Of a stretch of 58,604 bases of DNA, positions 1-58,604 are shown piece by piece (within the stretch, counting starts at the first letter, position 1; each line of letters begins with the position of its first letter). This stretch comes from Calothrix sp. PCC 7716 (lineage in GTDB: Bacteria; Cyanobacteriota; Cyanobacteriia; Cyanobacteriales; Nostocaceae). The notes beneath the pieces were generated by a model. That model was not told where the DNA came from. It was given only the letters and a program-made list of their open reading frames with translations, and searched no databases. Position numbers and translations under genes: made by a program. The stretch covers positions 1 through 58,604 of the forward strand of contig NZ_AP025023.1 in assembly GCF_019977735.1 (NCBI RefSeq). Direction: 5' to 3'.

Positions 1-243
1 GCTTGCTATATCAATATATTCTTCTTCTGTTAGTTTTCTATCACTTGGATGGAAATTAATACTAGCATGGAATACAGGCACTTGTACAAAATCATTTTTT
101 TTGACAAAGTACTCAAACTCGCTAGCTAGTTGAACGGGGTCGTACCCTGCCATATTGGTGTCTAATAAGTAAGCACCATCTTTAAAAGCAGCATACTTAA
201 TAGTTCCATAGGGACTACTCCCTTTATTTAAGTTAGCTATCAT
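1..243 (-). CDS. MobA/VirD2-type relaxase, N-terminal part (continues at window end)
   Basis: These are the first 81 codons of a plasmid relaxase. The frame leaves the window at base 1 on a complete codon and resumes in frame at base 58,604, so the window boundary cuts a circular molecule. Relaxases nick the transferred strand at oriT through a tyrosine and stay covalently bound to it. The N-terminus has the shape expected of this family: a short lead, then SPYGTIKYAAFKDG, then a LLDTNMAG segment. Tyr17 (in IKYAA) is the likely nicking tyrosine; Tyr12 and Tyr25 are alternatives. The ATG at 243-241 overlaps the last 11 bases of the MobC-like gene, so translation is probably coupled. The metal-binding histidine motif lies in the 57,651-58,604 part. 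Confidence 0.85.
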   Translation of the reverse strand, partial: MIANLNKGSSPYGTIKYAAFKDGAYLLDTNMAGYDPVQLASEFEYFVKKNDFVQVPVFHASINFHPSDRKLTEEEYIDIAS

Positions 244-649
244 GTGCCGATATCTCGGATAAACCTAATAATTGTAATTGTACTTCTTTGATTTGGGACT
301 GCAACTCTTTGATTAAAGCAGTGGGATTATCTGTAATTGGTAGCCCAATTTTTACTGCTTCATTGATTCTACGGGTAATTTGATTGAGATTAATACCTAT
401 TTTATTCAATTCAACGTAAGAAAGTTCGTTAACTGGTGGTGCTGGTAGCGTCACATAAATCTTGCCTCTTTCCACACAATCCCGAATAAATGGTGTGAGG
501 GATTTATAACCAGCGTCTGACGCGCGCTTTTGCCATTCCTGCTTCTGTTCGCTGGTGAGTGGTAAGAGTATTTTAGTATCTTTCAAGGGCTTCGGTGATT
601 GTTTGGGCGCCTTGTATACTTTTTTGGGTGTGGTTTTTGATTTCGGCAT
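233..649 (-). CDS. MobC-like relaxosome accessory protein
   Basis: 138 residues. The N-terminus is basic and lysine/proline rich (about residues 1-25). The rest contains a ribbon-helix-helix-like core (LPLTSEQKQEW through FIRDCVERG) and the segment ELNKIGINLNQITRRINEA, which matches the conserved N-x-x-Q-I-x-R-x-x-N pattern of MobC-family mobilisation proteins. Such proteins bind or melt oriT DNA and help the relaxase reach the nick site. The gene lies directly upstream of the relaxase and overlaps its start by 11 bases, the usual mobC-mobA order. The next upstream bases hold strong inverted repeats, a likely oriT. No clear Shine-Dalgarno sequence precedes the ATG. The family call is by motif; an unrelated RHH regulator is less likely given the context. 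Confidence 0.8.
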   Translation of the reverse strand: MPKSKTTPKKVYKAPKQSPKPLKDTKILLPLTSEQKQEWQKRASDAGYKSLTPFIRDCVERGKIYVTLPAPPVNELSYVELNKIGINLNQITRRINEAVKIGLPITDNPTALIKELQSQIKEVQLQLLGLSEISAHDS

Positions 650-685
650 TGCTTATCGAGGGATTGGAGTGATTGGGGGGGATAT

Positions 686-778
686 CCAAAAGGGGGGCAC
701 TCCCCCCTTTGGCAAGCATTGTCGGGGCAACAATATAAAATATATTTTGAAAAATATATATACCCCGACATTGCTTGC
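686..778. promoter_or_regulatory. Candidate oriT: two adjacent inverted repeats upstream of mob genes
   Basis: The first repeat has 9-bp arms (AAAGGGGGG at 689-697, CCCCCCTTT at 702-710) around a 4-base loop. The second has 16-bp arms with one mismatched pair (GCAAGCATTGTCGGGG at 712-727; CCCCGACATTGCTTGC at 763-778) around an AT-only-rich loop of 35 bases. They begin 37 bp upstream of the MobC-like start, the usual place for oriT in mobilisable plasmids. A transcriptional role for the G-rich hairpin is possible. The nick site cannot be assigned by reading alone. Confidence 0.5.
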
Positions 779-1173
779 ACCTGGGAGGACTGCGGGTGAC
801 ACGACAATTATAGTGCGGCGGGGGGACTGGGGTGGTACTTGTTGACTGAAAAGCGCGGACGGTGGACTGTGGGTATTTTTGATTGTCCAGGAGTTAGCAG
901 TATTGATTATGGGGTGGTTGGCTTATATATGGCGGGTAATTGGTATTTATTGTGTTTGAAGGGGGTAATATTAAAACATCACCCATGATTTAATAGTTGT
1001 AAGGCTTTATTACTGCCAGTTATTATTTAGTATACTAGCTATTAATCACTAATAAATTAATTTGGTGTCTGTTTGTTTTATGAATTGAGTAATTATTATT
1101 CACTCGATTGTGGTGGTTAAGAAAGTGTGTCATGCTCCCAGAAGTATTTTATGTTGGTAAGTGAGGTATTTAT

Positions 1174-1208
1174 AACCTGATTCAGGTTTATATAACTTGA
1201 TTCAGGTT
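1174..1208. promoter_or_regulatory. Twin palindromic operator-like sites
   Basis: AACCTGATTCAGGTT at 1174-1188 is a perfect 7-bp-arm palindrome about a central T. It is followed exactly 20 bp later by AACTTGATTCAGGTT (1194-1208), which differs at one base. A weaker third half (TGATTCGGGTT) begins near 1231. Spacing of two helical turns suggests a dimeric DNA-binding protein, but no promoter or partner is evident. Confidence 0.4.
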
Positions 1209-1770
1209 GTAATAGTTTGCCCGTGATAGTTGATTCGGGTTTTATCAGCTATTGATAAACACTATATACATTTTAAATAAATGGTGTGTATGCTCCTCTG
1301 ACTGAATTATTTATGTGTAAGTTGATTCATCTTACCCAATATCTGGTGGTGATATTTGATTTTGGTTTGGTACTTTGGTCGGGTTATATCTGTTATATTA
1401 AAAAATCGATTGCAGCATCTGGTGATAAACCTTTTCAAAACCACCTACTTAAAAAAGCATTTACAGTACTGAAAGAGTAACTACCGCGCCAATTGTAAGG
1501 ATATTTTTGTTTGCTCAACTACACGATTGCGGTTATTTATCGCGCCGAAGTTTAGGCGCGAAGACTATTATATTTAGATACGAATCTCGCTGCAAGATAA
1601 ATAGAAAACCACTGGTTATAAAATAATTATATATTGTCATAAATGTCAGTGTTGCCAATAACTTTTGTTTAGATGCAACAATTATTATGCCGTATTAATA
1701 GTGTAATGATTGTATGTAAATTTAACTCTCCGAGAGCGAAATTGTTATGGAGGTTCTTTACGGCGCCTTT

Positions 1771-1851
1771 CCCAGTAGGGAATTGGTAGGTAGGGATTTT
1801 TTTTCCGCTAGCTTGATGGTGAACAAAAAATCCCTACCATTTCCCTACCAA
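1771..1851. repeat. Paired inverted repeat element A (GGTAGGGA unit)
   Basis: The left arm carries GTAGGGAATT and GGTAGGGATTTTTT (the latter 1789-1802). The right arm carries AAAAAATCCCTACC (1825-1838), then a second TTCCCTACC. The inner 14-bp arms pair perfectly around a 22-base loop. A second, imperfectly paired copy of the unit flanks them on each side. Confidence 0.6.
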
Positions 1852-2062
1852 TAAAATCTATGTATGAAGATATAGAAGGCAAGTTATGGCACAGTGATGC
1901 TGCGACAACAACACAGTTTGTGTTGGTTGGCATGGGAAATTACAGACCAATTATTTTTGAAACATAGATTGAAAGAGTGGCGCCCGAAATTATTTTTTTT
2001 GGGGAGAGCGGGAGATGCACTTCGATTTGGGCAAATATAATTCATGACCAATTAGTGATAGA

Positions 2063-2195
2063 AGAGGGACTAAAGAGGGACTAAAGAGGGACTAATCGGG
2101 AGTCACCATCATTATTGATTAGTATTAATATACTGAAAAACCATGTTTTATCCCGATTGACTCCCTTTTTTATCCCTTTTTACTCCCTCTCCCAA
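2063..2195. repeat. Paired inverted repeat element B (AGAGGGACTAA iterons)
   Basis: Three perfect tandem copies of the 11-mer AGAGGGACTAA occupy 2063-2095 and are followed by TCGGGAGTCA. After a 45-bp AT-rich spacer the right side carries TCCCGATTGACTCCC (2151-2165) and degenerate inverted copies of the unit (TATCCCTTTTT, TACTCCCTCT). The architecture is the same as element A but the unit sequence is different. Confidence 0.6.
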
Positions 2196-2345
2196 TTATT
2201 GAGTATTTATACTGTAAAAATATTCTCAAATGTATTATAAATGTAGTAAAAATGTAGTTAATTTAGATGGGCAACGCGCGCTCCTATACTGATTGAAACT
2301 CTCTTAAAAGGAATAAGAGCGTTTTCTGCTGTATTTCAACGTTTG

Positions 2346-2510
2346 TTAAACCTAACTGTCACCTAGGTTAAACCTAACTGTCACCTTACTTATTATTAAT
2401 GGCAATGGCTTCTGGTGATTTAAAATGAAAAAAGTAATTAGATTTGCAGTTATTGGCTGTTTTGCTTGGATTTGGTGCCACCTAGGTTTAACTAAGGTGT
2501 CACTTAGGTT
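2346..2510. repeat. Paired inverted repeat element C (AACCTAACTGTCACC unit)
   Basis: Two direct copies of AAACCTAACTGTCACCT lie with a 22-bp period at about 2348-2386. About 90 bp further on, the inverted unit appears twice (CACCTAGGTTTAA and GGTGTCACTTAGGTT, 2479-2510). A related element with the same unit type lies far away at 46,623-46,788. Confidence 0.6.
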
Positions 2511-2707
2511 ACATCAGTACAGGTTGGTTTGATAGTTAACTAACTTTGTACTTATAAATACGATTTATCGATAAATAAACCGTAGGAATAGATTTATGTA
2601 AAAGCTTAAACCCTCGGCAAGTGTGCTATTGATAAAAAAACATTTATAAAAAGGCGCGCTTCTTATTTTCGGAATCGGAATCGAGTTTAAAGGAATAAAG
2701 TTTTTAA

Positions 2708-2803
2708 TTGGAGACAAAATGGAGCCAATTGGAGCCAACTTATAAGAAGACCTGATTGATTTTTCTGATGAATGAGCGTTTTGCTTGGCTCCAATTGACT
2801 CCA
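2708..2803. repeat. Paired inverted repeat element D (TTGGAGCCAA unit)
   Basis: The left arm has TTGGAGACAA, TGGAGCCAA and TTGGAGCCAA (2708-2738). The right arm has TTGGCTCCAATTGACTCCA (2785-2803), the inverse of two units. The spacer is 46 bp and contains GAGCGTTTTGC, similar to a string in the spacer of element C. Confidence 0.6.
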
Positions 2804-2865
2804 CCCCAAAATAAAAATACTGATATCCTCAATCTGATTTTTTGAGGTATTTTGACCAAGACAAT

Positions 2866-2974
2866 ATAAGCCAAAAGAAGCCAAAAGAAGACTATATAAG
2901 TTTGGTTATTAGCAAAACTGATTGAAAATTATCGGGAAAGCTGGCTTATGTTGTCTTATGTTGTCTTATGTTGG
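2866..2974. repeat. Paired inverted repeat element E (ATAAGCCAAAAGAAG unit)
   Basis: The left arm has two tandem copies of CCAAAAGAAG after ATAAG (2866-2890). The right arm has three copies of CTTATGTTG with 10-bp period (2945-2974). Pairing between the arms is partial (ATAAGCCA with TGGCTTAT). The spacer contains ACTGATTGAAA, a string also found near 2288 next to a small hairpin. Confidence 0.5.
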
Positions 2975-3419
2975 TTTTACTCTGATTAGACGAATTTTTG
3001 TGAGTGCTGTGAGTCTAAAAAGCTTACGAAGCAATGCATTGCTCCCGTTGCTGTGGTTGCAATATTTATACGAGTATTATTTCCGGGGCACTCCGTCCTT
3101 TAAATTTGAAGCGTGGAGCTTGAAAAATCAAATGTGTAATAACTACACAATGCCCATTATTAAATGGTTGATTTGACACCAATTAATTAAAAAAATTACG
3201 AAGGTGTGGGCACCCAACTCAAGATGCTTTACAAGTATTATTAAAACTTATCTATATAAAGATTTGTAAAATAGCTAGTGATGAAAACAATGTTCGGAAA
3301 ATTGTTTATAGCCGACGCTTTTGAATATACATTAGTCATGGCACCATAAAAAAAAGTAAAATGTGACACTAATGAAGCTAACAGCGACAAAGCCCGAACG
3401 TTAATGTACAGTTCATAAA

Positions 3420-4001
3420 TCAAGTTGCGCTGACTTCATGGTATAGTCCGTCTTTTTCATCAAATCGCCAACCACGTTTTACACTGTCTTTGTCCCTTGT
3501 CCATGATTCAAACTCTTTGGCACTAAGGGTTGTACGTTTTTCAGTCAGTGTTGCAACGGTAGTACTAAGTCGAAAAGCCAGTTTTTTCTCGTCGTGGGGT
3601 TCAATTTTAATTGGTTGAGAATTTAATGGTTGAGAATAGCTTGATTTTCGTGACTTTGATGCATTTATACTACTTTGCAGCACTAGTAGCGCACCCTCGA
3701 ATTTTGCAAGTTGATTGGTGACGGTAGAGAGTTTATTTTCTAATGCAATCAACCTACTTTCATGCTCAGGGTTGGCGCCAACATTTATATTTTGTTTCAG
3801 GCGCCAAAACTCTTCCTCTAATTCGTATAGACGTTTCTCTACACTTCCTTCTACACCGGGGACATCACCCAAGACATGATTTAATCCTTGTATTACGAGG
3901 TCGGTGGCAGTAGTATCAAGTTCGGCTGCTTTCTTACGAAGCGCGTCTGCTAAAGGTTTGGGCAATTTGAAGTTGATAGATTCACGTTCGACTTTTGCCA
4001 T
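3420..4001 (-). CDS. Ribbon-helix-helix DNA-binding protein with coiled coil
   Basis: 193 residues from the chosen start (ATG 4001-3999, protein MAKVERESINFKLP). An ATG four codons upstream is also possible but would fall inside the palindrome at 4003-4041. Residues 1-50 form an RHH/CopG-like domain: beta strand SINFKLP, helix LADALRKKAAEL, then TATDLVIQGLNHVL. Residues 60-115 are heptad-like (LYELEEEFWRLKQ, LIALENKLSTVTNQLAKFEGALLVLQ) and probably a coiled coil. The last 40 residues (LSAKEFESWTRDKD, RGWRFDEKDGLYHEV) are a separate small unit. It is probably a plasmid regulator that controls its own promoter; a partition or copy-control role is equally possible. It lies downstream of the recombinase on the same strand. 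Confidence 0.65.
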   Translation of the reverse strand: MAKVERESINFKLPKPLADALRKKAAELDTTATDLVIQGLNHVLGDVPGVEGSVEKRLYELEEEFWRLKQNINVGANPEHESRLIALENKLSTVTNQLAKFEGALLVLQSSINASKSRKSSYSQPLNSQPIKIEPHDEKKLAFRLSTTVATLTEKRTTLSAKEFESWTRDKDSVKRGWRFDEKDGLYHEVSAT

Positions 4002-4002
4002 A

Positions 4003-4041
4003 TCTACACCCACGTATATACCATGTTATACACTGTGTAGA
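4003..4041. promoter_or_regulatory. Operator-like palindrome before the RHH gene
   Basis: Outer arms TCTACAC (4003-4009) and GTGTAGA (4035-4041) and inner arms GTATA (4014-4018) and TATAC (4027-4031) are symmetric about the same centre. The site covers the last bases before the RHH start codon at 4001. RHH repressors commonly bind such sites and regulate themselves; here that is inference from position. Confidence 0.5.
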
Positions 4042-4101
4042 TTTTATAATAATTTGCGTGCTTACCGACAATTGAATTCACACCGTCAATGGAGCGCGCT
4101 C

Positions 4102-5067
4102 TCAACTGCCATAAGGCATATCCAGTAAATCAATTGCCCGTTTTTTAGCAGATTCTAATCGCCTATCATACTTAGAAGTAGTATCAATTGACGCATGACC
4201 CGCAAGTTTTTGCACTGTCACAATATCCACACCTGCATCCAATAAATTACCAATAAAAGTTCTTCTAAAATCGTGGGGGGTAAACGTATCCACCTTAGCA
4301 CGTTCTCCCAGGCGCCGTAATGCTCGCAATATCCCCTGCTCGCTCATCCGCCTATGTATAATTTTCTGTCCCTTATCTAACGGGTAAAATAGTGGTCCCG
4401 GTTCCTTCCCCCTAATAACCAACCAATCTTGAACGACCTGCACGCCCAGTGGCGGTAAGTATACAATTCGCTCATTCTCCCCCTTAGCTTCCCGGATAGT
4501 CAGCGACCGACTGCGTGACTTAAAATCGCTCAAATCAAGATGCGTTACCTCACTGCGGCGCAATCCAACCGTCAAAACCGCTAGCAGTGCCGCATCTCTC
4601 GCCCCCAAATTCGAGTTATCTTTTAGACAATTATCCCACAGCGCAGAAATTTCTGATGCATCGAGCGCGCGTCCTTTGAGCAAACTTTTACCCCGCACTC
4701 CGGGGATATCAGCCGCCCTAGAATACTCCTCTATGGTCATCAACCCCAACCGCCAAGCTTCTTTTAGTGTCCGCCGCAACGCACACAACATTTTGTTAGC
4801 CATTGCCGGACTGTATTTTTCCATCAACACCGACCGTATTGCAGCCGTATGCTGGTATCTTAGTTTTGACCAATCAAGCGTTACTGCATCACAGGCGCCA
4901 TTGGATACGAGTAGAGCAATAATATTGAGTGCTTCGCGCATAGTCCTTCGGGAACCAAAACCCAAAGAACGCAAGTAAACTTCAGCTGGGTGAAGGGTTA
5001 GCGGTACAGGTTGAGTTAACGCCAGCGATTCAGGGGAGAAATTGGATGCGGTTGTATTTGTGGTCAC
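4102..5067 (-). CDS. Tyrosine recombinase (XerC/phage integrase family)
   Basis: 321 residues, the usual size for a Xer-like recombinase. The N-terminal half (about 30-125) is the core-binding domain. The catalytic half shows the family signature in order: Arg in GLRRSEVTHLDL (about 173), Lys in REAKGENER, His-x-x-Arg in TPHDFRRTF, His in LAGHASIDTT, and the nucleophilic Tyr in SKYDRR near residue 305. All key residues are present, so it is probably active. On a plasmid with partition genes it most likely resolves multimers, but integration of cassettes is possible. No attachment site was identified. It is preceded by a 180-bp gap after the par genes and followed by an 88-100-bp gap before the RHH gene. 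Confidence 0.85.
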   Translation of the reverse strand: MTTNTTASNFSPESLALTQPVPLTLHPAEVYLRSLGFGSRRTMREALNIIALLVSNGACDAVTLDWSKLRYQHTAAIRSVLMEKYSPAMANKMLCALRRTLKEAWRLGLMTIEEYSRAADIPGVRGKSLLKGRALDASEISALWDNCLKDNSNLGARDAALLAVLTVGLRRSEVTHLDLSDFKSRSRSLTIREAKGENERIVYLPPLGVQVVQDWLVIRGKEPGPLFYPLDKGQKIIHRRMSEQGILRALRRLGERAKVDTFTPHDFRRTFIGNLLDAGVDIVTVQKLAGHASIDTTSKYDRRLESAKKRAIDLLDMPYGS

Positions 5068-5249
5068 AAGGGCGCGAGGGGCAAGAAAAAGAATTTTTTA
5101 CTGATTGTTTGACTTTATTAAAAATTGTTGAACTTTTTTATCCCGAGGTTTATTGATTTAATCCCACTGAATATTACCGTATAATGGGTTGCGAGAATTG
5201 GCTTTCTCTACACCCATTAGGCTTAAGGGGTACATTTTACCCCAAATCT

Positions 5250-5717
5250 TTACCAATCTTGCAAGTACCGAGTCATCGCCTTAGCCCGACGCTGAATACC
5301 TGCGGATCGACGCTCTTGTTTACGTGCAGTGGCTATGGATAATACCTGTTGCATAAATTCTTGATTTTCCATACACACCAAATACGCAGCTTCGAGAAAA
5401 GTTTCCTTGCTGATATTTTCAATAGTGCATAGTGATTTCAGCCCTTTGTCCACCTTGTCGTCAACCCGTAATGTAAATGTCGCAAGTTTCGAGGAGATAG
5501 TTGTTGCTACGTCGGGTTGGGGTTCTCTTGAAAGCGCCGAGTCTTCTTTACTTACCTCAAGAGAAATAGTTGGTGGCGTGCTGTTAAATTCGTTACTATG
5601 TTCAGTTGGTTGTGTTTTGATTACCCTTGTATCTCTAGTCGGGACAGTGGCTCGTGCCCTTTGTTTTAACAACCGACTGTTCGCGTCACTTCGCTCTGCG
5701 GATTCTTCGATAGCCAT
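5250..5717 (-). CDS. RHH centromere-binding partition protein (ParB/ParG-like)
   Basis: 155 residues. The first 75 residues are polar and look disordered. A ribbon-helix-helix core follows at about 78-120 (strand LATFTLRV, helix DDKVDKGLKSLCTI, turn ENISKETFLEAAYLV), then a basic C-terminus (RKQERRSAGIQRRAKAMTRYL). The gene overlaps the ParA gene by 52 bases and lies downstream of it, the standard order for par operons with a small RHH partner. Its expected role is to bind the iterons upstream of parA, load the centromere complex, stimulate ParA and repress the operon. No classical ParB HTH or CTPase motif is present. Function is inferred from fold and position. Confidence 0.65.
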   Translation of the reverse strand: MAIEESAERSDANSRLLKQRARATVPTRDTRVIKTQPTEHSNEFNSTPPTISLEVSKEDSALSREPQPDVATTISSKLATFTLRVDDKVDKGLKSLCTIENISKETFLEAAYLVCMENQEFMQQVLSIATARKQERRSAGIQRRAKAMTRYLQDW

Positions 5718-6478
5718 TTTGTCTTTAATACCTCAATAATTTTTATAAACGGTAATTCCAAATCGGGATATCCCAATTCTTCAAGAGTTTTGCCATTATC
5801 TATAGCTTGTTTGTAGCGTTCACTTTCCAGTATGGAAGGGACGATGAATGCATCAACCGCTACTTCCTTCATATCCTTAATACTGATTTCACTTCGCTTG
5901 GCTTGAGTACGTCCTACCCATTTATCGCGGAAAGGAATTATCCCTAATATCGAACCAACAAAAGCATCCACCGATTTTAGTTCTTCTACTAATTGCAGTG
6001 TACGTACCAACGAATGCAATCCCTTGGAAGAAGCTTCGGCGGGAATCAATAATTCATCAGCAGCGACAACCGCTGTTAAGCAAATTTGTGTTCGTTGTGG
6101 TGGGGAATCAACAATACAAACATCAAACAATTCTTTGACTTGTTTTAATCGCCTTGATAATGTCAGTTCACCCATTGCGGTAGACGACAAATATTCTTGA
6201 ACAACTTCGAGTCCATCATCACTGGGAATTATCCACAGGTTGGAAAAACTCGATTCATAAATTCCATCAAGAACCGTTACTTGTTTTTTGAGGACTTCGA
6301 GCAGGGTTGGTTGGTTGGGTTCAACTTCGTGTCCTAAGTAAAAAGTCAAACTTGACTGGGGGTCGGCATCAACCATTAAAACTTTGTAGCCCGAACGAGC
6401 TAAAGCCAAGCCCAAGAAGAAACAACTCGTTGTCTTGCCCTGCCCACCGGCTAATGATGCAGCAGTGATTGTTAGCAC
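5666..6478 (-). CDS. parA: ParA-type partition ATPase
   Basis: 270 residues. The P-loop is ASLAGGQGKTTS at residues 7-18, Walker A' is VDADPQSSLT (about 37-46), and a Walker B-like segment FDVCIVDSPPQ lies near 115-125. Together these identify the ParA/MinD ATPase superfamily. The lysine that usually opens the deviant P-loop (K-G-G-x-G-K-T) is replaced by alanine, which is unusual because that lysine contacts the partner nucleotide in the dimer. The protein is short (Ib-like), with no N-terminal HTH, so operator binding should come from the RHH partner encoded next. Iterons lie immediately upstream of the start. It segregates plasmid copies by interacting with the nucleoid. Confidence 0.85.
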   Translation of the reverse strand: MLTITAASLAGGQGKTTSCFFLGLALARSGYKVLMVDADPQSSLTFYLGHEVEPNQPTLLEVLKKQVTVLDGIYESSFSNLWIIPSDDGLEVVQEYLSSTAMGELTLSRRLKQVKELFDVCIVDSPPQRTQICLTAVVAADELLIPAEASSKGLHSLVRTLQLVEELKSVDAFVGSILGIIPFRDKWVGRTQAKRSEISIKDMKEVAVDAFIVPSILESERYKQAIDNGKTLEELGYPDLELPFIKIIEVLKTKWLSKNPQSEVTRTVGC

Positions 6479-6498
6479 TATTTAATACATTGAAATAA

Positions 6499-6600
6499 CA
6501 AAAACATAATACAACAAAGCTGTAATGAAATAAACACATCATGATATCAAGAAATAATGCAACAAAGAAGTAATGCAACAAAGAAGTAATGCAACAATTA
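6499..6600. repeat. parS-like iterons upstream of parA
   Basis: TAATGCAACAAAGAAG is repeated with 16-bp period at about 6554-6600 (two full copies and a third partial copy). A diverged unit (AATACAACAAAGCTGTAATG) lies around 6510-6529. They are 20-120 bp upstream of the parA start, where centromere/operator iterons of small RHH par systems are found. Confidence 0.6.
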
Positions 6601-7045
6601 ACTGAAATGATGGTGCCGCCTACTGTACGGGCAGTTGGGGCAATTGTATTGTCTGGGCGCCTCAATACGCATCAACATCTCGGAATCATTAAATGCAACT
6701 TTTAGGTAATGCGGTGACCGCAGAGCGCGCGCAACAGGTTTACACGACAAAAGACTGCGAAAAATTACATCAATATTCGTACTATATCTATATATAGATG
6801 GTCTTTAATCAACCAATTCGGGCACCTTACCAAACCTGTTTTCGCCCGACCGACAGGGAGTGGCGGGAACAGGTAGCGCGGCTTTTTGCCGCTCCCCACA
6901 ACAATTATTTTTCCATTCCATTCTAGGCACTCCCCGCGATAAAGCAACCAGCTTCTAATGCAGCAAAGATTTAATGTAACCAAAAGGTAATGCAGTAAAT
7001 AAATTGCTTCGGGTAGCACCGTCCTTAAAACGGTTTGTATTTGAA
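6601..7045. other. Non-coding DNA with further iteron-like units and a hairpin
   Basis: Degenerate copies of the parS unit recur at 6688-6712 (TTAAATGCAACTTTTAGGTAATGC) and 6957-7000 (TAATGCAGCAAAGAT, TTAATGTAACCAAAAGG, TAATGCAGTAAA), so the putative centromere may be split across about 450 bp. A hairpin with loop TTTTT and arms GCGGC/GCCGC lies near 6878-6892. It is on the 3' side of the HlyD-like gene and could act as a weak terminator, but no U-run follows. No gene was seen. Confidence 0.45.
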
Positions 7046-8644
7046 CTACCTAACATTCTTCAAACTTTCCACACTACTGCTGAACATGTCAGCAAATATA
7101 CTCATCACTGTTCTATCCCTAATCTTGATATTGGTATTAATTCCCATCCCCGACTGCAACGCGATATTACGTCCATTTACGTTTAGCTGCTGACTATCGA
7201 GTTCCACCTTCGCAGGGAATCTGTAGAATGGGTATATTTGGTCGGGTGGTAGTGCATCCGAACCTATCGACACCAGCTTACCTTTGATATCTCCAAATTC
7301 ACTAAATGGGAACGAGTCAATACGCACATCAACAGTCATTCCCTCTTTAACAAACCCAATATCTTTGTTGGTGATATAAACTTTAGCAATTAGTTTATCG
7401 GTGGGGACTATCTTTAATATTGGTTCGGTTGATGATGCAACAAACCCTGGTGTGTGTGCTTTTAATTCAAATACCTTACCAGCAACAGGCGCCTTAATCT
7501 CCTGATACTTCAAATTCATCTTAGTTTGACTAATCTGGGAGTCAGTTTCAGCAATTTTTTTATTATTTTCGACAATTGCTTTCGTTAATTGACTATCAAT
7601 TTCTGCAATGCGTTTATTATTATCAGCTATTTTATCAAGCCAATCTTTACGAGAAACTGCAACAGTATTCTGTAATTTAGCTTGTCCACCTGCTATTTCT
7701 GCTCTAATACGCGCTTTTTCTTGTGTTAATTGGTCAAGCTGGGATTGTGCATTACGTACCTCTTCTTGTTGTTTAAGTAATTGAATCTGGGATATTGCCC
7801 CCTGTTTTGCTAATCCAGTAATATTATTAAGAATACCCTGATTCATTTTAAGGGTATCTTTGGTTGAGGCAATTTTAATATCTGTTTGTTCAACTTGGCG
7901 TTTGAGTTGTTCAATTTCTGATTGTGATGCAGTAACGCGCGCATCTAGTTCAATTTGATTCGATGCAATTCTTTCTCGTTGGTCAATAGATAGTTTACCT
8001 GTGGAACCACCATCAAAGTGGGTACGATACATTTGATTTTCTGCCACCAATGCTGCACGACTTTTAGTTAAGTCTATCATTGATGCAGGTACTTGTAATG
8101 AGGTAACATCAAAAAGAGCGCCGCGTAATTGTGAAGTATAAAAGTTATTTTCCTGTACAAGAGAAGCACGAACTTTTTGTAATGATTCTAGTTGAGCTTT
8201 GGCGGTAGTATTATCAAAAGTAATGAGGCGTTCTCCCTCTTTTACTACAGTACCATCTTTAACGTGAATATCTTTGACTACTCCACCCACTGGTGCTTGT
8301 ACATCTTTAGTGGCGCCGCTTGCTTCGAGTTTACCAGTTGCGGATACAGCTTCCTCGATTTTAGCAATGTTAGCCCAAATAATTGTACCAGTAGTAGCCA
8401 ACATCAATCCCCATAATATTGCCCTTGACCACTTTCTTGGTTGTTTTAATATTACTGGTTGTTCAAACTTGGGAATATATCTAGGTGCATGGTTAGGTGG
8501 TTTGGGTTGAATTTCTTCTGATGGTTGTGATACAAGCTTTTCTAATTGTTCTCTTGAAACTGCCGATGGTATTTGAGGTTTTCCATTATCGTTATGACCA
8601 TTACCATTATCAGAATAGCTGCCATTACCATTATTATTATTCAT
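7046..8644 (-). CDS. HlyD-family type I secretion periplasmic adaptor
   Basis: 532 residues. The N-terminus is a low-complexity Asn/Gly/Asp stretch, then a proline-rich cytoplasmic segment. A single membrane segment follows at about 73-92 (ILWGLMLATTGTIIWANIA). A split lipoyl/barrel-sandwich domain starts with GKLEASGATKDVQAPVGGVV and VKDGTVVKEGERLITFD. A long alpha-helical hairpin (about 155-395) has clear coiled-coil periodicity, with TDSQISQTKMN and EIDSQLTKA-type repeats. The second lipoyl half is IKAPVAGKVFELKAHTPG, and a beta-barrel domain ends the protein. It bridges the inner-membrane ABC exporter and an outer-membrane channel, which is not encoded on this plasmid (a chromosomal TolC-like protein is expected). 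It is the last gene of the secretion run and is separated from the ABC gene by an oppositely oriented S23 gene. Confidence 0.9.
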   Translation of the reverse strand: MNNNNGNGSYSDNGNGHNDNGKPQIPSAVSREQLEKLVSQPSEEIQPKPPNHAPRYIPKFEQPVILKQPRKWSRAILWGLMLATTGTIIWANIAKIEEAVSATGKLEASGATKDVQAPVGGVVKDIHVKDGTVVKEGERLITFDNTTAKAQLESLQKVRASLVQENNFYTSQLRGALFDVTSLQVPASMIDLTKSRAALVAENQMYRTHFDGGSTGKLSIDQRERIASNQIELDARVTASQSEIEQLKRQVEQTDIKIASTKDTLKMNQGILNNITGLAKQGAISQIQLLKQQEEVRNAQSQLDQLTQEKARIRAEIAGGQAKLQNTVAVSRKDWLDKIADNNKRIAEIDSQLTKAIVENNKKIAETDSQISQTKMNLKYQEIKAPVAGKVFELKAHTPGFVASSTEPILKIVPTDKLIAKVYITNKDIGFVKEGMTVDVRIDSFPFSEFGDIKGKLVSIGSDALPPDQIYPFYRFPAKVELDSQQLNVNGRNIALQSGMGINTNIKIRDRTVMSIFADMFSSSVESLKNVR

Positions 8645-8649
8645 ATGTT

Positions 8650-8690
8650 TTTAGCGATTAGCTGTTAGCTGTTAGCTTGAAAGTAAATAT
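8650..8690. repeat. TTAGC-type short tandem repeats upstream of the HlyD gene
   Basis: Copies of TTAGC spaced 6-8 bases (TTAGCGATTAGCTGTTAGC, then TGTTAGC) precede the adaptor start on the plus strand. Similar strings recur at 9165-9195 and 13,008-13,045, on the far side of the S23 gene and upstream of ppiC. They are cyanobacterial short-tandem-repeat-like sequences and might mark the ends of an inserted segment. Confidence 0.5.
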
Positions 8691-8726
8691 TTGAGATTAA
8701 ATTCAATAAACAATATGTTTGATATA

Positions 8727-8755
8727 TTGCTTATCAATGAAATTATTAGTATAAT
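8727..8755 (+). promoter_or_regulatory. Sigma-70-like promoter for the S23 gene
   Basis: TTGCTT (8727-8732) and TATAAT (8750-8755) are 17 bp apart and 46 bp before the S23 ATG. The -10 box is consensus and the -35 box matches at four of six positions. Confidence 0.4.
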
Positions 8756-8800
8756 TATATTGAATCAATTACCTAATAATATTGCTGCATAATTGTTTGT

Positions 8801-9181
8801 ATGAAAGATTTTAAAGACTTAAAGGTTTGGCAAAAAAGTCATAAACTAGTTCTCAGTGTGTATGAAGTAACCGCCAATTTTCCAAAATATGAATTATACG
8901 GTTTAACTAGTCAAATGCGACGTGCATCCGCCTCTATTCCTACTAATATAGCTGAAGGCTGTGGGAGGGGAAGTGATGCCGATTTTGCTCGCTTTCTTCA
9001 AATGGCGATGGGGTCGGGTAGCGAATTGGAATATCAACTTATACTTGTACATGATTTAGGTTTTATTGATAAACTACAATACGATAAATTGAGTAATGAA
9101 CTAATCGAAACTAAGCGTATGCTTAATTCTTTTCTTCAAACACTTAAAGGAAATCCAACACAGCAAAAAGCTAAAAGCTAA
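8801..9181 (+). CDS. Four-helix bundle protein, S23/IVP family
   Basis: 126 residues, full length for the family first seen as open frames in intervening sequences of 23S rRNA. Diagnostic strings are FKDLKVWQKSHKLVLSVYE at the N-terminus, GLTSQMRRASASIPTNIAEG in the middle, and FLQMAMGSGSELEYQLILVHDLG. The family is small, all-helical and pentameric; its cellular role is not established. Here it lies between the ABC exporter and adaptor genes on the opposite strand, so it interrupts the secretion operon. It ends 10 bp before the ABC stop codon, in convergent orientation. Degenerate TTAGC repeats flank it on both sides, and S23 genes are often found as sporadic insertions. It probably arrived as a cassette and has no direct role in secretion. 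Confidence 0.85.
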   Translation: MKDFKDLKVWQKSHKLVLSVYEVTANFPKYELYGLTSQMRRASASIPTNIAEGCGRGSDADFARFLQMAMGSGSELEYQLILVHDLGFIDKLQYDKLSNELIETKRMLNSFLQTLKGNPTQQKAKS

Positions 9182-9195
9182 TTGCTAAAAGCTAG
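9165..9195. repeat. AGCTAAAAGCTAA-type short repeats between S23 and ABC genes
   Basis: AGCTAAAAGCTAATTGCTAAAAGCTAG-like direct repeats, given here only in outline (units AAAGCTA), cover the S23 stop and run into the ABC stop codon. They match in character the TTAGC repeats at 8650-8690 in inverse orientation. Confidence 0.45.
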
Positions 9196-12100
9196 CCGCC
9201 AGATGCTTCCTGCTGTTGGTACAGGCAATAATAAAGACCTTTCATTGCCATTAGTTCATTGTGTGTACCTTGCTCTGCTACCTTCCCTTGACTCATCATC
9301 AGAATAATGTCAGCATTTTTAATAGTTGCGAGACGGTGCGTAATGAATAGTACTGTCCGACCTTTAAATACAGCTTGTAGGTTTGAACAAACTTGTCGTT
9401 CGGTAGCATAATCAAGTGCGCTGGTTGCTTCGTCCATAATTAATAAGGGTGGATTTTGCAGTACCGTGCGCGCGATTGCCATTCTTTGCCGTTGTCCACC
9501 AGATAATGCTGAACCTCTTTCACCAACGCGCGTGTTATAACCGTTGGGCAGGTTCATGATAAAGTCGTGGGCACAAGCAATTTTGGCTGCTTCCACTATT
9601 TCTTCTGGGGTAGCATCGGGCATTGTTAAAGCGATATTTTCCTGTACGGTACAGTCAAATAAGAGAGTATCTTGCAGTACCATCCCAATTTGTTGACGCA
9701 GCGAGTACAATTCAACTTTGCTAATGTCGTACCCATCGATGAGAATTCTTCCTGCATCGAGTTCGTATAGTCGGGGAATTAGTTTAGTAAGAGTACTTTT
9801 TCCGGCGCCACTTTGTCCCACAACACCAACAAACGCACCCTTGGGAATTTCTATTGATACACTATTTAATTGTGGGTTGGGGGATTTAGCAAATGAGAAG
9901 GTGACGTTTTCATATTTGACTTGTCCTTTAATTGCTGGCATTGGTATATTATTTCTACCAGCTAGTTCGCTTTCTTGGGGGGTGTCTAATATATCAGCTA
10001 ATCGTTCCAATGATAATGCAGTTTCTTGGAAGTTCTGCCACAGTTGGATTAATCGTAATAGTGGACTAGTTACATAACCAGCGATAATTCTAAATGCGAT
10101 TAATTCCCCTAGCGTGATTTCTTGTTGCAAAACAAGATAGGCGCCTACCCATAATAATAGTAAGCTGGATAATTTGTTGAGGAAGTTAGATAATGAACCT
10201 GCTGTATTGGATGTGAGTACATTATCAAAACTGGCACTGATATATTTACCATAGCGTTTTTGCCACTGCCACCTTGAATTTAGTTCAATATTCTGTGCTT
10301 TGACTGTTTGGATACCAGATACTACTTCAACTAAATAGGATTGAGTTTCCGCATTACGTTCAGCTTTAGTACGAGTTTGATTGCGAATAATTGGAGCAAA
10401 TATAAACGTCAATAAAGCGAATAATGGTACAGTTGCTAATGCTACAATTGTGAGTAACCAACTGTAAAATATCATCACTACAATATAGATTACCGAGAAT
10501 ATAGCATCCAACACGACAGTGAGTGCTGTACCTGTGAGGAATGAGCGTATATTCTCTAATTCGTTAATCCTTGATGATATTTCTCCTACTGGACGCTTTT
10601 CAAAGTAGCGTAGCGGTAATCTTAACAAGTGGTCGATAACTTCACTACCTAACGATAAATCAATCCGGTTGGTAGTATCTACAAATAAATTAGTACGCAA
10701 CCAAGTGATTACCCCTTCAATGATTGCCATTGCTATCAACACAAATCCCAACACGTTGAGTGTGTTGACACCATTTTGGATAATTACTTTATCAATAATT
10801 ACTTGAGTAACGAGTGGGTTAGCAAGTCCTAATAATTGTACAAATAATGATGCAATAAATACTTCGATTAATACAGTTTTATGTTTCTTGATTGCCGGGA
10901 GAAACCAACTTAGATTAAATCGCTTCTTGGGTGTTTCTGGTGTTGATTGTACAAGGAGTACTTGTCCTTCTTCACCCCAGATATCGATAAAAGCAGCAGG
11001 CTTTTTACGAACGATACCCTGTTCGGGGATAGCGAGTACTAATTCTTTTTCGGTAGCATGGTAAAGAATTGCAAAAGTGTCTTGCCAAGGAATTAATACT
11101 GGTGTAGGTAATTTAGATACTGCAACTGCTGGTACTTCTACTAGTTGTACTTTCAACCCCATCAATTCGGCAATGGCGCCACACAATTCAATTGATATTT
11201 TACCAGTTCGTTGATAATTACTATCGAGCGCGCGTTTGAGTACATCTCGCTTATATGGAATGTTAAAAAATATTGCTAACATTTTGAAAATAGCGAGTAT
11301 TGCATCAACTGGTCCTCGACCATGAATGTAGGGATATTTAGTTTGTTGCTTGTTGCTTGATTCTTCTGCTACTTCTGGTTTTTCTGGTGCAAAAGGTACA
11401 CTATCATAATGATTAGAAGAGGAGGGGGAGAGTGGGAGAGTGGGAGAGTGGGGGATTTCTGAAAATGATAATGTGGGGTCGGTAAACCCGATAAGACGTA
11501 ATCCCTTGGGATTTTCTACTTTAATATAAGTTGTTGATTCGTCCTTGCTCTGATTCCCCCCCTCTCCCCCTCTCCCTATCCCCCCCTCCAAGGAGAGGAC
11601 GCTACCAACAGGATAGTTACTACCTTCACTGCTAACGAACCATAGTAGATTTGGGTCGATTTGATTTAGTGGGGTTTTACCTGATGGTAAGTTTAGGATG
11701 GTAGCATGATTTAATGCTTTGGTTGCTAATTCTTTTAAGTCATGAACAACCTTACCCCGGCGATTAAGTTCGGCGCCTATTAAGTCGAATATTTCTATTA
11801 AATTTATTTGGTTACGGAAGTATGTAGCTATGTGGGGCTGTTTATTTAATAATTCAATAAAATCAGATACTTTGAGAGTGAGGCAGACTGATTCACCTGA
11901 TGAAATGGCAGTTTCACATGCTACATTTCTGATAATACTAGTTACACCAATTATTGCACCTGATTTGAGTCGAGACAATGTTTGTGGCGCCTCTATACTG
12001 GGTGCATATCCCAATAAGCGTGCTTTTCCTGAAAATAAAATAGCTATTCGTGCAGGCAGGTTATCTTTAACTAAAATGGCTTGCCCCATCCGATAGCGTA

Positions 12101-12206
12101 GTGGTTCAATTAAATTTACAATTAGCTCAAGTACCGTTGGTTCGAGCTTGTCAAACGGTGGGATTTTGGCTAGGAATTCGTAGTAGATGCTAGTACTAAT
12201 TGTCAT
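9192..12206 (-). CDS. Type I secretion ABC exporter with cNMP-binding and C39-like domains
   Basis: 1,004 residues, long for a type I exporter. Order of parts: a cyclic-nucleotide-binding-like domain (about 12-135, with ILFSGKARLLGY and ETAISSGESVCLTL); a linker (about 200-285) with SLEGGIGRGGEGG and IPHSPTLPLSPSS, encoded by purine- and pyrimidine-rich repeats; a C39-peptidase-like domain (about 295-430) lacking the Cys and His expected for processing, so probably a docking domain; six-helix exporter domain (about 440-720); nucleotide-binding domain with GQSGAGKST, LSGGQRQRMAIA, LLIMDEATSALD and FITHRLA. It energises export of an unfolded substrate, most likely the giant protein encoded upstream. 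It overlaps the ppiC stop by ATGA, so they are translationally coupled. HetC-like cyanobacterial exporters share this plan. Confidence 0.92.
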   Translation of the reverse strand: MTISTSIYYEFLAKIPPFDKLEPTVLELIVNLIEPLRYRMGQAILVKDNLPARIAILFSGKARLLGYAPSIEAPQTLSRLKSGAIIGVTSIIRNVACETAISSGESVCLTLKVSDFIELLNKQPHIATYFRNQINLIEIFDLIGAELNRRGKVVHDLKELATKALNHATILNLPSGKTPLNQIDPNLLWFVSSEGSNYPVGSVLSLEGGIGRGGEGGNQSKDESTTYIKVENPKGLRLIGFTDPTLSFSEIPHSPTLPLSPSSSNHYDSVPFAPEKPEVAEESSNKQQTKYPYIHGRGPVDAILAIFKMLAIFFNIPYKRDVLKRALDSNYQRTGKISIELCGAIAELMGLKVQLVEVPAVAVSKLPTPVLIPWQDTFAILYHATEKELVLAIPEQGIVRKKPAAFIDIWGEEGQVLLVQSTPETPKKRFNLSWFLPAIKKHKTVLIEVFIASLFVQLLGLANPLVTQVIIDKVIIQNGVNTLNVLGFVLIAMAIIEGVITWLRTNLFVDTTNRIDLSLGSEVIDHLLRLPLRYFEKRPVGEISSRINELENIRSFLTGTALTVVLDAIFSVIYIVVMIFYSWLLTIVALATVPLFALLTFIFAPIIRNQTRTKAERNAETQSYLVEVVSGIQTVKAQNIELNSRWQWQKRYGKYISASFDNVLTSNTAGSLSNFLNKLSSLLLLWVGAYLVLQQEITLGELIAFRIIAGYVTSPLLRLIQLWQNFQETALSLERLADILDTPQESELAGRNNIPMPAIKGQVKYENVTFSFAKSPNPQLNSVSIEIPKGAFVGVVGQSGAGKSTLTKLIPRLYELDAGRILIDGYDISKVELYSLRQQIGMVLQDTLLFDCTVQENIALTMPDATPEEIVEAAKIACAHDFIMNLPNGYNTRVGERGSALSGGQRQRMAIARTVLQNPPLLIMDEATSALDYATERQVCSNLQAVFKGRTVLFITHRLATIKNADIILMMSQGKVAEQGTHNELMAMKGLYYCLYQQQEASGG
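11418..11590. repeat. Paired inverted GGGAGA-type repeats inside the ABC gene
   Basis: The plus strand has GGAGGGGGAGAGTGGGAGAG-type repeats (three GAGAGTGG units, 11,420-11,455). About 100 bp later it has pyrimidine repeats (CCCTCTCC units, 11,555-11,590). Tandem arms in opposite orientation resemble the intergenic elements at 1.8-3.0 kb. They encode the variable linker between the cNMP-like and C39-like domains. Confidence 0.55.
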
Positions 12207-12976
12207 GACATTACTAAAGCTGGTGTTGATGATGGAATAGCGGGATTGTCATTAACAAGAGAAATTGGTGTTTGTTGAATTTGTTCAGCTAACCACTGTT
12301 CAAATAAATGGTTGAGGAGTGTGGCTTTCATTGCATCATCTAGCTGTGCTGGAATTAATTTTTCTAGGCGTACAATTACGTACCAGTTTTCCAGTTTCAT
12401 TGGTGGTAACACTTGTCCTGGTTTAGATGTACCCAATTTCTGTGCTATGGCTGGATGGGCTTGGGATATTGGGACAGGACCAATCAATCCACCTGTTTGT
12501 GCTTCTTGCCCAAGTGAATATTCTTTTGCACAGTCAGCGAATGTGGAGTCTCCATCTTGAATGCGGAAGAATAACTCTTGTGCAATCTCAAAGTTGTCAC
12601 TGCGGAGAAGAGAGTATACAACTTTATCAAGCTGGGATTTACATTGGAGGAAATATTGTTCGAGCTTGTTACCCCAAGTTGCTTGCTTAAATTTTTCTAC
12701 CCGCAATTCCCTTGTGGCGATGGCTTCTAATTGTTGAGGCGTGATACAAAGTTGTTGTTGTGCCGCTGTTATAGCTTCAGTTGTAGTAAGCTTGTGATGT
12801 TGAAAAAATTGTTCTATTGTTGTGGCTTTCTCTTCGGGAGTTAATTCGATGGTCGCAATAGCTTCATCGATAATTACTTCACGTTGGAGTACATGTAATA
12901 TTTTATGCCCAGCAAGTAATTGCGGTAATTCTGCTGGTTGTATCTTTTTATTGCCAATTTGGATAACGGAAGCCAT
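12203..12976 (-). CDS. PpiC-type peptidyl-prolyl isomerase of the secretion operon
   Basis: 257 residues, no signal peptide. The N-terminal two thirds are helical in the manner of SurA/PpiC chaperone domains (EVIIDEAIATIELTPEEKATTIEQFF, ITPQQLEAIATRELRVEKFK). A parvulin domain sits at about 140-225: ADCAKEYSLGQEAQTGGLIGPVP, KPGQVLPPMKLENWYVIVRLEKL. The gene lies between the giant gene and the ABC exporter and overlaps the latter by 4 bp. Similar PpiC-like proteins accompany type I exporters in cyanobacteria. Because it lacks a signal peptide it probably acts in the cytoplasm, perhaps keeping the giant substrate export-competent; that role is inference. TTAGC-type repeats lie just upstream (13,008-13,045). 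Confidence 0.85.
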   Translation of the reverse strand: MASVIQIGNKKIQPAELPQLLAGHKILHVLQREVIIDEAIATIELTPEEKATTIEQFFQHHKLTTTEAITAAQQQLCITPQQLEAIATRELRVEKFKQATWGNKLEQYFLQCKSQLDKVVYSLLRSDNFEIAQELFFRIQDGDSTFADCAKEYSLGQEAQTGGLIGPVPISQAHPAIAQKLGTSKPGQVLPPMKLENWYVIVRLEKLIPAQLDDAMKATLLNHLFEQWLAEQIQQTPISLVNDNPAIPSSTPALVMS

Positions 12977-13007
12977 AGCGAGTGGTAAAGCACCTTGTTC
13001 GGTAGGA

Positions 13008-13045
13008 AGTTAGCGGTTAGCTAATAGCTAATAGCCAATAGCTTC
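13008..13045. repeat. TTAGC/GCTAATAGC short repeats upstream of ppiC
   Basis: AGTTAGCGGTTAGC followed by GCTAATAGCTAATAGCC; this is the third cluster of the 6-8 base repeat also seen beside the S23 gene. Confidence 0.45.
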
Positions 13046-13165
13046 TTAACCTCCCGCATCATGGCTCAAGTAAAGTATTAATGGCAACAGCGACCATACT
13101 TATTTAAGTAGTGAGGATAACTTTAGTATTTGCGTGTTAATACAGGAACTAAACTTTTAATTAAA

Positions 13166-13215
13166 AGCAAGAATACTAGTCTTCGATTAATTAATTGAAG
13201 ACTAGCATTCTTGCT
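13166..13215 (-). terminator. Long hairpin between the giant gene and ppiC
   Basis: Arms of 19 bp (13,166-13,184 and 13,197-13,215) match with one G-T-type mismatch around a 12-base AT-rich loop; the ends read AGCAAGAAT and ATTCTTGCT. It starts 21 bp past the giant gene's stop codon. On the minus strand the hairpin is followed by TTTTAATTAAAAG, so it could be a terminator or a processing site that separates giant-gene expression from that of the exporter genes. Confidence 0.55.
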
Positions 13216-13236
13216 ACTTGGCGTTGTAATGCTTGT

Positions 13237-16200
13237 TTATTTGCCTTGATTCAATGGAACGCGCACTTGTGTGGTAGAGATAGTAACGTTACCAGCGCTA
13301 TCGGTTGCACTGTAGGTCAAGGTGTAGATACGAGCGCTACCATTGCCTGAACGTTCCGCGCGTAGGAAGATGCGTCCATCTGGTCTAATTTCGATATCAC
13401 CAGTGGTATTGCCATCACCTGAACCATTAGTAGGTTCGTTGCTAGTAATTGATAGGAGTCGAACGGTGGGGTTAGCATCAAAGTCATCGCGAACATTGAC
13501 GTTAACCTTAACTTCAACCATTTTGTGGTTAGGTGGCCACAATTCGCCAGGTACGGCAGCAACAGTCAATGTTGGCGACTCATCATCATCGATAATGGTA
13601 CCTACACCTTGATTATCAGTAATGTTGGCGTTGATGGCTTCGCTGAGGTTGATGAAGAAGTTTTCGTTCTGTTCGTCTAATCTATCACCAATTATTTGTA
13701 CTGATACTGTTTTGGTGGTTTCCCCGGCTGCGAAGGTGAGGATACCGTTTGTTGCTGTATAATCACTTCCGGCTGTTGCAGTGCCGTTGGCGGTAGCATA
13801 TTTGACGCTGATTGGTTTTTGGCTTGGCGCCGAGAGGCTAACGGTAAAGTTGAGTATTTGTGTACCGTTATGTCCTTCGGTAATGGTTCTATCGTTGATT
13901 GTAATGGCTGGTGGTGCGTCGTTATCAATGATAGTAGTCATACCAGACGCTTTTGTGATGGTAGCGTTGGTGGCGCCATCTAGTTTCAGGGAGAAGTTTT
14001 CGTCAAACTCGTCGATGCTATCACCAAGTACTTGGACTGTTATTGTTTTGGTGGTTTCTCCTGGTGTAAAGGTCAATTTACCGTTAGTTGCGATGTAGTC
14101 AGTACCCGCAGTCGCAGTACCATCGACCGTAGTGTAATCTACTGTGACTGGTTTACCGGAAGCTGTGTTGAGACTGACAGTGTAGGTTACAGCCATCATG
14201 CCGTTGTCGCCTTCGGTGATAGTTCTATCGTTAATTGTGAGTGTCGGCGCCTCATCGTTATCTAAGATTGTACCTACACCACTAGTAGGAGCGATAGTAG
14301 CATTTGTTGAATCGCTCAAGTTGAGGAAGAAGGTTTCGTCAAACTCGTCCAAGGTATCGCCAAGTATCTGTACTGTAACAGTTTTGGTTGTCTCACCTGG
14401 AGCAAAAGTGATGGCGCCACTTGTTGCAGTGTAGTCAGTACCAGCGATTGCTGTACCATCGGCTGTTGCATATTTAACTGAGATTGGTTTAGCGCTGGCT
14501 GCTGACAAGCTAACGGTAAAGGTGGCAATTTGTGTGCCGTTATCCCCTTCAGTAATCGTTCTATCGTTAATTGCGAGCGTCGGCGCCTCATCGTTATCTA
14601 CGATAGTGCCTATACCAGTTGTCGTGGCGATAGTAGCATTCGTTGCATCGCTCAAATTGAGGAAGAAGGTTTCGTCAAATTCGTCTAATGTGTCACCAAG
14701 CACCTGTACTGCGATGGTTTTGGTTGTTTCACCAGGGGCAAATGTAACTGTACCGTTAGTGGCGATGTAGTCAGAACCCGCAGTTGCTGTACCATCGGCA
14801 GTAGCGTATTTAACGCTGATTGGTTTGCCACTTGGTGCAGAAAGATTAACGGTGTAAGTGATGATTGATGTGCCGTTATCCCCTTCGGTTATAGTTCTAT
14901 CGTTAATTGCGAGTGTTGGCGCCTCGTCGTTATCTAAGATTGTACCTACACCAGTAGTCTTATCGATAGTAGCGTTTGTTGCATCGCTTAGGTTGAGGAA
15001 GAAGGTTTCATCAAACTCATCTAATGTGTCGCCAAGTACCTGTACTGTAACAGTTTTGCTTATTTCACCTGGGGCAAAAGTAATGGCGCCAATTGTTGCT
15101 GTGTAGTCAGTACCAGCAAGTGCCGTACTATCAGCAGTAGCATATTTAACAGTAATTGGTTTAGCGCTGGCTGCTGATAAGCTAACTGTGAAGGTAGCAA
15201 TTTGTGTACCGTTATCGCCTTCGGTAATGGTTCTATCACTTATAGCGAGTGTTGGCGCCTCATCGTTATCTAAGATAGTACCTACACCAGTCGTTTTAGC
15301 GATAGTAGCATTTGTTGCATCACTCAAGTTGAGGAAGAAGGTTTCATCAAATTCGTCTATGGTATCGCCAATTAGTTGTACAGTTATAGTCTTGCTGATT
15401 TCCCCACTTGCGAAGGTAATTGTACCGTTGGTGGCGGTATAATCGCTGCCTGAAGTTGCTGTACCATCTGCGGTAGAGTAGTTGGCGGTTACGGTACGTA
15501 AGCTAGCTTCACTCAAGCTGGCAGTAAATACAGCGTATTTGTAACCGTTGTCTCCTTCGATAATTGAGATATCGCCTGCGGTCATTGTGGGTGGTTTCTT
15601 CACCGTGACGTTCATTGTGTCGTTGGAAACGGCGCCCGAATTATCTGTAATGGTGAGGGTAACAGTGTATTCGCCATCTAGTGTGTATGTATGAGATGGG
15701 TTGAGGACACCTGTTACGGTGTTACCATCACCAAAGTTCCACTCGATTGTGTGGGTATCTAATATACCTGGGTCGGTAAATTGTCCGTCGAAGACCACTA
15801 GCTCGTTTTGGTACATGATTTGATTTGCACCAGCGTCTACTGTGGCTGCGACGTTACTCACCTTTGTGGTCAGGGTTTGAGTTGTGGAGGCGCCGAAGTC
15901 GTCAGTAACAGTAAGGGTAACTGTATAATTACCATTGTCTAGGAATGTGTGGTTAACATTTTTACCTTGCACAGGGTCGGAACCATCACCGAAGTTCCAA
16001 GTGTAGGTCAATGTGTCGTTACCTGGGTCAATTGCCTCTGCGCTAAATGTTGCTGGTGTACCTTCTTCTACTTCGGTTGTACCCGTGAGTTGGGTAATTG
16101 TTGGTGCGACGTTGTTGACAGTGACAGTAAGGGTATCGGTCTCTGAAGCACCTGCATTATCAGTAACGGTCATGGTGACGGTGTAGATACCGTTATTGCC

Positions 16201-19200
16201 GTAGGTGTGAGTTGGGTTGAGTACGTTGGTTGCAGTTGTACCATCACCGAAGTCCCATTCGATTGTATGGGTATCAAGGATACCTGGGTCAGTATAGGCG
16301 CCGTTGAAGGTTATTGTTTGCCCTTCATTAGCAGTGGAGTCAGTACCAGCATTGACTATAGGAGCAACGTTGTTGACCTTGACATTGAGGGTTTGTACTG
16401 ACGCGGCACCATCGGAGTCGGTAACAGTGAGGGTGACAGTATAGGCGCCATTGTCAGCAAAGATATGGCTGACATCTTTACCAGAAACTGGGTTAGAACC
16501 ATCGCCAAAGTTCCAGGTATAGGTGAGAGTGTCGTTTCCTGGGTCGGTTGCGGTGGCACTAAAGTTAGCTGTTGCCCCTTCGTTGACTGTGATATCGCCG
16601 TTGATGGTGTTGATAGTTGGGGCGATATTGTTAACAGTAACGGTAATCGTGTCGTTGCTTATACCTCCTGAATTATCAGTAATGGTGAGTTTAGCGGTAT
16701 AAGTGCCATTGTTGGCGTAAATGTGGGTTGGTGTGAGAGTACCGCTTGTGGTATTACCATCTCCAAAGTCCCAAGTAATGGTGTGGGTGTCTAATATACC
16801 AGGGTCGGTGAAGGCGCCGTTGAATGTTACGCTTTGTCCTTCAAAAACAGTTTGGTCACTGCCTGCATCAACGACTGGCGCCACGTTATTAACTGTGACT
16901 AAGAAGGTTTGGAAGCTGTTTACACCTTTGCTGTCGGTAACGGTGAGGGTTGCAGTGTAGGCGCCGTTATCTATATATATATGGTTGACTGTTTGACCTG
17001 TAACAATTTCACTACCATCACCAAAGTTCCAGATGTAGGTGAGGGTGTCACCTGGGTCAGTAGCACTAGCAGTAAAGCTGGTTTGTGTACCTTCGGTTGT
17101 GGTGGTATCACCTGTAATAGCCGTTATGGTTGGGGCAATATTATTTACCGTGATATTGACAGTTGCTTCGTTGGATGTTAATCCGTCTCCATCTTTAACT
17201 GTGTAGGTAAAGGTGTCAGTTCCAACAAATATGGTGTTGGGGGTATATGTAATTGTACCGTCTGGGTTGAGTATGATTGTACCGTTGGTTGGGTTGGTAC
17301 TGATTGCTAGGGTTGTGGGGTTAATGGTTGTTCCTATATCGTTGGCAATTGGGTTAATAATTACTGGTTTGGTTTGGTCGGTGCTTGCTGTGTCGTTATT
17401 CGCAACTGGTGCTATTAAGTCATTATTCAGTAGCATTACGTTGTCGAGGACAACTTTAGCATCTTTTGCTCCGAAACCGAGTAAATCAAAGTAGAGAGTT
17501 GCTGCTGTACCTGCTTGTACACCTGTTAGGTCAACTCTAAATGTAAGTGGTTGGCTGAGGGCGAGAGCGTTATTTTGGGTGGTGTTAACTAGCCTTACTT
17601 TGCTGCTGGTATAAGCTGTGCCGTCGTGTTGGATGTTGAGTAAGGAGTCAGTTTTGGTTAGTCCACTGACTGTATCGATGAGAGATTGTTTGGTTAGTGC
17701 GTTGAGTAATGCGACCTCGAATGCATCACCAGGCGCCTGTTGACTATCCTTACCTAATGTGGTGTTCTTGAGAGTGAATTGTAAGTATTTGGCACCTTCT
17801 GGAATAATAAACGATTGAGAGAAGTTGCTATTGAACGGCGAGTCTTCGGTAAGGACTGCTTCTTTATTTAAGATAGTAGCGGCACCACGGGTTGACCAAC
17901 CAAATTCGGGCTTACTTCTATCTGTTTCGTCGAAGTTACCGTTGGTAATTTCTGCAAGCAGTATTGAAGTTAATGGTGCTTTTAGTTGTGCTATACTGCT
18001 TGACGCAACCGTGGTATTACGGACGGCGTTAATCATTTGTAGGTTTAACCACGACGGTAGCTTACGCACACCTGGAGCAAGCGTATTGTTCATCAGGTCG
18101 TAGGCATGTACCTTCGAGTCGAGGTGGCTACCATCAGTCGTTAGGGTTGCTGTGAAGTCGGCACCGACGAATGTTCGTTTGCCGTTGATGGTTTGGACGT
18201 ACTTGTCGAAGCCTGGGTTGCCATTGATGATGCCTACCAAGTGTCCCATCTCGTGCAGGACGGTGGTTAGTAGGTCGTACTTGCCTGCTGCGGCGCCTGT
18301 GGTCGCGCGGAATGCTGTGTCGGTTAGGGTTTGGGAGAATTCGGTGTTGTCGAATGGGGTAGTATCGATGAACCAGCCTACGCCGTTAGCATCGTTGTCG
18401 ATGAGGAGAGTGCCGCCGTTCGGGCGCCCGTATTGATCGAATTTGGTGATTTGGGCTTCTGCTAGTTGTCCTGTGGGGAGGTCGGCGATTTGGAAGGTTA
18501 GGTCGAATGGGTTGGTGGAGTCGAAGAGAGTAGACCAAAGGGTAGGTGAGTTATCTTTGAATGTGTTGCTTGATGCTAAAGACAAATTATGGACATTGAA
18601 GAATTGTTGGAAAGGTATGCTGCTGGAGAAAGAAACTTTGCTTTTCGTGTCAATTGCAACAGAACTGGTTTGTTCTTGAGAAGTGTTGACCTGAGCGAAG
18701 CTGATCTTAGTGGTATCAACTTGGAAGGAGCCTTTTTGGAAGCCGCTAACTTGAGAAATACCAATCTCAGTGGGGCTAATCTTAAAGGAGTCAACATGTA
18801 TGGGAGTGATTTGACTGGAGCCATTTTTAATGGTGCTGATTTGAGTGGGGCTGAAGGAAGTGAGGCTAACTTCTGCGGTACTTTCTTTGTCAGAGCTAAC
18901 CTGAGCGGGGTTGAAATGAACCAATGTGCTTTTGATGGTGCTAATTTCAGCCACGCCAATCTCAGGGATGCTATCGTGAACGACTCCTTTTTTAACGGCG
19001 CTAATTTCAGCAATGCCGATTTGCGAAATGTCGAGGGCTTTTATAACATTTGTGAGGCTATTTTCAGTAATACTATCATGGAAGATGGAAGTATTTGGTA
19101 CGAAAGTATTGGATATTGAAGACCATGCAATGTTGCTGCCCGCATATATTTCGTTCTTTTGGGAACCCAAAAATTCGTCTGCCAAAAGAGGAACACCATC

Positions 19201-22200
19201 AGGCATATTTGTTGGTTCAAGTTTGTCTTCATTGTCTTTGATATCAGTTTGAGTTGCTGTAGGAAGATATGAGAAGAAATCATAGCCTGTTCTACTTTCG
19301 ATAAAATTTACAGATTTTATATACACGTAGTTGCCTGAAGAGTCTTTCTTTCTCCAATTCGACTCACTGTTTATATCATCATAAAGTTTAAGACCATCTG
19401 GATCTGGCAGAACTTCCGGCGCAGTATTTGGCATCCAAAAGCCAATAGCATATGCGTTATCTTTTGTGATTTGCTCTGGTTTTAAACCCGGTTGGTTAAC
19501 TACTAAAATTACTTGCCATAAAAATTCAGGTATCTTGATAGATGTTTGGTTAGAAAGAGGGTCAGTTCCTGCTGTTCCCTTCGCTGTAAGCTCAACATCT
19601 TTTACCCCATGAGTTCCTGCAACGACGAAAACCTCTTTGTTGCTTAATATTGGATTCTTTACATTGCCTGATAATATAAAACTTTTGACATAGCCTTCAA
19701 ATCCTACCCAAACTCCATTATTGCTAAGTCTCGTTTGTGGCACGATATTAGATAAATGATTAACAGCTATATTATCTTTCCAGTTTCTATCTCTATCTCC
19801 AGTAGGCACTAAATGCCCTAATGCATAATCTACTTTCTTGCCATTTTCAACAAAAGAAATATTTTTACCACTTTCATTTAGATAATCTTTCTTTTGAACT
19901 TGGTAAAACTCACTTGGGAGAGTTTTATCTACTTGATAATTGCGCTTATTGCTTAGAGAAAAACCACCATCAGCAGGCCATATCAAGTCTTTTGTAATTT
20001 GCCAACTAGCCCAATTAGCAGTATTAGTGACGCTGTTATATGACAGTGCATACTGCGGTCTTTCAATTAAAAAGTTATCTCTATAAGTATTTAAAACTTC
20101 TTTTGAATAACCATCTTTCGGGTCAGCATATCTTGCATTACTTGGATTACCAAACCTTAGATTAGTGCTTTGGAAGGCAATATTATCTATATAAAAAGTT
20201 TCACCATCATAGTCTAAAAGTTCAAAAATTGGTTTGATAATCTTACCTCTGAGCTTTTCTGGCACTTGAATATGGAATGTTTCAAAGCCACTAGGAGCAA
20301 AATCTAGTTGTCGAGAAACAACCTGATAATCATATGATAAAGGAGTTTGTTTATTTGTTAGTTCTAGTTCTTTAAGAAAAATTGTGTCCGTTACTTTGTT
20401 ATCAGGATTAGCTGTATCTTGTAGAGTTATCTTGAGTTTTCCTTGACTCTTACCGAGAGACTTAGGCGCAAAGAGGTCAAATCGGAAAACACCCCAACCA
20501 GGCTCTGGTTTTTGATTAGCTTCAAATGGGTCATTATTTTTAATACCATCAGAGCCTCCTAATTTCAAAACTTTATCTGAATTTATTCTTTCTTCGATAG
20601 TTAGAGCCGCATTCAAAAAGCGCTCTTCATTATTTACGGCATTTTCATCTTGTTCTGTGTCGTCAATAGGTTCTGACTCTTCAATAGGCTTAGGATTAGC
20701 TAAAGCAAGGACGGATTTCTTATCAACCAAATATTTTCTTAAGAGAGACGAACCACCATTATGGAAAGACCAACCAGCAACAGGAGCATTTTCATCATCT
20801 TTAGTACCAACATCAAAATTACCATTGAAAACAGTTGGAACAGCAAAATCACCCTCAGCAATATCCTCATCGGTATTATCAAACTTAACCGATACCCGCT
20901 TGCTCATATCCACAGTTGGACGCTTACCACCACCCAAAGCGGAGTAATACCAACCAGTACCAATGCCCTCAGTAGAACCAGAACCTTGTTTTGCACTACT
21001 GGAATACCACGGAGTTAGCGATACATTACTCTCATTTAAATTAAGTAATTTGCTGAGACTCTTCTCACCTAATTGGTCGTAAACAGGTAGCGCTGTTTGT
21101 GTATACCCATTATCAACATCAATAGTATACCCATTATCAACATCATCAATATTTAAATCGACTGTACCCGCATACCAAGAGAATACGTTTCCGTGTGGTC
21201 CTCCTCTACGGTTATCTTCGGTAAACCCAGTACGACCATCAAGTTTAATATTGACATCCGCACCCTCAATAAAGCGACCATTAGGAGTCCAAGTTGAACC
21301 ATTGGGGTTAGCTACAGTTTGGTAGTAATTATCAGCAAAGGTGACATTATCCCAAACTTGAACCGTTGGCTCCTCAAAATCTCTAAAGTCTTTTAATTTA
21401 AAACCAGCTAAATCAACCTTCAAACTTTCCTGATAGAAGTCGTGAGGGTCAATTGTTGTCATCTGCAAGTCGCGAACTTGCTTGCCATCTTTATCAACAA
21501 CAGCATTCCCCTCAGCATCAATTTTCCCACCCGCATAAGGGAAATAAGTTCCTAATCGCTGAATTATTTCGCTATTAACAACAGTTCCGCGACTAAAACC
21601 AATAAAGTGTAAGGGTGAGTCAAACAGCGCTCCATGTTTTCTAATCAAATCACCATTATCGTAATACAACCGAACCAAATTGCCCGACTCATCGCGTTCA
21701 CCAACGTCACCACCCAATGCCTGGTCTAATTGTACAATCGAAGCAAATATAGCATCGGCTGCTCCTTCTGTAAAACCACTATCTGGTTGAGTTGATTCGC
21801 CTTTTGTAGACCATTCAGGTAGCAACACTAATGCTTTATTTTGGTTGATATATTTGCTCTTAATATTGTTAGCCAATGTTGCCAGATAATTCGCATCCCC
21901 TGGATTGAGATTGCCTGTTAAGTCAGTAAGTATTCGTGACTCTTTATCTATAGGAATCCACAAACTCGTTGGTTTGTCGTAGCGCAGAATTAATCCTTTT
22001 TCCGAAGGCAAATCACCATTGGCAGAAGCAATATTGTCAGCTAAATCATAGAAGTTATTGGGAACACCTGTTTGCGTTGGGAACAGCGTGAAGCCATGAG
22101 TAAGCACAGTTACGCTGCTAAATGGGTTGGTACTAACAGGTATAATTGTGTTAAACTTGCCAAACTCAATTTCTGATTGTCCTGCTGTATTAATCGCTTG

Positions 22201-25200
22201 TACAGCCCAGTTATAATTTTGACCAGCAGTTAGCGTGCGTAAATCTGGTAAAGTAAAGCGAGTGATATTATTTTCAGGGTCATTGGTAGGTTGAGCAACG
22301 ACCGTAGTGCCATCGTGCCAGTACCAAGTATTAGTTTCTCGCTTCCAGGTAGCTGTAACAATTCGTCCTGGGTTGAAATCGTTGTAATCCTTCCAGGGTT
22401 CTGATAGCAGTTCCCGTTTTTGCTGCTGGCTTAACTCAGATAGGAATGATGAGTCGGATAAATCAACCACCTTATCCCAAGGTAATAATCCTTTGCCTTG
22501 GTCAAAAGTACTGACGAAGAGGTTAACTTCTTTAATTTGCTCGTCCGGAATTTGGAAATCCCAAGTAAAGGTAGGAGTTAAATCTCCCTCTTTAATACCA
22601 TTAGGACTCGTTAATTTCAGTACATCTGGAGGCGATACAGCCAAATTTCTAACAACACCAAAGTTTACAGGCGCCCGATTACTTCCCTCAAACACTCCAT
22701 AAGTAAATTGATTTTTTACCCGGTCTTCTTTGATAATTCCATAATCAGCAGCAACACTGATTTTCGGGTTAATATCATCAAGTGGTACAGTATCAAAGTC
22801 AAAGATGTTAGCCTGACGTTGATAACGAGGGTCAAAGAATTTAGAACCAATTGGTCTACCAAACTGGTCAATAATATAGTCAGTTGGGCGTTCCAAAGTT
22901 TTTATCATTTCCTCGACATCAAATACATATACACCACCACCTAGTGGGTAGGAAGCATATAAATATTTATCGTCATTGGAAAGTGCTAAATCGCTGGTTA
23001 AACCTAGAGGAATGGGTCGTGTTGCGGCAAACAACAGTGGATTATCGCTGAGTGGGTCTTTAATAATACCAATATTGCTACCTGCTTGGACTCCATCAAC
23101 ACTTTCAAAACCGTAACCAAAGTTACTGCCATTAAAACCAGCTACAAATCCATATTTTTTGTCTTTGGTGATAGTAACTGCTACACCTTCATTAACATCA
23201 AAGTAGTCATGAATGCTGCCAAGATTTAATTTGGCATAGCGTGTTTTAGCAGCAAAGAAAATTGAGGCTTCGTCGTTAGTTATTTCCAGAACCCCATAAC
23301 CTGTACCATCACTCTTACGATTGGTAAAGGTCATAAAACGCGGGTCAGGTGTAGCAGCTAATCCCTCAACTCCTCTGTCAGCATCAATTGTGGCAAATTG
23401 TTCGTGCCATCGATTCAGATTATTTTGGTAAGATTCAGGTTTATCTTTGGGGTCTATATTAATGACCGCAATCTTACTTTTTTCTGTACCAAACGCAGGC
23501 GCCGTTGCAAACAACCTACGACCATCACTGTTAATTGCTAGCTCGCGTAATCCACGAGGTGCATTGTTGATTTGGATGTTTTGGATTACTTGATGGTAAG
23601 TTTTTGAGGCTGGATTAATATCTAATACGTATATTAGTCCTAGGCGCCCATCAGCAATGTAAGCGTATTGGTTTTGCTTGTCAATTACAATTGAGCGCGG
23701 TGAGGCAGCAGTTGGTAAATTGATAGTGTCAATTTCTTCAGTTTCTGGATTTGTATCTATTGCTTGCAAGAACAATGGGTCAACCAGTGCAATGCGACCA
23801 GAATTTTCTAAAGTTACATAAGCACGGGCGCCGTCTGCGGTAAAAGCAATATCTCGTGGTCTATCTGCCACCCCATCAGCACCTACTGGGATACGCGCTA
23901 CCAATAAGTCTTTGCTGCTTTTTGCTTCAACTACTGCTTCTGGGTTTGTTCCTTGTAAAACAGCAACCTTATCACTCCAAGGTTGGGATGCCAAAACATA
24001 ACCATTATTAGCAGATAAGCGGATGGGGTTACTATCGTACTTAACTATTTGATAGCTATCAGCTTCAGTACCAATGCGTTCCTTCTGAGTTCGCGTTACT
24101 GAGATTTCGGCACTTCCCAAAGCTATTTTGTTTGAAGATTTGACTCGAACTTCAAACTGATTGTTACCCAAGTCTTTACCGGATAAAATTGTACCTTGAT
24201 AAATCTCGTTACCAACACGGAAATTAACAGCCAAATCCTCAAGTCTCGTGTTGCCAGCATTAGTTGTGTTATCTGGCAACACAAAATTGCTACCCGTTAA
24301 AACTAATACAGGTTCCTTTGTGTCATCCTCTTTGGTTTCAATTTTCAACTCTGCTTTCTGCAAAATAGGAGACGCTTGGGGGTCAGCTGTCTTTGGTGCG
24401 GGTAAGTTTAGCCTTGTTTCAAAGGTAGCTACCCCATCTGGGTTTAGTTGTACGTTGGCAGAAGTGACCACAGGTAGTCCAACCATTGGAACTTGTACAA
24501 TATCCACCTTCGAGATATCGTAGCTAACTTTAAAAGCAGGAATTGAGAAAAATAAATCTGGGTTTAGTAATTGTCCAAAAGCACTGTACGGTTTAATTAT
24601 CTCAAGGATTTTTTTCAGAACATCTGAATTAATTGATGATGCTTGAGAAAGCGCAACTCCCAGTTCAGCAAGATTCTGTGCTTTTTCGACATATCCTTTG
24701 ATTTTTTCTACTGTTTCTAAAGGAGTTTTAAGTAACTTAAGTACATCACCAATGTCCTTGAGAATTTTGACCTTGCTGTTAGAGAATGTTGCTAAAGCAA
24801 TACCGAATCCTATTTTTCCGAGGTCAATATCGGGTGCAGGTGGCGGAATAAGTATTCCGTAAAAGGCAGGTGGGAATTTATATTCGAGGCTTACTCTACC
24901 CCTAACTATGCTGCCATTACCAGCAGTTCCAGAGTAAATAACTGCATATTCGCCTGGTTTAGTAACACCTGGATATGGAGGTGAGGAAGTACGAATCATT
25001 CCATCCGCCGTGACTTTACCTGATTCTTCCAGCATCCACATTGGTTGCCAAGTTCCTGTTGCATCAGGCATTGAACCTTTACGCATGAAGTAAACTTCGG
25101 TGCCAACAGGTAAATTAGCAGGGGCAGGAATTGCAATTTGTGCGGGGATAAGGAGAGTATTGTCACCAAGATTTAAATCAAAACCACCTGCAAATTCAAA

Positions 25201-28200
25201 TCCACTCGGTAGCGGTAGCGATAAATCCTCTTTCTCATCTAAAACTGTAAAGTTAACTAAAGCATCTTCTGTCAATGCACCTTGAGCCAGCATGAGCAGC
25301 GAACGATGCTCACCATCCCCAACCTGAATAATTCCTCCACTAAAACCAAGCTTAGTTTCACCGTTAACAAGCGGAGTCGGCTTTTCTATACGCACGGGTA
25401 CTATTGCTTCTGCGGCGCCGTAAATAACAGTAACGTTTGCAATACCTTCATCCAACGCTGTAATTAGCCCATCCGAACCTACTTGCAATATATTTGGATT
25501 ATTGACAAAGTAGCGAGTACCCGCATCTTTAAACTTAAGGTCTGGTGATTCCTCAACTCCATATAAGCCAACCAACAATTGTCTTGTCATACCTTTTGCT
25601 AGCATGACGGCTTCTGGGTATAAATCCAGACCTTGTTCTTCTGCAATCGCAATATTTAACTCGGTTTGATTTATAGGCTGCAACTCACCCACTCGCAGCG
25701 CTGTAAATGCACTAATTCCATTACGTTTAGCACTAAGCACTGACACACCATCACTTAACCCAGTAACCACACCCATATTTGTTACAGACGCCACCGTAGA
25801 CTTATCAGAAGCAAACTGCAAATACGAGTAAGGTAAAATGACATCCTCTTGGTCTGCAAAATCCCCAATTACAACCAACTCGGTACTTCCACCCTTATCA
25901 AGACGCAACCCACGCTTCACAAAATCAAGATTAATCAGCGCTGCATTGCTAACATTAACATCGACCTTAACGGGCGCCGACGTACTATACCCATCATCCG
26001 CAACCAGCGTAAAGCTAGCGGCGCCAAAATAATCATCATTCGGCGTAAACAGTACCGACTTACCATCAGGAGTAAAGCTTGCATTACCATTTTCTGCACT
26101 AATAATACGGAAGAATACCGCATCTCCTTCTGGGTCAGTAGCTAATTTATTTAACGCAACTGTTGCATCTAAATCAACGTGGGTTAGTACGTTTGTTGGT
26201 TTTACAACAGGCGCCCGATTTGCAGTAAACCCATAATTACTACCAAGAATCTGCACATCGGCAGCATTTAATACACCATCACGGTTAAAGTCGTAGGCTT
26301 TATCATTGCTACCAAGACGTATTGCCGCATCTAACAAATCACTATCAACACCATCTACAGCACCATCGCGGTTAATATCCCCAGCAACAGTGAGTTGTAA
26401 GTTATACGCACTACCAGCAGCAACTTCAACCAAATTCAACCCTGCTTTATCAATAGCGTACAGTGCATAATTACCATTAGTAGCGACTGGCGCCAACCCA
26501 TTAAGTGCAGGCATTCTCAACACACCATTGCCCGATGCTTCCACACCCACGAGGACAATACCTGTAGCAGTGGAACTAATCTCACCATCTCTCAAGCTAA
26601 ACGTGTATCTATCATTACCTGCACCACTCGTTGTCTTACCGTTCCACTGTACTGCACCACCCAAATCACCCTTCACGGTAGACACTTGTGGTGTGGCGCC
26701 ATAACTAATTACACTTCCAGAAGTACCAGGATTACCACTTGCCAATGTCAACAACTCTTCAGTGTAACCATAACGACTAGCATTACCAGTAGATAGATTG
26801 CGCGCGGCAACTAAATTGCTACCTTCATATGTATAGCTAACCAAAGTTCCATCAGGCGCCGTTATTTGCTGTAATCTACCAGCAGCATCCTTAACAAATC
26901 GAATCGTCTCACCAGTCGAGGAGGTTATACCACTATCGCTGTAAACTAACCGAGTACCATTGGTTGCAACTTGCTCAACTACACCTTTATCAGTACTGAG
27001 ATAGTAAACATTACCACTACCATCAGTGAGTTTGTACTCATAACCATCGAACCTTCCACTCGCAGGATTATACGCAAACCCAGTCTTCAAATCGTAGAAG
27101 CTATTACCAGCAGCAGTTAGCTTCGCATCAACCGACTCTAATTTATAGCCAGCAGCGTCAGATACCCATGCTGGTGTGTAATATGTAGCACCTGGAATAG
27201 TTACTTTCTGTGGTGCAAACGTAAACCCAATTCTATTACCATCCGGCGCCGTCAAATACAACCTTGTACCGCTACGGAACGGACTGTATACACCTAAATT
27301 CTCACTACCAGTAGGTGTTACGTTCGTTTGGATATCAGCATCAATATTCGCCAAACTCCAACTATTACCAAACGTACCAGTTTCATCATTTAATAATGAG
27401 TTGTAGGTACGTATTATATTGACAGTGGCGCCACCAATTGTAGTAGTAAGGTCAGTTTCCTTGCGTATATAAGCATTCTTCGACGTATTTGATACTTCAA
27501 TATTTGAAGTAGTAGTGCTGGTACGACCACTAATATCAGTAGCACTCAACCGCAGTTGATAGAAACCATTTACATATCTACCAGGGTCAAATTGTGACAA
27601 TACCCCATCCCTTGATTGAGTACCGCGCGCGATTGTTGTAAATTCATTGCTATTAAATTCAGCTATTTGCAACACCCATTCATCAAGATTGGTATCAGTA
27701 ACAACCCCAGTAATATTAGTTGCACTTTGTACTTTACTGTTATCCAACCCAGCAGCAAAGCTAACTATTGGTGCAGCATCATCACTAACATCACGAATCT
27801 TAACAACCTTACTAGTGCTACTGGTTCGACCATCAGCATCAACAGCGATTGCCTCAACAACAACCTTACCTGGTGCAGTAGGTGTAAACTCAAACCTACC
27901 GAATGTATCGATTGGTACTACTTGACCAGCAACTTTGGCTGTTAGTGAGGTGATTGTTGCAAGTCCTGCTGCTTGTGTTTGTACAATTACTTTTTGTCCT
28001 GGTACAGCAGGGAAACTAGGTGTTAAATCTAACGTTACAGTTGGAGGTACTGGCGCCAATGCCACTCTAATTAAAGCATTTTGAGTTGCGGTTAAATCGC
28101 CATCAGATACCCTAAATGTGACAGTATAATTACCAACTTGTCCAGGGTTTGGTTGCCAGTTAAATTGTCCAGTTACAGCATCAAGTGTGGCGCCTTCTGG

Positions 28201-31200
28201 TAGATTGACAGCACTGTATTTAAGAGTACTATTAGCATCGAGGTCACTGCCAGCAAGTTTAAATTCTAGTTTCGAGCCTAATACTACCGCTCTATCAGAT
28301 ATTGTAAGTCTTGGCGCCCGATTTACATTGGCAATACTAACAACAACATCAAGCATTGTAGTTGCACCAGCAGGGTCTTTTGCTTGGAATTTAAGGACAT
28401 GCTCACCAGCTTGTTCATAGTTAGGTTTCCAAGTAAAGTCACCCGTGCGGCTATCTAAAATCGCCCCTTGTGGCAGTGTACTAATCGCAGTATATTCAAC
28501 AGTGGCGCCATCAGCATCGTCAGCAACCAACTTGAATGTTACCCTATCATTCTCTTGACCATATTGAACACCAAGTGGTGTAAATATAGGCACTTGGTTA
28601 ATGTTATTAACCGTGATGGTGAGTGGTCGTGTTGCTGACCTATTACCATCAGATGCAGTTACAGAGATGTTGTATGTACCTGCTAGTGAATAATCAGGAG
28701 TCCAGGTTAATAACCCTGTTTGTCGATTAAAGACAGCACCAACAGGGAGATTCAAAGCATTGTAAGTTAGTGTATCCCCATCACTATCTGTAGCTGCTAG
28801 TTGTAGAGTGAGAGTGCTGTTTTCATTAACAGTTTGTGGAGCAATTGTTGATAATACAGGTGTAGCATTACTGTTACGAACAACAACATTAAAGGTTTGG
28901 GTATCGGTCAGTACATTACCTGGAACACCATTACCGCTATCTCTGACGGTAATAGTAACAGGTAATATCTTACCAACATCGCTTTGAGTTGGCGCCCAAG
29001 TTAATTTAGCTTGACCATACACACCAGTTGGGACAATATTTGCAATACCTTCGGGTAAACCTGTAAACGAGTAGGTTAGTGCATCTTGGTTACGGTCACT
29101 GGTATTAATAAAGAAGTCTAAAGTCTGATTAAGAACTGCAACTTTATCTCCGATGTAACTAATTTGAGGTGCGCTGTTTGCAGCGATAACATTAACGTTG
29201 AATGGTAATACGTTTCTGAGTGCGGTTGTTCCATCTGTGCGAACTTCGGTTGCAACCAGTCTAAATGAGTAGCTATTACCAAAAGCATCCAAACCTGGTT
29301 CTACACGTAATGTCCATGTACCATCATTGTTGTTACGCAACGGTTTAATAAAGCTGGGTATACCATCACCCGCATTTCTTTCAAGTTCAAGATTTAACGA
29401 GAGTGCATCACTTTCAAGGTCTGTCACCTTAAAGGTTATTTCTTTAATCTCACCACGCTCAACATTAACATTATTAAATGCAGTTCTATTAACAGAGAAA
29501 GTACCATCTGGATTGAATGTTGTGATGGTTGTGGTTGTATTATTACTACCAGATGCAACAGTGACATTATCAAATAAAGGCGCCCGATTAGTATTACGAA
29601 TTGTAATCGGTACAGTAATACTTGTTGTCTTACTTACTCCTGTACCATTACCATCATCTGTGGCAGTAAAGGTGACATTATATGTACCCGCACTTGTATA
29701 ACCAGGTGTCCAGGTAAACATTGCTGTGTCAACATCAAAGGAAGCACCAGTTGGTAAACCTGATACGGTGTAAGTTACAGATGGGTCGCTACCTTCAAGT
29801 ATTGTTAATTCACCCTTACTGTTACGTTCTTGTGGTACAAAACCTGGGTTATCTGGGTCAAGAGCAAACGCACGGAACCTGATACTTTCTCCTTCTTGTG
29901 CAACCCAAGATGTTAATCCTTCAAATACGGGTGCAGCGTTAACATTTAATACAGTTATCTTAGTATTTTGTGTTGTTATCGAATTACCATCGCTAACATT
30001 GAAAGGAATTTCAAACTCACCAGCTTGGAAGTATGCAGGTGTCCATTCAAACACACCTGTTACTGGGTCAAGTGTGGCGCCACCTGGTAGTAAATTACTA
30101 AAGTAGGTAAGTGCTGTACCATCTGCATCGTTCGCTTTTAATTGAATGCGTACATAATCACCTTCGCGGACAATCTTATCAGCAGGACGTACTAATGTCG
30201 GCGCCTGATTTGTCGGTGCAACAAGAATATTTACATTTTGTGTAACTCTCTCTTTGCCATCATTAACAACAAACTGAACATTTTCATAAGTACCAGCTTG
30301 TTGATAATTTGGTGTCCATGTCAGGATACCAGTTGTTGGGTCAAATACAGAACCACCAGGTAGATTATCTGCCCAATATGTCAGTTTATCTTTATCACTG
30401 TCTGTGGCGCCAACTTTAATTTGTAGAGTTTTACCTTCTGCACCACGAATTGTTGTAACACCACTATTGGTACTAATTGTGCCACCACTTATAGATGGTG
30501 ATGAGAATACAGGTTTATTATTTGCCCCCAGAACATTAATACTAAACGACTGAGTTGTATAACCACCACGTAAATCGTAGGTGTAAAGTACAACATTCTC
30601 TTGATTGGCGCCACCTGCTACAGGAGTCCAGTTAATCAACCCATTATTATCAAGCGTCATTCCTGGGGGTGCATCATACAACAGGTATCCCAGCACGCTA
30701 CCATCAGAGTCATTAGCTGCAACTTGGTATTTATACTCCTGCCCTACAGTTGCATTTAATACAGCATTTGAAGTAATGACTGGCGCCATATTTGGATATG
30801 GCATTGCATAAATACCTGGTGTAAATTCAACCCTTAATGCATCGGGGTTATTAACAGTAATTGTGCGTACTGTTGTTGATTGACCTGGTTTGAGACGATT
30901 ATCAGTTAAATTATCCTTCAAATCGAGCAAGTAGGCGCCATTCGGTGTTCTTCCTACTGCACCTTGTAGTGTTCCAGTAAATGCTGTACTTGGGTCAAGT
31001 AACAACATTACAGGTAATAATAAATCTTGGTCAGCTTTGCTTGTAATCGTTACATCGAATGATACAGTATTTGTCGCGCGCTCACTTCTTGCATTACTAA
31101 AGTTAAAGTCAACTAAGTTAGAGAAGTTAGAAACAGTGGTAAATCTTTCACTATACGCTGTTTCTAATTCTGCACCAGCGGTACTCTTAATATTTTGCAG

Positions 31201-34200
31201 TACCTTAAATTCGTAGTTACCAGCATCAAAGCTATTAAATCCAAGTAATGCTGACTTTCTCGCAGCATCGTATTGTACAGATACTGGATTAATGATATTG
31301 TTATTGGCGCCAATTAATTGATAATTATTTGGATTGAGTACCGATGCAAGGTTATTACTTGCACCCGCAAACATATCTGATGTAAATGTGACGTTGATTG
31401 TATTTAGCGGTAAAGCAACAATTGCGTCTTTAACAGGATTGGTTGCAGCTACTTTGGGTGCAACAATTGGACTTAAAACATCTATTTGACCTGAATGGCT
31501 AATTAATACTCGACCATCGCGCGTTGTTTCTATATTCTCACCCCAGGTGGCGCCATTCTTACCAGTTGCTACCGTCAGATGCTTCATGGTAGCTAAATCT
31601 ACCATCAACACATCACCCTTATTGGTGGAAACAAACGCTAATCCCTCTAATTGACTTCCAGTAACACCAAATGCCAAGGAGTCAACTGGTTCTGATAAAG
31701 ATAGCATTCGTTCTGCGCTACCGTTTGGTTTAAACTTAACAACAAGTCCTCTATCTGGCCACGATGTACCCCATAAACTACCATCGGGAGCAAATGCTAA
31801 ACTATCAACACGCAGGTCACTATAATGCTTGAATGTTTCATTTACAGGGTCGAATATCTCAATTCCATTACCTGAAGAAACGTAAATAAACCCATCAAGA
31901 GGATTAATTGCCATTGCTTGAGTAATGCTTTCCCCATATTTCTTGACAATGTTACCAGTTTGTGGGTTGAGTTGCAGTAAAGGACCACCACCTGTAGTTG
32001 CCCATAATGCACCATTACGGTCAACTGCCATGTCGAATATTGGGTACTGCTCTAAGAAAGCAAGTGGTGTTGTAGCAGTCCCACCAATTGAATTGAACCT
32101 GTATATTGAACCGCGATTGGCGCCACCACTAGCTAATACTGTACCATCTGGAAGTACCACAATTGCCATCGCACCAATATTGGCATTACTTGTTGGAATA
32201 TTAGTCGCAAATGCACTCGCAGTAAATGGACGCAATACTTGTTCAAATTCAGGTTTGTTGGTTGTTGGTAATGTTGCAGGAATATTATTTTCAGAAGATG
32301 CTTGGATAAATAATTTATTTGTGGAATTTTGTTGTGTCGGCGCCTCTGCTGGTAAGATTTGTTGTGTAGTTTGTCCAACAGTTGGAATAGTACCCAAGTT
32401 GACGCTAAATCCATCCGATGGTGCAGTTATTCCTAATGGTGGTGTTTGTTTATTGCCTGCATTATCTGTTGCAAGAACTAGGAATTCGTATTTCGATGTT
32501 GCTTTACCACTAAATATTGCTTCTGTATCAAGAGTTTGCGACTTCCATACTTTAAAGTCTCCACCGTTTTCTGCAACATATATAGTTACATGCTTCACCC
32601 CTGAACCATTACTTTCATCAGCAGCATTCCACTTAACTTTATAATCAGTACTTCCACTAACTGTTGCAAGTTGACTATTATTTGTCGCACTATTATTACT
32701 ACCTAATGCGGTTGCAGTAATTGTTGCAAGAGGTGCTGCACCATCTATTTTGCTTACGGTACGATTTGTATCGATTGGTGCTAAGGTGTTGAAGATAACT
32801 TTGGCAGTGCTAGTTATCTCAGTTCCTGTGGTTTTATTATTTAATGGTGCAACTGTGTAACTAGCAAATCCGGCGCCCTTCGCATTGACATCATTTGGCA
32901 GTAAAATACCAACGTTGGGGTTTTTGATTACATTTCCAGTTTCTGGGTCAATTGCTTCGAGTAACCAAGATGCGGTTCTGGTTGGTAAATCAATTCCTGC
33001 ACTGACTCGTAAAATAAATCCTTTGGTTGCAATAAAGTCAAAGTCACCTTGGAATGAACTTCTTCCACCAGGGATATTTACTTGAATATCTCCTACTTTA
33101 ATACCACCAAGTTGGAAACTACGCTCATCTAAATCATCATCTAGCTTTGTGACGAGTCGGACACTACTAACAGCAGTTGGTGCGGTTGCTGCGTTTTCAA
33201 ACCTGATTGTGTAGGGTAGGTCGGCGCCGATTGGGATAATATTATTGTTACCGTAACCAATTGGTCCTGTTAAGGAAACAAGGTTACTTGTGCTGCTGGG
33301 TGTTGTAAATGCACTGCCAAAGTTGGGTGCTGGTACTGGTACACCTTGTGGTAAATCTACTCTTGCTTCTCCAAATGGAACGTATATGTTAAATGCTTGG
33401 GAATGAGTTTTACGGGATAGTCCTTTATCAAACGGTTTTAAATCAGGAATATCTGGACTGCCAATCTTGCTTGCATCGTGACCATACCATTTACGGACAT
33501 TTTCAAAGAATTTTACTAAGTCACCAGTTGACCTGATTTCCTGACCAGCAGGACCAACTAATAAACCAGTTGATAGTGTTGCTATTAAACTGATGATTTG
33601 CTGACTTTCTCTAATTGGTGGAGTATCATCTTCTTCTCGCAATAATCCTGTTTGTTCCAATGCTGCAAGGAATGCATTTGTCCAAGTGTCAGCATTGGCA
33701 GCAAGGTTAATTAATGCTGCTGTTGCGGTTCTATCATTAAGGACAGCTTGCCGTAATTTTAATGCTTCTCTTGATTGTTCTGCAACGAATTCTGCGCGCG
33801 TCATTGCGGTTGCAGTTGCGACGATATTAAATTTAAACGCTAAATCACTCGGATTTATGTCCTCTAATAAATCAGGGTTTTGTAGTAGCAGTTCTTTTAA
33901 CCCTGGATAGGTTTGAACATTAAAGTTCATTCCTGTAAACCCTGCATTGGGTAAATCTATTACATAACCAGGTGCTAGGATTTGTCCATTTAAGTTTACA
34001 TCGGATACAATTTCAGCCCAAGGTACATCATCAAGTTTACCATTGGGGTTATTATCAGGTTCCCCACGTAAGTTTGAAGTGAATTTAGTGTAGGGTAATT
34101 CTATAATTGGATTTTCTCCAAGTTCGGGAATACCAAAACTGAAGTGGACGTAAGGAGTATCTATATTAGTTAGACTTTGTACCGATACTCTATATGTACC

Positions 34201-37200
34201 AGTTTCTCCTGGCGCCAGGATATTAGGTCCTCCTAATCCTACCGTAACATCGGTCTCTATCGCACGTTCAACTAAATAACGGTAAGGTAAAGTTGCTTCG
34301 ATTGGGTTTGTACTACCCGCAGTAGTTTTACTAACCTTAACATCATACAATCCATGTGGCGCATTAGTTAGGTCGAATACTGCTTTAATTGTGGTGCTAT
34401 CAATTACCTTGATATTAGATGCTATGAATTCTCCAATACCAGGACGAACTAATTTGACGGTTGTTTTATCATCGAATTGGGCACCTGTAATTGTGGTGCT
34501 AACATAACGACTATCACCACCTCTGTCTGTTGCAATGTCGGTGACACTAAATGGTAATACTTCTGCTTTTATAGTTACTTGTGCGTCATTACCTTCGGTA
34601 CCGCGTACTAATATATAGTATTTACCTGGTCGGGTATTGGAAATAATCGCGCTTTGGTCAGAACCAATTGCACCCTTAGAAACTGAGGTGTATTTGGTGC
34701 TGGTTGGTGCTTCTCCAAAACCTACATAAATTTCGTTTCCTGTACCAAGAGCACCATCTGTTGTGATGCGGATGGTTTGACCGACTTCGGTAATATCTAG
34801 TTCAAACAACCTATCTTGCTGTTTGCGTAGGGTTGTTAATTTATTCTGATTGAGTGAGAGTGTTTCTGCATTAACTTTGAAAGTGTCTGCACTTGCTTTG
34901 AGGTTGTTGGTTTCTCCACCGTTGACACCTTCATAAACTTCATTGTAAACGTCGGTGCGAACAAGAATCCGGTAGTCACCTGGTGTTACACCTGGTAGGA
35001 GAATATTATCAGATAGATTTAATTCGAGTGAATAAGCATTGCTGCCATCGGTAACATTATTACCCGCAAGTGTTCCCCTAAAGATTTTACGTCCAAGTAA
35101 GCGGTCGGTAATATCCCATATACCGTCTTTGCTCAGATATACTGCATCACTCCATTCTCCAGTAATGCTGTAATCACTGTTATTTTTGACTGTCCACTTG
35201 ATGTTATTGAGTGCTTGTCCCACATTACTATCACTTGGAACGGTAATAGTATTAGTTTGGGTATCCACTTCTAAGTCTACTGGGTCTGGGCGCCCAATTA
35301 TTAAAGGTTCATCACTTGGCTTGGCATTGTTACCTTCATTTGTACCTTCATATACTACTCCACGGGCGCCACTTTGTTGTGGGTCGGTGACAACAAAGAC
35401 AAAATATGAACCATCGAGGTCAAAAGGTAAATCAAAGGTTTGTTTATTGGTATAACTTGAATTTGCACCCAAACCACCTGTATGGGATATAAAACCAAGA
35501 TAACGGTCAGCAACTAAATCAAGTTTTTGGTCGCGCGATAAATATATTAAATCATTCCAAGTACCTTGACGTTCCGGTGTTGCTCCCTCACTAACGTTTT
35601 TTACGGTGTACTCAACATCAAGTGTTTGTCCCGCAATACCATTTTCTTTGGTTTTAAGTGCAGTGACTTGTAAATCAGGTGATATTGTTGGGTCAATAGT
35701 TAAATCAACAAAGTCTTTATTATTATCCTCAAAATCGTATTCAGGAACGCGCGCTAATTCCCGATTTAAGAACCATTCAAAATTTAGGTTATTATCTCCA
35801 TACGGTGCATATGCGTAGTTGGAGTCGGTGAATACTATAACTTTGAAATTACCCGATATATTATCTGGCAGAACAAATTGTTGAGTTTGTGTATAGAATT
35901 CATCTTTCTTTAACCCAGTGGTACGTTTATATTCACCAAGGAAAATATCTTTGCCATCTAAGCTATTATCTCCCAATGAGAGATAAACACGGTCATACCA
36001 TTCCTTCTCACGGGTGTCACGGTCTCCGATGTTGGCAACTTGCCAAGTGACGTTAATTGTTTCTCCAGATTTGGGATTAACACCCGGTTGCAGGGTTTCA
36101 ACTGTAAGACCGCTAATATCTAAATCAGCTTCACGGAAAATTACTGGAATTACAGCTTTATTGTAATTGTTCGAGGTATCTTCGTAAGCACTGGTTTGGT
36201 AACGAACACCCGTCCAATAGTTGTCACCCCCACCAGTTGGTACACCACCACCGTAGGATCTATCTGCAACGTTTCGGTTAGCAAAGACGTGGATGTAGTA
36301 ATTGTCTTTAATTCCTGCTGGTAATGTTACAGTTTGCTTTTGGGTGTAGGATTGACCGTTAGCTAAACCACCCGAAGGTAGGGTTTGTACAAAACTTCCT
36401 AACCAGGTTGCACTGCTATCAAAGGTACTGCTCTTAGAAATCCATACTTCATCGTACCAGTAGCGTGTACCCGACCAAACAGCGGCGCCATCATTTGTAA
36501 CTCTCCATTCTATAGTAGTGGGGTCGCCAGAATAATTTGGGGTGAAAGTTTTAATATCGGTGACAACAAAATCAGCGGGTTTGGTAGTTACATTCGTCGC
36601 TACAGTTAAAGTATTGTTATTGCCGTAGGAACCTTCCCAAATACTAGAGAAAAAACCAGAATTGGTTTTAACGATGACATATTTACCACTAACACCTGGG
36701 GAAAGTACTGTTTCTAATTCTGCTGTGTAACTTCCTCCAAATGCTTGTAGCTGCTTACTATGCTCAACACTTCCTAAACTCCATATAGCTGTTGATGCTT
36801 CTAAAGTTGGTGCATCGGTAATATATACATCATCGTACCAAGTACCCGAATTTATAGCTAAATTACCTTTATTTTCAACTGACCAAACTACTTTAAATGG
36901 TTGATTAGTAGTTGCAATTAGGGTTGGATTTATCTCAGTTACTTGTAAATCGGGTGCTGAGGGTAATAATATTTCAATGCGATTACTACTACTTGAATAG
37001 TTGTTGTTGTCAAGTTCGTTGGGGTCATTCGGGTTTATGTTGATGTCTTGGATATCTTCGTAAACATCATCTAACGCATCCGACCAAACAGTAACATACC
37101 ACTGTCCAGCATCCAAATTAGTTGGTAAGGTAACTTCTACTTCGTTTTCATAGAATTTTGTACCCCTAAAGTCATTTACAGTTTGTAGTGTTCCGGTATG

Positions 37201-40200
37201 GGTAACATTTCTGAGTTGAATATCTTGCGAACCACCATCAATATTTACAGGGGAAGGACGGGTTAAACCACGGGTTAACCAAATTGAATCAGTCCAACTG
37301 CTGCGTGTGGTTTCTCCAATTCCTTCGTTACTAACTTTATATTTGACTTTGATTGTGGAACCAGCAAATGCTTGTAATGGTGCAATGACGTTACTCGTTA
37401 CTAAGTCAGCAGGTGGAAGTGATGTTATCTTAATTTCTGCAACTTCAATATTATTGTCGTCTTGGGGATATTCATTAATGGTGTTACCAGCATCGGTTTG
37501 GACAATAATAAATGCTTTTTCCCTGAAGTATTTGGGGATTTCAAAGTTTTTCGTAGTGTGGGGATATTGAACTTGTCCTGCTAGCGCGCTATCGTTATCA
37601 AAACTATCAACTAAAATATCACTGCCATCAATTTTATCATCCAATGACAGGTAAACATTATCAGTCCATTTACCTTTAGCTTCAACTGGTGAGAAGTTTT
37701 TGATTACAAAATCTACTGACGTTGTTCCACCAGCTTTAATAGCGGTCGTTGGTACGTTTAATGTTTCAACTCGTAAATCAGGACGAGTGGGGAGACTAAC
37801 TGTAATATTAGAAGTTGATTTAAGCTTGTTATTAATTAACGCACTTGCTTCTTCATATACACTACGATTGCCATAATTATCAACAACAATATTAGTTTCA
37901 ACAAATACTTCATATGTACCAGAGAGATATTCTCCCAAGGTAATTTGCTCGGTGCGGGTATAGAATTTACCAGCAGTTAGTCCATTATCTTGTTTAAATG
38001 TATCTAAACCAATTGTGCTTCCAGTAGTTATATTCCGCAGGTAAACGTAATCGTACCATGTACCACCTGCATCTCCAGTACCAGGTGCATTCGAGTTGAA
38101 TACTTGCCAAGTTACATCAATCTTACTACCAGCCTGCGCGCTTGGTACAGTGCTAATACGGCTGACATACAAATCAGGTGTACTACCCTTGGTAATAGTA
38201 ATAGGCGCCGAAACTTTAGTATTGTTGTCAGTGTAGATAAATTCGTAAGGATTGTTGCTACTACCTGTGGTGACAATAAAGAAATAAGTATCTGCATCTA
38301 AGTCATATGGGATAAATACGTCACGACTGCGGGTGTATGTATTTTTATTTGTTTGGTTAGAAAGGGCGCCTGTGCGTTCAAAATAGTAAGGAGAACCAAT
38401 TAATTCAAACTCCTCACCATTTGGCTTTTTGCGTGCTAGTTGTACGGTATCATACCATTCGGCACTGTCGGTGGCAGCAATCCCGTTATTTGCAACTTCC
38501 CAATTGAGTTTGAAGAATCTACCTGTTTGTGTAGAAGTTGCTTCTGTATCTACTTTGTTAACAGTTAAATCAGCATATGGTTTGCGCGTGACTAAAAATT
38601 CATTAGGTGATTTAGAGGTATTGTTAGATAAAAGTCCATTTTCAAATACTGAGTGGATTTTACCGTCACTATCACTAACTGGTGCATTGGTTTGTACGAA
38701 TAATTTATACTTACCTTCAAACCCTGGAGTCAGTTGAATTGTCTTGGATTGGTTGTAAAATGCGTCTTTAATTAAGGCGCCGTTGTGTTCAAATTGTTCG
38801 AGTATTATGTCATCTGAGTTACCAACAGTACTATCAACCGATGCAATAACCCTATCGTACCACTTGGAGGTAATGCCGGCGCCTGTACCAATATTGGTGA
38901 CAGTCCAATTTACTGTAACACTTGCTGGGTCGCCAATTATCGTACCACTAGGATTAAACGTAACATTAGATACTGCTAAATCTGCGTAGGGTGCTAGTTC
39001 TATTTGTAGCTTTTGAAAGACAATGTTTTCTTTACCGTCTATTGTGCCATTAAGTTCATTAACGCTGTCGTCAGCATCGGTAACTACATACAGGTACTTT
39101 GTACCGCTAATATCTATGGGTAATTTAATGTTTAAGTCTTTAGCGTAGTGCAGTTTAGCAGCTAGTCCGCCTGTATGTGCTACTTCTTTTATAAAATCAA
39201 AGCTGTTGGGAGTAAATGTTTCTGGGGGTGCATCTGATAGATAAATTCGGTCAACCCAAGTACCGGATATAGCGTCTCCACCTGCATTCAAAACGTCCCA
39301 TTTTAAGGATATTACCTCACCCGATGTGGCGGGCAATATTGTTTCACTAGATGCTTGGATAGAGTTAACTGAGGTGATGGTTGGTACAAGGTCAACTTCC
39401 TTTATATTAATGACGTTAATGGTGAAGGTTTGGTCGTAAGTTAAACCGCTTACATCCTGGGTACTAACAATAATTATATGGCTAGTGTTTTGCTCAAAGT
39501 CCAAGAGAGCGCGATTAGCAACTATTAATTGATTACCTGTAATCGCAAAACGCTCGTCGGCGTCATTAAGTAAAGTGTAAGTATGGCTATCACTCCTATC
39601 TGCATCGGTTGTGGTGAAAGTTGCAATCACCGTACCATTGGAGCTATTCTCGTTAATGCTGTTGTTGCTTATCTGAATTGCTGTTGGTGCTTCGTTAATA
39701 TTATTGATGGCAATGGAGAGTGTTTTTTCAAAACTTAAGCCACCAGCATCTGTAGTTTGAACGACAATAGAGTGACTAGTATCAGCTTCAAAATTTAATA
39801 AACTGCCATTAGCAACTTGTAACTCATTGCCAACTATCTTAAACCTACCACCAGCATCATTGAGTAATTTGTAGGTATGAGTATCAAAATCATCTAAATC
39901 AATGGTACTTAAGGTATCAATTACTAAACCATTAGAGCTATTTTCATTAATTTGACTCTTACTGGTTTGGATGTCAACTGGTGCTTCGTTGACGTTGTTA
40001 AGATTAATCGTAAAAGTTTTATCTAGGCTTAACCCTTGCTGGTCTATGGATTGGACAATAATGTTATAGCTTGACTGATTTTCAAAATTTAATAATGCTC
40101 CGTTAGCAACTTTTAATTGGTTCCCATCTAGGAAAAAACGACCACTAGCATTATCTAATAGTTTATAGGTATGAGTCTCGCCCACATCTGGGTCAGTGGT

Positions 40201-43200
40201 ACTTAAGCTACCAACCAGCGTACTGTTAAAACTATTTTCATCTACGAAGTTTTTGCTTAATTGAACATCCGTAGGTGGATTATTGTTGAGATTAAGAAGT
40301 TCAATAGCGAGAGCAAATACGTTGTCATTTTCTTTTTCTTCTAATTGGTGATATTTTTCATCAACAATAAATAGTAGATATTGGTTTACTGTAGCTGTTT
40401 CTGGTAGGATAATTGAATGATCAGCAGTATATGTACCCAGAATTGCTAGTGGCGTTTGTCGTGATTTGCGGGTAATGAAAATATCTGTGACATCAAACTT
40501 ATCATCTGGAGACAGATAAATTCCGTCATACCAGGTTGTTACATCCGTCACGTCCTTGCCTATATTTTCCACTGTCCAACTGACAGCAATGTTGGAACCG
40601 GGTTTGATGCTTGTTGGTGCAGTCACACCAGTTATCTTGAAATTAGGTAACTGATTATCTTCAATAAAGGTACCATTGGAAATATCTATTGTTCCTCCAT
40701 TTTCCTGAATAGTACCTGCTGCTAATACAAACTTACCCCCGCTAAAGTTCAACCGACCTTGACGTAAGTCAACCGTTCCAGTGTTGTTGAATTCGGAGCC
40801 AGAAAAAGTGGTTGTTCCTGTAGTGTTAGATTTAATTAAGGTACCGCTATTGTTGAAGGTAAGGTAGTAGAAAGTCTCGTCATTTTTAATTTCAAAGATA
40901 CCTTGATTGTTAATTACCTCCAAAGCACTGTTGGAATCTCCATCAATGTGATACCAGTTATACGGACTACTATCGTAGATAACAGTACCAAGGTTATTGA
41001 GAGTAATTTTGTTCCGCAGGTATTTGTAGCCATTCGTAATGGAGAGAGTTGCGTTCTCAGCAATATTAACTGTTCCCGGACCACTGAGTGTTCCTGCTGA
41101 CCATTGATTGTTTTGTCCTTTGAGTGTAACTGTTCCTGTGGTGTTTAATGTCCCGCTACTCAGGGTGAAGTCGTTATTAACAATCACCGTTCCCGTGGTG
41201 TTTAATGTTCCACCATTAATCACTAAGTTTTGCAGGTTAACTATTTGCTGGTTGAAGTTAACATTTCCCCCAGTAATCAAAATTGTTCCAAGGTCGCTTA
41301 CGGTAGTTCCATCCGCAAAAGTATAGCTATTACTCCACTCAGCAGTGGTATTAGCTGCTAGTTTAAAACTTCCCCCATTACTGCTACCACCACCGCTAAA
41401 GTTCAACCGACCTTGACGTAAGTCAACCGTTCCAGTGTTGTTGAATTCGGAGCCAGAAAAAGTGGTTGTTCCTGTAGTGTTAGATTTAATTAAGGTACCG
41501 CTATTGTTGAAGGTAAGGTAGTAGAAAGTCTCGTCATTTTTAATTTCAAAGATACCTTGATTGTTAATTACCTCCAAAGCACTGTTGGAATCTCCATCAA
41601 TGTGATACCAGTTATACGGACTACTATCGTAGATAACAGTACCAAGGTTATTGAGAGTAATTTTGTTCCGCAGGTATTTGTAGCCATTCGTAATGGAGAG
41701 AGTTGCGTTCTCAGCAATATTAACTGTTCCCGGACCACTGAGTGTTCCTGCTGACCATTGATTGTTTTGTCCTTTGAGTGTAACTGTTCCTGTGGTGTTT
41801 AATGTCCCGCTACTCAGGGTGAAGTCGTTATTAACAATCACCGTTCCCGTGGTGTTTAATGTTCCACCATTAATCACTAAGTTTTGCAGGTTAACTATTT
41901 GCTGGTTGAAGTTAACATTTCCCCCAGTAATCAAAATTGTTCCAAGGTCGCTTACGGTAGTTCCATCCGCAAAAGTATAGCTATTACTCCACTCAGCAGT
42001 GGTATTAGCTGCTAGTTTAAAACTTCCCCCATTACTGCTACCACCACCGCTAAAGTTCAACCGACCTTGACGTAAGTCAACCGTTCCAGTGTTGTTGAAT
42101 TCGGAACCGGAAAAAGTGGTTGTTCCTGTAGTGTTAGATTTAATTAAGGTACCGCTATTGTTGAAGGTAAGGTAGTAGAAAGTCTCGTCATTTTTAATTT
42201 CAAAGATACCTTGATTGTTAATTACCTCCAAAGCACTGTTGGAATCTCCATCAATGTGATACCAGTTATACGGGCTACTATCGTAGATAACAGTACCAAG
42301 GTTATTGAGAGTAATTTTGTTCCGCAGGTATTTGTAGCCATTCGTAATGGAGAGAGTTGCGTTCTCAGCAATATTAACTGTTCCCGAACCACTGAGTGTT
42401 CCTGCTGACCATTGATTGTTTTGTCCTTTGAGTGTGACTGTTCCTGTGGTGTTTAATGTCCCGCTACTCAGGGTGAAGTCGTTATTAACAATCACCGTTC
42501 CCGTGGTGTTTAATGTTCCACCATTAATCACTAAGTTTTGCAGGTTAACTATTTGCTGGTTGAAGTTAACATTTCCCCCAGTAATCAAAATTGTTCCAAG
42601 GTCGCTTACGGTAGTTCCATCCGCAAAAGTATAGCTATTACTCCACTCAGCAGTGGTATTAGCTGCTAGTTTAAAACTTCCCCCATTACTGCTGCCACCA
42701 CCGTTAAAGTTCAACCGACCTTGACGTAAATCAACTGTTCCAGTGTTGTTGAATGTGGAGTTGTAAAAAGCGGTTGTTTCCGTAGCGTTCGATTTAATTA
42801 AGGTACCGCTATTGTTGAAGGTGAGGTTGTAGAAATCCTGGTCATTTTTTATTTCAAAGATACCTTGATTGTTAATTACCTCCAAAGCACCATTGCCATC
42901 TCCATAAATGTAGTACTCATCAACGTCCCAGATAACAGTACCTTCGTTATTGAGGGTGATGTTGTTCTGTAGGTATTTGTAGTTGCCATTTGTGATAGAG
43001 AGAGTTGCGTTCTCAGCAATATTAACTGTTCCCGGACCGCTGAGTGTTCCTGCTGACCATAGATTGTTTTGTCCTTTGAGTGTGACTGTTCCTGTAGTGT
43101 TTAATGTCCCGCTACTCAGGGTGAAGTCGTTGTTTATCGCTCCTTCCCCAAGGATTGTCAAATTACCACCAGAAATAACCAAATCTTCTTGAGTTGTCAG

Positions 43201-44220
43201 CTTGGCAATTGATGTTGAGCCAGTACGAAAGGTAATTACAACCTCATTTGGCACATCAATCACAACTTGATCTGTAATGACTGGTAATATCCCCGTACTC
43301 CAATTAGTTGGATCGTCCCAGAAACCGCTGCCGCCAACCCAATAAACTATATTATTATCTAAATTTAGCTCTGCATTTGAAGAGGATATTCCATGAGTAG
43401 AATGAATATCCTCACTCGTGGGAAGACGCCGCACGCCTGTTGGTAGTGTAGTGCTCATGAGTGAAGTACTCTCATCTACATGAGATAGACCAAGTACGTG
43501 ACCCATTTCATGAGCGATCACACTCAGTAAATCAACTTTAAGATGTGCTGGACTATTCTCAATCCCGCTAAACTCTAAATCGTCACTAGGAGTTGAATCA
43601 ATAAACCATCCTTGTCCAGCAGCATCAGTATCAATAATTACTTTATATCCATCAGTTAAACCCAGCTTGTAACCAGGTAAATCTTCTATTACAAGCTCTA
43701 CATTATTAAGAATACCTGTATCAAATTCATTTACTCCCAACTTAGACCAACGCGCGATTGCTGACTCTCGGAAGGTTTCTAATATTTCTATTGTCAGTTG
43801 GTTTGCATCAAAAGAAAATGCCTGTTCTTGTATATCACCAGCACTTTCATCAATATTGCCCAATTCCAAAACATTCACACTACCCAAAAGCGCATCACCA
43901 CTTAGAGCAACGTTGACTAATGGGTCATTGAGGGTACTGCCTGTAAGAGGGTCTACATCAGTATTTGTTGTACTTGTTTTTTCTATCAGCAGAGGATTAT
44001 TTGCAGCATTATTAGAGGTCAGTCCATTATCACTGACTGACCCACTACTGCTATCAGGTTGTACAATTTCGGTACTAGGCGCCCCAACCGGAGAAGTCGT
44101 ATTACTCTGGTTGTTATTTTGATTACCAATTAGCGGGTCAGTAAACGGTGAGGGGACTGATAACCCGTCGTTGGAGAATGTATTGTTGTTGGATAATCCA
44201 AAATTGTTGTCAGGCACCAT
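13237..44220 (-). CDS. Giant multidomain secreted protein (10,327 residues)
   Basis: One uninterrupted frame of 10,327 codons (over 1 MDa), 53% of the plasmid. The ATG at 44,220 follows AAGG at 5-base spacing. There is no Sec signal; export is expected through the type I system encoded next. Order of modules (residues): Asn/Ser-rich start (1-110); matrixin-like protease (110-290); beta-repeat array of 218-residue units (360-1160); CARDB (1190); three cadherin-like (1312-1605); eleven CARDB (1608-3110); PPC- and IPT-like (3111-3310); uncharacterised (3310-3900); propeller (4000-4258); nine Ig-like (4478-5392); Rhs-like shell (5580-5864); dockerin (5946-5998); Big_2-like (6092-6284); YVTN propeller (6737-7114); alpha/beta hydrolase (7371-7600); NUC1 nuclease (8050-8265); antisense-pentapeptide region (8368-8544); second matrixin-like domain (8564-8720); six PKD (9030-9540); six Calx-beta (9541-10,211); LWPPNHKM-type C-terminal domain. 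RTX nonapeptides were not seen. It is likely a surface adhesin with enzymatic modules; the role is inferred. Confidence 0.9.
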   Translation of the reverse strand: MVPDNNFGLSNNNTFSNDGLSVPSPFTDPLIGNQNNNQSNTTSPVGAPSTEIVQPDSSSGSVSDNGLTSNNAANNPLLIEKTSTTNTDVDPLTGSTLNDPLVNVALSGDALLGSVNVLELGNIDESAGDIQEQAFSFDANQLTIEILETFRESAIARWSKLGVNEFDTGILNNVELVIEDLPGYKLGLTDGYKVIIDTDAAGQGWFIDSTPSDDLEFSGIENSPAHLKVDLLSVIAHEMGHVLGLSHVDESTSLMSTTLPTGVRRLPTSEDIHSTHGISSSNAELNLDNNIVYWVGGSGFWDDPTNWSTGILPVITDQVVIDVPNEVVITFRTGSTSIAKLTTQEDLVISGGNLTILGEGAINNDFTLSSGTLNTTGTVTLKGQNNLWSAGTLSGPGTVNIAENATLSITNGNYKYLQNNITLNNEGTVIWDVDEYYIYGDGNGALEVINNQGIFEIKNDQDFYNLTFNNSGTLIKSNATETTAFYNSTFNNTGTVDLRQGRLNFNGGGSSNGGSFKLAANTTAEWSNSYTFADGTTVSDLGTILITGGNVNFNQQIVNLQNLVINGGTLNTTGTVIVNNDFTLSSGTLNTTGTVTLKGQNNQWSAGTLSGSGTVNIAENATLSITNGYKYLRNKITLNNLGTVIYDSSPYNWYHIDGDSNSALEVINNQGIFEIKNDETFYYLTFNNSGTLIKSNTTGTTTFSGSEFNNTGTVDLRQGRLNFSGGGSSNGGSFKLAANTTAEWSNSYTFADGTTVSDLGTILITGGNVNFNQQIVNLQNLVINGGTLNTTGTVIVNNDFTLSSGTLNTTGTVTLKGQNNQWSAGTLSGPGTVNIAENATLSITNGYKYLRNKITLNNLGTVIYDSSPYNWYHIDGDSNSALEVINNQGIFEIKNDETFYYLTFNNSGTLIKSNTTGTTTFSGSEFNNTGTVDLRQGRLNFSGGGSSNGGSFKLAANTTAEWSNSYTFADGTTVSDLGTILITGGNVNFNQQIVNLQNLVINGGTLNTTGTVIVNNDFTLSSGTLNTTGTVTLKGQNNQWSAGTLSGPGTVNIAENATLSITNGYKYLRNKITLNNLGTVIYDSSPYNWYHIDGDSNSALEVINNQGIFEIKNDETFYYLTFNNSGTLIKSNTTGTTTFSGSEFNNTGTVDLRQGRLNFSGGKFVLAAGTIQENGGTIDISNGTFIEDNQLPNFKITGVTAPTSIKPGSNIAVSWTVENIGKDVTDVTTWYDGIYLSPDDKFDVTDIFITRKSRQTPLAILGTYTADHSIILPETATVNQYLLFIVDEKYHQLEEKENDNVFALAIELLNLNNNPPTDVQLSKNFVDENSFNSTLVGSLSTTDPDVGETHTYKLLDNASGRFFLDGNQLKVANGALLNFENQSSYNIIVQSIDQQGLSLDKTFTINLNNVNEAPVDIQTSKSQINENSSNGLVIDTLSTIDLDDFDTHTYKLLNDAGGRFKIVGNELQVANGSLLNFEADTSHSIVVQTTDAGGLSFEKTLSIAINNINEAPTAIQISNNSINENSSNGTVIATFTTTDADRSDSHTYTLLNDADERFAITGNQLIVANRALLDFEQNTSHIIIVSTQDVSGLTYDQTFTINVINIKEVDLVPTITSVNSIQASSETILPATSGEVISLKWDVLNAGGDAISGTWVDRIYLSDAPPETFTPNSFDFIKEVAHTGGLAAKLHYAKDLNIKLPIDISGTKYLYVVTDADDSVNELNGTIDGKENIVFQKLQIELAPYADLAVSNVTFNPSGTIIGDPASVTVNWTVTNIGTGAGITSKWYDRVIASVDSTVGNSDDIILEQFEHNGALIKDAFYNQSKTIQLTPGFEGKYKLFVQTNAPVSDSDGKIHSVFENGLLSNNTSKSPNEFLVTRKPYADLTVNKVDTEATSTQTGRFFKLNWEVANNGIAATDSAEWYDTVQLARKKPNGEEFELIGSPYYFERTGALSNQTNKNTYTRSRDVFIPYDLDADTYFFIVTTGSSNNPYEFIYTDNNTKVSAPITITKGSTPDLYVSRISTVPSAQAGSKIDVTWQVFNSNAPGTGDAGGTWYDYVYLRNITTGSTIGLDTFKQDNGLTAGKFYTRTEQITLGEYLSGTYEVFVETNIVVDNYGNRSVYEEASALINNKLKSTSNITVSLPTRPDLRVETLNVPTTAIKAGGTTSVDFVIKNFSPVEAKGKWTDNVYLSLDDKIDGSDILVDSFDNDSALAGQVQYPHTTKNFEIPKYFREKAFIIVQTDAGNTINEYPQDDNNIEVAEIKITSLPPADLVTSNVIAPLQAFAGSTIKVKYKVSNEGIGETTRSSWTDSIWLTRGLTRPSPVNIDGGSQDIQLRNVTHTGTLQTVNDFRGTKFYENEVEVTLPTNLDAGQWYVTVWSDALDDVYEDIQDININPNDPNELDNNNYSSSSNRIEILLPSAPDLQVTEINPTLIATTNQPFKVVWSVENKGNLAINSGTWYDDVYITDAPTLEASTAIWSLGSVEHSKQLQAFGGSYTAELETVLSPGVSGKYVIVKTNSGFFSSIWEGSYGNNNTLTVATNVTTKPADFVVTDIKTFTPNYSGDPTTIEWRVTNDGAAVWSGTRYWYDEVWISKSSTFDSSATWLGSFVQTLPSGGLANGQSYTQKQTVTLPAGIKDNYYIHVFANRNVADRSYGGGVPTGGGDNYWTGVRYQTSAYEDTSNNYNKAVIPVIFREADLDISGLTVETLQPGVNPKSGETINVTWQVANIGDRDTREKEWYDRVYLSLGDNSLDGKDIFLGEYKRTTGLKKDEFYTQTQQFVLPDNISGNFKVIVFTDSNYAYAPYGDNNLNFEWFLNRELARVPEYDFEDNNKDFVDLTIDPTISPDLQVTALKTKENGIAGQTLDVEYTVKNVSEGATPERQGTWNDLIYLSRDQKLDLVADRYLGFISHTGGLGANSSYTNKQTFDLPFDLDGSYFVFVVTDPQQSGARGVVYEGTNEGNNAKPSDEPLIIGRPDPVDLEVDTQTNTITVPSDSNVGQALNNIKWTVKNNSDYSITGEWSDAVYLSKDGIWDITDRLLGRKIFRGTLAGNNVTDGSNAYSLELNLSDNILLPGVTPGDYRILVRTDVYNEVYEGVNGGETNNLKASADTFKVNAETLSLNQNKLTTLRKQQDRLFELDITEVGQTIRITTDGALGTGNEIYVGFGEAPTSTKYTSVSKGAIGSDQSAIISNTRPGKYYILVRGTEGNDAQVTIKAEVLPFSVTDIATDRGGDSRYVSTTITGAQFDDKTTVKLVRPGIGEFIASNIKVIDSTTIKAVFDLTNAPHGLYDVKVSKTTAGSTNPIEATLPYRYLVERAIETDVTVGLGGPNILAPGETGTYRVSVQSLTNIDTPYVHFSFGIPELGENPIIELPYTKFTSNLRGEPDNNPNGKLDDVPWAEIVSDVNLNGQILAPGYVIDLPNAGFTGMNFNVQTYPGLKELLLQNPDLLEDINPSDLAFKFNIVATATAMTRAEFVAEQSREALKLRQAVLNDRTATAALINLAANADTWTNAFLAALEQTGLLREEDDTPPIRESQQIISLIATLSTGLLVGPAGQEIRSTGDLVKFFENVRKWYGHDASKIGSPDIPDLKPFDKGLSRKTHSQAFNIYVPFGEARVDLPQGVPVPAPNFGSAFTTPSSTSNLVSLTGPIGYGNNNIIPIGADLPYTIRFENAATAPTAVSSVRLVTKLDDDLDERSFQLGGIKVGDIQVNIPGGRSSFQGDFDFIATKGFILRVSAGIDLPTRTASWLLEAIDPETGNVIKNPNVGILLPNDVNAKGAGFASYTVAPLNNKTTGTEITSTAKVIFNTLAPIDTNRTVSKIDGAAPLATITATALGSNNSATNNSQLATVSGSTDYKVKWNAADESNGSGVKHVTIYVAENGGDFKVWKSQTLDTEAIFSGKATSKYEFLVLATDNAGNKQTPPLGITAPSDGFSVNLGTIPTVGQTTQQILPAEAPTQQNSTNKLFIQASSENNIPATLPTTNKPEFEQVLRPFTASAFATNIPTSNANIGAMAIVVLPDGTVLASGGANRGSIYRFNSIGGTATTPLAFLEQYPIFDMAVDRNGALWATTGGGPLLQLNPQTGNIVKKYGESITQAMAINPLDGFIYVSSGNGIEIFDPVNETFKHYSDLRVDSLAFAPDGSLWGTSWPDRGLVVKFKPNGSAERMLSLSEPVDSLAFGVTGSQLEGLAFVSTNKGDVLMVDLATMKHLTVATGKNGATWGENIETTRDGRVLISHSGQIDVLSPIVAPKVAATNPVKDAIVALPLNTINVTFTSDMFAGASNNLASVLNPNNYQLIGANNNIINPVSVQYDAARKSALLGFNSFDAGNYEFKVLQNIKSTAGAELETAYSERFTTVSNFSNLVDFNFSNARSERATNTVSFDVTITSKADQDLLLPVMLLLDPSTAFTGTLQGAVGRTPNGAYLLDLKDNLTDNRLKPGQSTTVRTITVNNPDALRVEFTPGIYAMPYPNMAPVITSNAVLNATVGQEYKYQVAANDSDGSVLGYLLYDAPPGMTLDNNGLINWTPVAGGANQENVVLYTYDLRGGYTTQSFSINVLGANNKPVFSSPSISGGTISTNSGVTTIRGAEGKTLQIKVGATDSDKDKLTYWADNLPGGSVFDPTTGILTWTPNYQQAGTYENVQFVVNDGKERVTQNVNILVAPTNQAPTLVRPADKIVREGDYVRIQLKANDADGTALTYFSNLLPGGATLDPVTGVFEWTPAYFQAGEFEIPFNVSDGNSITTQNTKITVLNVNAAPVFEGLTSWVAQEGESIRFRAFALDPDNPGFVPQERNSKGELTILEGSDPSVTYTVSGLPTGASFDVDTAMFTWTPGYTSAGTYNVTFTATDDGNGTGVSKTTSITVPITIRNTNRAPLFDNVTVASGSNNTTTTITTFNPDGTFSVNRTAFNNVNVERGEIKEITFKVTDLESDALSLNLELERNAGDGIPSFIKPLRNNNDGTWTLRVEPGLDAFGNSYSFRLVATEVRTDGTTALRNVLPFNVNVIAANSAPQISYIGDKVAVLNQTLDFFINTSDRNQDALTYSFTGLPEGIANIVPTGVYGQAKLTWAPTQSDVGKILPVTITVRDSGNGVPGNVLTDTQTFNVVVRNSNATPVLSTIAPQTVNENSTLTLQLAATDSDGDTLTYNALNLPVGAVFNRQTGLLTWTPDYSLAGTYNISVTASDGNRSATRPLTITVNNINQVPIFTPLGVQYGQENDRVTFKLVADDADGATVEYTAISTLPQGAILDSRTGDFTWKPNYEQAGEHVLKFQAKDPAGATTMLDVVVSIANVNRAPRLTISDRAVVLGSKLEFKLAGSDLDANSTLKYSAVNLPEGATLDAVTGQFNWQPNPGQVGNYTVTFRVSDGDLTATQNALIRVALAPVPPTVTLDLTPSFPAVPGQKVIVQTQAAGLATITSLTAKVAGQVVPIDTFGRFEFTPTAPGKVVVEAIAVDADGRTSSTSKVVKIRDVSDDAAPIVSFAAGLDNSKVQSATNITGVVTDTNLDEWVLQIAEFNSNEFTTIARGTQSRDGVLSQFDPGRYVNGFYQLRLSATDISGRTSTTTSNIEVSNTSKNAYIRKETDLTTTIGGATVNIIRTYNSLLNDETGTFGNSWSLANIDADIQTNVTPTGSENLGVYSPFRSGTRLYLTAPDGNRIGFTFAPQKVTIPGATYYTPAWVSDAAGYKLESVDAKLTAAGNSFYDLKTGFAYNPASGRFDGYEYKLTDGSGNVYYLSTDKGVVEQVATNGTRLVYSDSGITSSTGETIRFVKDAAGRLQQITAPDGTLVSYTYEGSNLVAARNLSTGNASRYGYTEELLTLASGNPGTSGSVISYGATPQVSTVKGDLGGAVQWNGKTTSGAGNDRYTFSLRDGEISSTATGIVLVGVEASGNGVLRMPALNGLAPVATNGNYALYAIDKAGLNLVEVAAGSAYNLQLTVAGDINRDGAVDGVDSDLLDAAIRLGSNDKAYDFNRDGVLNAADVQILGSNYGFTANRAPVVKPTNVLTHVDLDATVALNKLATDPEGDAVFFRIISAENGNASFTPDGKSVLFTPNDDYFGAASFTLVADDGYSTSAPVKVDVNVSNAALINLDFVKRGLRLDKGGSTELVVIGDFADQEDVILPYSYLQFASDKSTVASVTNMGVVTGLSDGVSVLSAKRNGISAFTALRVGELQPINQTELNIAIAEEQGLDLYPEAVMLAKGMTRQLLVGLYGVEESPDLKFKDAGTRYFVNNPNILQVGSDGLITALDEGIANVTVIYGAAEAIVPVRIEKPTPLVNGETKLGFSGGIIQVGDGEHRSLLMLAQGALTEDALVNFTVLDEKEDLSLPLPSGFEFAGGFDLNLGDNTLLIPAQIAIPAPANLPVGTEVYFMRKGSMPDATGTWQPMWMLEESGKVTADGMIRTSSPPYPGVTKPGEYAVIYSGTAGNGSIVRGRVSLEYKFPPAFYGILIPPPAPDIDLGKIGFGIALATFSNSKVKILKDIGDVLKLLKTPLETVEKIKGYVEKAQNLAELGVALSQASSINSDVLKKILEIIKPYSAFGQLLNPDLFFSIPAFKVSYDISKVDIVQVPMVGLPVVTSANVQLNPDGVATFETRLNLPAPKTADPQASPILQKAELKIETKEDDTKEPVLVLTGSNFVLPDNTTNAGNTRLEDLAVNFRVGNEIYQGTILSGKDLGNNQFEVRVKSSNKIALGSAEISVTRTQKERIGTEADSYQIVKYDSNPIRLSANNGYVLASQPWSDKVAVLQGTNPEAVVEAKSSKDLLVARIPVGADGVADRPRDIAFTADGARAYVTLENSGRIALVDPLFLQAIDTNPETEEIDTINLPTAASPRSIVIDKQNQYAYIADGRLGLIYVLDINPASKTYHQVIQNIQINNAPRGLRELAINSDGRRLFATAPAFGTEKSKIAVINIDPKDKPESYQNNLNRWHEQFATIDADRGVEGLAATPDPRFMTFTNRKSDGTGYGVLEITNDEASIFFAAKTRYAKLNLGSIHDYFDVNEGVAVTITKDKKYGFVAGFNGSNFGYGFESVDGVQAGSNIGIIKDPLSDNPLLFAATRPIPLGLTSDLALSNDDKYLYASYPLGGGVYVFDVEEMIKTLERPTDYIIDQFGRPIGSKFFDPRYQRQANIFDFDTVPLDDINPKISVAADYGIIKEDRVKNQFTYGVFEGSNRAPVNFGVVRNLAVSPPDVLKLTSPNGIKEGDLTPTFTWDFQIPDEQIKEVNLFVSTFDQGKGLLPWDKVVDLSDSSFLSELSQQQKRELLSEPWKDYNDFNPGRIVTATWKRETNTWYWHDGTTVVAQPTNDPENNITRFTLPDLRTLTAGQNYNWAVQAINTAGQSEIEFGKFNTIIPVSTNPFSSVTVLTHGFTLFPTQTGVPNNFYDLADNIASANGDLPSEKGLILRYDKPTSLWIPIDKESRILTDLTGNLNPGDANYLATLANNIKSKYINQNKALVLLPEWSTKGESTQPDSGFTEGAADAIFASIVQLDQALGGDVGERDESGNLVRLYYDNGDLIRKHGALFDSPLHFIGFSRGTVVNSEIIQRLGTYFPYAGGKIDAEGNAVVDKDGKQVRDLQMTTIDPHDFYQESLKVDLAGFKLKDFRDFEEPTVQVWDNVTFADNYYQTVANPNGSTWTPNGRFIEGADVNIKLDGRTGFTEDNRRGGPHGNVFSWYAGTVDLNIDDVDNGYTIDVDNGYTQTALPVYDQLGEKSLSKLLNLNESNVSLTPWYSSSAKQGSGSTEGIGTGWYYSALGGGKRPTVDMSKRVSVKFDNTDEDIAEGDFAVPTVFNGNFDVGTKDDENAPVAGWSFHNGGSSLLRKYLVDKKSVLALANPKPIEESEPIDDTEQDENAVNNEERFLNAALTIEERINSDKVLKLGGSDGIKNNDPFEANQKPEPGWGVFRFDLFAPKSLGKSQGKLKITLQDTANPDNKVTDTIFLKELELTNKQTPLSYDYQVVSRQLDFAPSGFETFHIQVPEKLRGKIIKPIFELLDYDGETFYIDNIAFQSTNLRFGNPSNARYADPKDGYSKEVLNTYRDNFLIERPQYALSYNSVTNTANWASWQITKDLIWPADGGFSLSNKRNYQVDKTLPSEFYQVQKKDYLNESGKNISFVENGKKVDYALGHLVPTGDRDRNWKDNIAVNHLSNIVPQTRLSNNGVWVGFEGYVKSFILSGNVKNPILSNKEVFVVAGTHGVKDVELTAKGTAGTDPLSNQTSIKIPEFLWQVILVVNQPGLKPEQITKDNAYAIGFWMPNTAPEVLPDPDGLKLYDDINSESNWRKKDSSGNYVYIKSVNFIESRTGYDFFSYLPTATQTDIKDNEDKLEPTNMPDGVPLLADEFLGSQKNEIYAGSNIAWSSISNTFVPNTSIFHDSITENSLTNVIKALDISQIGIAEISAVKKGVVHDSIPEIGVAEISTIKSTLVHFNPAQVSSDKESTAEVSLTSFSPTQISTIKNGSSQITPIHVDSFKISPTEIGISQVSGFQKGSFQVDTTKISFAQVNTSQEQTSSVAIDTKSKVSFSSSIPFQQFFNVHNLSLASSNTFKDNSPTLWSTLFDSTNPFDLTFQIADLPTGQLAEAQITKFDQYGRPNGGTLLIDNDANGVGWFIDTTPFDNTEFSQTLTDTAFRATTGAAAGKYDLLTTVLHEMGHLVGIINGNPGFDKYVQTINGKRTFVGADFTATLTTDGSHLDSKVHAYDLMNNTLAPGVRKLPSWLNLQMINAVRNTTVASSSIAQLKAPLTSILLAEITNGNFDETDRSKPEFGWSTRGAATILNKEAVLTEDSPFNSNFSQSFIIPEGAKYLQFTLKNTTLGKDSQQAPGDAFEVALLNALTKQSLIDTVSGLTKTDSLLNIQHDGTAYTSSKVRLVNTTQNNALALSQPLTFRVDLTGVQAGTAATLYFDLLGFGAKDAKVVLDNVMLLNNDLIAPVANNDTASTDQTKPVIINPIANDIGTTINPTTLAISTNPTNGTIILNPDGTITYTPNTIFVGTDTFTYTVKDGDGLTSNEATVNITVNNIAPTITAITGDTTTTEGTQTSFTASATDPGDTLTYIWNFGDGSEIVTGQTVNHIYIDNGAYTATLTVTDSKGVNSFQTFLVTVNNVAPVVDAGSDQTVFEGQSVTFNGAFTDPGILDTHTITWDFGDGNTTSGTLTPTHIYANNGTYTAKLTITDNSGGISNDTITVTVNNIAPTINTINGDITVNEGATANFSATATDPGNDTLTYTWNFGDGSNPVSGKDVSHIFADNGAYTVTLTVTDSDGAASVQTLNVKVNNVAPIVNAGTDSTANEGQTITFNGAYTDPGILDTHTIEWDFGDGTTATNVLNPTHTYGNNGIYTVTMTVTDNAGASETDTLTVTVNNVAPTITQLTGTTEVEEGTPATFSAEAIDPGNDTLTYTWNFGDGSDPVQGKNVNHTFLDNGNYTVTLTVTDDFGASTTQTLTTKVSNVAATVDAGANQIMYQNELVVFDGQFTDPGILDTHTIEWNFGDGNTVTGVLNPSHTYTLDGEYTVTLTITDNSGAVSNDTMNVTVKKPPTMTAGDISIIEGDNGYKYAVFTASLSEASLRTVTANYSTADGTATSGSDYTATNGTITFASGEISKTITVQLIGDTIDEFDETFFLNLSDATNATIAKTTGVGTILDNDEAPTLAISDRTITEGDNGTQIATFTVSLSAASAKPITVKYATADSTALAGTDYTATIGAITFAPGEISKTVTVQVLGDTLDEFDETFFLNLSDATNATIDKTTGVGTILDNDEAPTLAINDRTITEGDNGTSIITYTVNLSAPSGKPISVKYATADGTATAGSDYIATNGTVTFAPGETTKTIAVQVLGDTLDEFDETFFLNLSDATNATIATTTGIGTIVDNDEAPTLAINDRTITEGDNGTQIATFTVSLSAASAKPISVKYATADGTAIAGTDYTATSGAITFAPGETTKTVTVQILGDTLDEFDETFFLNLSDSTNATIAPTSGVGTILDNDEAPTLTINDRTITEGDNGMMAVTYTVSLNTASGKPVTVDYTTVDGTATAGTDYIATNGKLTFTPGETTKTITVQVLGDSIDEFDENFSLKLDGATNATITKASGMTTIIDNDAPPAITINDRTITEGHNGTQILNFTVSLSAPSQKPISVKYATANGTATAGSDYTATNGILTFAAGETTKTVSVQIIGDRLDEQNENFFINLSEAINANITDNQGVGTIIDDDESPTLTVAAVPGELWPPNHKMVEVKVNVNVRDDFDANPTVRLLSITSNEPTNGSGDGNTTGDIEIRPDGRIFLRAERSGNGSARIYTLTYSATDSAGNVTISTTQVRVPLNQGK
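13590..15600 (-). repeat. Six Calx-beta repeats with exact 336-bp period
   Basis: The string GTTCTATC recurs at 13,886, 14,222, 14,558, 14,894 and 15,230, a constant 336 bp (112 residues). Each unit ends in DETFFLNLSDATNATI-like text and begins INDRTITEGDNG. Calx-beta domains bind calcium in many secreted proteins. Confidence 0.85.
15600..17140 (-). repeat. Six PKD domains arranged as three A-B pairs
   Basis: Each has the WNFGDG/WDFGDG core and LTVTD end. Two types alternate: A units start APTIT-x-x-x-GD, and B units start VDAGSDQ or VNAGTD and contain TDPGILDTHTI. The order is A-B-A-B-A-B, so the array grew by duplication of a two-domain block. Confidence 0.8.
18060..18530 (-). other. Domain of the giant protein: second matrixin-like domain, incomplete zinc site
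   Basis: Residues about 8564-8720. Text such as GGTLLIDNDANGVGWFIDTTPFD parallels the first matrixin domain. The zinc helix reads HEMGHLVGIINGNPGFD: His8656 and His8660 are present but the third ligand position is Asn instead of His. A further ligand could come from elsewhere in the loop. It is likely an inactive or altered copy. Confidence 0.7.
18589..19119 (+). CDS. Pentapeptide-repeat protein frame, antisense inside the giant gene
   Basis: 176 codons on the plus strand, opposite to and fully inside the giant gene. The N-terminus MDIEELLERYAAGERNF is the typical start of cyanobacterial pentapeptide-repeat proteins. It is followed by about 20 A(D/N)LXX repeats (EADLSGINLEG, ANLKGVNMYGSDLTG, GANFSHANLRDA). 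Codons fall in exact register with the giant frame, so each codon is the reverse complement of a giant-gene codon. To keep the giant frame open the pentapeptide frame must avoid TTA, CTA and TCA, and none occurs in 176 codons. The antisense product is a five-residue-periodic string such as SPTQISTIK and ISPTEIGISQVS. No ribosome binding site precedes the plus-strand ATG, so expression is uncertain. It may be a captured gene fossil now serving as a linker. Confidence 0.6.
   Translation: MDIEELLERYAAGERNFAFRVNCNRTGLFLRSVDLSEADLSGINLEGAFLEAANLRNTNLSGANLKGVNMYGSDLTGAIFNGADLSGAEGSEANFCGTFFVRANLSGVEMNQCAFDGANFSHANLRDAIVNDSFFNGANFSNADLRNVEGFYNICEAIFSNTIMEDGSIWYESIGY
19420..20080 (-). other. Domain of the giant protein: NUC1-type nuclease with altered motif
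   Basis: Residues about 8050-8265 match DNA/RNA non-specific endonucleases. Seen are YALGHLVPTGDRDRN with the general-base-type His8136, LSNIVPQT carrying the metal-binding Asn, and NNGVWVGFE with the conserved Glu. The usual DRGH is ALGH here, so the Asp and Arg positions are changed. Activity may be reduced or lost. Confidence 0.7.
21500..24010 (-). other. Domains of the giant protein: YVTN propeller and alpha/beta hydrolase
   Basis: A lactonase-like propeller spans residues 6737-7114 (RPRDIAFTADGARAYVTLEN, YAYIADGRLGLIYVLDI). After a fibronectin-like stretch, a hydrolase-like domain begins at VTVLTHGFTLF and has the nucleophile elbow GFSRG with Ser at about residue 7542. A lipase/esterase role is possible; the catalytic Asp and His could not be assigned with confidence. 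Confidence 0.55.
26225..27490 (-). other. Domains of the giant protein: Rhs-like segment and dockerin
   Basis: Residues about 5580-5864 resemble the start of Rhs/YD shells (DLTTTIGGATVNIIRTYNS, FGNSWSLANIDADIQ, DAAGRLQQITAPDGTLVSYTY). The dockerin type I module (5946-5998) has two calcium-loop repeats, DINRDGAVDGVDSDLL and DFNRDGVLNAADVQIL. A dockerin implies pairing with a cohesin, which is not encoded on this plasmid. Confidence 0.7.
28045..32230 (-). other. Domains of the giant protein: propeller and nine Ig-like repeats
   Basis: Residues about 4000-4258 form a beta-propeller of NHL/SMP-30 character (VVLPDGTVLASGGANRG, LAFAPDGSLWGTSW). A Big-type domain follows. About nine putative-Ig repeats of roughly 95 residues come next, with recurring YQVAANDSDG, LTYSAVNLPEGATLD, GQFNWQP and FRVSDG strings. 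These are protein- or carbohydrate-binding stalk repeats in secreted bacterial proteins. Confidence 0.7.
34890..40660 (-). other. Domains of the giant protein: CARDB and cadherin-like stalk
   Basis: About twelve CARDB-like modules of roughly 120-150 residues, each with the pattern DL-x-V near the start, V-x-W-x-V-x-N-x-G, WYD-x-V-YLS and NNI/V-x-ends. Three cadherin-like repeats of about 100 residues (HTYKLL, FKIVGNELQVANGSLLNFE) interrupt the first from the rest. Such modules act as rigid spacers in adhesins; cadherin repeats commonly bind calcium. Confidence 0.75.
40741..43145 (-). repeat. 654-bp tandem repeats coding a 218-residue beta-repeat module
   Basis: Units begin at 40,741, 41,395 and 42,049 with exactly 654-bp spacing. 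The first two read as identical and the third differs at only a few bases (for example near 42,098, 42,270, 42,386 and 42,437). A fourth, diverged unit follows from 42,703 to about 43,145. The encoded text is full of GTLNTTGTV, GTVDLRQGRLNF and NNSGTLIKSN motifs typical of a right-handed beta-helix or filamentous-haemagglutinin-like stalk. Near-identity points to recent duplication or gene conversion. Copy number in the original molecule could differ if the assembly collapsed the array. Confidence 0.85.
43350..43893 (-). other. Domain of the giant protein: N-terminal matrixin-like metalloprotease
   Basis: Residues about 110-290. The zinc-binding helix is HEMGHVLGLSH with ligands His237, His241 and His247, and STSLMS follows as a met-turn. 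Preceding text (NNVELVIEDLPGY, VIIDTDAAGQGWFIDSTPSDD) matches the N-terminal part of cyanobacterial matrixin-like proteins. All catalytic residues are present, so it may be active. Confidence 0.85.
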
Positions 44221-44308
44221 GATAACCTTGTATCCTCTGTTGTCTAAAATGTTTTGTTATACGTAAAAAAGAGAAAATATTAATGCAATTCGTGAGAGAT
44301 ATAAAAAA

Positions 44309-45034
44309 TTAACTTGCTTTTAAATAGAAACCACGCTTTTTATTTTTAGATGGTGGTGGGGCTAAAAATCTTTGATTAATTAAGTCTGTATAAATTTTTA
44401 AATACAATTGCCAATTCGATATTGCGTGCGTAGCTGATTGAACTTGTTCTGTTGGAGTTTGGTCAACAAAATTATGATTAAATTCAGCCAAGAACGCGAC
44501 GATGGGAATAATTTCCTCATCTGGTGTACGCATTGTTCCGTTGCAAACATTCATTTGAAGAATGCTGGTTTCTAATTGATAGCGGAATGTGATATTACCT
44601 TCGACAGGCGCCAGTCCAAAGTTCAACCAACTACCTCTTTCGAGTAAGTGAGAGTGTATATATTCAAGTGGTACCGAGCTGTTGTTTCCGACCCTTACAT
44701 GCCCAGTGATGGTCGTAGTAAGACGGTGGTAGCCTAAATTAGGCATTGCCGAAACGTACTTGCAGGCAATATTAGGTATCTCTACTTTTGAAATTGGTTT
44801 ATCTAATATAAATTCTTGAAATACTATCCTGTGTGTTTCTGCTACAATTCCCCTACCATCACCAAATACCAACCGCAATTGGTTACGAACTTTGGTTGCA
44901 CTTGAACATGATTGCTCCCACTCAAATGGTACAACATCGCTAAATAACAGTACTTTTGGGTTTTCAAGTACTGGTTGGGGTTGGGCGGTGTCGAGAATGA
45001 TATTAAGTTCTTGGGGAATTACGGTAGGATGCAT
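44309..45034 (-). CDS. Uncharacterised protein, paralogue of the next upstream gene
   Basis: 241 residues, soluble, no signal peptide or membrane segment. It aligns by eye along its length with the 247-residue protein at 45,126-45,869. Shared features are FSDVVPFEWE with YSGIVPESWE, RGIVAETHRIVFQE with VSIIAEPNRVIFVE, YVSAMPNLGYHRL with YVKMLPNAKYQGL, GSWLNFGLAPVEGNITF with GAWQEAGTEPVRSTVNL, and the C-terminal NWQLYLKIYTDLINQRFL with NWQTDLQEFSDLINHKFLG. It ends in a basic tail (KNKKRGFYLK). It lies 88 bp upstream of the giant gene on the same strand, so co-transcription is likely. Function is unknown; roles as regulator, chaperone or export co-factor of the giant protein are only suggestions. 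Confidence 0.75.
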   Translation of the reverse strand: MHPTVIPQELNIILDTAQPQPVLENPKVLLFSDVVPFEWEQSCSSATKVRNQLRLVFGDGRGIVAETHRIVFQEFILDKPISKVEIPNIACKYVSAMPNLGYHRLTTTITGHVRVGNNSSVPLEYIHSHLLERGSWLNFGLAPVEGNITFRYQLETSILQMNVCNGTMRTPDEEIIPIVAFLAEFNHNFVDQTPTEQVQSATHAISNWQLYLKIYTDLINQRFLAPPPSKNKKRGFYLKAS

Positions 45035-45064
45035 GATGAAAAAATGTGGATAATATTATTGCAT

Positions 45065-45097
45065 TCCGGAGTGAGGGATGGTTTTCCCTACTCCGGA
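45065..45097 (-). terminator. Hairpin between the two paralogous genes
   Basis: TCCGGAGTGAGGGA (45,065-45,078) pairs with TCCCTACTCCGGA (45,085-45,097), one bulged base, loop of 6. It lies 28 bp after the 247-residue gene. No U-run follows on the minus strand, so it may attenuate or protect mRNA instead of ending transcription. Confidence 0.5.
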
Positions 45098-45125
45098 TTA
45101 AAGTTATTGAATGATAGTTCTCGTG

Positions 45126-45869
45126 TTATACAGCAGCAGCAACGCTGTTGATGGTGAATACATCAGGTACAATGCTTGCGGTTTCTTGACTTGCACCTAA
45201 GAATTTGTGGTTAATGAGGTCACTGAATTCTTGTAAATCGGTTTGCCAATTACCCATTGCTTTAAGCAAGTTATTGAGCTTTTCTTCACTGGTTGAACCA
45301 CTAACTTCGTAGCTAAAGCTGCCAGAGAACAACACAATTGGGGTGGTTGACTCGTCTGGATTGCGTAATGCAGCTTCGTTGATGGTGAGAAAATGTTGCG
45401 CGCGCTCGTAGCTGTAGACAAGGTTAACAGTAGAACGCACTGGCTCGGTACCAGCTTCTTGCCATGCACCAGGAGCAAACAAACGTTCTGAAATAAACTT
45501 GCGTGCTGCGTCCTCTTCGGCGCCTTCAAAACCTACATAACCGCGTGGGTTTACACCCAAACCTTGGTATTTGGCGTTGGGTAGCATTTTAACGTAACGC
45601 TCTGCAATTGCTGCGACTATGATATCTTTTACTTCTTTACCTTCAAGTGACTCAACAAAAATGACGCGGTTAGGTTCAGCAATGATGCTGACACCGTTAG
45701 TGTAAACTACTTGTGTCAAGTTTTGAGTGAAGATAGGTTGGCGCGCGAGTTCCCAAGACTCTGGTACGATACCCGAATACTTCATGAAATCAGCGTTCAT
45801 GACAGAGGGTTTATTATCTTCAATCGCTACAATAATTCCAAACTCTTGTACTTTTACTTCTTTATTCAT
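45126..45869 (-). CDS. Uncharacterised protein, first gene of the giant-protein cluster
   Basis: 247 residues, soluble. It is a paralogue of the 241-residue protein downstream (shared motifs are listed there). Polar, with no recognised domain. The start ATG is preceded by CAGGTAACTACC, an acceptable ribosome binding site. It lies first in a run paralogue-paralogue-giant protein-PpiC-ABC exporter, all on the minus strand, with a 1-kb non-coding region upstream that probably holds the promoter. The duplicated pair may form a heteromer. No known secretion or toxin-immunity family was recognised, so function is left open. Confidence 0.75.
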   Translation of the reverse strand: MNKEVKVQEFGIIVAIEDNKPSVMNADFMKYSGIVPESWELARQPIFTQNLTQVVYTNGVSIIAEPNRVIFVESLEGKEVKDIIVAAIAERYVKMLPNAKYQGLGVNPRGYVGFEGAEEDAARKFISERLFAPGAWQEAGTEPVRSTVNLVYSYERAQHFLTINEAALRNPDESTTPIVLFSGSFSYEVSGSTSEEKLNNLLKAMGNWQTDLQEFSDLINHKFLGASQETASIVPDVFTINSVAAAV

Positions 45870-46903
45870 GGTAGTTACCTGATATAAATTAGGTTAAATT
45901 TGATTTAAGCTATCGGATAATTAAGACACGACAATATAGAACAGCAAGAAACTTAATTTCTCTGCTATTACAGTTGTACCCAAGCATGTATTATGGTGTG
46001 GTTATTAACCCACTAATTGCCTCTTAGTTACCTATATTATTTGTATACGGAGTAATGTAACTTTGGAAATACGGAAAACACTTGTCTTTATTTCTAATTA
46101 ACCTTGTACGACTTCCCGGCTTTACGTATGGTTACATAAAGTACTTTCTCTCCCAAAGCGCAGATTTAGCTGTTACTGATTAGCTACGGTTGTGCTTGGG
46201 TGTAAAAATAGCGGTTTCTAGTTCGTTGCTGTACTATACCAATCACAACCACCGTGCAATTACTGCTTTATAGTAATAAATAATACTATGTTTGTCGAGT
46301 GAGTTTTGAGTGTTGGTAACTGGCACGCTGTCAGAGAGCAGGACGCTCGCTACTCAATAGTACAGGTTACGCTGTAGGAGGAGGCGCCTTTACTATTACT
46401 ATTTTTGTAGTATGAGATAATACTATTTATTATCAATAATATTGATTCGACTCGTGGGAGCGCGCGGTGTGAATAACCCCATTCAACATACCTTGTCAGC
46501 AAGCATGACATCACCCAAAACGCACTGCATTATTTGACATGCCAATTGCGCTCAAATGCAGTCACCAAGAGAGTTATGACCACATCGACCAAAGCGTACT
46601 ACATAAACAGTGATGGTAAGTCGGGTGACAGTGTGGTTTAACTGTGGTGTAAGTAAGGTGACACCTAACTGTTTTGATTATGGGTTGATTGTAGCAGTGA
46701 AATATTAAACTGAAACCCTGTTTTGATTGACATAACGGTAATTTTGATAAGCTAGGTAACACTTGGGTTTAATTAAAGTGTCACATTACTGCTATCAGTA
46801 GGTTATAGTAGTAGGGATTACATATTGAGTACGAACAAGCTTGACTATCTCGATTGATAAACAGTAGTTACTGTGAAAAGTTCCACTGTACTTTCATTTA
46901 GCT
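45870..46903. other. 1-kb non-coding region upstream of the giant-protein cluster
   Basis: No gene seen. It probably carries the promoter for the minus-strand cluster beginning at 45,869 and contains inverted repeat element F. One GGCGCC lies near 46,384. A short frame at 46,574-46,762 coincides with element F and is not credible. Confidence 0.5.
46623..46788. repeat. Paired inverted repeat element F
   Basis: The left part has GGGTGACAGTGTGGTTTAAC and AAGGTGACACCTAAC (46,623-46,669). After about 80 bp the right part has CTAGGTAACACTTGGGTTTAA and AAAGTGTCACATTA (46,752-46,788), stated in short pieces. The unit resembles that of element C (GGTGTCAC, GTTTAAC) at 2.4 kb, so the two loci are related. 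Confidence 0.5.
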
Positions 46904-48316
46904 TTAAAACTTTTTACTTTTTGGATAATTGTACAAGCTAACTTCCACAGGCTCCTTATCATTAACCCCCTTCATTTTTAGCCAAGCTTTGCCACTAGAA
47001 ACAGCTTCCCCGTCATTATTGGTAGCGGGAATGCATTCAACTCTGGGCGCCGCATCAATATTTTTAGAGAATCCTGATAGCTTACTCGAAACCGCAGTTT
47101 GGTTATCACTGTGAGCTGTAAGACAAACTGTAAAACCCCACTTCCTGATATTGGTTAAGGATTGTTTGAGAAAATTAGCCCAATGGTCAGGGTCAACACC
47201 ATGAACCTCGTAGGTATTCGATTCCATCAGAAAGATTGCTACTTTCCCTTCTAAACCCGATTTATCTTTGAGATAATCCAAGTAATCATCCTCGTCAATT
47301 CCCATGTCTATAGCTTGTTGTTTCCGCTCCTGAATTGTTACAGGAAAGCTTTCAAAGAATAAGTTAATTTCGGGAGCATCGGTTAATACTTGAACACCTC
47401 CCCAAACACTAGGATTGGTTTCTGGGTTAACGATAATAACGTGATAACCATCATCTTTAAGAAGTCGAATCATTAACCGTTCTAAGGTGCTTTTTCCGCT
47501 TCCCTGTTCCCCCGATAAAACCCGGAAAGGTAATTTGAGAAGCTGATATATCCAGCGGTATTGTTCATCCAGTTCGAGCTTAGTTGATGTTGCTCCTTCT
47601 GGTTCCTGGTCGTTATTCTTCATACCCAATATCTTCTGAGATTCCTTATCAGCTTTAGCTGCGTCTCTCAGGTTCTCAGCTTTTGACTTACTAAACTCCG
47701 ATTTTTTAGCCGCGATTTCTGACAGTGCCAAATCAAATTTAGCTTCATCAATGGTGTTGGAACGCTTTAATACTTCCTGTAAATGGGTTAGTTCCCCTTT
47801 ACCCCGAAGCTTATTTATCTCCTCTGCTATTTCCTTTTCTGCTTGGAATTCTTGTTTCTTGAATATAACCTTACGCTCGTTAAAGCCATGTACCCAGTTC
47901 TCATATACTTGAGTTTTAAAAGCTTCTAAATCAGAAGAGTAAGAGTTTTGTAGTGCCGATGCTTTTAATCCTTGATTGTACCGCGCGTAAATAATTAATC
48001 CCAACACAGCCAGGGAATATTTAGGGATGTCCGGGTTGGTAGCGGGAATTTCTCTTACAACAGTTGATTTTTTTATTATATCTATCCATTCTCGCTTAAA
48101 TTCCGAACCATTCCCCTCCCCGTAAAGCGACAAATCATACAGTTGTTTTAACACAACTAAATCAATATCCTTTTCACAGCCCCTCATAGCCTTTTCTGAA
48201 GGAGCGAAACAAATCTGGTAACGCTCGAACTGTGTACCAAGGTGGGATACTAAATGAAAAAATCCTGCCAGTGTCAGAGCTATTACCGTGCCGTGTTTGT
48301 GCAAGAACTTTTTCAT
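46904..48316 (-). CDS. Membrane-anchored P-loop ATPase, unknown
   Basis: 470 residues. A hydrophobic segment lies near 10-28 and a second weaker one near 100-116 (YSLAVLGLIIYARY). Residues 130-250 are charged and helical. The ATPase half has Walker A GEQGSGKST at 269-277, a Walker B-like VAIFLMESN near 358, and FTVCLTAHSDNQ near 395 as a sensor-like strand. The layout (N-terminal membrane anchor, cytosolic P-loop domain) recalls coupling proteins and FtsK/HerA-type DNA pumps, but the sequence does not match one clearly. It is the last gene of a six-gene minus-strand run, 10 bp after the preceding gene. Given the relaxase on this plasmid, a DNA-transfer role is a reasonable hypothesis; no other transfer genes are recognisable. 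Confidence 0.7.
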   Translation of the reverse strand: MKKFLHKHGTVIALTLAGFFHLVSHLGTQFERYQICFAPSEKAMRGCEKDIDLVVLKQLYDLSLYGEGNGSEFKREWIDIIKKSTVVREIPATNPDIPKYSLAVLGLIIYARYNQGLKASALQNSYSSDLEAFKTQVYENWVHGFNERKVIFKKQEFQAEKEIAEEINKLRGKGELTHLQEVLKRSNTIDEAKFDLALSEIAAKKSEFSKSKAENLRDAAKADKESQKILGMKNNDQEPEGATSTKLELDEQYRWIYQLLKLPFRVLSGEQGSGKSTLERLMIRLLKDDGYHVIIVNPETNPSVWGGVQVLTDAPEINLFFESFPVTIQERKQQAIDMGIDEDDYLDYLKDKSGLEGKVAIFLMESNTYEVHGVDPDHWANFLKQSLTNIRKWGFTVCLTAHSDNQTAVSSKLSGFSKNIDAAPRVECIPATNNDGEAVSSGKAWLKMKGVNDKEPVEVSLYNYPKSKKF

Positions 48317-48326
48317 TTACCAGTAC

Positions 48327-48878
48327 CTATTTTCGTTTTGGAACAAAATAATAAGCTGCAATCATTAGGAGGAAGCTAATAAGTAAACCCATACTTTGAG
48401 GTATGGCGATAGGGCTTTTATCCCCTTCAAATTCCTTTCTCTGTGTTTCAATAACTTCATAGGTTCGCTCGGTTGCGGATTTTAAACTGTAGTAATTATT
48501 GAGAACACCATAGACTAAGAATCCTGCTCCCCCAATCTTGGCGATAACTGAAAAAGGTTTGTGCATATTGTCGATTTCCGGTTTCCCATTGTGGTAATTT
48601 ATTCTGAATCCATCTAAGTCCCTGGTAGCTGGAATCATCGCGATTGTAAACACACTGACTGCGGTCAAGGTCGGGTTAAATGTTATTCCTATGAGTGCTT
48701 TACCTACAAAATAAGCTGCTGCAACATAAGAATAATTTGTAAGCCTTTCAGCTAGAAGCGCTTCCTTCCTAATTTCTGCTATTTTATTCGCTTTGAATTC
48801 CTCTATCTGTTCCTTAACTTCTTCAGGATATTCGGTGTCACCTGACTTGTTCTCTTGCTGTAAAAATGAAAACGACAT
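48327..48878 (-). CDS. Multi-pass membrane protein, unknown
   Basis: 183 residues. A polar, helical N-terminus (EEVKEQIEEFKANKIAEIRKEA) is followed by probable membrane segments near 50-85 (YVAAAYFVGKALIGI and TLTAVSVFTIAMI), 112-128 (IAKIGGAGFLVYGVL) and 160-178 (SMGLLISFLLMIAAYYFV), ending in PKRK. The basic C-terminus suggests it is cytoplasmic. No family is recognised. Spacing of 10 bp to the ATPase gene and 18 bp from the preceding gene argues for one operon and perhaps one membrane complex. Confidence 0.7.
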   Translation of the reverse strand: MSFSFLQQENKSGDTEYPEEVKEQIEEFKANKIAEIRKEALLAERLTNYSYVAAAYFVGKALIGITFNPTLTAVSVFTIAMIPATRDLDGFRINYHNGKPEIDNMHKPFSVIAKIGGAGFLVYGVLNNYYSLKSATERTYEVIETQRKEFEGDKSPIAIPQSMGLLISFLLMIAAYYFVPKRK

Positions 48879-48896
48879 AATTAAAGTGATATGCTA

Positions 48897-49550
48897 CTAA
48901 CTGAATACAAACCCCAATTTAGCCAAGATACGAGTAACCGGATTACTAGCTTCAGCAACATAATCCTTATAGTTAATGCGCTCCAATTCCGAATCGCTAC
49001 CGTGTTCGAGAATATGTTTCATTCTTGCTTTTTTATAATCTGTATCAGTTTTTAATTGCTTGAGATAGGGACGGTTTACCAGTTTAATTAATTTATCTTT
49101 TGCATCAACAGAGTATTCAGCATTTACTATCTCTGCCTGCATTGAGATAAATTCCATTTCATCATTGTGCTTAGTTTCCTGTAATAACCTAGCTGCTAGC
49201 AATTCCGCATCAATTTCTGTAATTCCGTTGTTATAGTTTCCCTCAGTCAAAACTGTTGCAGCTTGTGAAGAGGATACCTTTAACCCGTACTTACTACCAG
49301 CGGAAATTATGTCAGCAATCTTCTCGTTATAGGTTCCCTGAGCTTCAATGATATCAATCCACTGTTGCGCTATCTGGGGAAGGAATTCGTTAATAAATTG
49401 GGCATCTTTATGTGTATCTCGCAAGTCCTTAAGTTCCTGCTCATCCCCCAAAGTTTGCTTATTTAAAGTATCGATGGAGAAATTTAAATCGTTTTTTAAT
49501 CGATTCAATACGTTGTTCCCTCTGCCGCTTACGAAGTCTTTTATCCTCAT
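48897..49550 (-). CDS. Helical protein of the unknown ATPase operon
   Basis: 217 residues, highly charged, no membrane segment, predicted mainly alpha-helical. Stretches such as LGDEQELKDLRDTHKDAQF and SMQAEIVNAEYSVDAKDKLIKL have heptad character. The start used here overlaps the previous gene by 92 bases. This is long, but the N-terminal text (MRIKDFVSGRGNNVLNRLKND) looks genuine; a later internal start cannot be excluded. Function unknown; probably a soluble partner of the membrane components in the same run. Confidence 0.6.
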   Translation of the reverse strand: MRIKDFVSGRGNNVLNRLKNDLNFSIDTLNKQTLGDEQELKDLRDTHKDAQFINEFLPQIAQQWIDIIEAQGTYNEKIADIISAGSKYGLKVSSSQAATVLTEGNYNNGITEIDAELLAARLLQETKHNDEMEFISMQAEIVNAEYSVDAKDKLIKLVNRPYLKQLKTDTDYKKARMKHILEHGSDSELERINYKDYVAEASNPVTRILAKLGFVFS

Positions 49551-49875
49551 CTCTTTTCCTCTCGTATTCGTCGTTATACTGCTTTACTTTGTCGAGTGTA
49601 TTACCGGGACAAACTAAATAAAACCTGTTATCAGTAGGGTGCTGTTGATAATTACAATCCCGTTTATCAATGTTTGGATAAAGTGCTTGAACCTGCTCAA
49701 TTCGGTTGCGATGTTCGTTAATGGTTAAGGCTACTGGCGTCAAAATAGAAATAGCGATTACTCCCCAACCCATTGGGCGAATATCCCATTTATCAACTTT
49801 GTAATGGTAGTAGATTCCTAATCCTCCAACCACACCTGATAATTTAGGTTTTGGCTGGGATTCTAAATCTTTCAA
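49459..49875 (-). CDS. Single-pass membrane protein, unknown
   Basis: 138 residues. One or two hydrophobic stretches (SGVVGGLGIYYHY near 14-26; WGVIAISILTPVALTI near 37-52). Beyond the membrane is a segment with two cysteines (RDCNYQQHP and LVCPGN) that could form a disulfide if extracytoplasmic. The C-terminus is strongly basic (ERKRDEDKRLRKRQREQRIESIKKR), which argues for a cytoplasmic end or nucleic-acid contact. It overlaps both neighbours (32 bp upstream, 92 bp downstream), typical of a tightly coupled operon. No family recognised. Confidence 0.6.
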   Translation of the reverse strand: MKDLESQPKPKLSGVVGGLGIYYHYKVDKWDIRPMGWGVIAISILTPVALTINEHRNRIEQVQALYPNIDKRDCNYQQHPTDNRFYLVCPGNTLDKVKQYNDEYERKRDEDKRLRKRQREQRIESIKKRFKFLHRYFK

Positions 49876-50713
49876 GGATTGCGACTTGGCGGCTTTTGAT
49901 ATTTGAGCGTATTTGCTCTAAGTCCCCCTTTACTTCGCTAAGACCTTGTGAGAATTTACTATCTAACCGTGCCTGCCTCGCTGCTATGTGCTGCCTTAGT
50001 TCCGAGATGGAATCATCAACTGTTTTTGTTTCTTGGTGGTCGAATTTATCATCTACAAAGGCTTTTATAGCACTAGTAACCGAACCGACAAACGACTTAT
50101 AATCATCAAATACGTCCGGTATCTGAGAGCATAATTCAATCGTTTCTAGTTCAGATAATTGAACATCCAATACGGATGATTGAGAAGTAATTAAATCATG
50201 CTTCTCTCCCTCACTCACCACTATCCCGGTTTCAGCTTCTTCCTCTGATTCAATTACTTGATTTTCTACCTCAACCCTTTCAATAAGATTTAAATCGGTT
50301 GGCGCTTCGGTTCGCGTGTTGGTATCTAAATTGGTGTTTGCATCCTGGTGGCTTAATTCTTGTTCTTGAGATAGTTTAATTTGTTGAACGTTGGTTATTA
50401 ATTCCGAATTGGGAGATAGTTCAATTTCTTGAACGTTGTTTATTAATTCCGAATTGGGAGATAGTTCAATTTGTTGAACGTTAGTTATTAATTCCGAATC
50501 TTGGGGAGGTTCAATTTCTTGAATCAAAGGCATTGGCTCAACTTCATTGCTAAACTTAATCACCAACTTGTTAAGTATTGATACGGCTAAGTCATCAGTT
50601 AATGTTTCATTGTTGTAACCAAGTCGCTCTAACTCTTCCCTGATAACAGGCTTACTAAGTTTGATATTCTTGCGCGATAAGTTTGATTGAATACGTTTTA
50701 TGTAATCTGTCAT
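49844..50713 (-). CDS. Acidic helical protein with 15-residue repeats, unknown
   Basis: 289 residues. The N-terminal domain (about 1-55, MTDYIKRIQSNLSRKNIKLS through DLAVSILNKL) is a compact helical unit. Four 15-residue repeats follow (IELSPNSELITNVQQ type, about 63-120), encoded by 45-bp tandem DNA repeats. The rest is acidic, then ends in a helical segment (SISELRQHIAARQARLDSKF, LEQIRSNIKSRQVAILERF) with coiled-coil character. It is the second gene of the six-gene run, 13 bp after the first. The repeats probably form a flexible spacer. No function recognised. Confidence 0.65.
   Translation of the reverse strand: MTDYIKRIQSNLSRKNIKLSKPVIREELERLGYNNETLTDDLAVSILNKLVIKFSNEVEPMPLIQEIEPPQDSELITNVQQIELSPNSELINNVQEIELSPNSELITNVQQIKLSQEQELSHQDANTNLDTNTRTEAPTDLNLIERVEVENQVIESEEEAETGIVVSEGEKHDLITSQSSVLDVQLSELETIELCSQIPDVFDDYKSFVGSVTSAIKAFVDDKFDHQETKTVDDSISELRQHIAARQARLDSKFSQGLSEVKGDLEQIRSNIKSRQVAILERFRIPAKT
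50356..50525. repeat. 45-bp tandem repeats within a coding region
   Basis: Units start at 50,356, 50,401 and 50,446, with a partial unit at 50,491. The second and third differ at only a few bases. They keep the frame because 45 is divisible by three, so copy number can vary without breaking the gene. Confidence 0.8.
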
Positions 50714-50726
50714 AATTTCTCCGCTC

Positions 50727-51182
50727 CTAAATTGCTTGGATAAATAACTCGGATGCTTTCTCTACTTCCTTTCTCAGTTTGTAAGTGTGTGCTGCTAAGA
50801 TTACCGGGTACAATTCTTTAAGTTCATACACGCGAGTTTTACGGAACCCGTTTAGAGGTTTAAACCATTTTGTAAGGGTATTGGGATGAATTGTAATTTG
50901 GTGCTGTTCAAACAATTCCAGTAATTCCTTGCCGCTAATTTCTGATTCCTTGCCAGCTATTAATTGGTTAGCGACCTTAACCGAATTTACAATTGGTACA
51001 AGTCTTAAATCACATTTAGGAAGTTGTTTCTTGACTTCAGCCAACCACGTAACATTCTGTTTTATTAACGGGAAGTCGTCACCAAAAATAGGTTTTAAAC
51101 GATACCAACTCGCGTCACTAATCCGCTTTCCAAGTACCTCCTCAAACAACTCTCTCGCTTCTTTTTGTTCTAGTTTCTTCAT
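50727..51182 (-). CDS. Winged-helix-like DNA-binding protein, first gene of the operon
   Basis: 151 residues. The second half (GKELLELFEQHQITIHPNTLTKW through KTRVYELKELYPVILAAH) reads like a winged helix-turn-helix with a MerR-like wing (the pattern Y-x-L-x-E-L-x-P). The first half (EARELFEEVLGKRISDASWYRL) looks like another HTH-type unit. It begins the six-gene run and sits next to a non-coding region with inverted repeats, so it may regulate the operon. The call is by fold resemblance only. Confidence 0.55.
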   Translation of the reverse strand: MKKLEQKEARELFEEVLGKRISDASWYRLKPIFGDDFPLIKQNVTWLAEVKKQLPKCDLRLVPIVNSVKVANQLIAGKESEISGKELLELFEQHQITIHPNTLTKWFKPLNGFRKTRVYELKELYPVILAAHTYKLRKEVEKASELFIQAI

Positions 51183-51746
51183 CTAAGTAAGTCCTAAACT
51201 CAGTATTCAAAACTACTTGCTTTTTCTTGCACTGATACGTAGTGCTACTCAAAACATCAATCACGGATGCAATTTGTCAATTTTCAGTGAGTGATTGCAG
51301 CAGCGTGTGAAAATAACATTTCTTTACAAACTGCATCGGTGATTCATTTTTACTGTCTGTCGCATCCGATGAAATAAAAATTTACAATCGGTTCTTTTTT
51401 TGGGGTAAATCGCTGCATCCCTTGTGCTTTCTGGGTAGTGCAATTTTCACGGACGTGATTCTGCTTTTTACCCCGCGCTTTTTCGGGGGTCTGGGATAAA
51501 TGCTCCTTTAGCTCGATTCCTTGGTGCATAACGGGTTCGGGGTTGCAGGGGGTTTAAATCCCTAAAACTGCATTCATTGAACCTTTGGACTACATCAAAA
51601 TTATATAGCACAAAGATAGCACAAGCATAGCCTGGAGATGCTATAAAGTTTTTATGCACAACTTATTCTTACCTTGAGATGTAACTGTTATCTCTGGAAG
51701 GGAGCTGTCCAGTATCTCTAGGGTGTATTTTAAAAGGAGGATAAAT
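51183..51746. other. Non-coding region with operator-like inverted repeats
   Basis: ATCACGGATGCAATT (51,260-51,274) and AACTGCATCGGTGAT (51,329-51,343) are inverted copies with two mismatches, 54 bp apart. A third related site (GCATCCGATG) is near 51,362. They sit upstream of the six-gene operon start and could bind its first product. A hairpin CCCCG/CGGGG lies around 51,474-51,491. A short minus-strand frame at 51,468-51,659 is not credited. Near 51,733-51,740 is the strong ribosome binding site AAAAGGAGG for the next plus-strand gene. Confidence 0.5.
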
Positions 51747-52010
51747 ATGTCAAAGCCCCAAGTAGAAGCAATGCCACTTGAAGAAAATGTCAGATTGAAT
51801 ATAACCGTCTCGCGCTATAACCTTCAAAGGTTGAAGTACTGGGCTGCTGTCAGCGGCAAAACTCCCAGCGCTTATGCTAGTCAAATAATTTCGGCTCGAT
51901 TGGAAGCAAACTTTGATTTAATCAATCGACAGCTTGAAGATTTGGCTCAAAGTCAGGGAATGACACTAACAGACTTAAAGGAACTTCTTGATAACCAAGA
52001 TTCAAAATGA
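51747..52010 (+). CDS. Small ribbon-helix-helix regulator
   Basis: 87 residues from ATG 51,747. That start was chosen because AGGAGG ends 6 bases before it; an ATG 8 codons upstream would lie before the ribosome binding site. The core NVRLNITVSRYNLQRLKYWAAVSGKTPSAYASQII is an RHH/CopG-like unit with the strand LNITVS. It is followed by LEANFDLINRQLEDLAQSQGMTLTDL. Candidate plasmid copy-control or antitoxin-like regulator; no toxin gene follows. It converges with the MerR-like gene and overlaps its end by 9 bp. Confidence 0.7.
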   Translation: MSKPQVEAMPLEENVRLNITVSRYNLQRLKYWAAVSGKTPSAYASQIISARLEANFDLINRQLEDLAQSQGMTLTDLKELLDNQDSK

Positions 52011-52709
52011 AACTGTAAGAAACCTAAATAATGTATAAAAATGAAGCATGAACGCTACTGATATCAATCCTTCAAATCTTCCAGCAATACCATTATCCGA
52101 ACGCAGCAACTTACCTATTTTTAAGTCGAAATCCTTAATATTTAATTGTTTGCCTAACTCGATTAGCTCCTGAATTACTTGTGGGATAACTACAAGAGTT
52201 CTCTTGCGAATCGATATTTTGGAGTCTGACAAAGAGTTTTCAGCTATGTAAGCAATTATTTTTAAAGATTCTTCATCTAATTTTTGTCCGTTTAATGTAG
52301 ATGCTATGGCTTTTTTCAAATTAGAATCAGTAAATTCATTATCAATCTTCAATTGCTTAACAACATCAAAAATTACTTCACCGTCTTTATCAACTACTAA
52401 TATTGCAGATAAATTTGTATCTATATTATATATAAGCTTATCAAGCGAACCTACTTTGCTATGCTTACAATCCAAGAACAAAAGCTCAAGCTGCTTAAAA
52501 CTCCAGTCTTGGCGCAGCTTATTTAAAACCCTAAGAAAAATCAATTGATTCCAGGTATAAAGAATAGCTGTATCCCTATTTGGCACCACTAAGCCAGCTT
52601 CGTCCAGTTTACGCAACTGGTTTCTGGTAAATCCCGATAGTAGTTCTGCTTCTTTCTGAGAAAACATCTCAGACTTTCTTGACACCAAATATTGCTTTAA
52701 GCTTGCCAT
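52002..52709 (-). CDS. MerR-like HTH regulator divergent from rep
   Basis: 235 residues. The N-terminal 75 residues are MerR-like: FSQKEAELLSGFTRNQLRKLDEAGLV, a wing-like AILYTWNQLIFLRVL, then LRQDWSFKQLELLFLDC. The remaining 160 residues match nothing recognised and end hydrophobic (ISVAFMLHFYTLFRFLTVSF), perhaps membrane-associated. It is transcribed away from rep. The shared 380-bp intergenic region holds an inverted repeat at 52,746-52,801, so it probably controls rep or itself. Its last 9 bases overlap the RHH gene on the other strand. Confidence 0.65.
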   Translation of the reverse strand: MASLKQYLVSRKSEMFSQKEAELLSGFTRNQLRKLDEAGLVVPNRDTAILYTWNQLIFLRVLNKLRQDWSFKQLELLFLDCKHSKVGSLDKLIYNIDTNLSAILVVDKDGEVIFDVVKQLKIDNEFTDSNLKKAIASTLNGQKLDEESLKIIAYIAENSLSDSKISIRKRTLVVIPQVIQELIELGKQLNIKDFDLKIGKLLRSDNGIAGRFEGLISVAFMLHFYTLFRFLTVSF

Positions 52710-52745
52710 AACTCTAATGCTGCTGGATACCTATATTTTAAGAAC

Positions 52746-52801
52746 CCTACTTTATATTTACGGATTTTGGTAGTATTGAGTATAAAATCACCAAAAGTAG
52801 G
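52746..52801. promoter_or_regulatory. Inverted repeat between the MerR-like gene and rep
   Basis: CCTACTTT at 52,746-52,753 and AAAGTAGG at 52,794-52,801 are perfect 8-bp arms 40 bp apart. The first starts 36 bp upstream of the MerR-like start codon. Likely an operator or replication-control site. Confidence 0.45.
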
Positions 52802-53043
52802 TTAAAGTGTAAACAGCAGGTGAAGAGTAGTTAAAAATTATTCTTTATCGTCTGAATTCTGGAGTCTGCCAGCCATTTCTCATTGACGACCTCATTGCGA
52901 CCAAACTTTGAACGCCTTTGAGAACCGGCAGCTCCTTCTCCGTACAAACGAATCACTTATCAATCGCTTTCCTTGGTAGGGAAGCAGTTAATTCGTGCTA
53001 CATATATATTAGCATTCATCGAAGCAACTGTAAAAGGCTATTG

Positions 53044-53089
53044 GTAAAGGATTCGCTTCACATGCACGCAGTCCGCGTGAATCTTTTAC
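53044..53089 (+). promoter_or_regulatory. Nested hairpin directly before the rep start codon
   Basis: GTAAAGGATTC (53,044-53,054) pairs with GAATCTTTTAC (53,079-53,089), one mismatch. Inside it CACGC (53,065-53,069) pairs with GCGTG (53,075-53,079). The structure ends 2 bases before the ATG at 53,092, and the only AGG-like ribosome binding site in the area (AAAGG) is inside the stem. This is a natural layout for translational control of replication initiation. Confidence 0.45.
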
Positions 53090-53091
53090 TT

Positions 53092-56000
53092 ATGACCACA
53101 GCAAACTTAAAAAACGAAACATTCGTTCGATTAGACCAGTCTCAAATATCCCAACACCTAGTTGCACTAGGTTACAAAAGAGGCGACACAGTTTATATCC
53201 GAGCTTTTTACCCAAAAGATGACCCTCGTTGTAAAGAAGAAAATTCAGCACGCAAAGCCCAAACTAAAAGTTCAAATGAACTGATACGCATAGCTACAAA
53301 GTATCAAGAAGACGGTATGGGTGTTTACTTTGTTGTTAATGGTGGGGGGCAAACCGACAAAGAAGTGACAAGCGGTCGTGCCATTTTTTATGAACATGAC
53401 AACTTGCCAAAAGAAATTTCAGCTATCCTGTGGCAAGAGTTGGGTTTACCCGAACCAACATTTCAGGTAGATACAGGTGGAAAGTCGATACATAGTTACT
53501 GGGTATTTGAAAAATTTTGTAGCCCTGAGCAGTGGGAAAGCTTACAAACAGATTTTTTAAACTTTGCGGATGCTGACCGTTCTATAAAAAATAAATCAAG
53601 AGTAATGCGCCTAGCTGGATGCTTCCATATTTCAGAGGCTGGGGCTAATCCAACTCGCATAATTAATAAATCGGGTAAGAAATACAGCTACGAAGAATTG
53701 CGTAATCTTATCCCCCAATCTCAACCCCAAACACAACTGGAACCGGAAATCAATTATACGCCAATAATAGGTGATGTACCTTTATCGGCATGTTTAAGTA
53801 AAGATGACCGCGCGCTAATTGATGGTGGCGCCGCATCCGGTAGCAGAAATAGTAGTGGCGCCAAACTAGCTAGAAATTTAATTGGCACTGCTGCAAGATT
53901 ACAATATTTGGGCATCCAATACAGCGAACATCCAAGACAATTATTTGATTTATATGCAGCGCGCTGCTCACCATCGTTAGATTTAAAAGAAGCAGATTTG
54001 ATTTGGCAGTCGGCAGAAAAATCTAACCCAACTGCGACATTAACTGATGATGCAATTTCTAATTGTGTAAATGCCTGGAAGCATAATCAAAATAAATCTA
54101 CAGGTAAAAGTTTCGGCGCCTCACAATTCAATAAAAGCTCTAGTAATAGTAGTGGGAATGATGGAAATCCCCCAGTTGTAGAATTAAGCTTACGCGACCG
54201 ATTGATTGAGATACTGTCAAGGGGTTTATCAAATAGCGAAGAGTATGTTGCTTTTATTTCTCTAGCTGAATCTGTAAAGAAACCATTACGGGATATAGAA
54301 AAATTAGCTCGTCTTATCAAGTCAGAAATTGAGATATCTTCCGATAGGGAAGAAAATCTAAAAGAAGTTGATGAACTGTTAGGACTCTTCAGTGCCAACC
54401 TGAAATTATCAGATTTTTTACCTCATGTACTAGCAAATCCTTTAACTCAATATTGTAAGTGGATGGCTATTACTCCAGCAGTTATTCTGACTACGCTTTT
54501 AGTAGCTGTAAGTAGCTTGCATAAAGTAGGAACAATGTTGATTGTTCACAGTGGTCAAAGATTCCATGTACCTCCAACTTTATACGGGGCAACAGTTTCA
54601 GAGACAGGACAACGTAAATCTCCAGTTTTCTCAACAATTGTAAAAGAGCCATTAGGAGAATTACAAAACAGAGAAAATGGAATATACCAACACAATAAAG
54701 GAGAATACGAACGCGAGTTAGCAGCGTGGTCAGAAAATAAAAAAAATAAAGATGTTGATGTCGGAGAAGAACCCTCTATACCACAATTAAAGGTTTATTA
54801 TTTTACTGGTGCAACTGGAGAAGCCATTAAATCTCAAGCAGCTAGAGTTCCAGATAAAAGTTTAATGTACTTAGCTGATGAACTAGCAGGACTTTTTAAA
54901 TCCGCAAACCAGTACCGTGGTGGGCGCGGTTCTGATGCCCAAGATATTCTTTCTTATTATGATGGCAGCGGGAATTTAGAACTTAGAAAAGATGGCATTG
55001 ATAGCTATTCACCAAAAACTTATCTTTCAATTTTTGGCGCCACCCAACCAAGTGTTTTACAAGGGTTGATGAAAGATGAAAAAGACCCCGATGGTCAATG
55101 GTCACGCTTTATCTTTGTAAACCAACCACTTGAAGCTGCGACTCTTAGTGACGACTTGGGTGGTGGGATAGATATCTCTGACTTACTAACAGGAGTTTAC
55201 TCTAAAGTCGATAATTTAGATAAGTGTTATTACAAGTTAAGTCCAGGCGCCTTTAAATGCTACCAGAAAGCTTACAACAAGTTTGAACAACTACGTGTTA
55301 GTAGTTCTGACCCAGCGATGAGGGCAGTTTATTCCAAATCTGAAGGCAGGATTGGGAGAATAGCTATTAATTTGCATGTGTTGGAGCATGTTTGTGCTGG
55401 GACAGATGTTCCAGCGGAGATACCTCTACACATTATCGAGAGAGCAGTTAAGCTGACTAACTTCTACATTGGACAAATCAAACTAATCCATTCCGAAAAT
55501 GCAATTGCTAAGGGTGAATTACCAGCAGTGCTAACAAAACTGCTCACAGAATCTCGGAGACTAGGCAAGTTATCCATCAGAGATGCAATTAGAAGCTGTT
55601 TAGGGGGCAGAACCACCAAAGATAAAGTACTAGAGTACTTCAAAGAACTAGAAACCTCTGGTTATGGGGTTATAGAAAAAAATAAAAATTCCACTGTTTT
55701 TATCCCTACTGTCAGCTGTGTCAGCGCTACTGTCAGCACTACTGTCAGCAATGAAGAAAACCCTGAAAACGTTGATAATGATGGATTTGAAGAAAAAAAT
55801 AAATCTACTGTCAGCAGTGTCAGCAGTGTCAGCTCTTCAAAAGAAAATAAGGATGAGTCGGATAATTCATCTAATAATAATGATGCTAGCGACTCGGCAT
55901 CTAGTTCTTCCTCAAATGGCGCCAACGTTGCAGAAAATGCCAAAAAAACAGATTCTAATACCCCAGCTGACACTGCTGACACTGCTGACACTACCGAAAA

Positions 56001-56724
56001 AAAAGAAGCTAAAACCCCTGCTGGGACTGAATCCGTTGGGGCTTCTGGTTCAGCTGACAGTACTGCTGACAGTACTGCTGACACTGCTGACACTACTGGA
56101 GAGAGTTCAACAATAGAACCCCAAACCGAAGTAGAGATTATAGCAAAGGGCAAACATAAAGGGATGGTTGGAACAGTTGTAGAAGTACCATCATCTGAAC
56201 GCAGCACACACTCCAAAGAATACAGGGTAAGTTTTGTTGACGGCACCGCGTGTAAGTCCGCTTGGTTTTATGAGTGGGGAATCAAAAAATATGAGGCGCC
56301 AACTGGCTCGGATAGTACTGCGGTAGCTTCTGTGCCTTCCAAATCTCAAAACAGCTTCGATTCCAGAAAATATACAGATAAGGAATGCACAATAATTTCG
56401 GGTGAGCATTGCGGCAAACGGGGAACTACTCAAACTTATTGCCAAGAGGATGATACTTTTTTAGTACAAATCCAGGGGGATGAATGGGTAGAGATTAAGT
56501 TTTCCGAATTGAGTTTTGATACCGAGAAACCTCAAAAAAGTGATTCCCTAGCACCAGGAGATAAGGTTGAAGTTTTGGAACCAGGTAATTATCGTTCGGG
56601 GCATACTGGGCAGGTAGTGAGCTTTGACCCTGATGATAATAATTACGTCGTAGTTGAATTCTCCAATGGTTCGTCATCCATACTCAAAGCTTCATCCCTG
56701 AAAAAAGTCCAAACAGGCATGTAG
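53092..56724 (+). CDS. Replication protein: RepB-type primase and DUF3987 helicase
   Basis: 1,210 residues from ATG 53,092. The frame stays open to a TTG at 52,918, but that extension has no homology-like content and overlaps regulatory hairpins. Residues 10-190 are a RepB-family primase: VYFVVNGGGQTD, RAIFYEHDNLP with the metal-binding acidic pair, TGGKSIHSYWVF, SRVMRLAGCFH. Residues about 440-800 are DUF3987, a helicase-like ATPase (P-loop TGQRKSPVFS, Walker B LMYLADELAGLF, FGATQPSVLQGLM, QWSRFIFVNQP). Residues 860-1010 are a low-complexity Ser/Thr/Asp linker encoded by TGTCAGC iterons. Residues about 1012-1210 hold three KOW-like SH3 repeats (GKHKGMVGTVVEV, GEHCGKRGTTQT, GNYRSGHTGQVVSF). 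It likely starts and primes plasmid replication. Confidence 0.85.
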   Translation: MTTANLKNETFVRLDQSQISQHLVALGYKRGDTVYIRAFYPKDDPRCKEENSARKAQTKSSNELIRIATKYQEDGMGVYFVVNGGGQTDKEVTSGRAIFYEHDNLPKEISAILWQELGLPEPTFQVDTGGKSIHSYWVFEKFCSPEQWESLQTDFLNFADADRSIKNKSRVMRLAGCFHISEAGANPTRIINKSGKKYSYEELRNLIPQSQPQTQLEPEINYTPIIGDVPLSACLSKDDRALIDGGAASGSRNSSGAKLARNLIGTAARLQYLGIQYSEHPRQLFDLYAARCSPSLDLKEADLIWQSAEKSNPTATLTDDAISNCVNAWKHNQNKSTGKSFGASQFNKSSSNSSGNDGNPPVVELSLRDRLIEILSRGLSNSEEYVAFISLAESVKKPLRDIEKLARLIKSEIEISSDREENLKEVDELLGLFSANLKLSDFLPHVLANPLTQYCKWMAITPAVILTTLLVAVSSLHKVGTMLIVHSGQRFHVPPTLYGATVSETGQRKSPVFSTIVKEPLGELQNRENGIYQHNKGEYERELAAWSENKKNKDVDVGEEPSIPQLKVYYFTGATGEAIKSQAARVPDKSLMYLADELAGLFKSANQYRGGRGSDAQDILSYYDGSGNLELRKDGIDSYSPKTYLSIFGATQPSVLQGLMKDEKDPDGQWSRFIFVNQPLEAATLSDDLGGGIDISDLLTGVYSKVDNLDKCYYKLSPGAFKCYQKAYNKFEQLRVSSSDPAMRAVYSKSEGRIGRIAINLHVLEHVCAGTDVPAEIPLHIIERAVKLTNFYIGQIKLIHSENAIAKGELPAVLTKLLTESRRLGKLSIRDAIRSCLGGRTTKDKVLEYFKELETSGYGVIEKNKNSTVFIPTVSCVSATVSTTVSNEENPENVDNDGFEEKNKSTVSSVSSVSSSKENKDESDNSSNNNDASDSASSSSSNGANVAENAKKTDSNTPADTADTADTTEKKEAKTPAGTESVGASGSADSTADSTADTADTTGESSTIEPQTEVEIIAKGKHKGMVGTVVEVPSSERSTHSKEYRVSFVDGTACKSAWFYEWGIKKYEAPTGSDSTAVASVPSKSQNSFDSRKYTDKECTIISGEHCGKRGTTQTYCQEDDTFLVQIQGDEWVEIKFSELSFDTEKPQKSDSLAPGDKVEVLEPGNYRSGHTGQVVSFDPDDNNYVVVEFSNGSSSILKASSLKKVQTGM
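55708..56096. repeat. Fourteen TGTCAGC iterons in two opposed sets inside rep
   Basis: TGTCAGC occurs four times at 55,710-55,749 and three times at 55,808-55,833. Its complement GCTGACA occurs three times at 55,966-55,991 and four times at 56,052-56,092, giving seven copies per strand orientation. The set encodes TVS/SVS on one side and ADT/ADS on the other. Iterons inside a rep gene are a classical signature of a replication origin or of Rep autocontrol; here the link is inference. Confidence 0.75.
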
Positions 56725-56888
56725 TTGCAGGCAGCGGGGGAGTTACTTGCGTAAAAATCCTAAAATTTTGGGTGAGGATTGGGATTTATTTTGATTTGGG
56801 AGCGATGCAGTGGTGAGGGGTGCGGTTTATGGCATTAAGGGTTGATTTTCAAGGATGTTAAAGTCAAATAAATATGGAGGTTGTAACT

Positions 56889-57518
56889 ATGACCACTACC
56901 CTAACTAAGCCCGTAACTTACGAAGAATTTATAGAGTGGTTCCCTAATGACGGGAAGCAGTACGAACTACACGATGGAGTAATTGTTGAGATGGCGCCAC
57001 CTACCGGAGATCATGAAAAGGTTGTTGGATTTTTGGCTCGAAAAATAACGATAGAATATGACCGAATGGATTTACCCTACACCATACCCAAAACTGCATT
57101 CGTCCGAACCCCCAGCGCGTTGTCGGTTTACTCACCCGATGTATTATTATTAAATCTTGACAATATCGATAATATTGACTTGGAACCGCTATGGAAAAAA
57201 GAATCAACGGTAACAGATGCTGCATCCGTACCCTTAGTAGTTGAAGTGGTCAGTACAAATTGGCGGGATGATTACCATAAAAAGTTTGCGGATTATGAAG
57301 AAATGGGCATTCCTGAATTCTGGATTGCTGATTATAGAGGGTTGGGGGGTAAAAAATTTATTGGAGACCCAAAACAGCCTACTTTCTCAGTATGTCAACT
57401 TATTGGAGATGAGTACCAAGTTACCAAGTTCACGGGCAATGATTTAATTATTTCTCCAACATTCCCCCAACTAAAACTTACTGCACAACAGGTTTTTGAT
57501 GCGGCTTTACCACGGTAA
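56889..57518 (+). CDS. Uma2-family (DUF820) restriction-endonuclease-like protein
   Basis: 209 residues from ATG 56,889, preceded by GGAGG with 8-base spacing; an upstream ATG at 56,874 lies before that site. Typical Uma2 text: TYEEFIEWFPNDGKQYELHDG near the start, YSPDVLLL with the catalytic Asp, VPLVVEVVS with the Glu, and DYHKKFADYEEMGIPEFWIAD with the Lys and the common WIAD end. The PD-(D/E)XK core appears complete. The family is massively expanded in cyanobacteria and its role is unknown. It stands alone between rep and the relaxase and is convergent with the latter. Confidence 0.9.
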   Translation: MTTTLTKPVTYEEFIEWFPNDGKQYELHDGVIVEMAPPTGDHEKVVGFLARKITIEYDRMDLPYTIPKTAFVRTPSALSVYSPDVLLLNLDNIDNIDLEPLWKKESTVTDAASVPLVVEVVSTNWRDDYHKKFADYEEMGIPEFWIADYRGLGGKKFIGDPKQPTFSVCQLIGDEYQVTKFTGNDLIISPTFPQLKLTAQQVFDAALPR

Positions 57519-57650
57519 AATATGATTGGCGCTTGTCCATATATCCGTTAAAAGGAATTTGTGCTTTGCGTTCACACATGGGATGCCCAAGTGAGAGTGT
57601 TACTACTATAAAAATTTTGATTTTTAATATAGTAACTGCTTTTAACCAGA

Positions 57651-58604
57651 CTACAGTTCTAATCCGCTACTTTTTTTGGGTTGCTTCTCTTGAAGCTGCT
57701 GTTTAGCTTTCGGCCTGTCTAATATTTGTTGTAAAGAGCGGAAATTATCCACATCCTGTTCGTTGAGCGTTATTCCTTGTGGCGCCAACTTTGCATCGAG
57801 TGGGATTTGTGCGATTTCCTCCCCTGATTTGCGCTTAAGCCTGAGAGTTGAAACATCTAGTTCGAGGTCGTACTTGCTGCCTCTCAAAACTTTGTCTGGT
57901 TTTTGCATCTGCCAGAACAAACGAACAGTTGGTGCAATGGCGTTTGCGTACTTCTGTTGAGAAAGGCTGTTAGATACAGAAAGAGAAGAAGTCGAATTAC
58001 TATCATCCGAATTGCTGTCAGTTGTTGAAGCAGTTGATAAATCATTATCGACTTGATGGGTTTTAATCAACAATTCAATTTGCTGTTTATGACTTGGTTT
58101 ATGCACCACACCGAGTTTTGATTGAATACCGATGTGCGTATAATCTTGTCCTACTTGCCGTCCTTTTAAAACTTTATCGTTGTAACAATAGCTAATACCT
58201 TGCAGCTTACCAGTTCGGGTAATTCGACACTGCACATCAATATTTTGTGATAACAATCTGCTGATAAAGGTTGGCATTTCTGGTTTATCGTTAGCAGCTT
58301 GTTTAATTGCATCTTGAATAAATTTGGTTTCTTCTTCCCTGGATGGAGTGCCCTTCTTAGCTTCAACTTCCCAACTACTTTGTTGTGGAATAAGCTCGTA
58401 CTTTTGTTCAATCTTCCTTAAAGCTTTTTGTATATTAATATAATCCAGATAATCGTTTTTACATTTACCTTGGTAATCAACTCGATTGACTATTAAATGT
58501 AGGTGTGGCCTAATTTCATCCGTATTTAAGAGTTTAGCATCGGTGTGTAATGCTAATAAATATTGATGGTTATTATCATCAAATGCTAATTCCTTACGTA
58601 AATC
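57651..58604 (-). CDS. MobA/VirD2-type relaxase, C-terminal part (continues from window start)
   Basis: 317 codons that join in frame to the 81 codons at 1-243, giving about 398 residues. Directly after the join the sequence reads DLRKELAFDDNNHQYLLALHTD, then EIRPHLHLIVNRVDYQGK; the H-x-H in PHLHLIVNRV with the nearby HTD forms the metal-binding triad of MobA/VirD2 relaxases. The remainder (SWEVEAKKGTPSREEETKFI, KGRQVGQDYTHIGIQSKLG) matches the accessory region of cyanobacterial relaxases. The last 80 residues are less conserved and end in a lysine/glutamine-rich tail. With MobC and the candidate oriT this makes the plasmid mobilisable. No recognisable type IV secretion genes are present, so transfer would need a helper. 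Confidence 0.85.
   Translation of the reverse strand, partial: DLRKELAFDDNNHQYLLALHTDAKLLNTDEIRPHLHLIVNRVDYQGKCKNDYLDYINIQKALRKIEQKYELIPQQSSWEVEAKKGTPSREEETKFIQDAIKQAANDKPEMPTFISRLLSQNIDVQCRITRTGKLQGISYCYNDKVLKGRQVGQDYTHIGIQSKLGVVHKPSHKQQIELLIKTHQVDNDLSTASTTDSNSDDSNSTSSLSVSNSLSQQKYANAIAPTVRLFWQMQKPDKVLRGSKYDLELDVSTLRLKRKSGEEIAQIPLDAKLAPQGITLNEQDVDNFRSLQQILDRPKAKQQLQEKQPKKSSGLEL

Follow-up and report, generated by a model that had tools for sequence, protein, structure and literature searches.

Orphan immunity genes and orphan modules are known among polymorphic toxins. Some proteins with the pentapeptide fold mimic DNA, and the pentapeptide proteins NP275/NP276, HetL, AlbG, MfpA, and Qnr are, to our knowledge, encoded by stand-alone genes. 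Passages of one account describe the Qnr/MfpA/AlbG group as protecting or inhibiting topoisomerase (PMC7897471). Embedded antisense ORFs are known in bacteria, and the functionality of bacterial antisense proteins is debated, according to excerpts of PMC7457138. Induction of the nuclease NucA is lethal to Synechocystis in a kill-switch study that has NuiA as the inhibitor (passages of PMC4890671).

The window, by which we mean the whole stretch of DNA analyzed, measures 58,604 bases; it is an entire contig of Calothrix sp. PCC 7716 and possibly a plasmid. It encodes a giant protein whose ORF contains a pentapeptide-repeat gene on the opposite strand. A literature search among open-licence PMC papers found no paper with this arrangement in the best-ranked matches. 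The main features are:

13237..44220, minus strand: giant ORF, 10,327 aa, no cysteine
19258..20100, minus strand: DNA/RNA non-specific endonuclease domain (PF01223, 8.7e-28), GH motif present
18589..19116, minus strand: giant linker, residues 8369-8544, the pentapeptide codons read in antisense and in register
17929..18537, minus strand: matrixin-like domain, HEMGH at about 18241-18255
18589..19119, plus strand: pentapeptide-repeat gene, 176 aa, contained entirely in the giant ORF but on the other strand; candidate immunity gene
12203..12976, minus strand: PpiC-type peptidyl-prolyl isomerase
9192..12206, minus strand: ABC transporter with a peptidase C39 domain (type I secretion)
7046..8644, minus strand: HlyD-type adaptor (type I secretion)

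The Giant ORF and Its Neighbors

The nuclease domain of the giant is of the Endonuclease_NS (NucA) type; with both a Pfam match and the catalytic GH motif, it is putatively active. It lies on the N-terminal side of the linker and the matrixin-like domain on the C-terminal side; about 1,900 giant residues follow the nuclease, which is thus not the C-terminal toxin of a polymorphic toxin. A Pfam search with the second domain (17929-18537) gave no match, and its NCBIfam match (NF038122) is weak and under the cut-off. Its text, HEMGHLVG, departs from the HExGHxxGxxH zinc motif of matrixin metalloproteases; because the third zinc His is absent at the usual spacing, we label the domain matrixin-like only. 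Cysteine is absent from the window's giant (10,327 residues) and occurs twice in the 11,600 residues of the giant of G002.

Genes for a C39-ABC transporter and a HlyD protein are adjacent to the giant, a linked export system from which its export is predicted. Genes of the same three kinds (transporter, PpiC isomerase, and HlyD) are also annotated next to the giant of Nostoc sp. TCL26-01 (L112).

Other elements of the window include three near-identical stretches of ~220 residues at giant residues about 500-1,170 (about 40,700-42,700, minus strand), in an N-terminal part that is poorly conserved relative to G002. A second long ORF antisense to the giant (31925-32644, plus strand; 239 aa) is out of codon register by its coordinates, and a Pfam search with it gave no match. 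A phage-type integrase (4102-5067, minus strand) and a DUF3987 protein (52918-56724, plus strand) are also encoded. PADLOC returned no match.

The Antisense Pentapeptide Gene

The 176-residue product of the embedded gene (N-terminal sequence MDIEELLERYAAGERNF) consists of tandem A(D/N)LXX repeats and matches PF00805 (4.4e-43), PF13599 (1e-16), and PF13576 (6.1e-16); the nearest NCBIfam model is HetL, far under the cut-off. AlphaFold2 predicts a confident right-handed beta-helix (pLDDT 93.3), and the model matches NP275-NP276, HetL, and AlbG. The protein is acidic, with a charge of -14, but so are other pentapeptide proteins (means: -9.2 for the cassettes, -7.5 for controls).

Over 18589-19119 the minus strand has zero stops and is read codon on codon with the pentapeptide frame, in which TTA or CTA encodes 0 of 16 leucines and TCA 0 of 14 serines. 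The initial annotation had described this register and the missing codons correctly, and the homology to pentapeptide proteins that it saw in the plus frame is genuine, as the PF00805 match attests. The giant linker produced from the same DNA is rich in S, I, Q, and T. It is probably disordered between the nuclease and the matrixin-like domain: for the greater part it has a pLDDT of about 20-29, in a model of the nuclease-linker-matrixin part that has a mean pLDDT of 45, was built from a shallow alignment of 24 sequences, and lends weak support to disorder.

The start of the window's pentapeptide gene has no Shine-Dalgarno (SD)-like motif ahead of it. Of 47 cassette starts, 36 have such a motif ahead of them, but so do 9 of 13 control ORFs without a matrixin flank, a poor control of which two are stop-free tandem cassettes.

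Recurrence in Cyanobacteriia

With the 230 giant residues that follow the linker as the query, matches were found at family level in 31 of 217 genomes (E up to 1e-5), at order level in 32 of 388 (1e-10), and at class level in 17 of 388 (1e-15), the three sets overlapping; among plasmid records, 17 of 72,556 matched. Strong plasmid matches are found in Calothrix sp. NIES-4105, Nostoc sp. TCL26-01, Aulosira laxa NIES-50, Calothrix brevissima NIES-22, Nostoc sp. UHCC 0926, Anabaena cylindrica PCC 7122, Gloeothece verrucosa PCC 7822 (two records), and Stanieria cyanosphaera PCC 7437. In one locus after another, the segment ahead of the matrixin-like domain is a pentapeptide ORF read in antisense and in register, with a common start of the type ELLxRYAAGERxF; the cassettes measure 110 to 302 aa, and the mean pairwise identity of the pentapeptides is 0.34.

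An antisense pentapeptide ORF is present in all 34 open frames that have an intact Endonuclease_NS domain and a matrixin-like domain, and it always lies between the two; the suggestion that the text ahead of the matrixin domain may recur in other cyanobacterial giants is thus borne out. These frames (28 modules in one set and six in a second) are open by definition, and in each both the nuclease GH and the matrixin-like domain were seen; among the first 28, GH comes from a motif check in 27 and from the printed translation in Aulosira. The pentapeptides of G536a and G450 have a variant form, missed by the pattern search and recognized by eye. None of three matrixin-like frames without an intact nuclease has a pentapeptide ORF (Fisher p 1.3e-4 versus 34/34), a comparison with only three negatives, made among loci found via the matrixin-like domain, so that a nuclease giant without that domain could escape it. 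The Gloeothece giant G494c has GQ in place of the nuclease GH, and its linker of 76 codons has stops on the other strand; G342 and G245 have a matrixin-like domain, no detected nuclease, and no antisense pentapeptide. At least five further frames (G450, G557, G025, G680b, and G411b, the last with broken frames) combine the ORF with only a C-terminal piece of the nuclease. No antisense pentapeptide was seen in the matrixin-matching fragments G223:C3, G203:C64, G174:C10, G120:C163, and G294:C86, or in the matrixin-matching loci G199, G142, G249, G150, and G024, several of them paralogous or distant.

At L091 (G245:C2), another domain stands at the place of the nuclease, upstream of the matrixin-like domain; 500 aa are without a Pfam match, and there is no antisense pentapeptide. 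This giant may represent a different type of toxin, one whose immunity gene lies elsewhere.

In the Nostoc plasmid pTCL26-01 (L112, NZ_CP040298.1 24772-25302), the embedded pentapeptide gene is annotated as WP_256872023.1, and the gene table, which is incomplete, has no CDS for the giant there; for Anabaena cylindrica and Gloeothece the giant is annotated and the pentapeptide gene is not. Annotation can thus favor either reading of overlapping frames.

Selection on Both Reading Frames

In five pairs of giants or long ORFs (G147/G203, G209/G238, G209/G101:C2, G101:C2/G238, and G000/G101:C1a), pN/pS is 0.22-0.40 for the pentapeptide frame and 0.85-1.36 for the giant frame; substitutions cluster at the third codon position of the pentapeptide, and the giant's amino acids are unconserved. 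The free homolog G003:C12, which is 63% identical to the window's pentapeptide protein and has seven antisense stops, gives a pN of 0.206 and a pS of 0.641. In the part of alignment A3 (24 sequences) that covers the linker, a single residue is invariant, the His encoded opposite the ATG of the pentapeptide gene; pentapeptides that differ greatly still share the start position and the GERxF motif.

The antisense register is free of stops in 31 of 36 pentapeptide ORFs with a matrixin flank and in 0 of 24 ordinary pentapeptide ORFs; the 36 come from loci fetched for that flank, plus the relative G003:C12, and their selection was blind to stops. The five exceptions, with 1, 1, 1, 7, and 10 antisense stops, all lie outside giants. 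Under the codon usage of the 24 ordinary ORFs, the chance of an open antisense frame is about 1e-3 for the window's ORF and about 1e-8 for the 303-codon ORF of G225.

Codons that give cysteine in antisense are strongly depleted in 47 flanked, stop-free cassettes compared with the 24 ordinary ORFs: alanine GCA, 14/874 versus 190/768 (p 2e-51), and threonine ACA, 10/429 versus 82/316 (p 3e-23). The arginine-giving codons are also rarer (GCG, 26/874 versus 83/768; ACG, 11/429 versus 41/316). By location, GCA and ACA counts are 6/547 and 4/274 in the 29 cassettes within giants or long ORFs, and 8/327 and 6/155 in 18 free cassettes, which still carry the mark of cysteine avoidance. Antisense-stop codons (leucine TTA/CTA, 0/993 versus 268/860; serine TCA, 0/532 versus 22/436) give counts that are partly circular, the cassettes having been chosen as stop-free; the cysteine counts and the 31/36 are unaffected. 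Two of the eight flanked ORFs with stops in this codon count (L011 and L020) probably passed only because the flank pattern was loose.

Because antisense-cysteine codons are rare and the giants of the window and G002 have no or almost no cysteine, the simplest reading is that the linker is translated and held low in cysteine. On these comparisons both frames appear to be under constraint, as in an antisense overlapping gene pair, and we are nearly certain that the pair is maintained as such. The initial annotation had proposed a test for synonymous constraint on each strand: it appears as the low pN/pS of the pentapeptide frame and as the avoidance of cysteine and stops in the giant frame. Its linker created by overprinting an inverted pentapeptide gene finds no support as a one-off event, given recurrence in many families of the class, purifying selection on the pentapeptide, and the kept start; nor does a leftover fossil fit a pentapeptide frame whose synonymous codons also avoid cysteine and stops in the giant. 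The nuclease, the joint exchange, and the free cassettes go beyond what the initial annotation described. A chance or low-complexity origin of the register match is ruled out by the Pfam match, the 31/36 versus 0/24, and pN/pS, and a recent one-off overprinting by the spread across the class.

Exchange of Nuclease and Pentapeptide

Comparison of the G000 and G002 giants in 150-residue bins gives identities of 0.76-0.96 at residues 1951-6150, 0.25-0.57 at 6301-8550, and 0.66-1.0 at 8551-10327, where the lowest and highest bins are poorly aligned. The right edge of the variable stretch (6301-8550) is the pentapeptide start. A second variable stretch, at residues 301-1650, has identities of 0.33-0.39.

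In 14 of the 28 complete modules the pentapeptide and the nuclease have the same best partner, and in one the pentapeptide and the matrixin-like domain do, for a permutation expectation (5,000 permutations) with a mean of 1.04 and a maximum of 7; the best partners differ in the other 14, the window's module included. The nuclease and pentapeptide of G002 are 0.80 and 0.71 identical to those of G335, from another family, and its matrixin-like domain is 0.91 identical to that of G000. Where the matrixin-like domains are at least 0.80 identical (25 pairs), mean identity is 0.337 for the nuclease and 0.350 for the pentapeptide (background, 0.345 and 0.340). The nuclease and pentapeptide thus appear to be swapped together within a conserved framework, which is how the variable toxin stretch of a polymorphic toxin is exchanged. 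Against this, the overall rank correlation of identities is only 0.22 between nuclease and pentapeptide (0.06 between pentapeptide and matrixin), half of the best partners do not coincide, and joint exchange may reflect linkage alone because the two are adjacent.

Free Cassettes

Pentapeptide ORFs that are open in antisense, or nearly so, also occur outside giants, several of them in tandem (G106:C1, G160:C1, G282:C194, G073:C33, and G124:C1). Of 22 fetched non-giant loci, 19 retain a partial match to the matrixin profile and 20 lack any match to the nuclease; weak nuclease remnants are present at L101 and L137, and one locus (G120:C163) has no pentapeptide ORF. Arrays of nuclease, pentapeptide, and matrixin pieces are found in G821b and G536b. 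By analogy with polymorphic toxins, the free cassettes and module arrays resemble orphan immunity genes and modules.

Similar text recurs next to the 3' end of several free cassettes (L096, L099, L102, L105, and others), such as GFVPQPNLRGIAI or GTLRERSSTQPTRNCDST, and is possibly a short interspersed repeat with a part in their movement.

In a tree of 85 pentapeptide proteins, for which the bootstrap is unsettled and the repeat alignment uncertain, the 29 giant-borne proteins do not form one clade, and well-supported branches force at least eight label changes. A single origin of the giant-borne pentapeptides finds no support in this tree; genes have moved between giants and free loci.

Known and Candidate Inhibitors beside Free and Giant-Borne Nucleases

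A NuiA homolog lies within the fetched flanks of 26 of 29 free NucA-type loci (fetched loci only, from many more matches), identified by Pfam (6.4e-47) and by PDB matches named NuiA and sugar-non-specific nuclease inhibitor; none of the 29 has a pentapeptide ORF. The set also includes six loci with a giant-borne nuclease, and there the pattern is the opposite: the pentapeptide is present in all six, and flanks of about 1.5 kb give no NuiA match. With nuiA beside free nucleases and the pentapeptide beside giant nucleases, the pentapeptide gene thus seems to take the place of the inhibitor gene in giants.

A Proposed Toxin-Immunity Module

We think it fairly probable that the giant is a polymorphic-toxin-like protein whose gene adjoins a type I secretion operon, with the pentapeptide gene as its immunity gene on the antisense of its linker. 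Comparison supports the overlap, the constraint on each frame, the link to an intact nuclease, joint exchange, and the free cassettes; from the model we infer that the pentapeptide protein may neutralize the nuclease, its beta-helix acting as a DNA mimic, and that the giant may be secreted and kill. A giant, cysteine-free protein would carry the non-specific nuclease domain next to its type I secretion operon, and the immunity gene would lie on the opposite strand, directly behind the nuclease, contained codon on codon in the ORF of the toxin. One strand would be read into an acidic folded beta-helix in the producer, the other into a probably disordered, cysteine-poor linker. Recombination between frameworks would replace nuclease and pentapeptide jointly, with the giant ORF staying open because the pentapeptide gene lies inside the exchanged stretch, and cassettes leaving a giant would persist as orphan immunity genes. 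The candidate immunity gene, whose product may neutralize the nuclease, adjoins it in 34 of 34 frames. That antisense immunity is inherited and exchanged as one unit with the toxin, and that these pentapeptide proteins are a new class of NucA inhibitor, has in our estimate somewhat more than an even chance.

The pentapeptide gene might instead be a functional, maintained antisense gene that is unrelated to the nuclease (a regulator, a topoisomerase protector, or an antisense control) and only physically linked to it. Pentapeptide paralogs are many (49 matches in the genome of the window; all 100 searched genomes positive), as are the roles of such proteins; HetL, distant as it is, remains the nearest NCBIfam model, and adjacency alone would yield joint exchange. 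Its presence, however, tracks an intact nuclease (34/34 versus 0/3), and comparable free nucleases have nuiA nearby; we consider an unrelated role unlikely, though one to be taken seriously. The target could also be the matrixin-like protease, whose domain lies about 17 codons from the pentapeptide start and part of whose profile is matched by 19 of the 22 non-giant loci. This becomes highly improbable in view of G494c, G342, and G245, which have the domain and no pentapeptide, and of the sequence partnership, which is with the nuclease in 14 of 28 modules and with the matrixin-like domain in one; on both grounds a tie of the pentapeptide to the matrixin-like domain is disfavored. The scarcely credible reading is that the giant frame alone matters, as an S/T/Q-rich spacer with the pentapeptide frame a by-product or insertion fossil: the composition and modeled disorder of the linker would suit it, but changes fall at pentapeptide third positions without conserving the giant's amino acids, the start and GERxF persist across very different pentapeptides, and G003:C12 is still conserved despite its antisense stops (pN 0.206, pS 0.641).

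Comparison with Known Systems

Like the NucA-NuiA pair of Anabaena (NuiA 1j57, 1ktu; 2o3b), the giants have a PF01223 nuclease with a second gene beside it; NuiA, however, belongs to the unrelated family PF07924 and is encoded by a separate, non-overlapping gene, whereas the giants have the pentapeptide ORF instead. The embedded protein shares repeats and, by its predicted structure, the fold with NP275/NP276, HetL, AlbG, MfpA, and Qnr, and its N-terminal part is similar to NP275 and HetL. If the immunity reading is true, it would give pentapeptide proteins a nuclease-inhibitor role and explain where some of the numerous cyanobacterial paralogs come from.

Coding ORFs embedded completely, or nearly so, in antisense are described for pop, ano, and other genes of Escherichia coli O157:H7 in passages of PMC9927249, PMC7103648, and PMC5960689. 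Compared with what those passages describe, the present case has an embedded protein of a known family, class-wide recurrence, and mutual codon signatures; expression was measured for the E. coli genes and is predicted for this pair. With both products recognizable and each frame marking the codons of the other, the question of antisense function becomes directly testable.

Searched passages of a polymorphic-toxin review (PMC3482391) contain neither "pentapeptide" nor "antisense." The likeness to CDI/Rhs-type polymorphic toxin modules lies in an exchangeable toxin stretch within a conserved framework, an adjacent candidate immunity gene, free immunity-like genes, and module arrays; the difference is that here the toxin is internal, not C-terminal, and the candidate immunity gene is antisense inside the toxin ORF. 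The module thus works like a polymorphic toxin-immunity module but misses one defining feature, a C-terminal toxin. If the pentapeptide does confer immunity, this would be a new toxin-immunity layout, with a mechanical reason for toxin and antidote to travel together.
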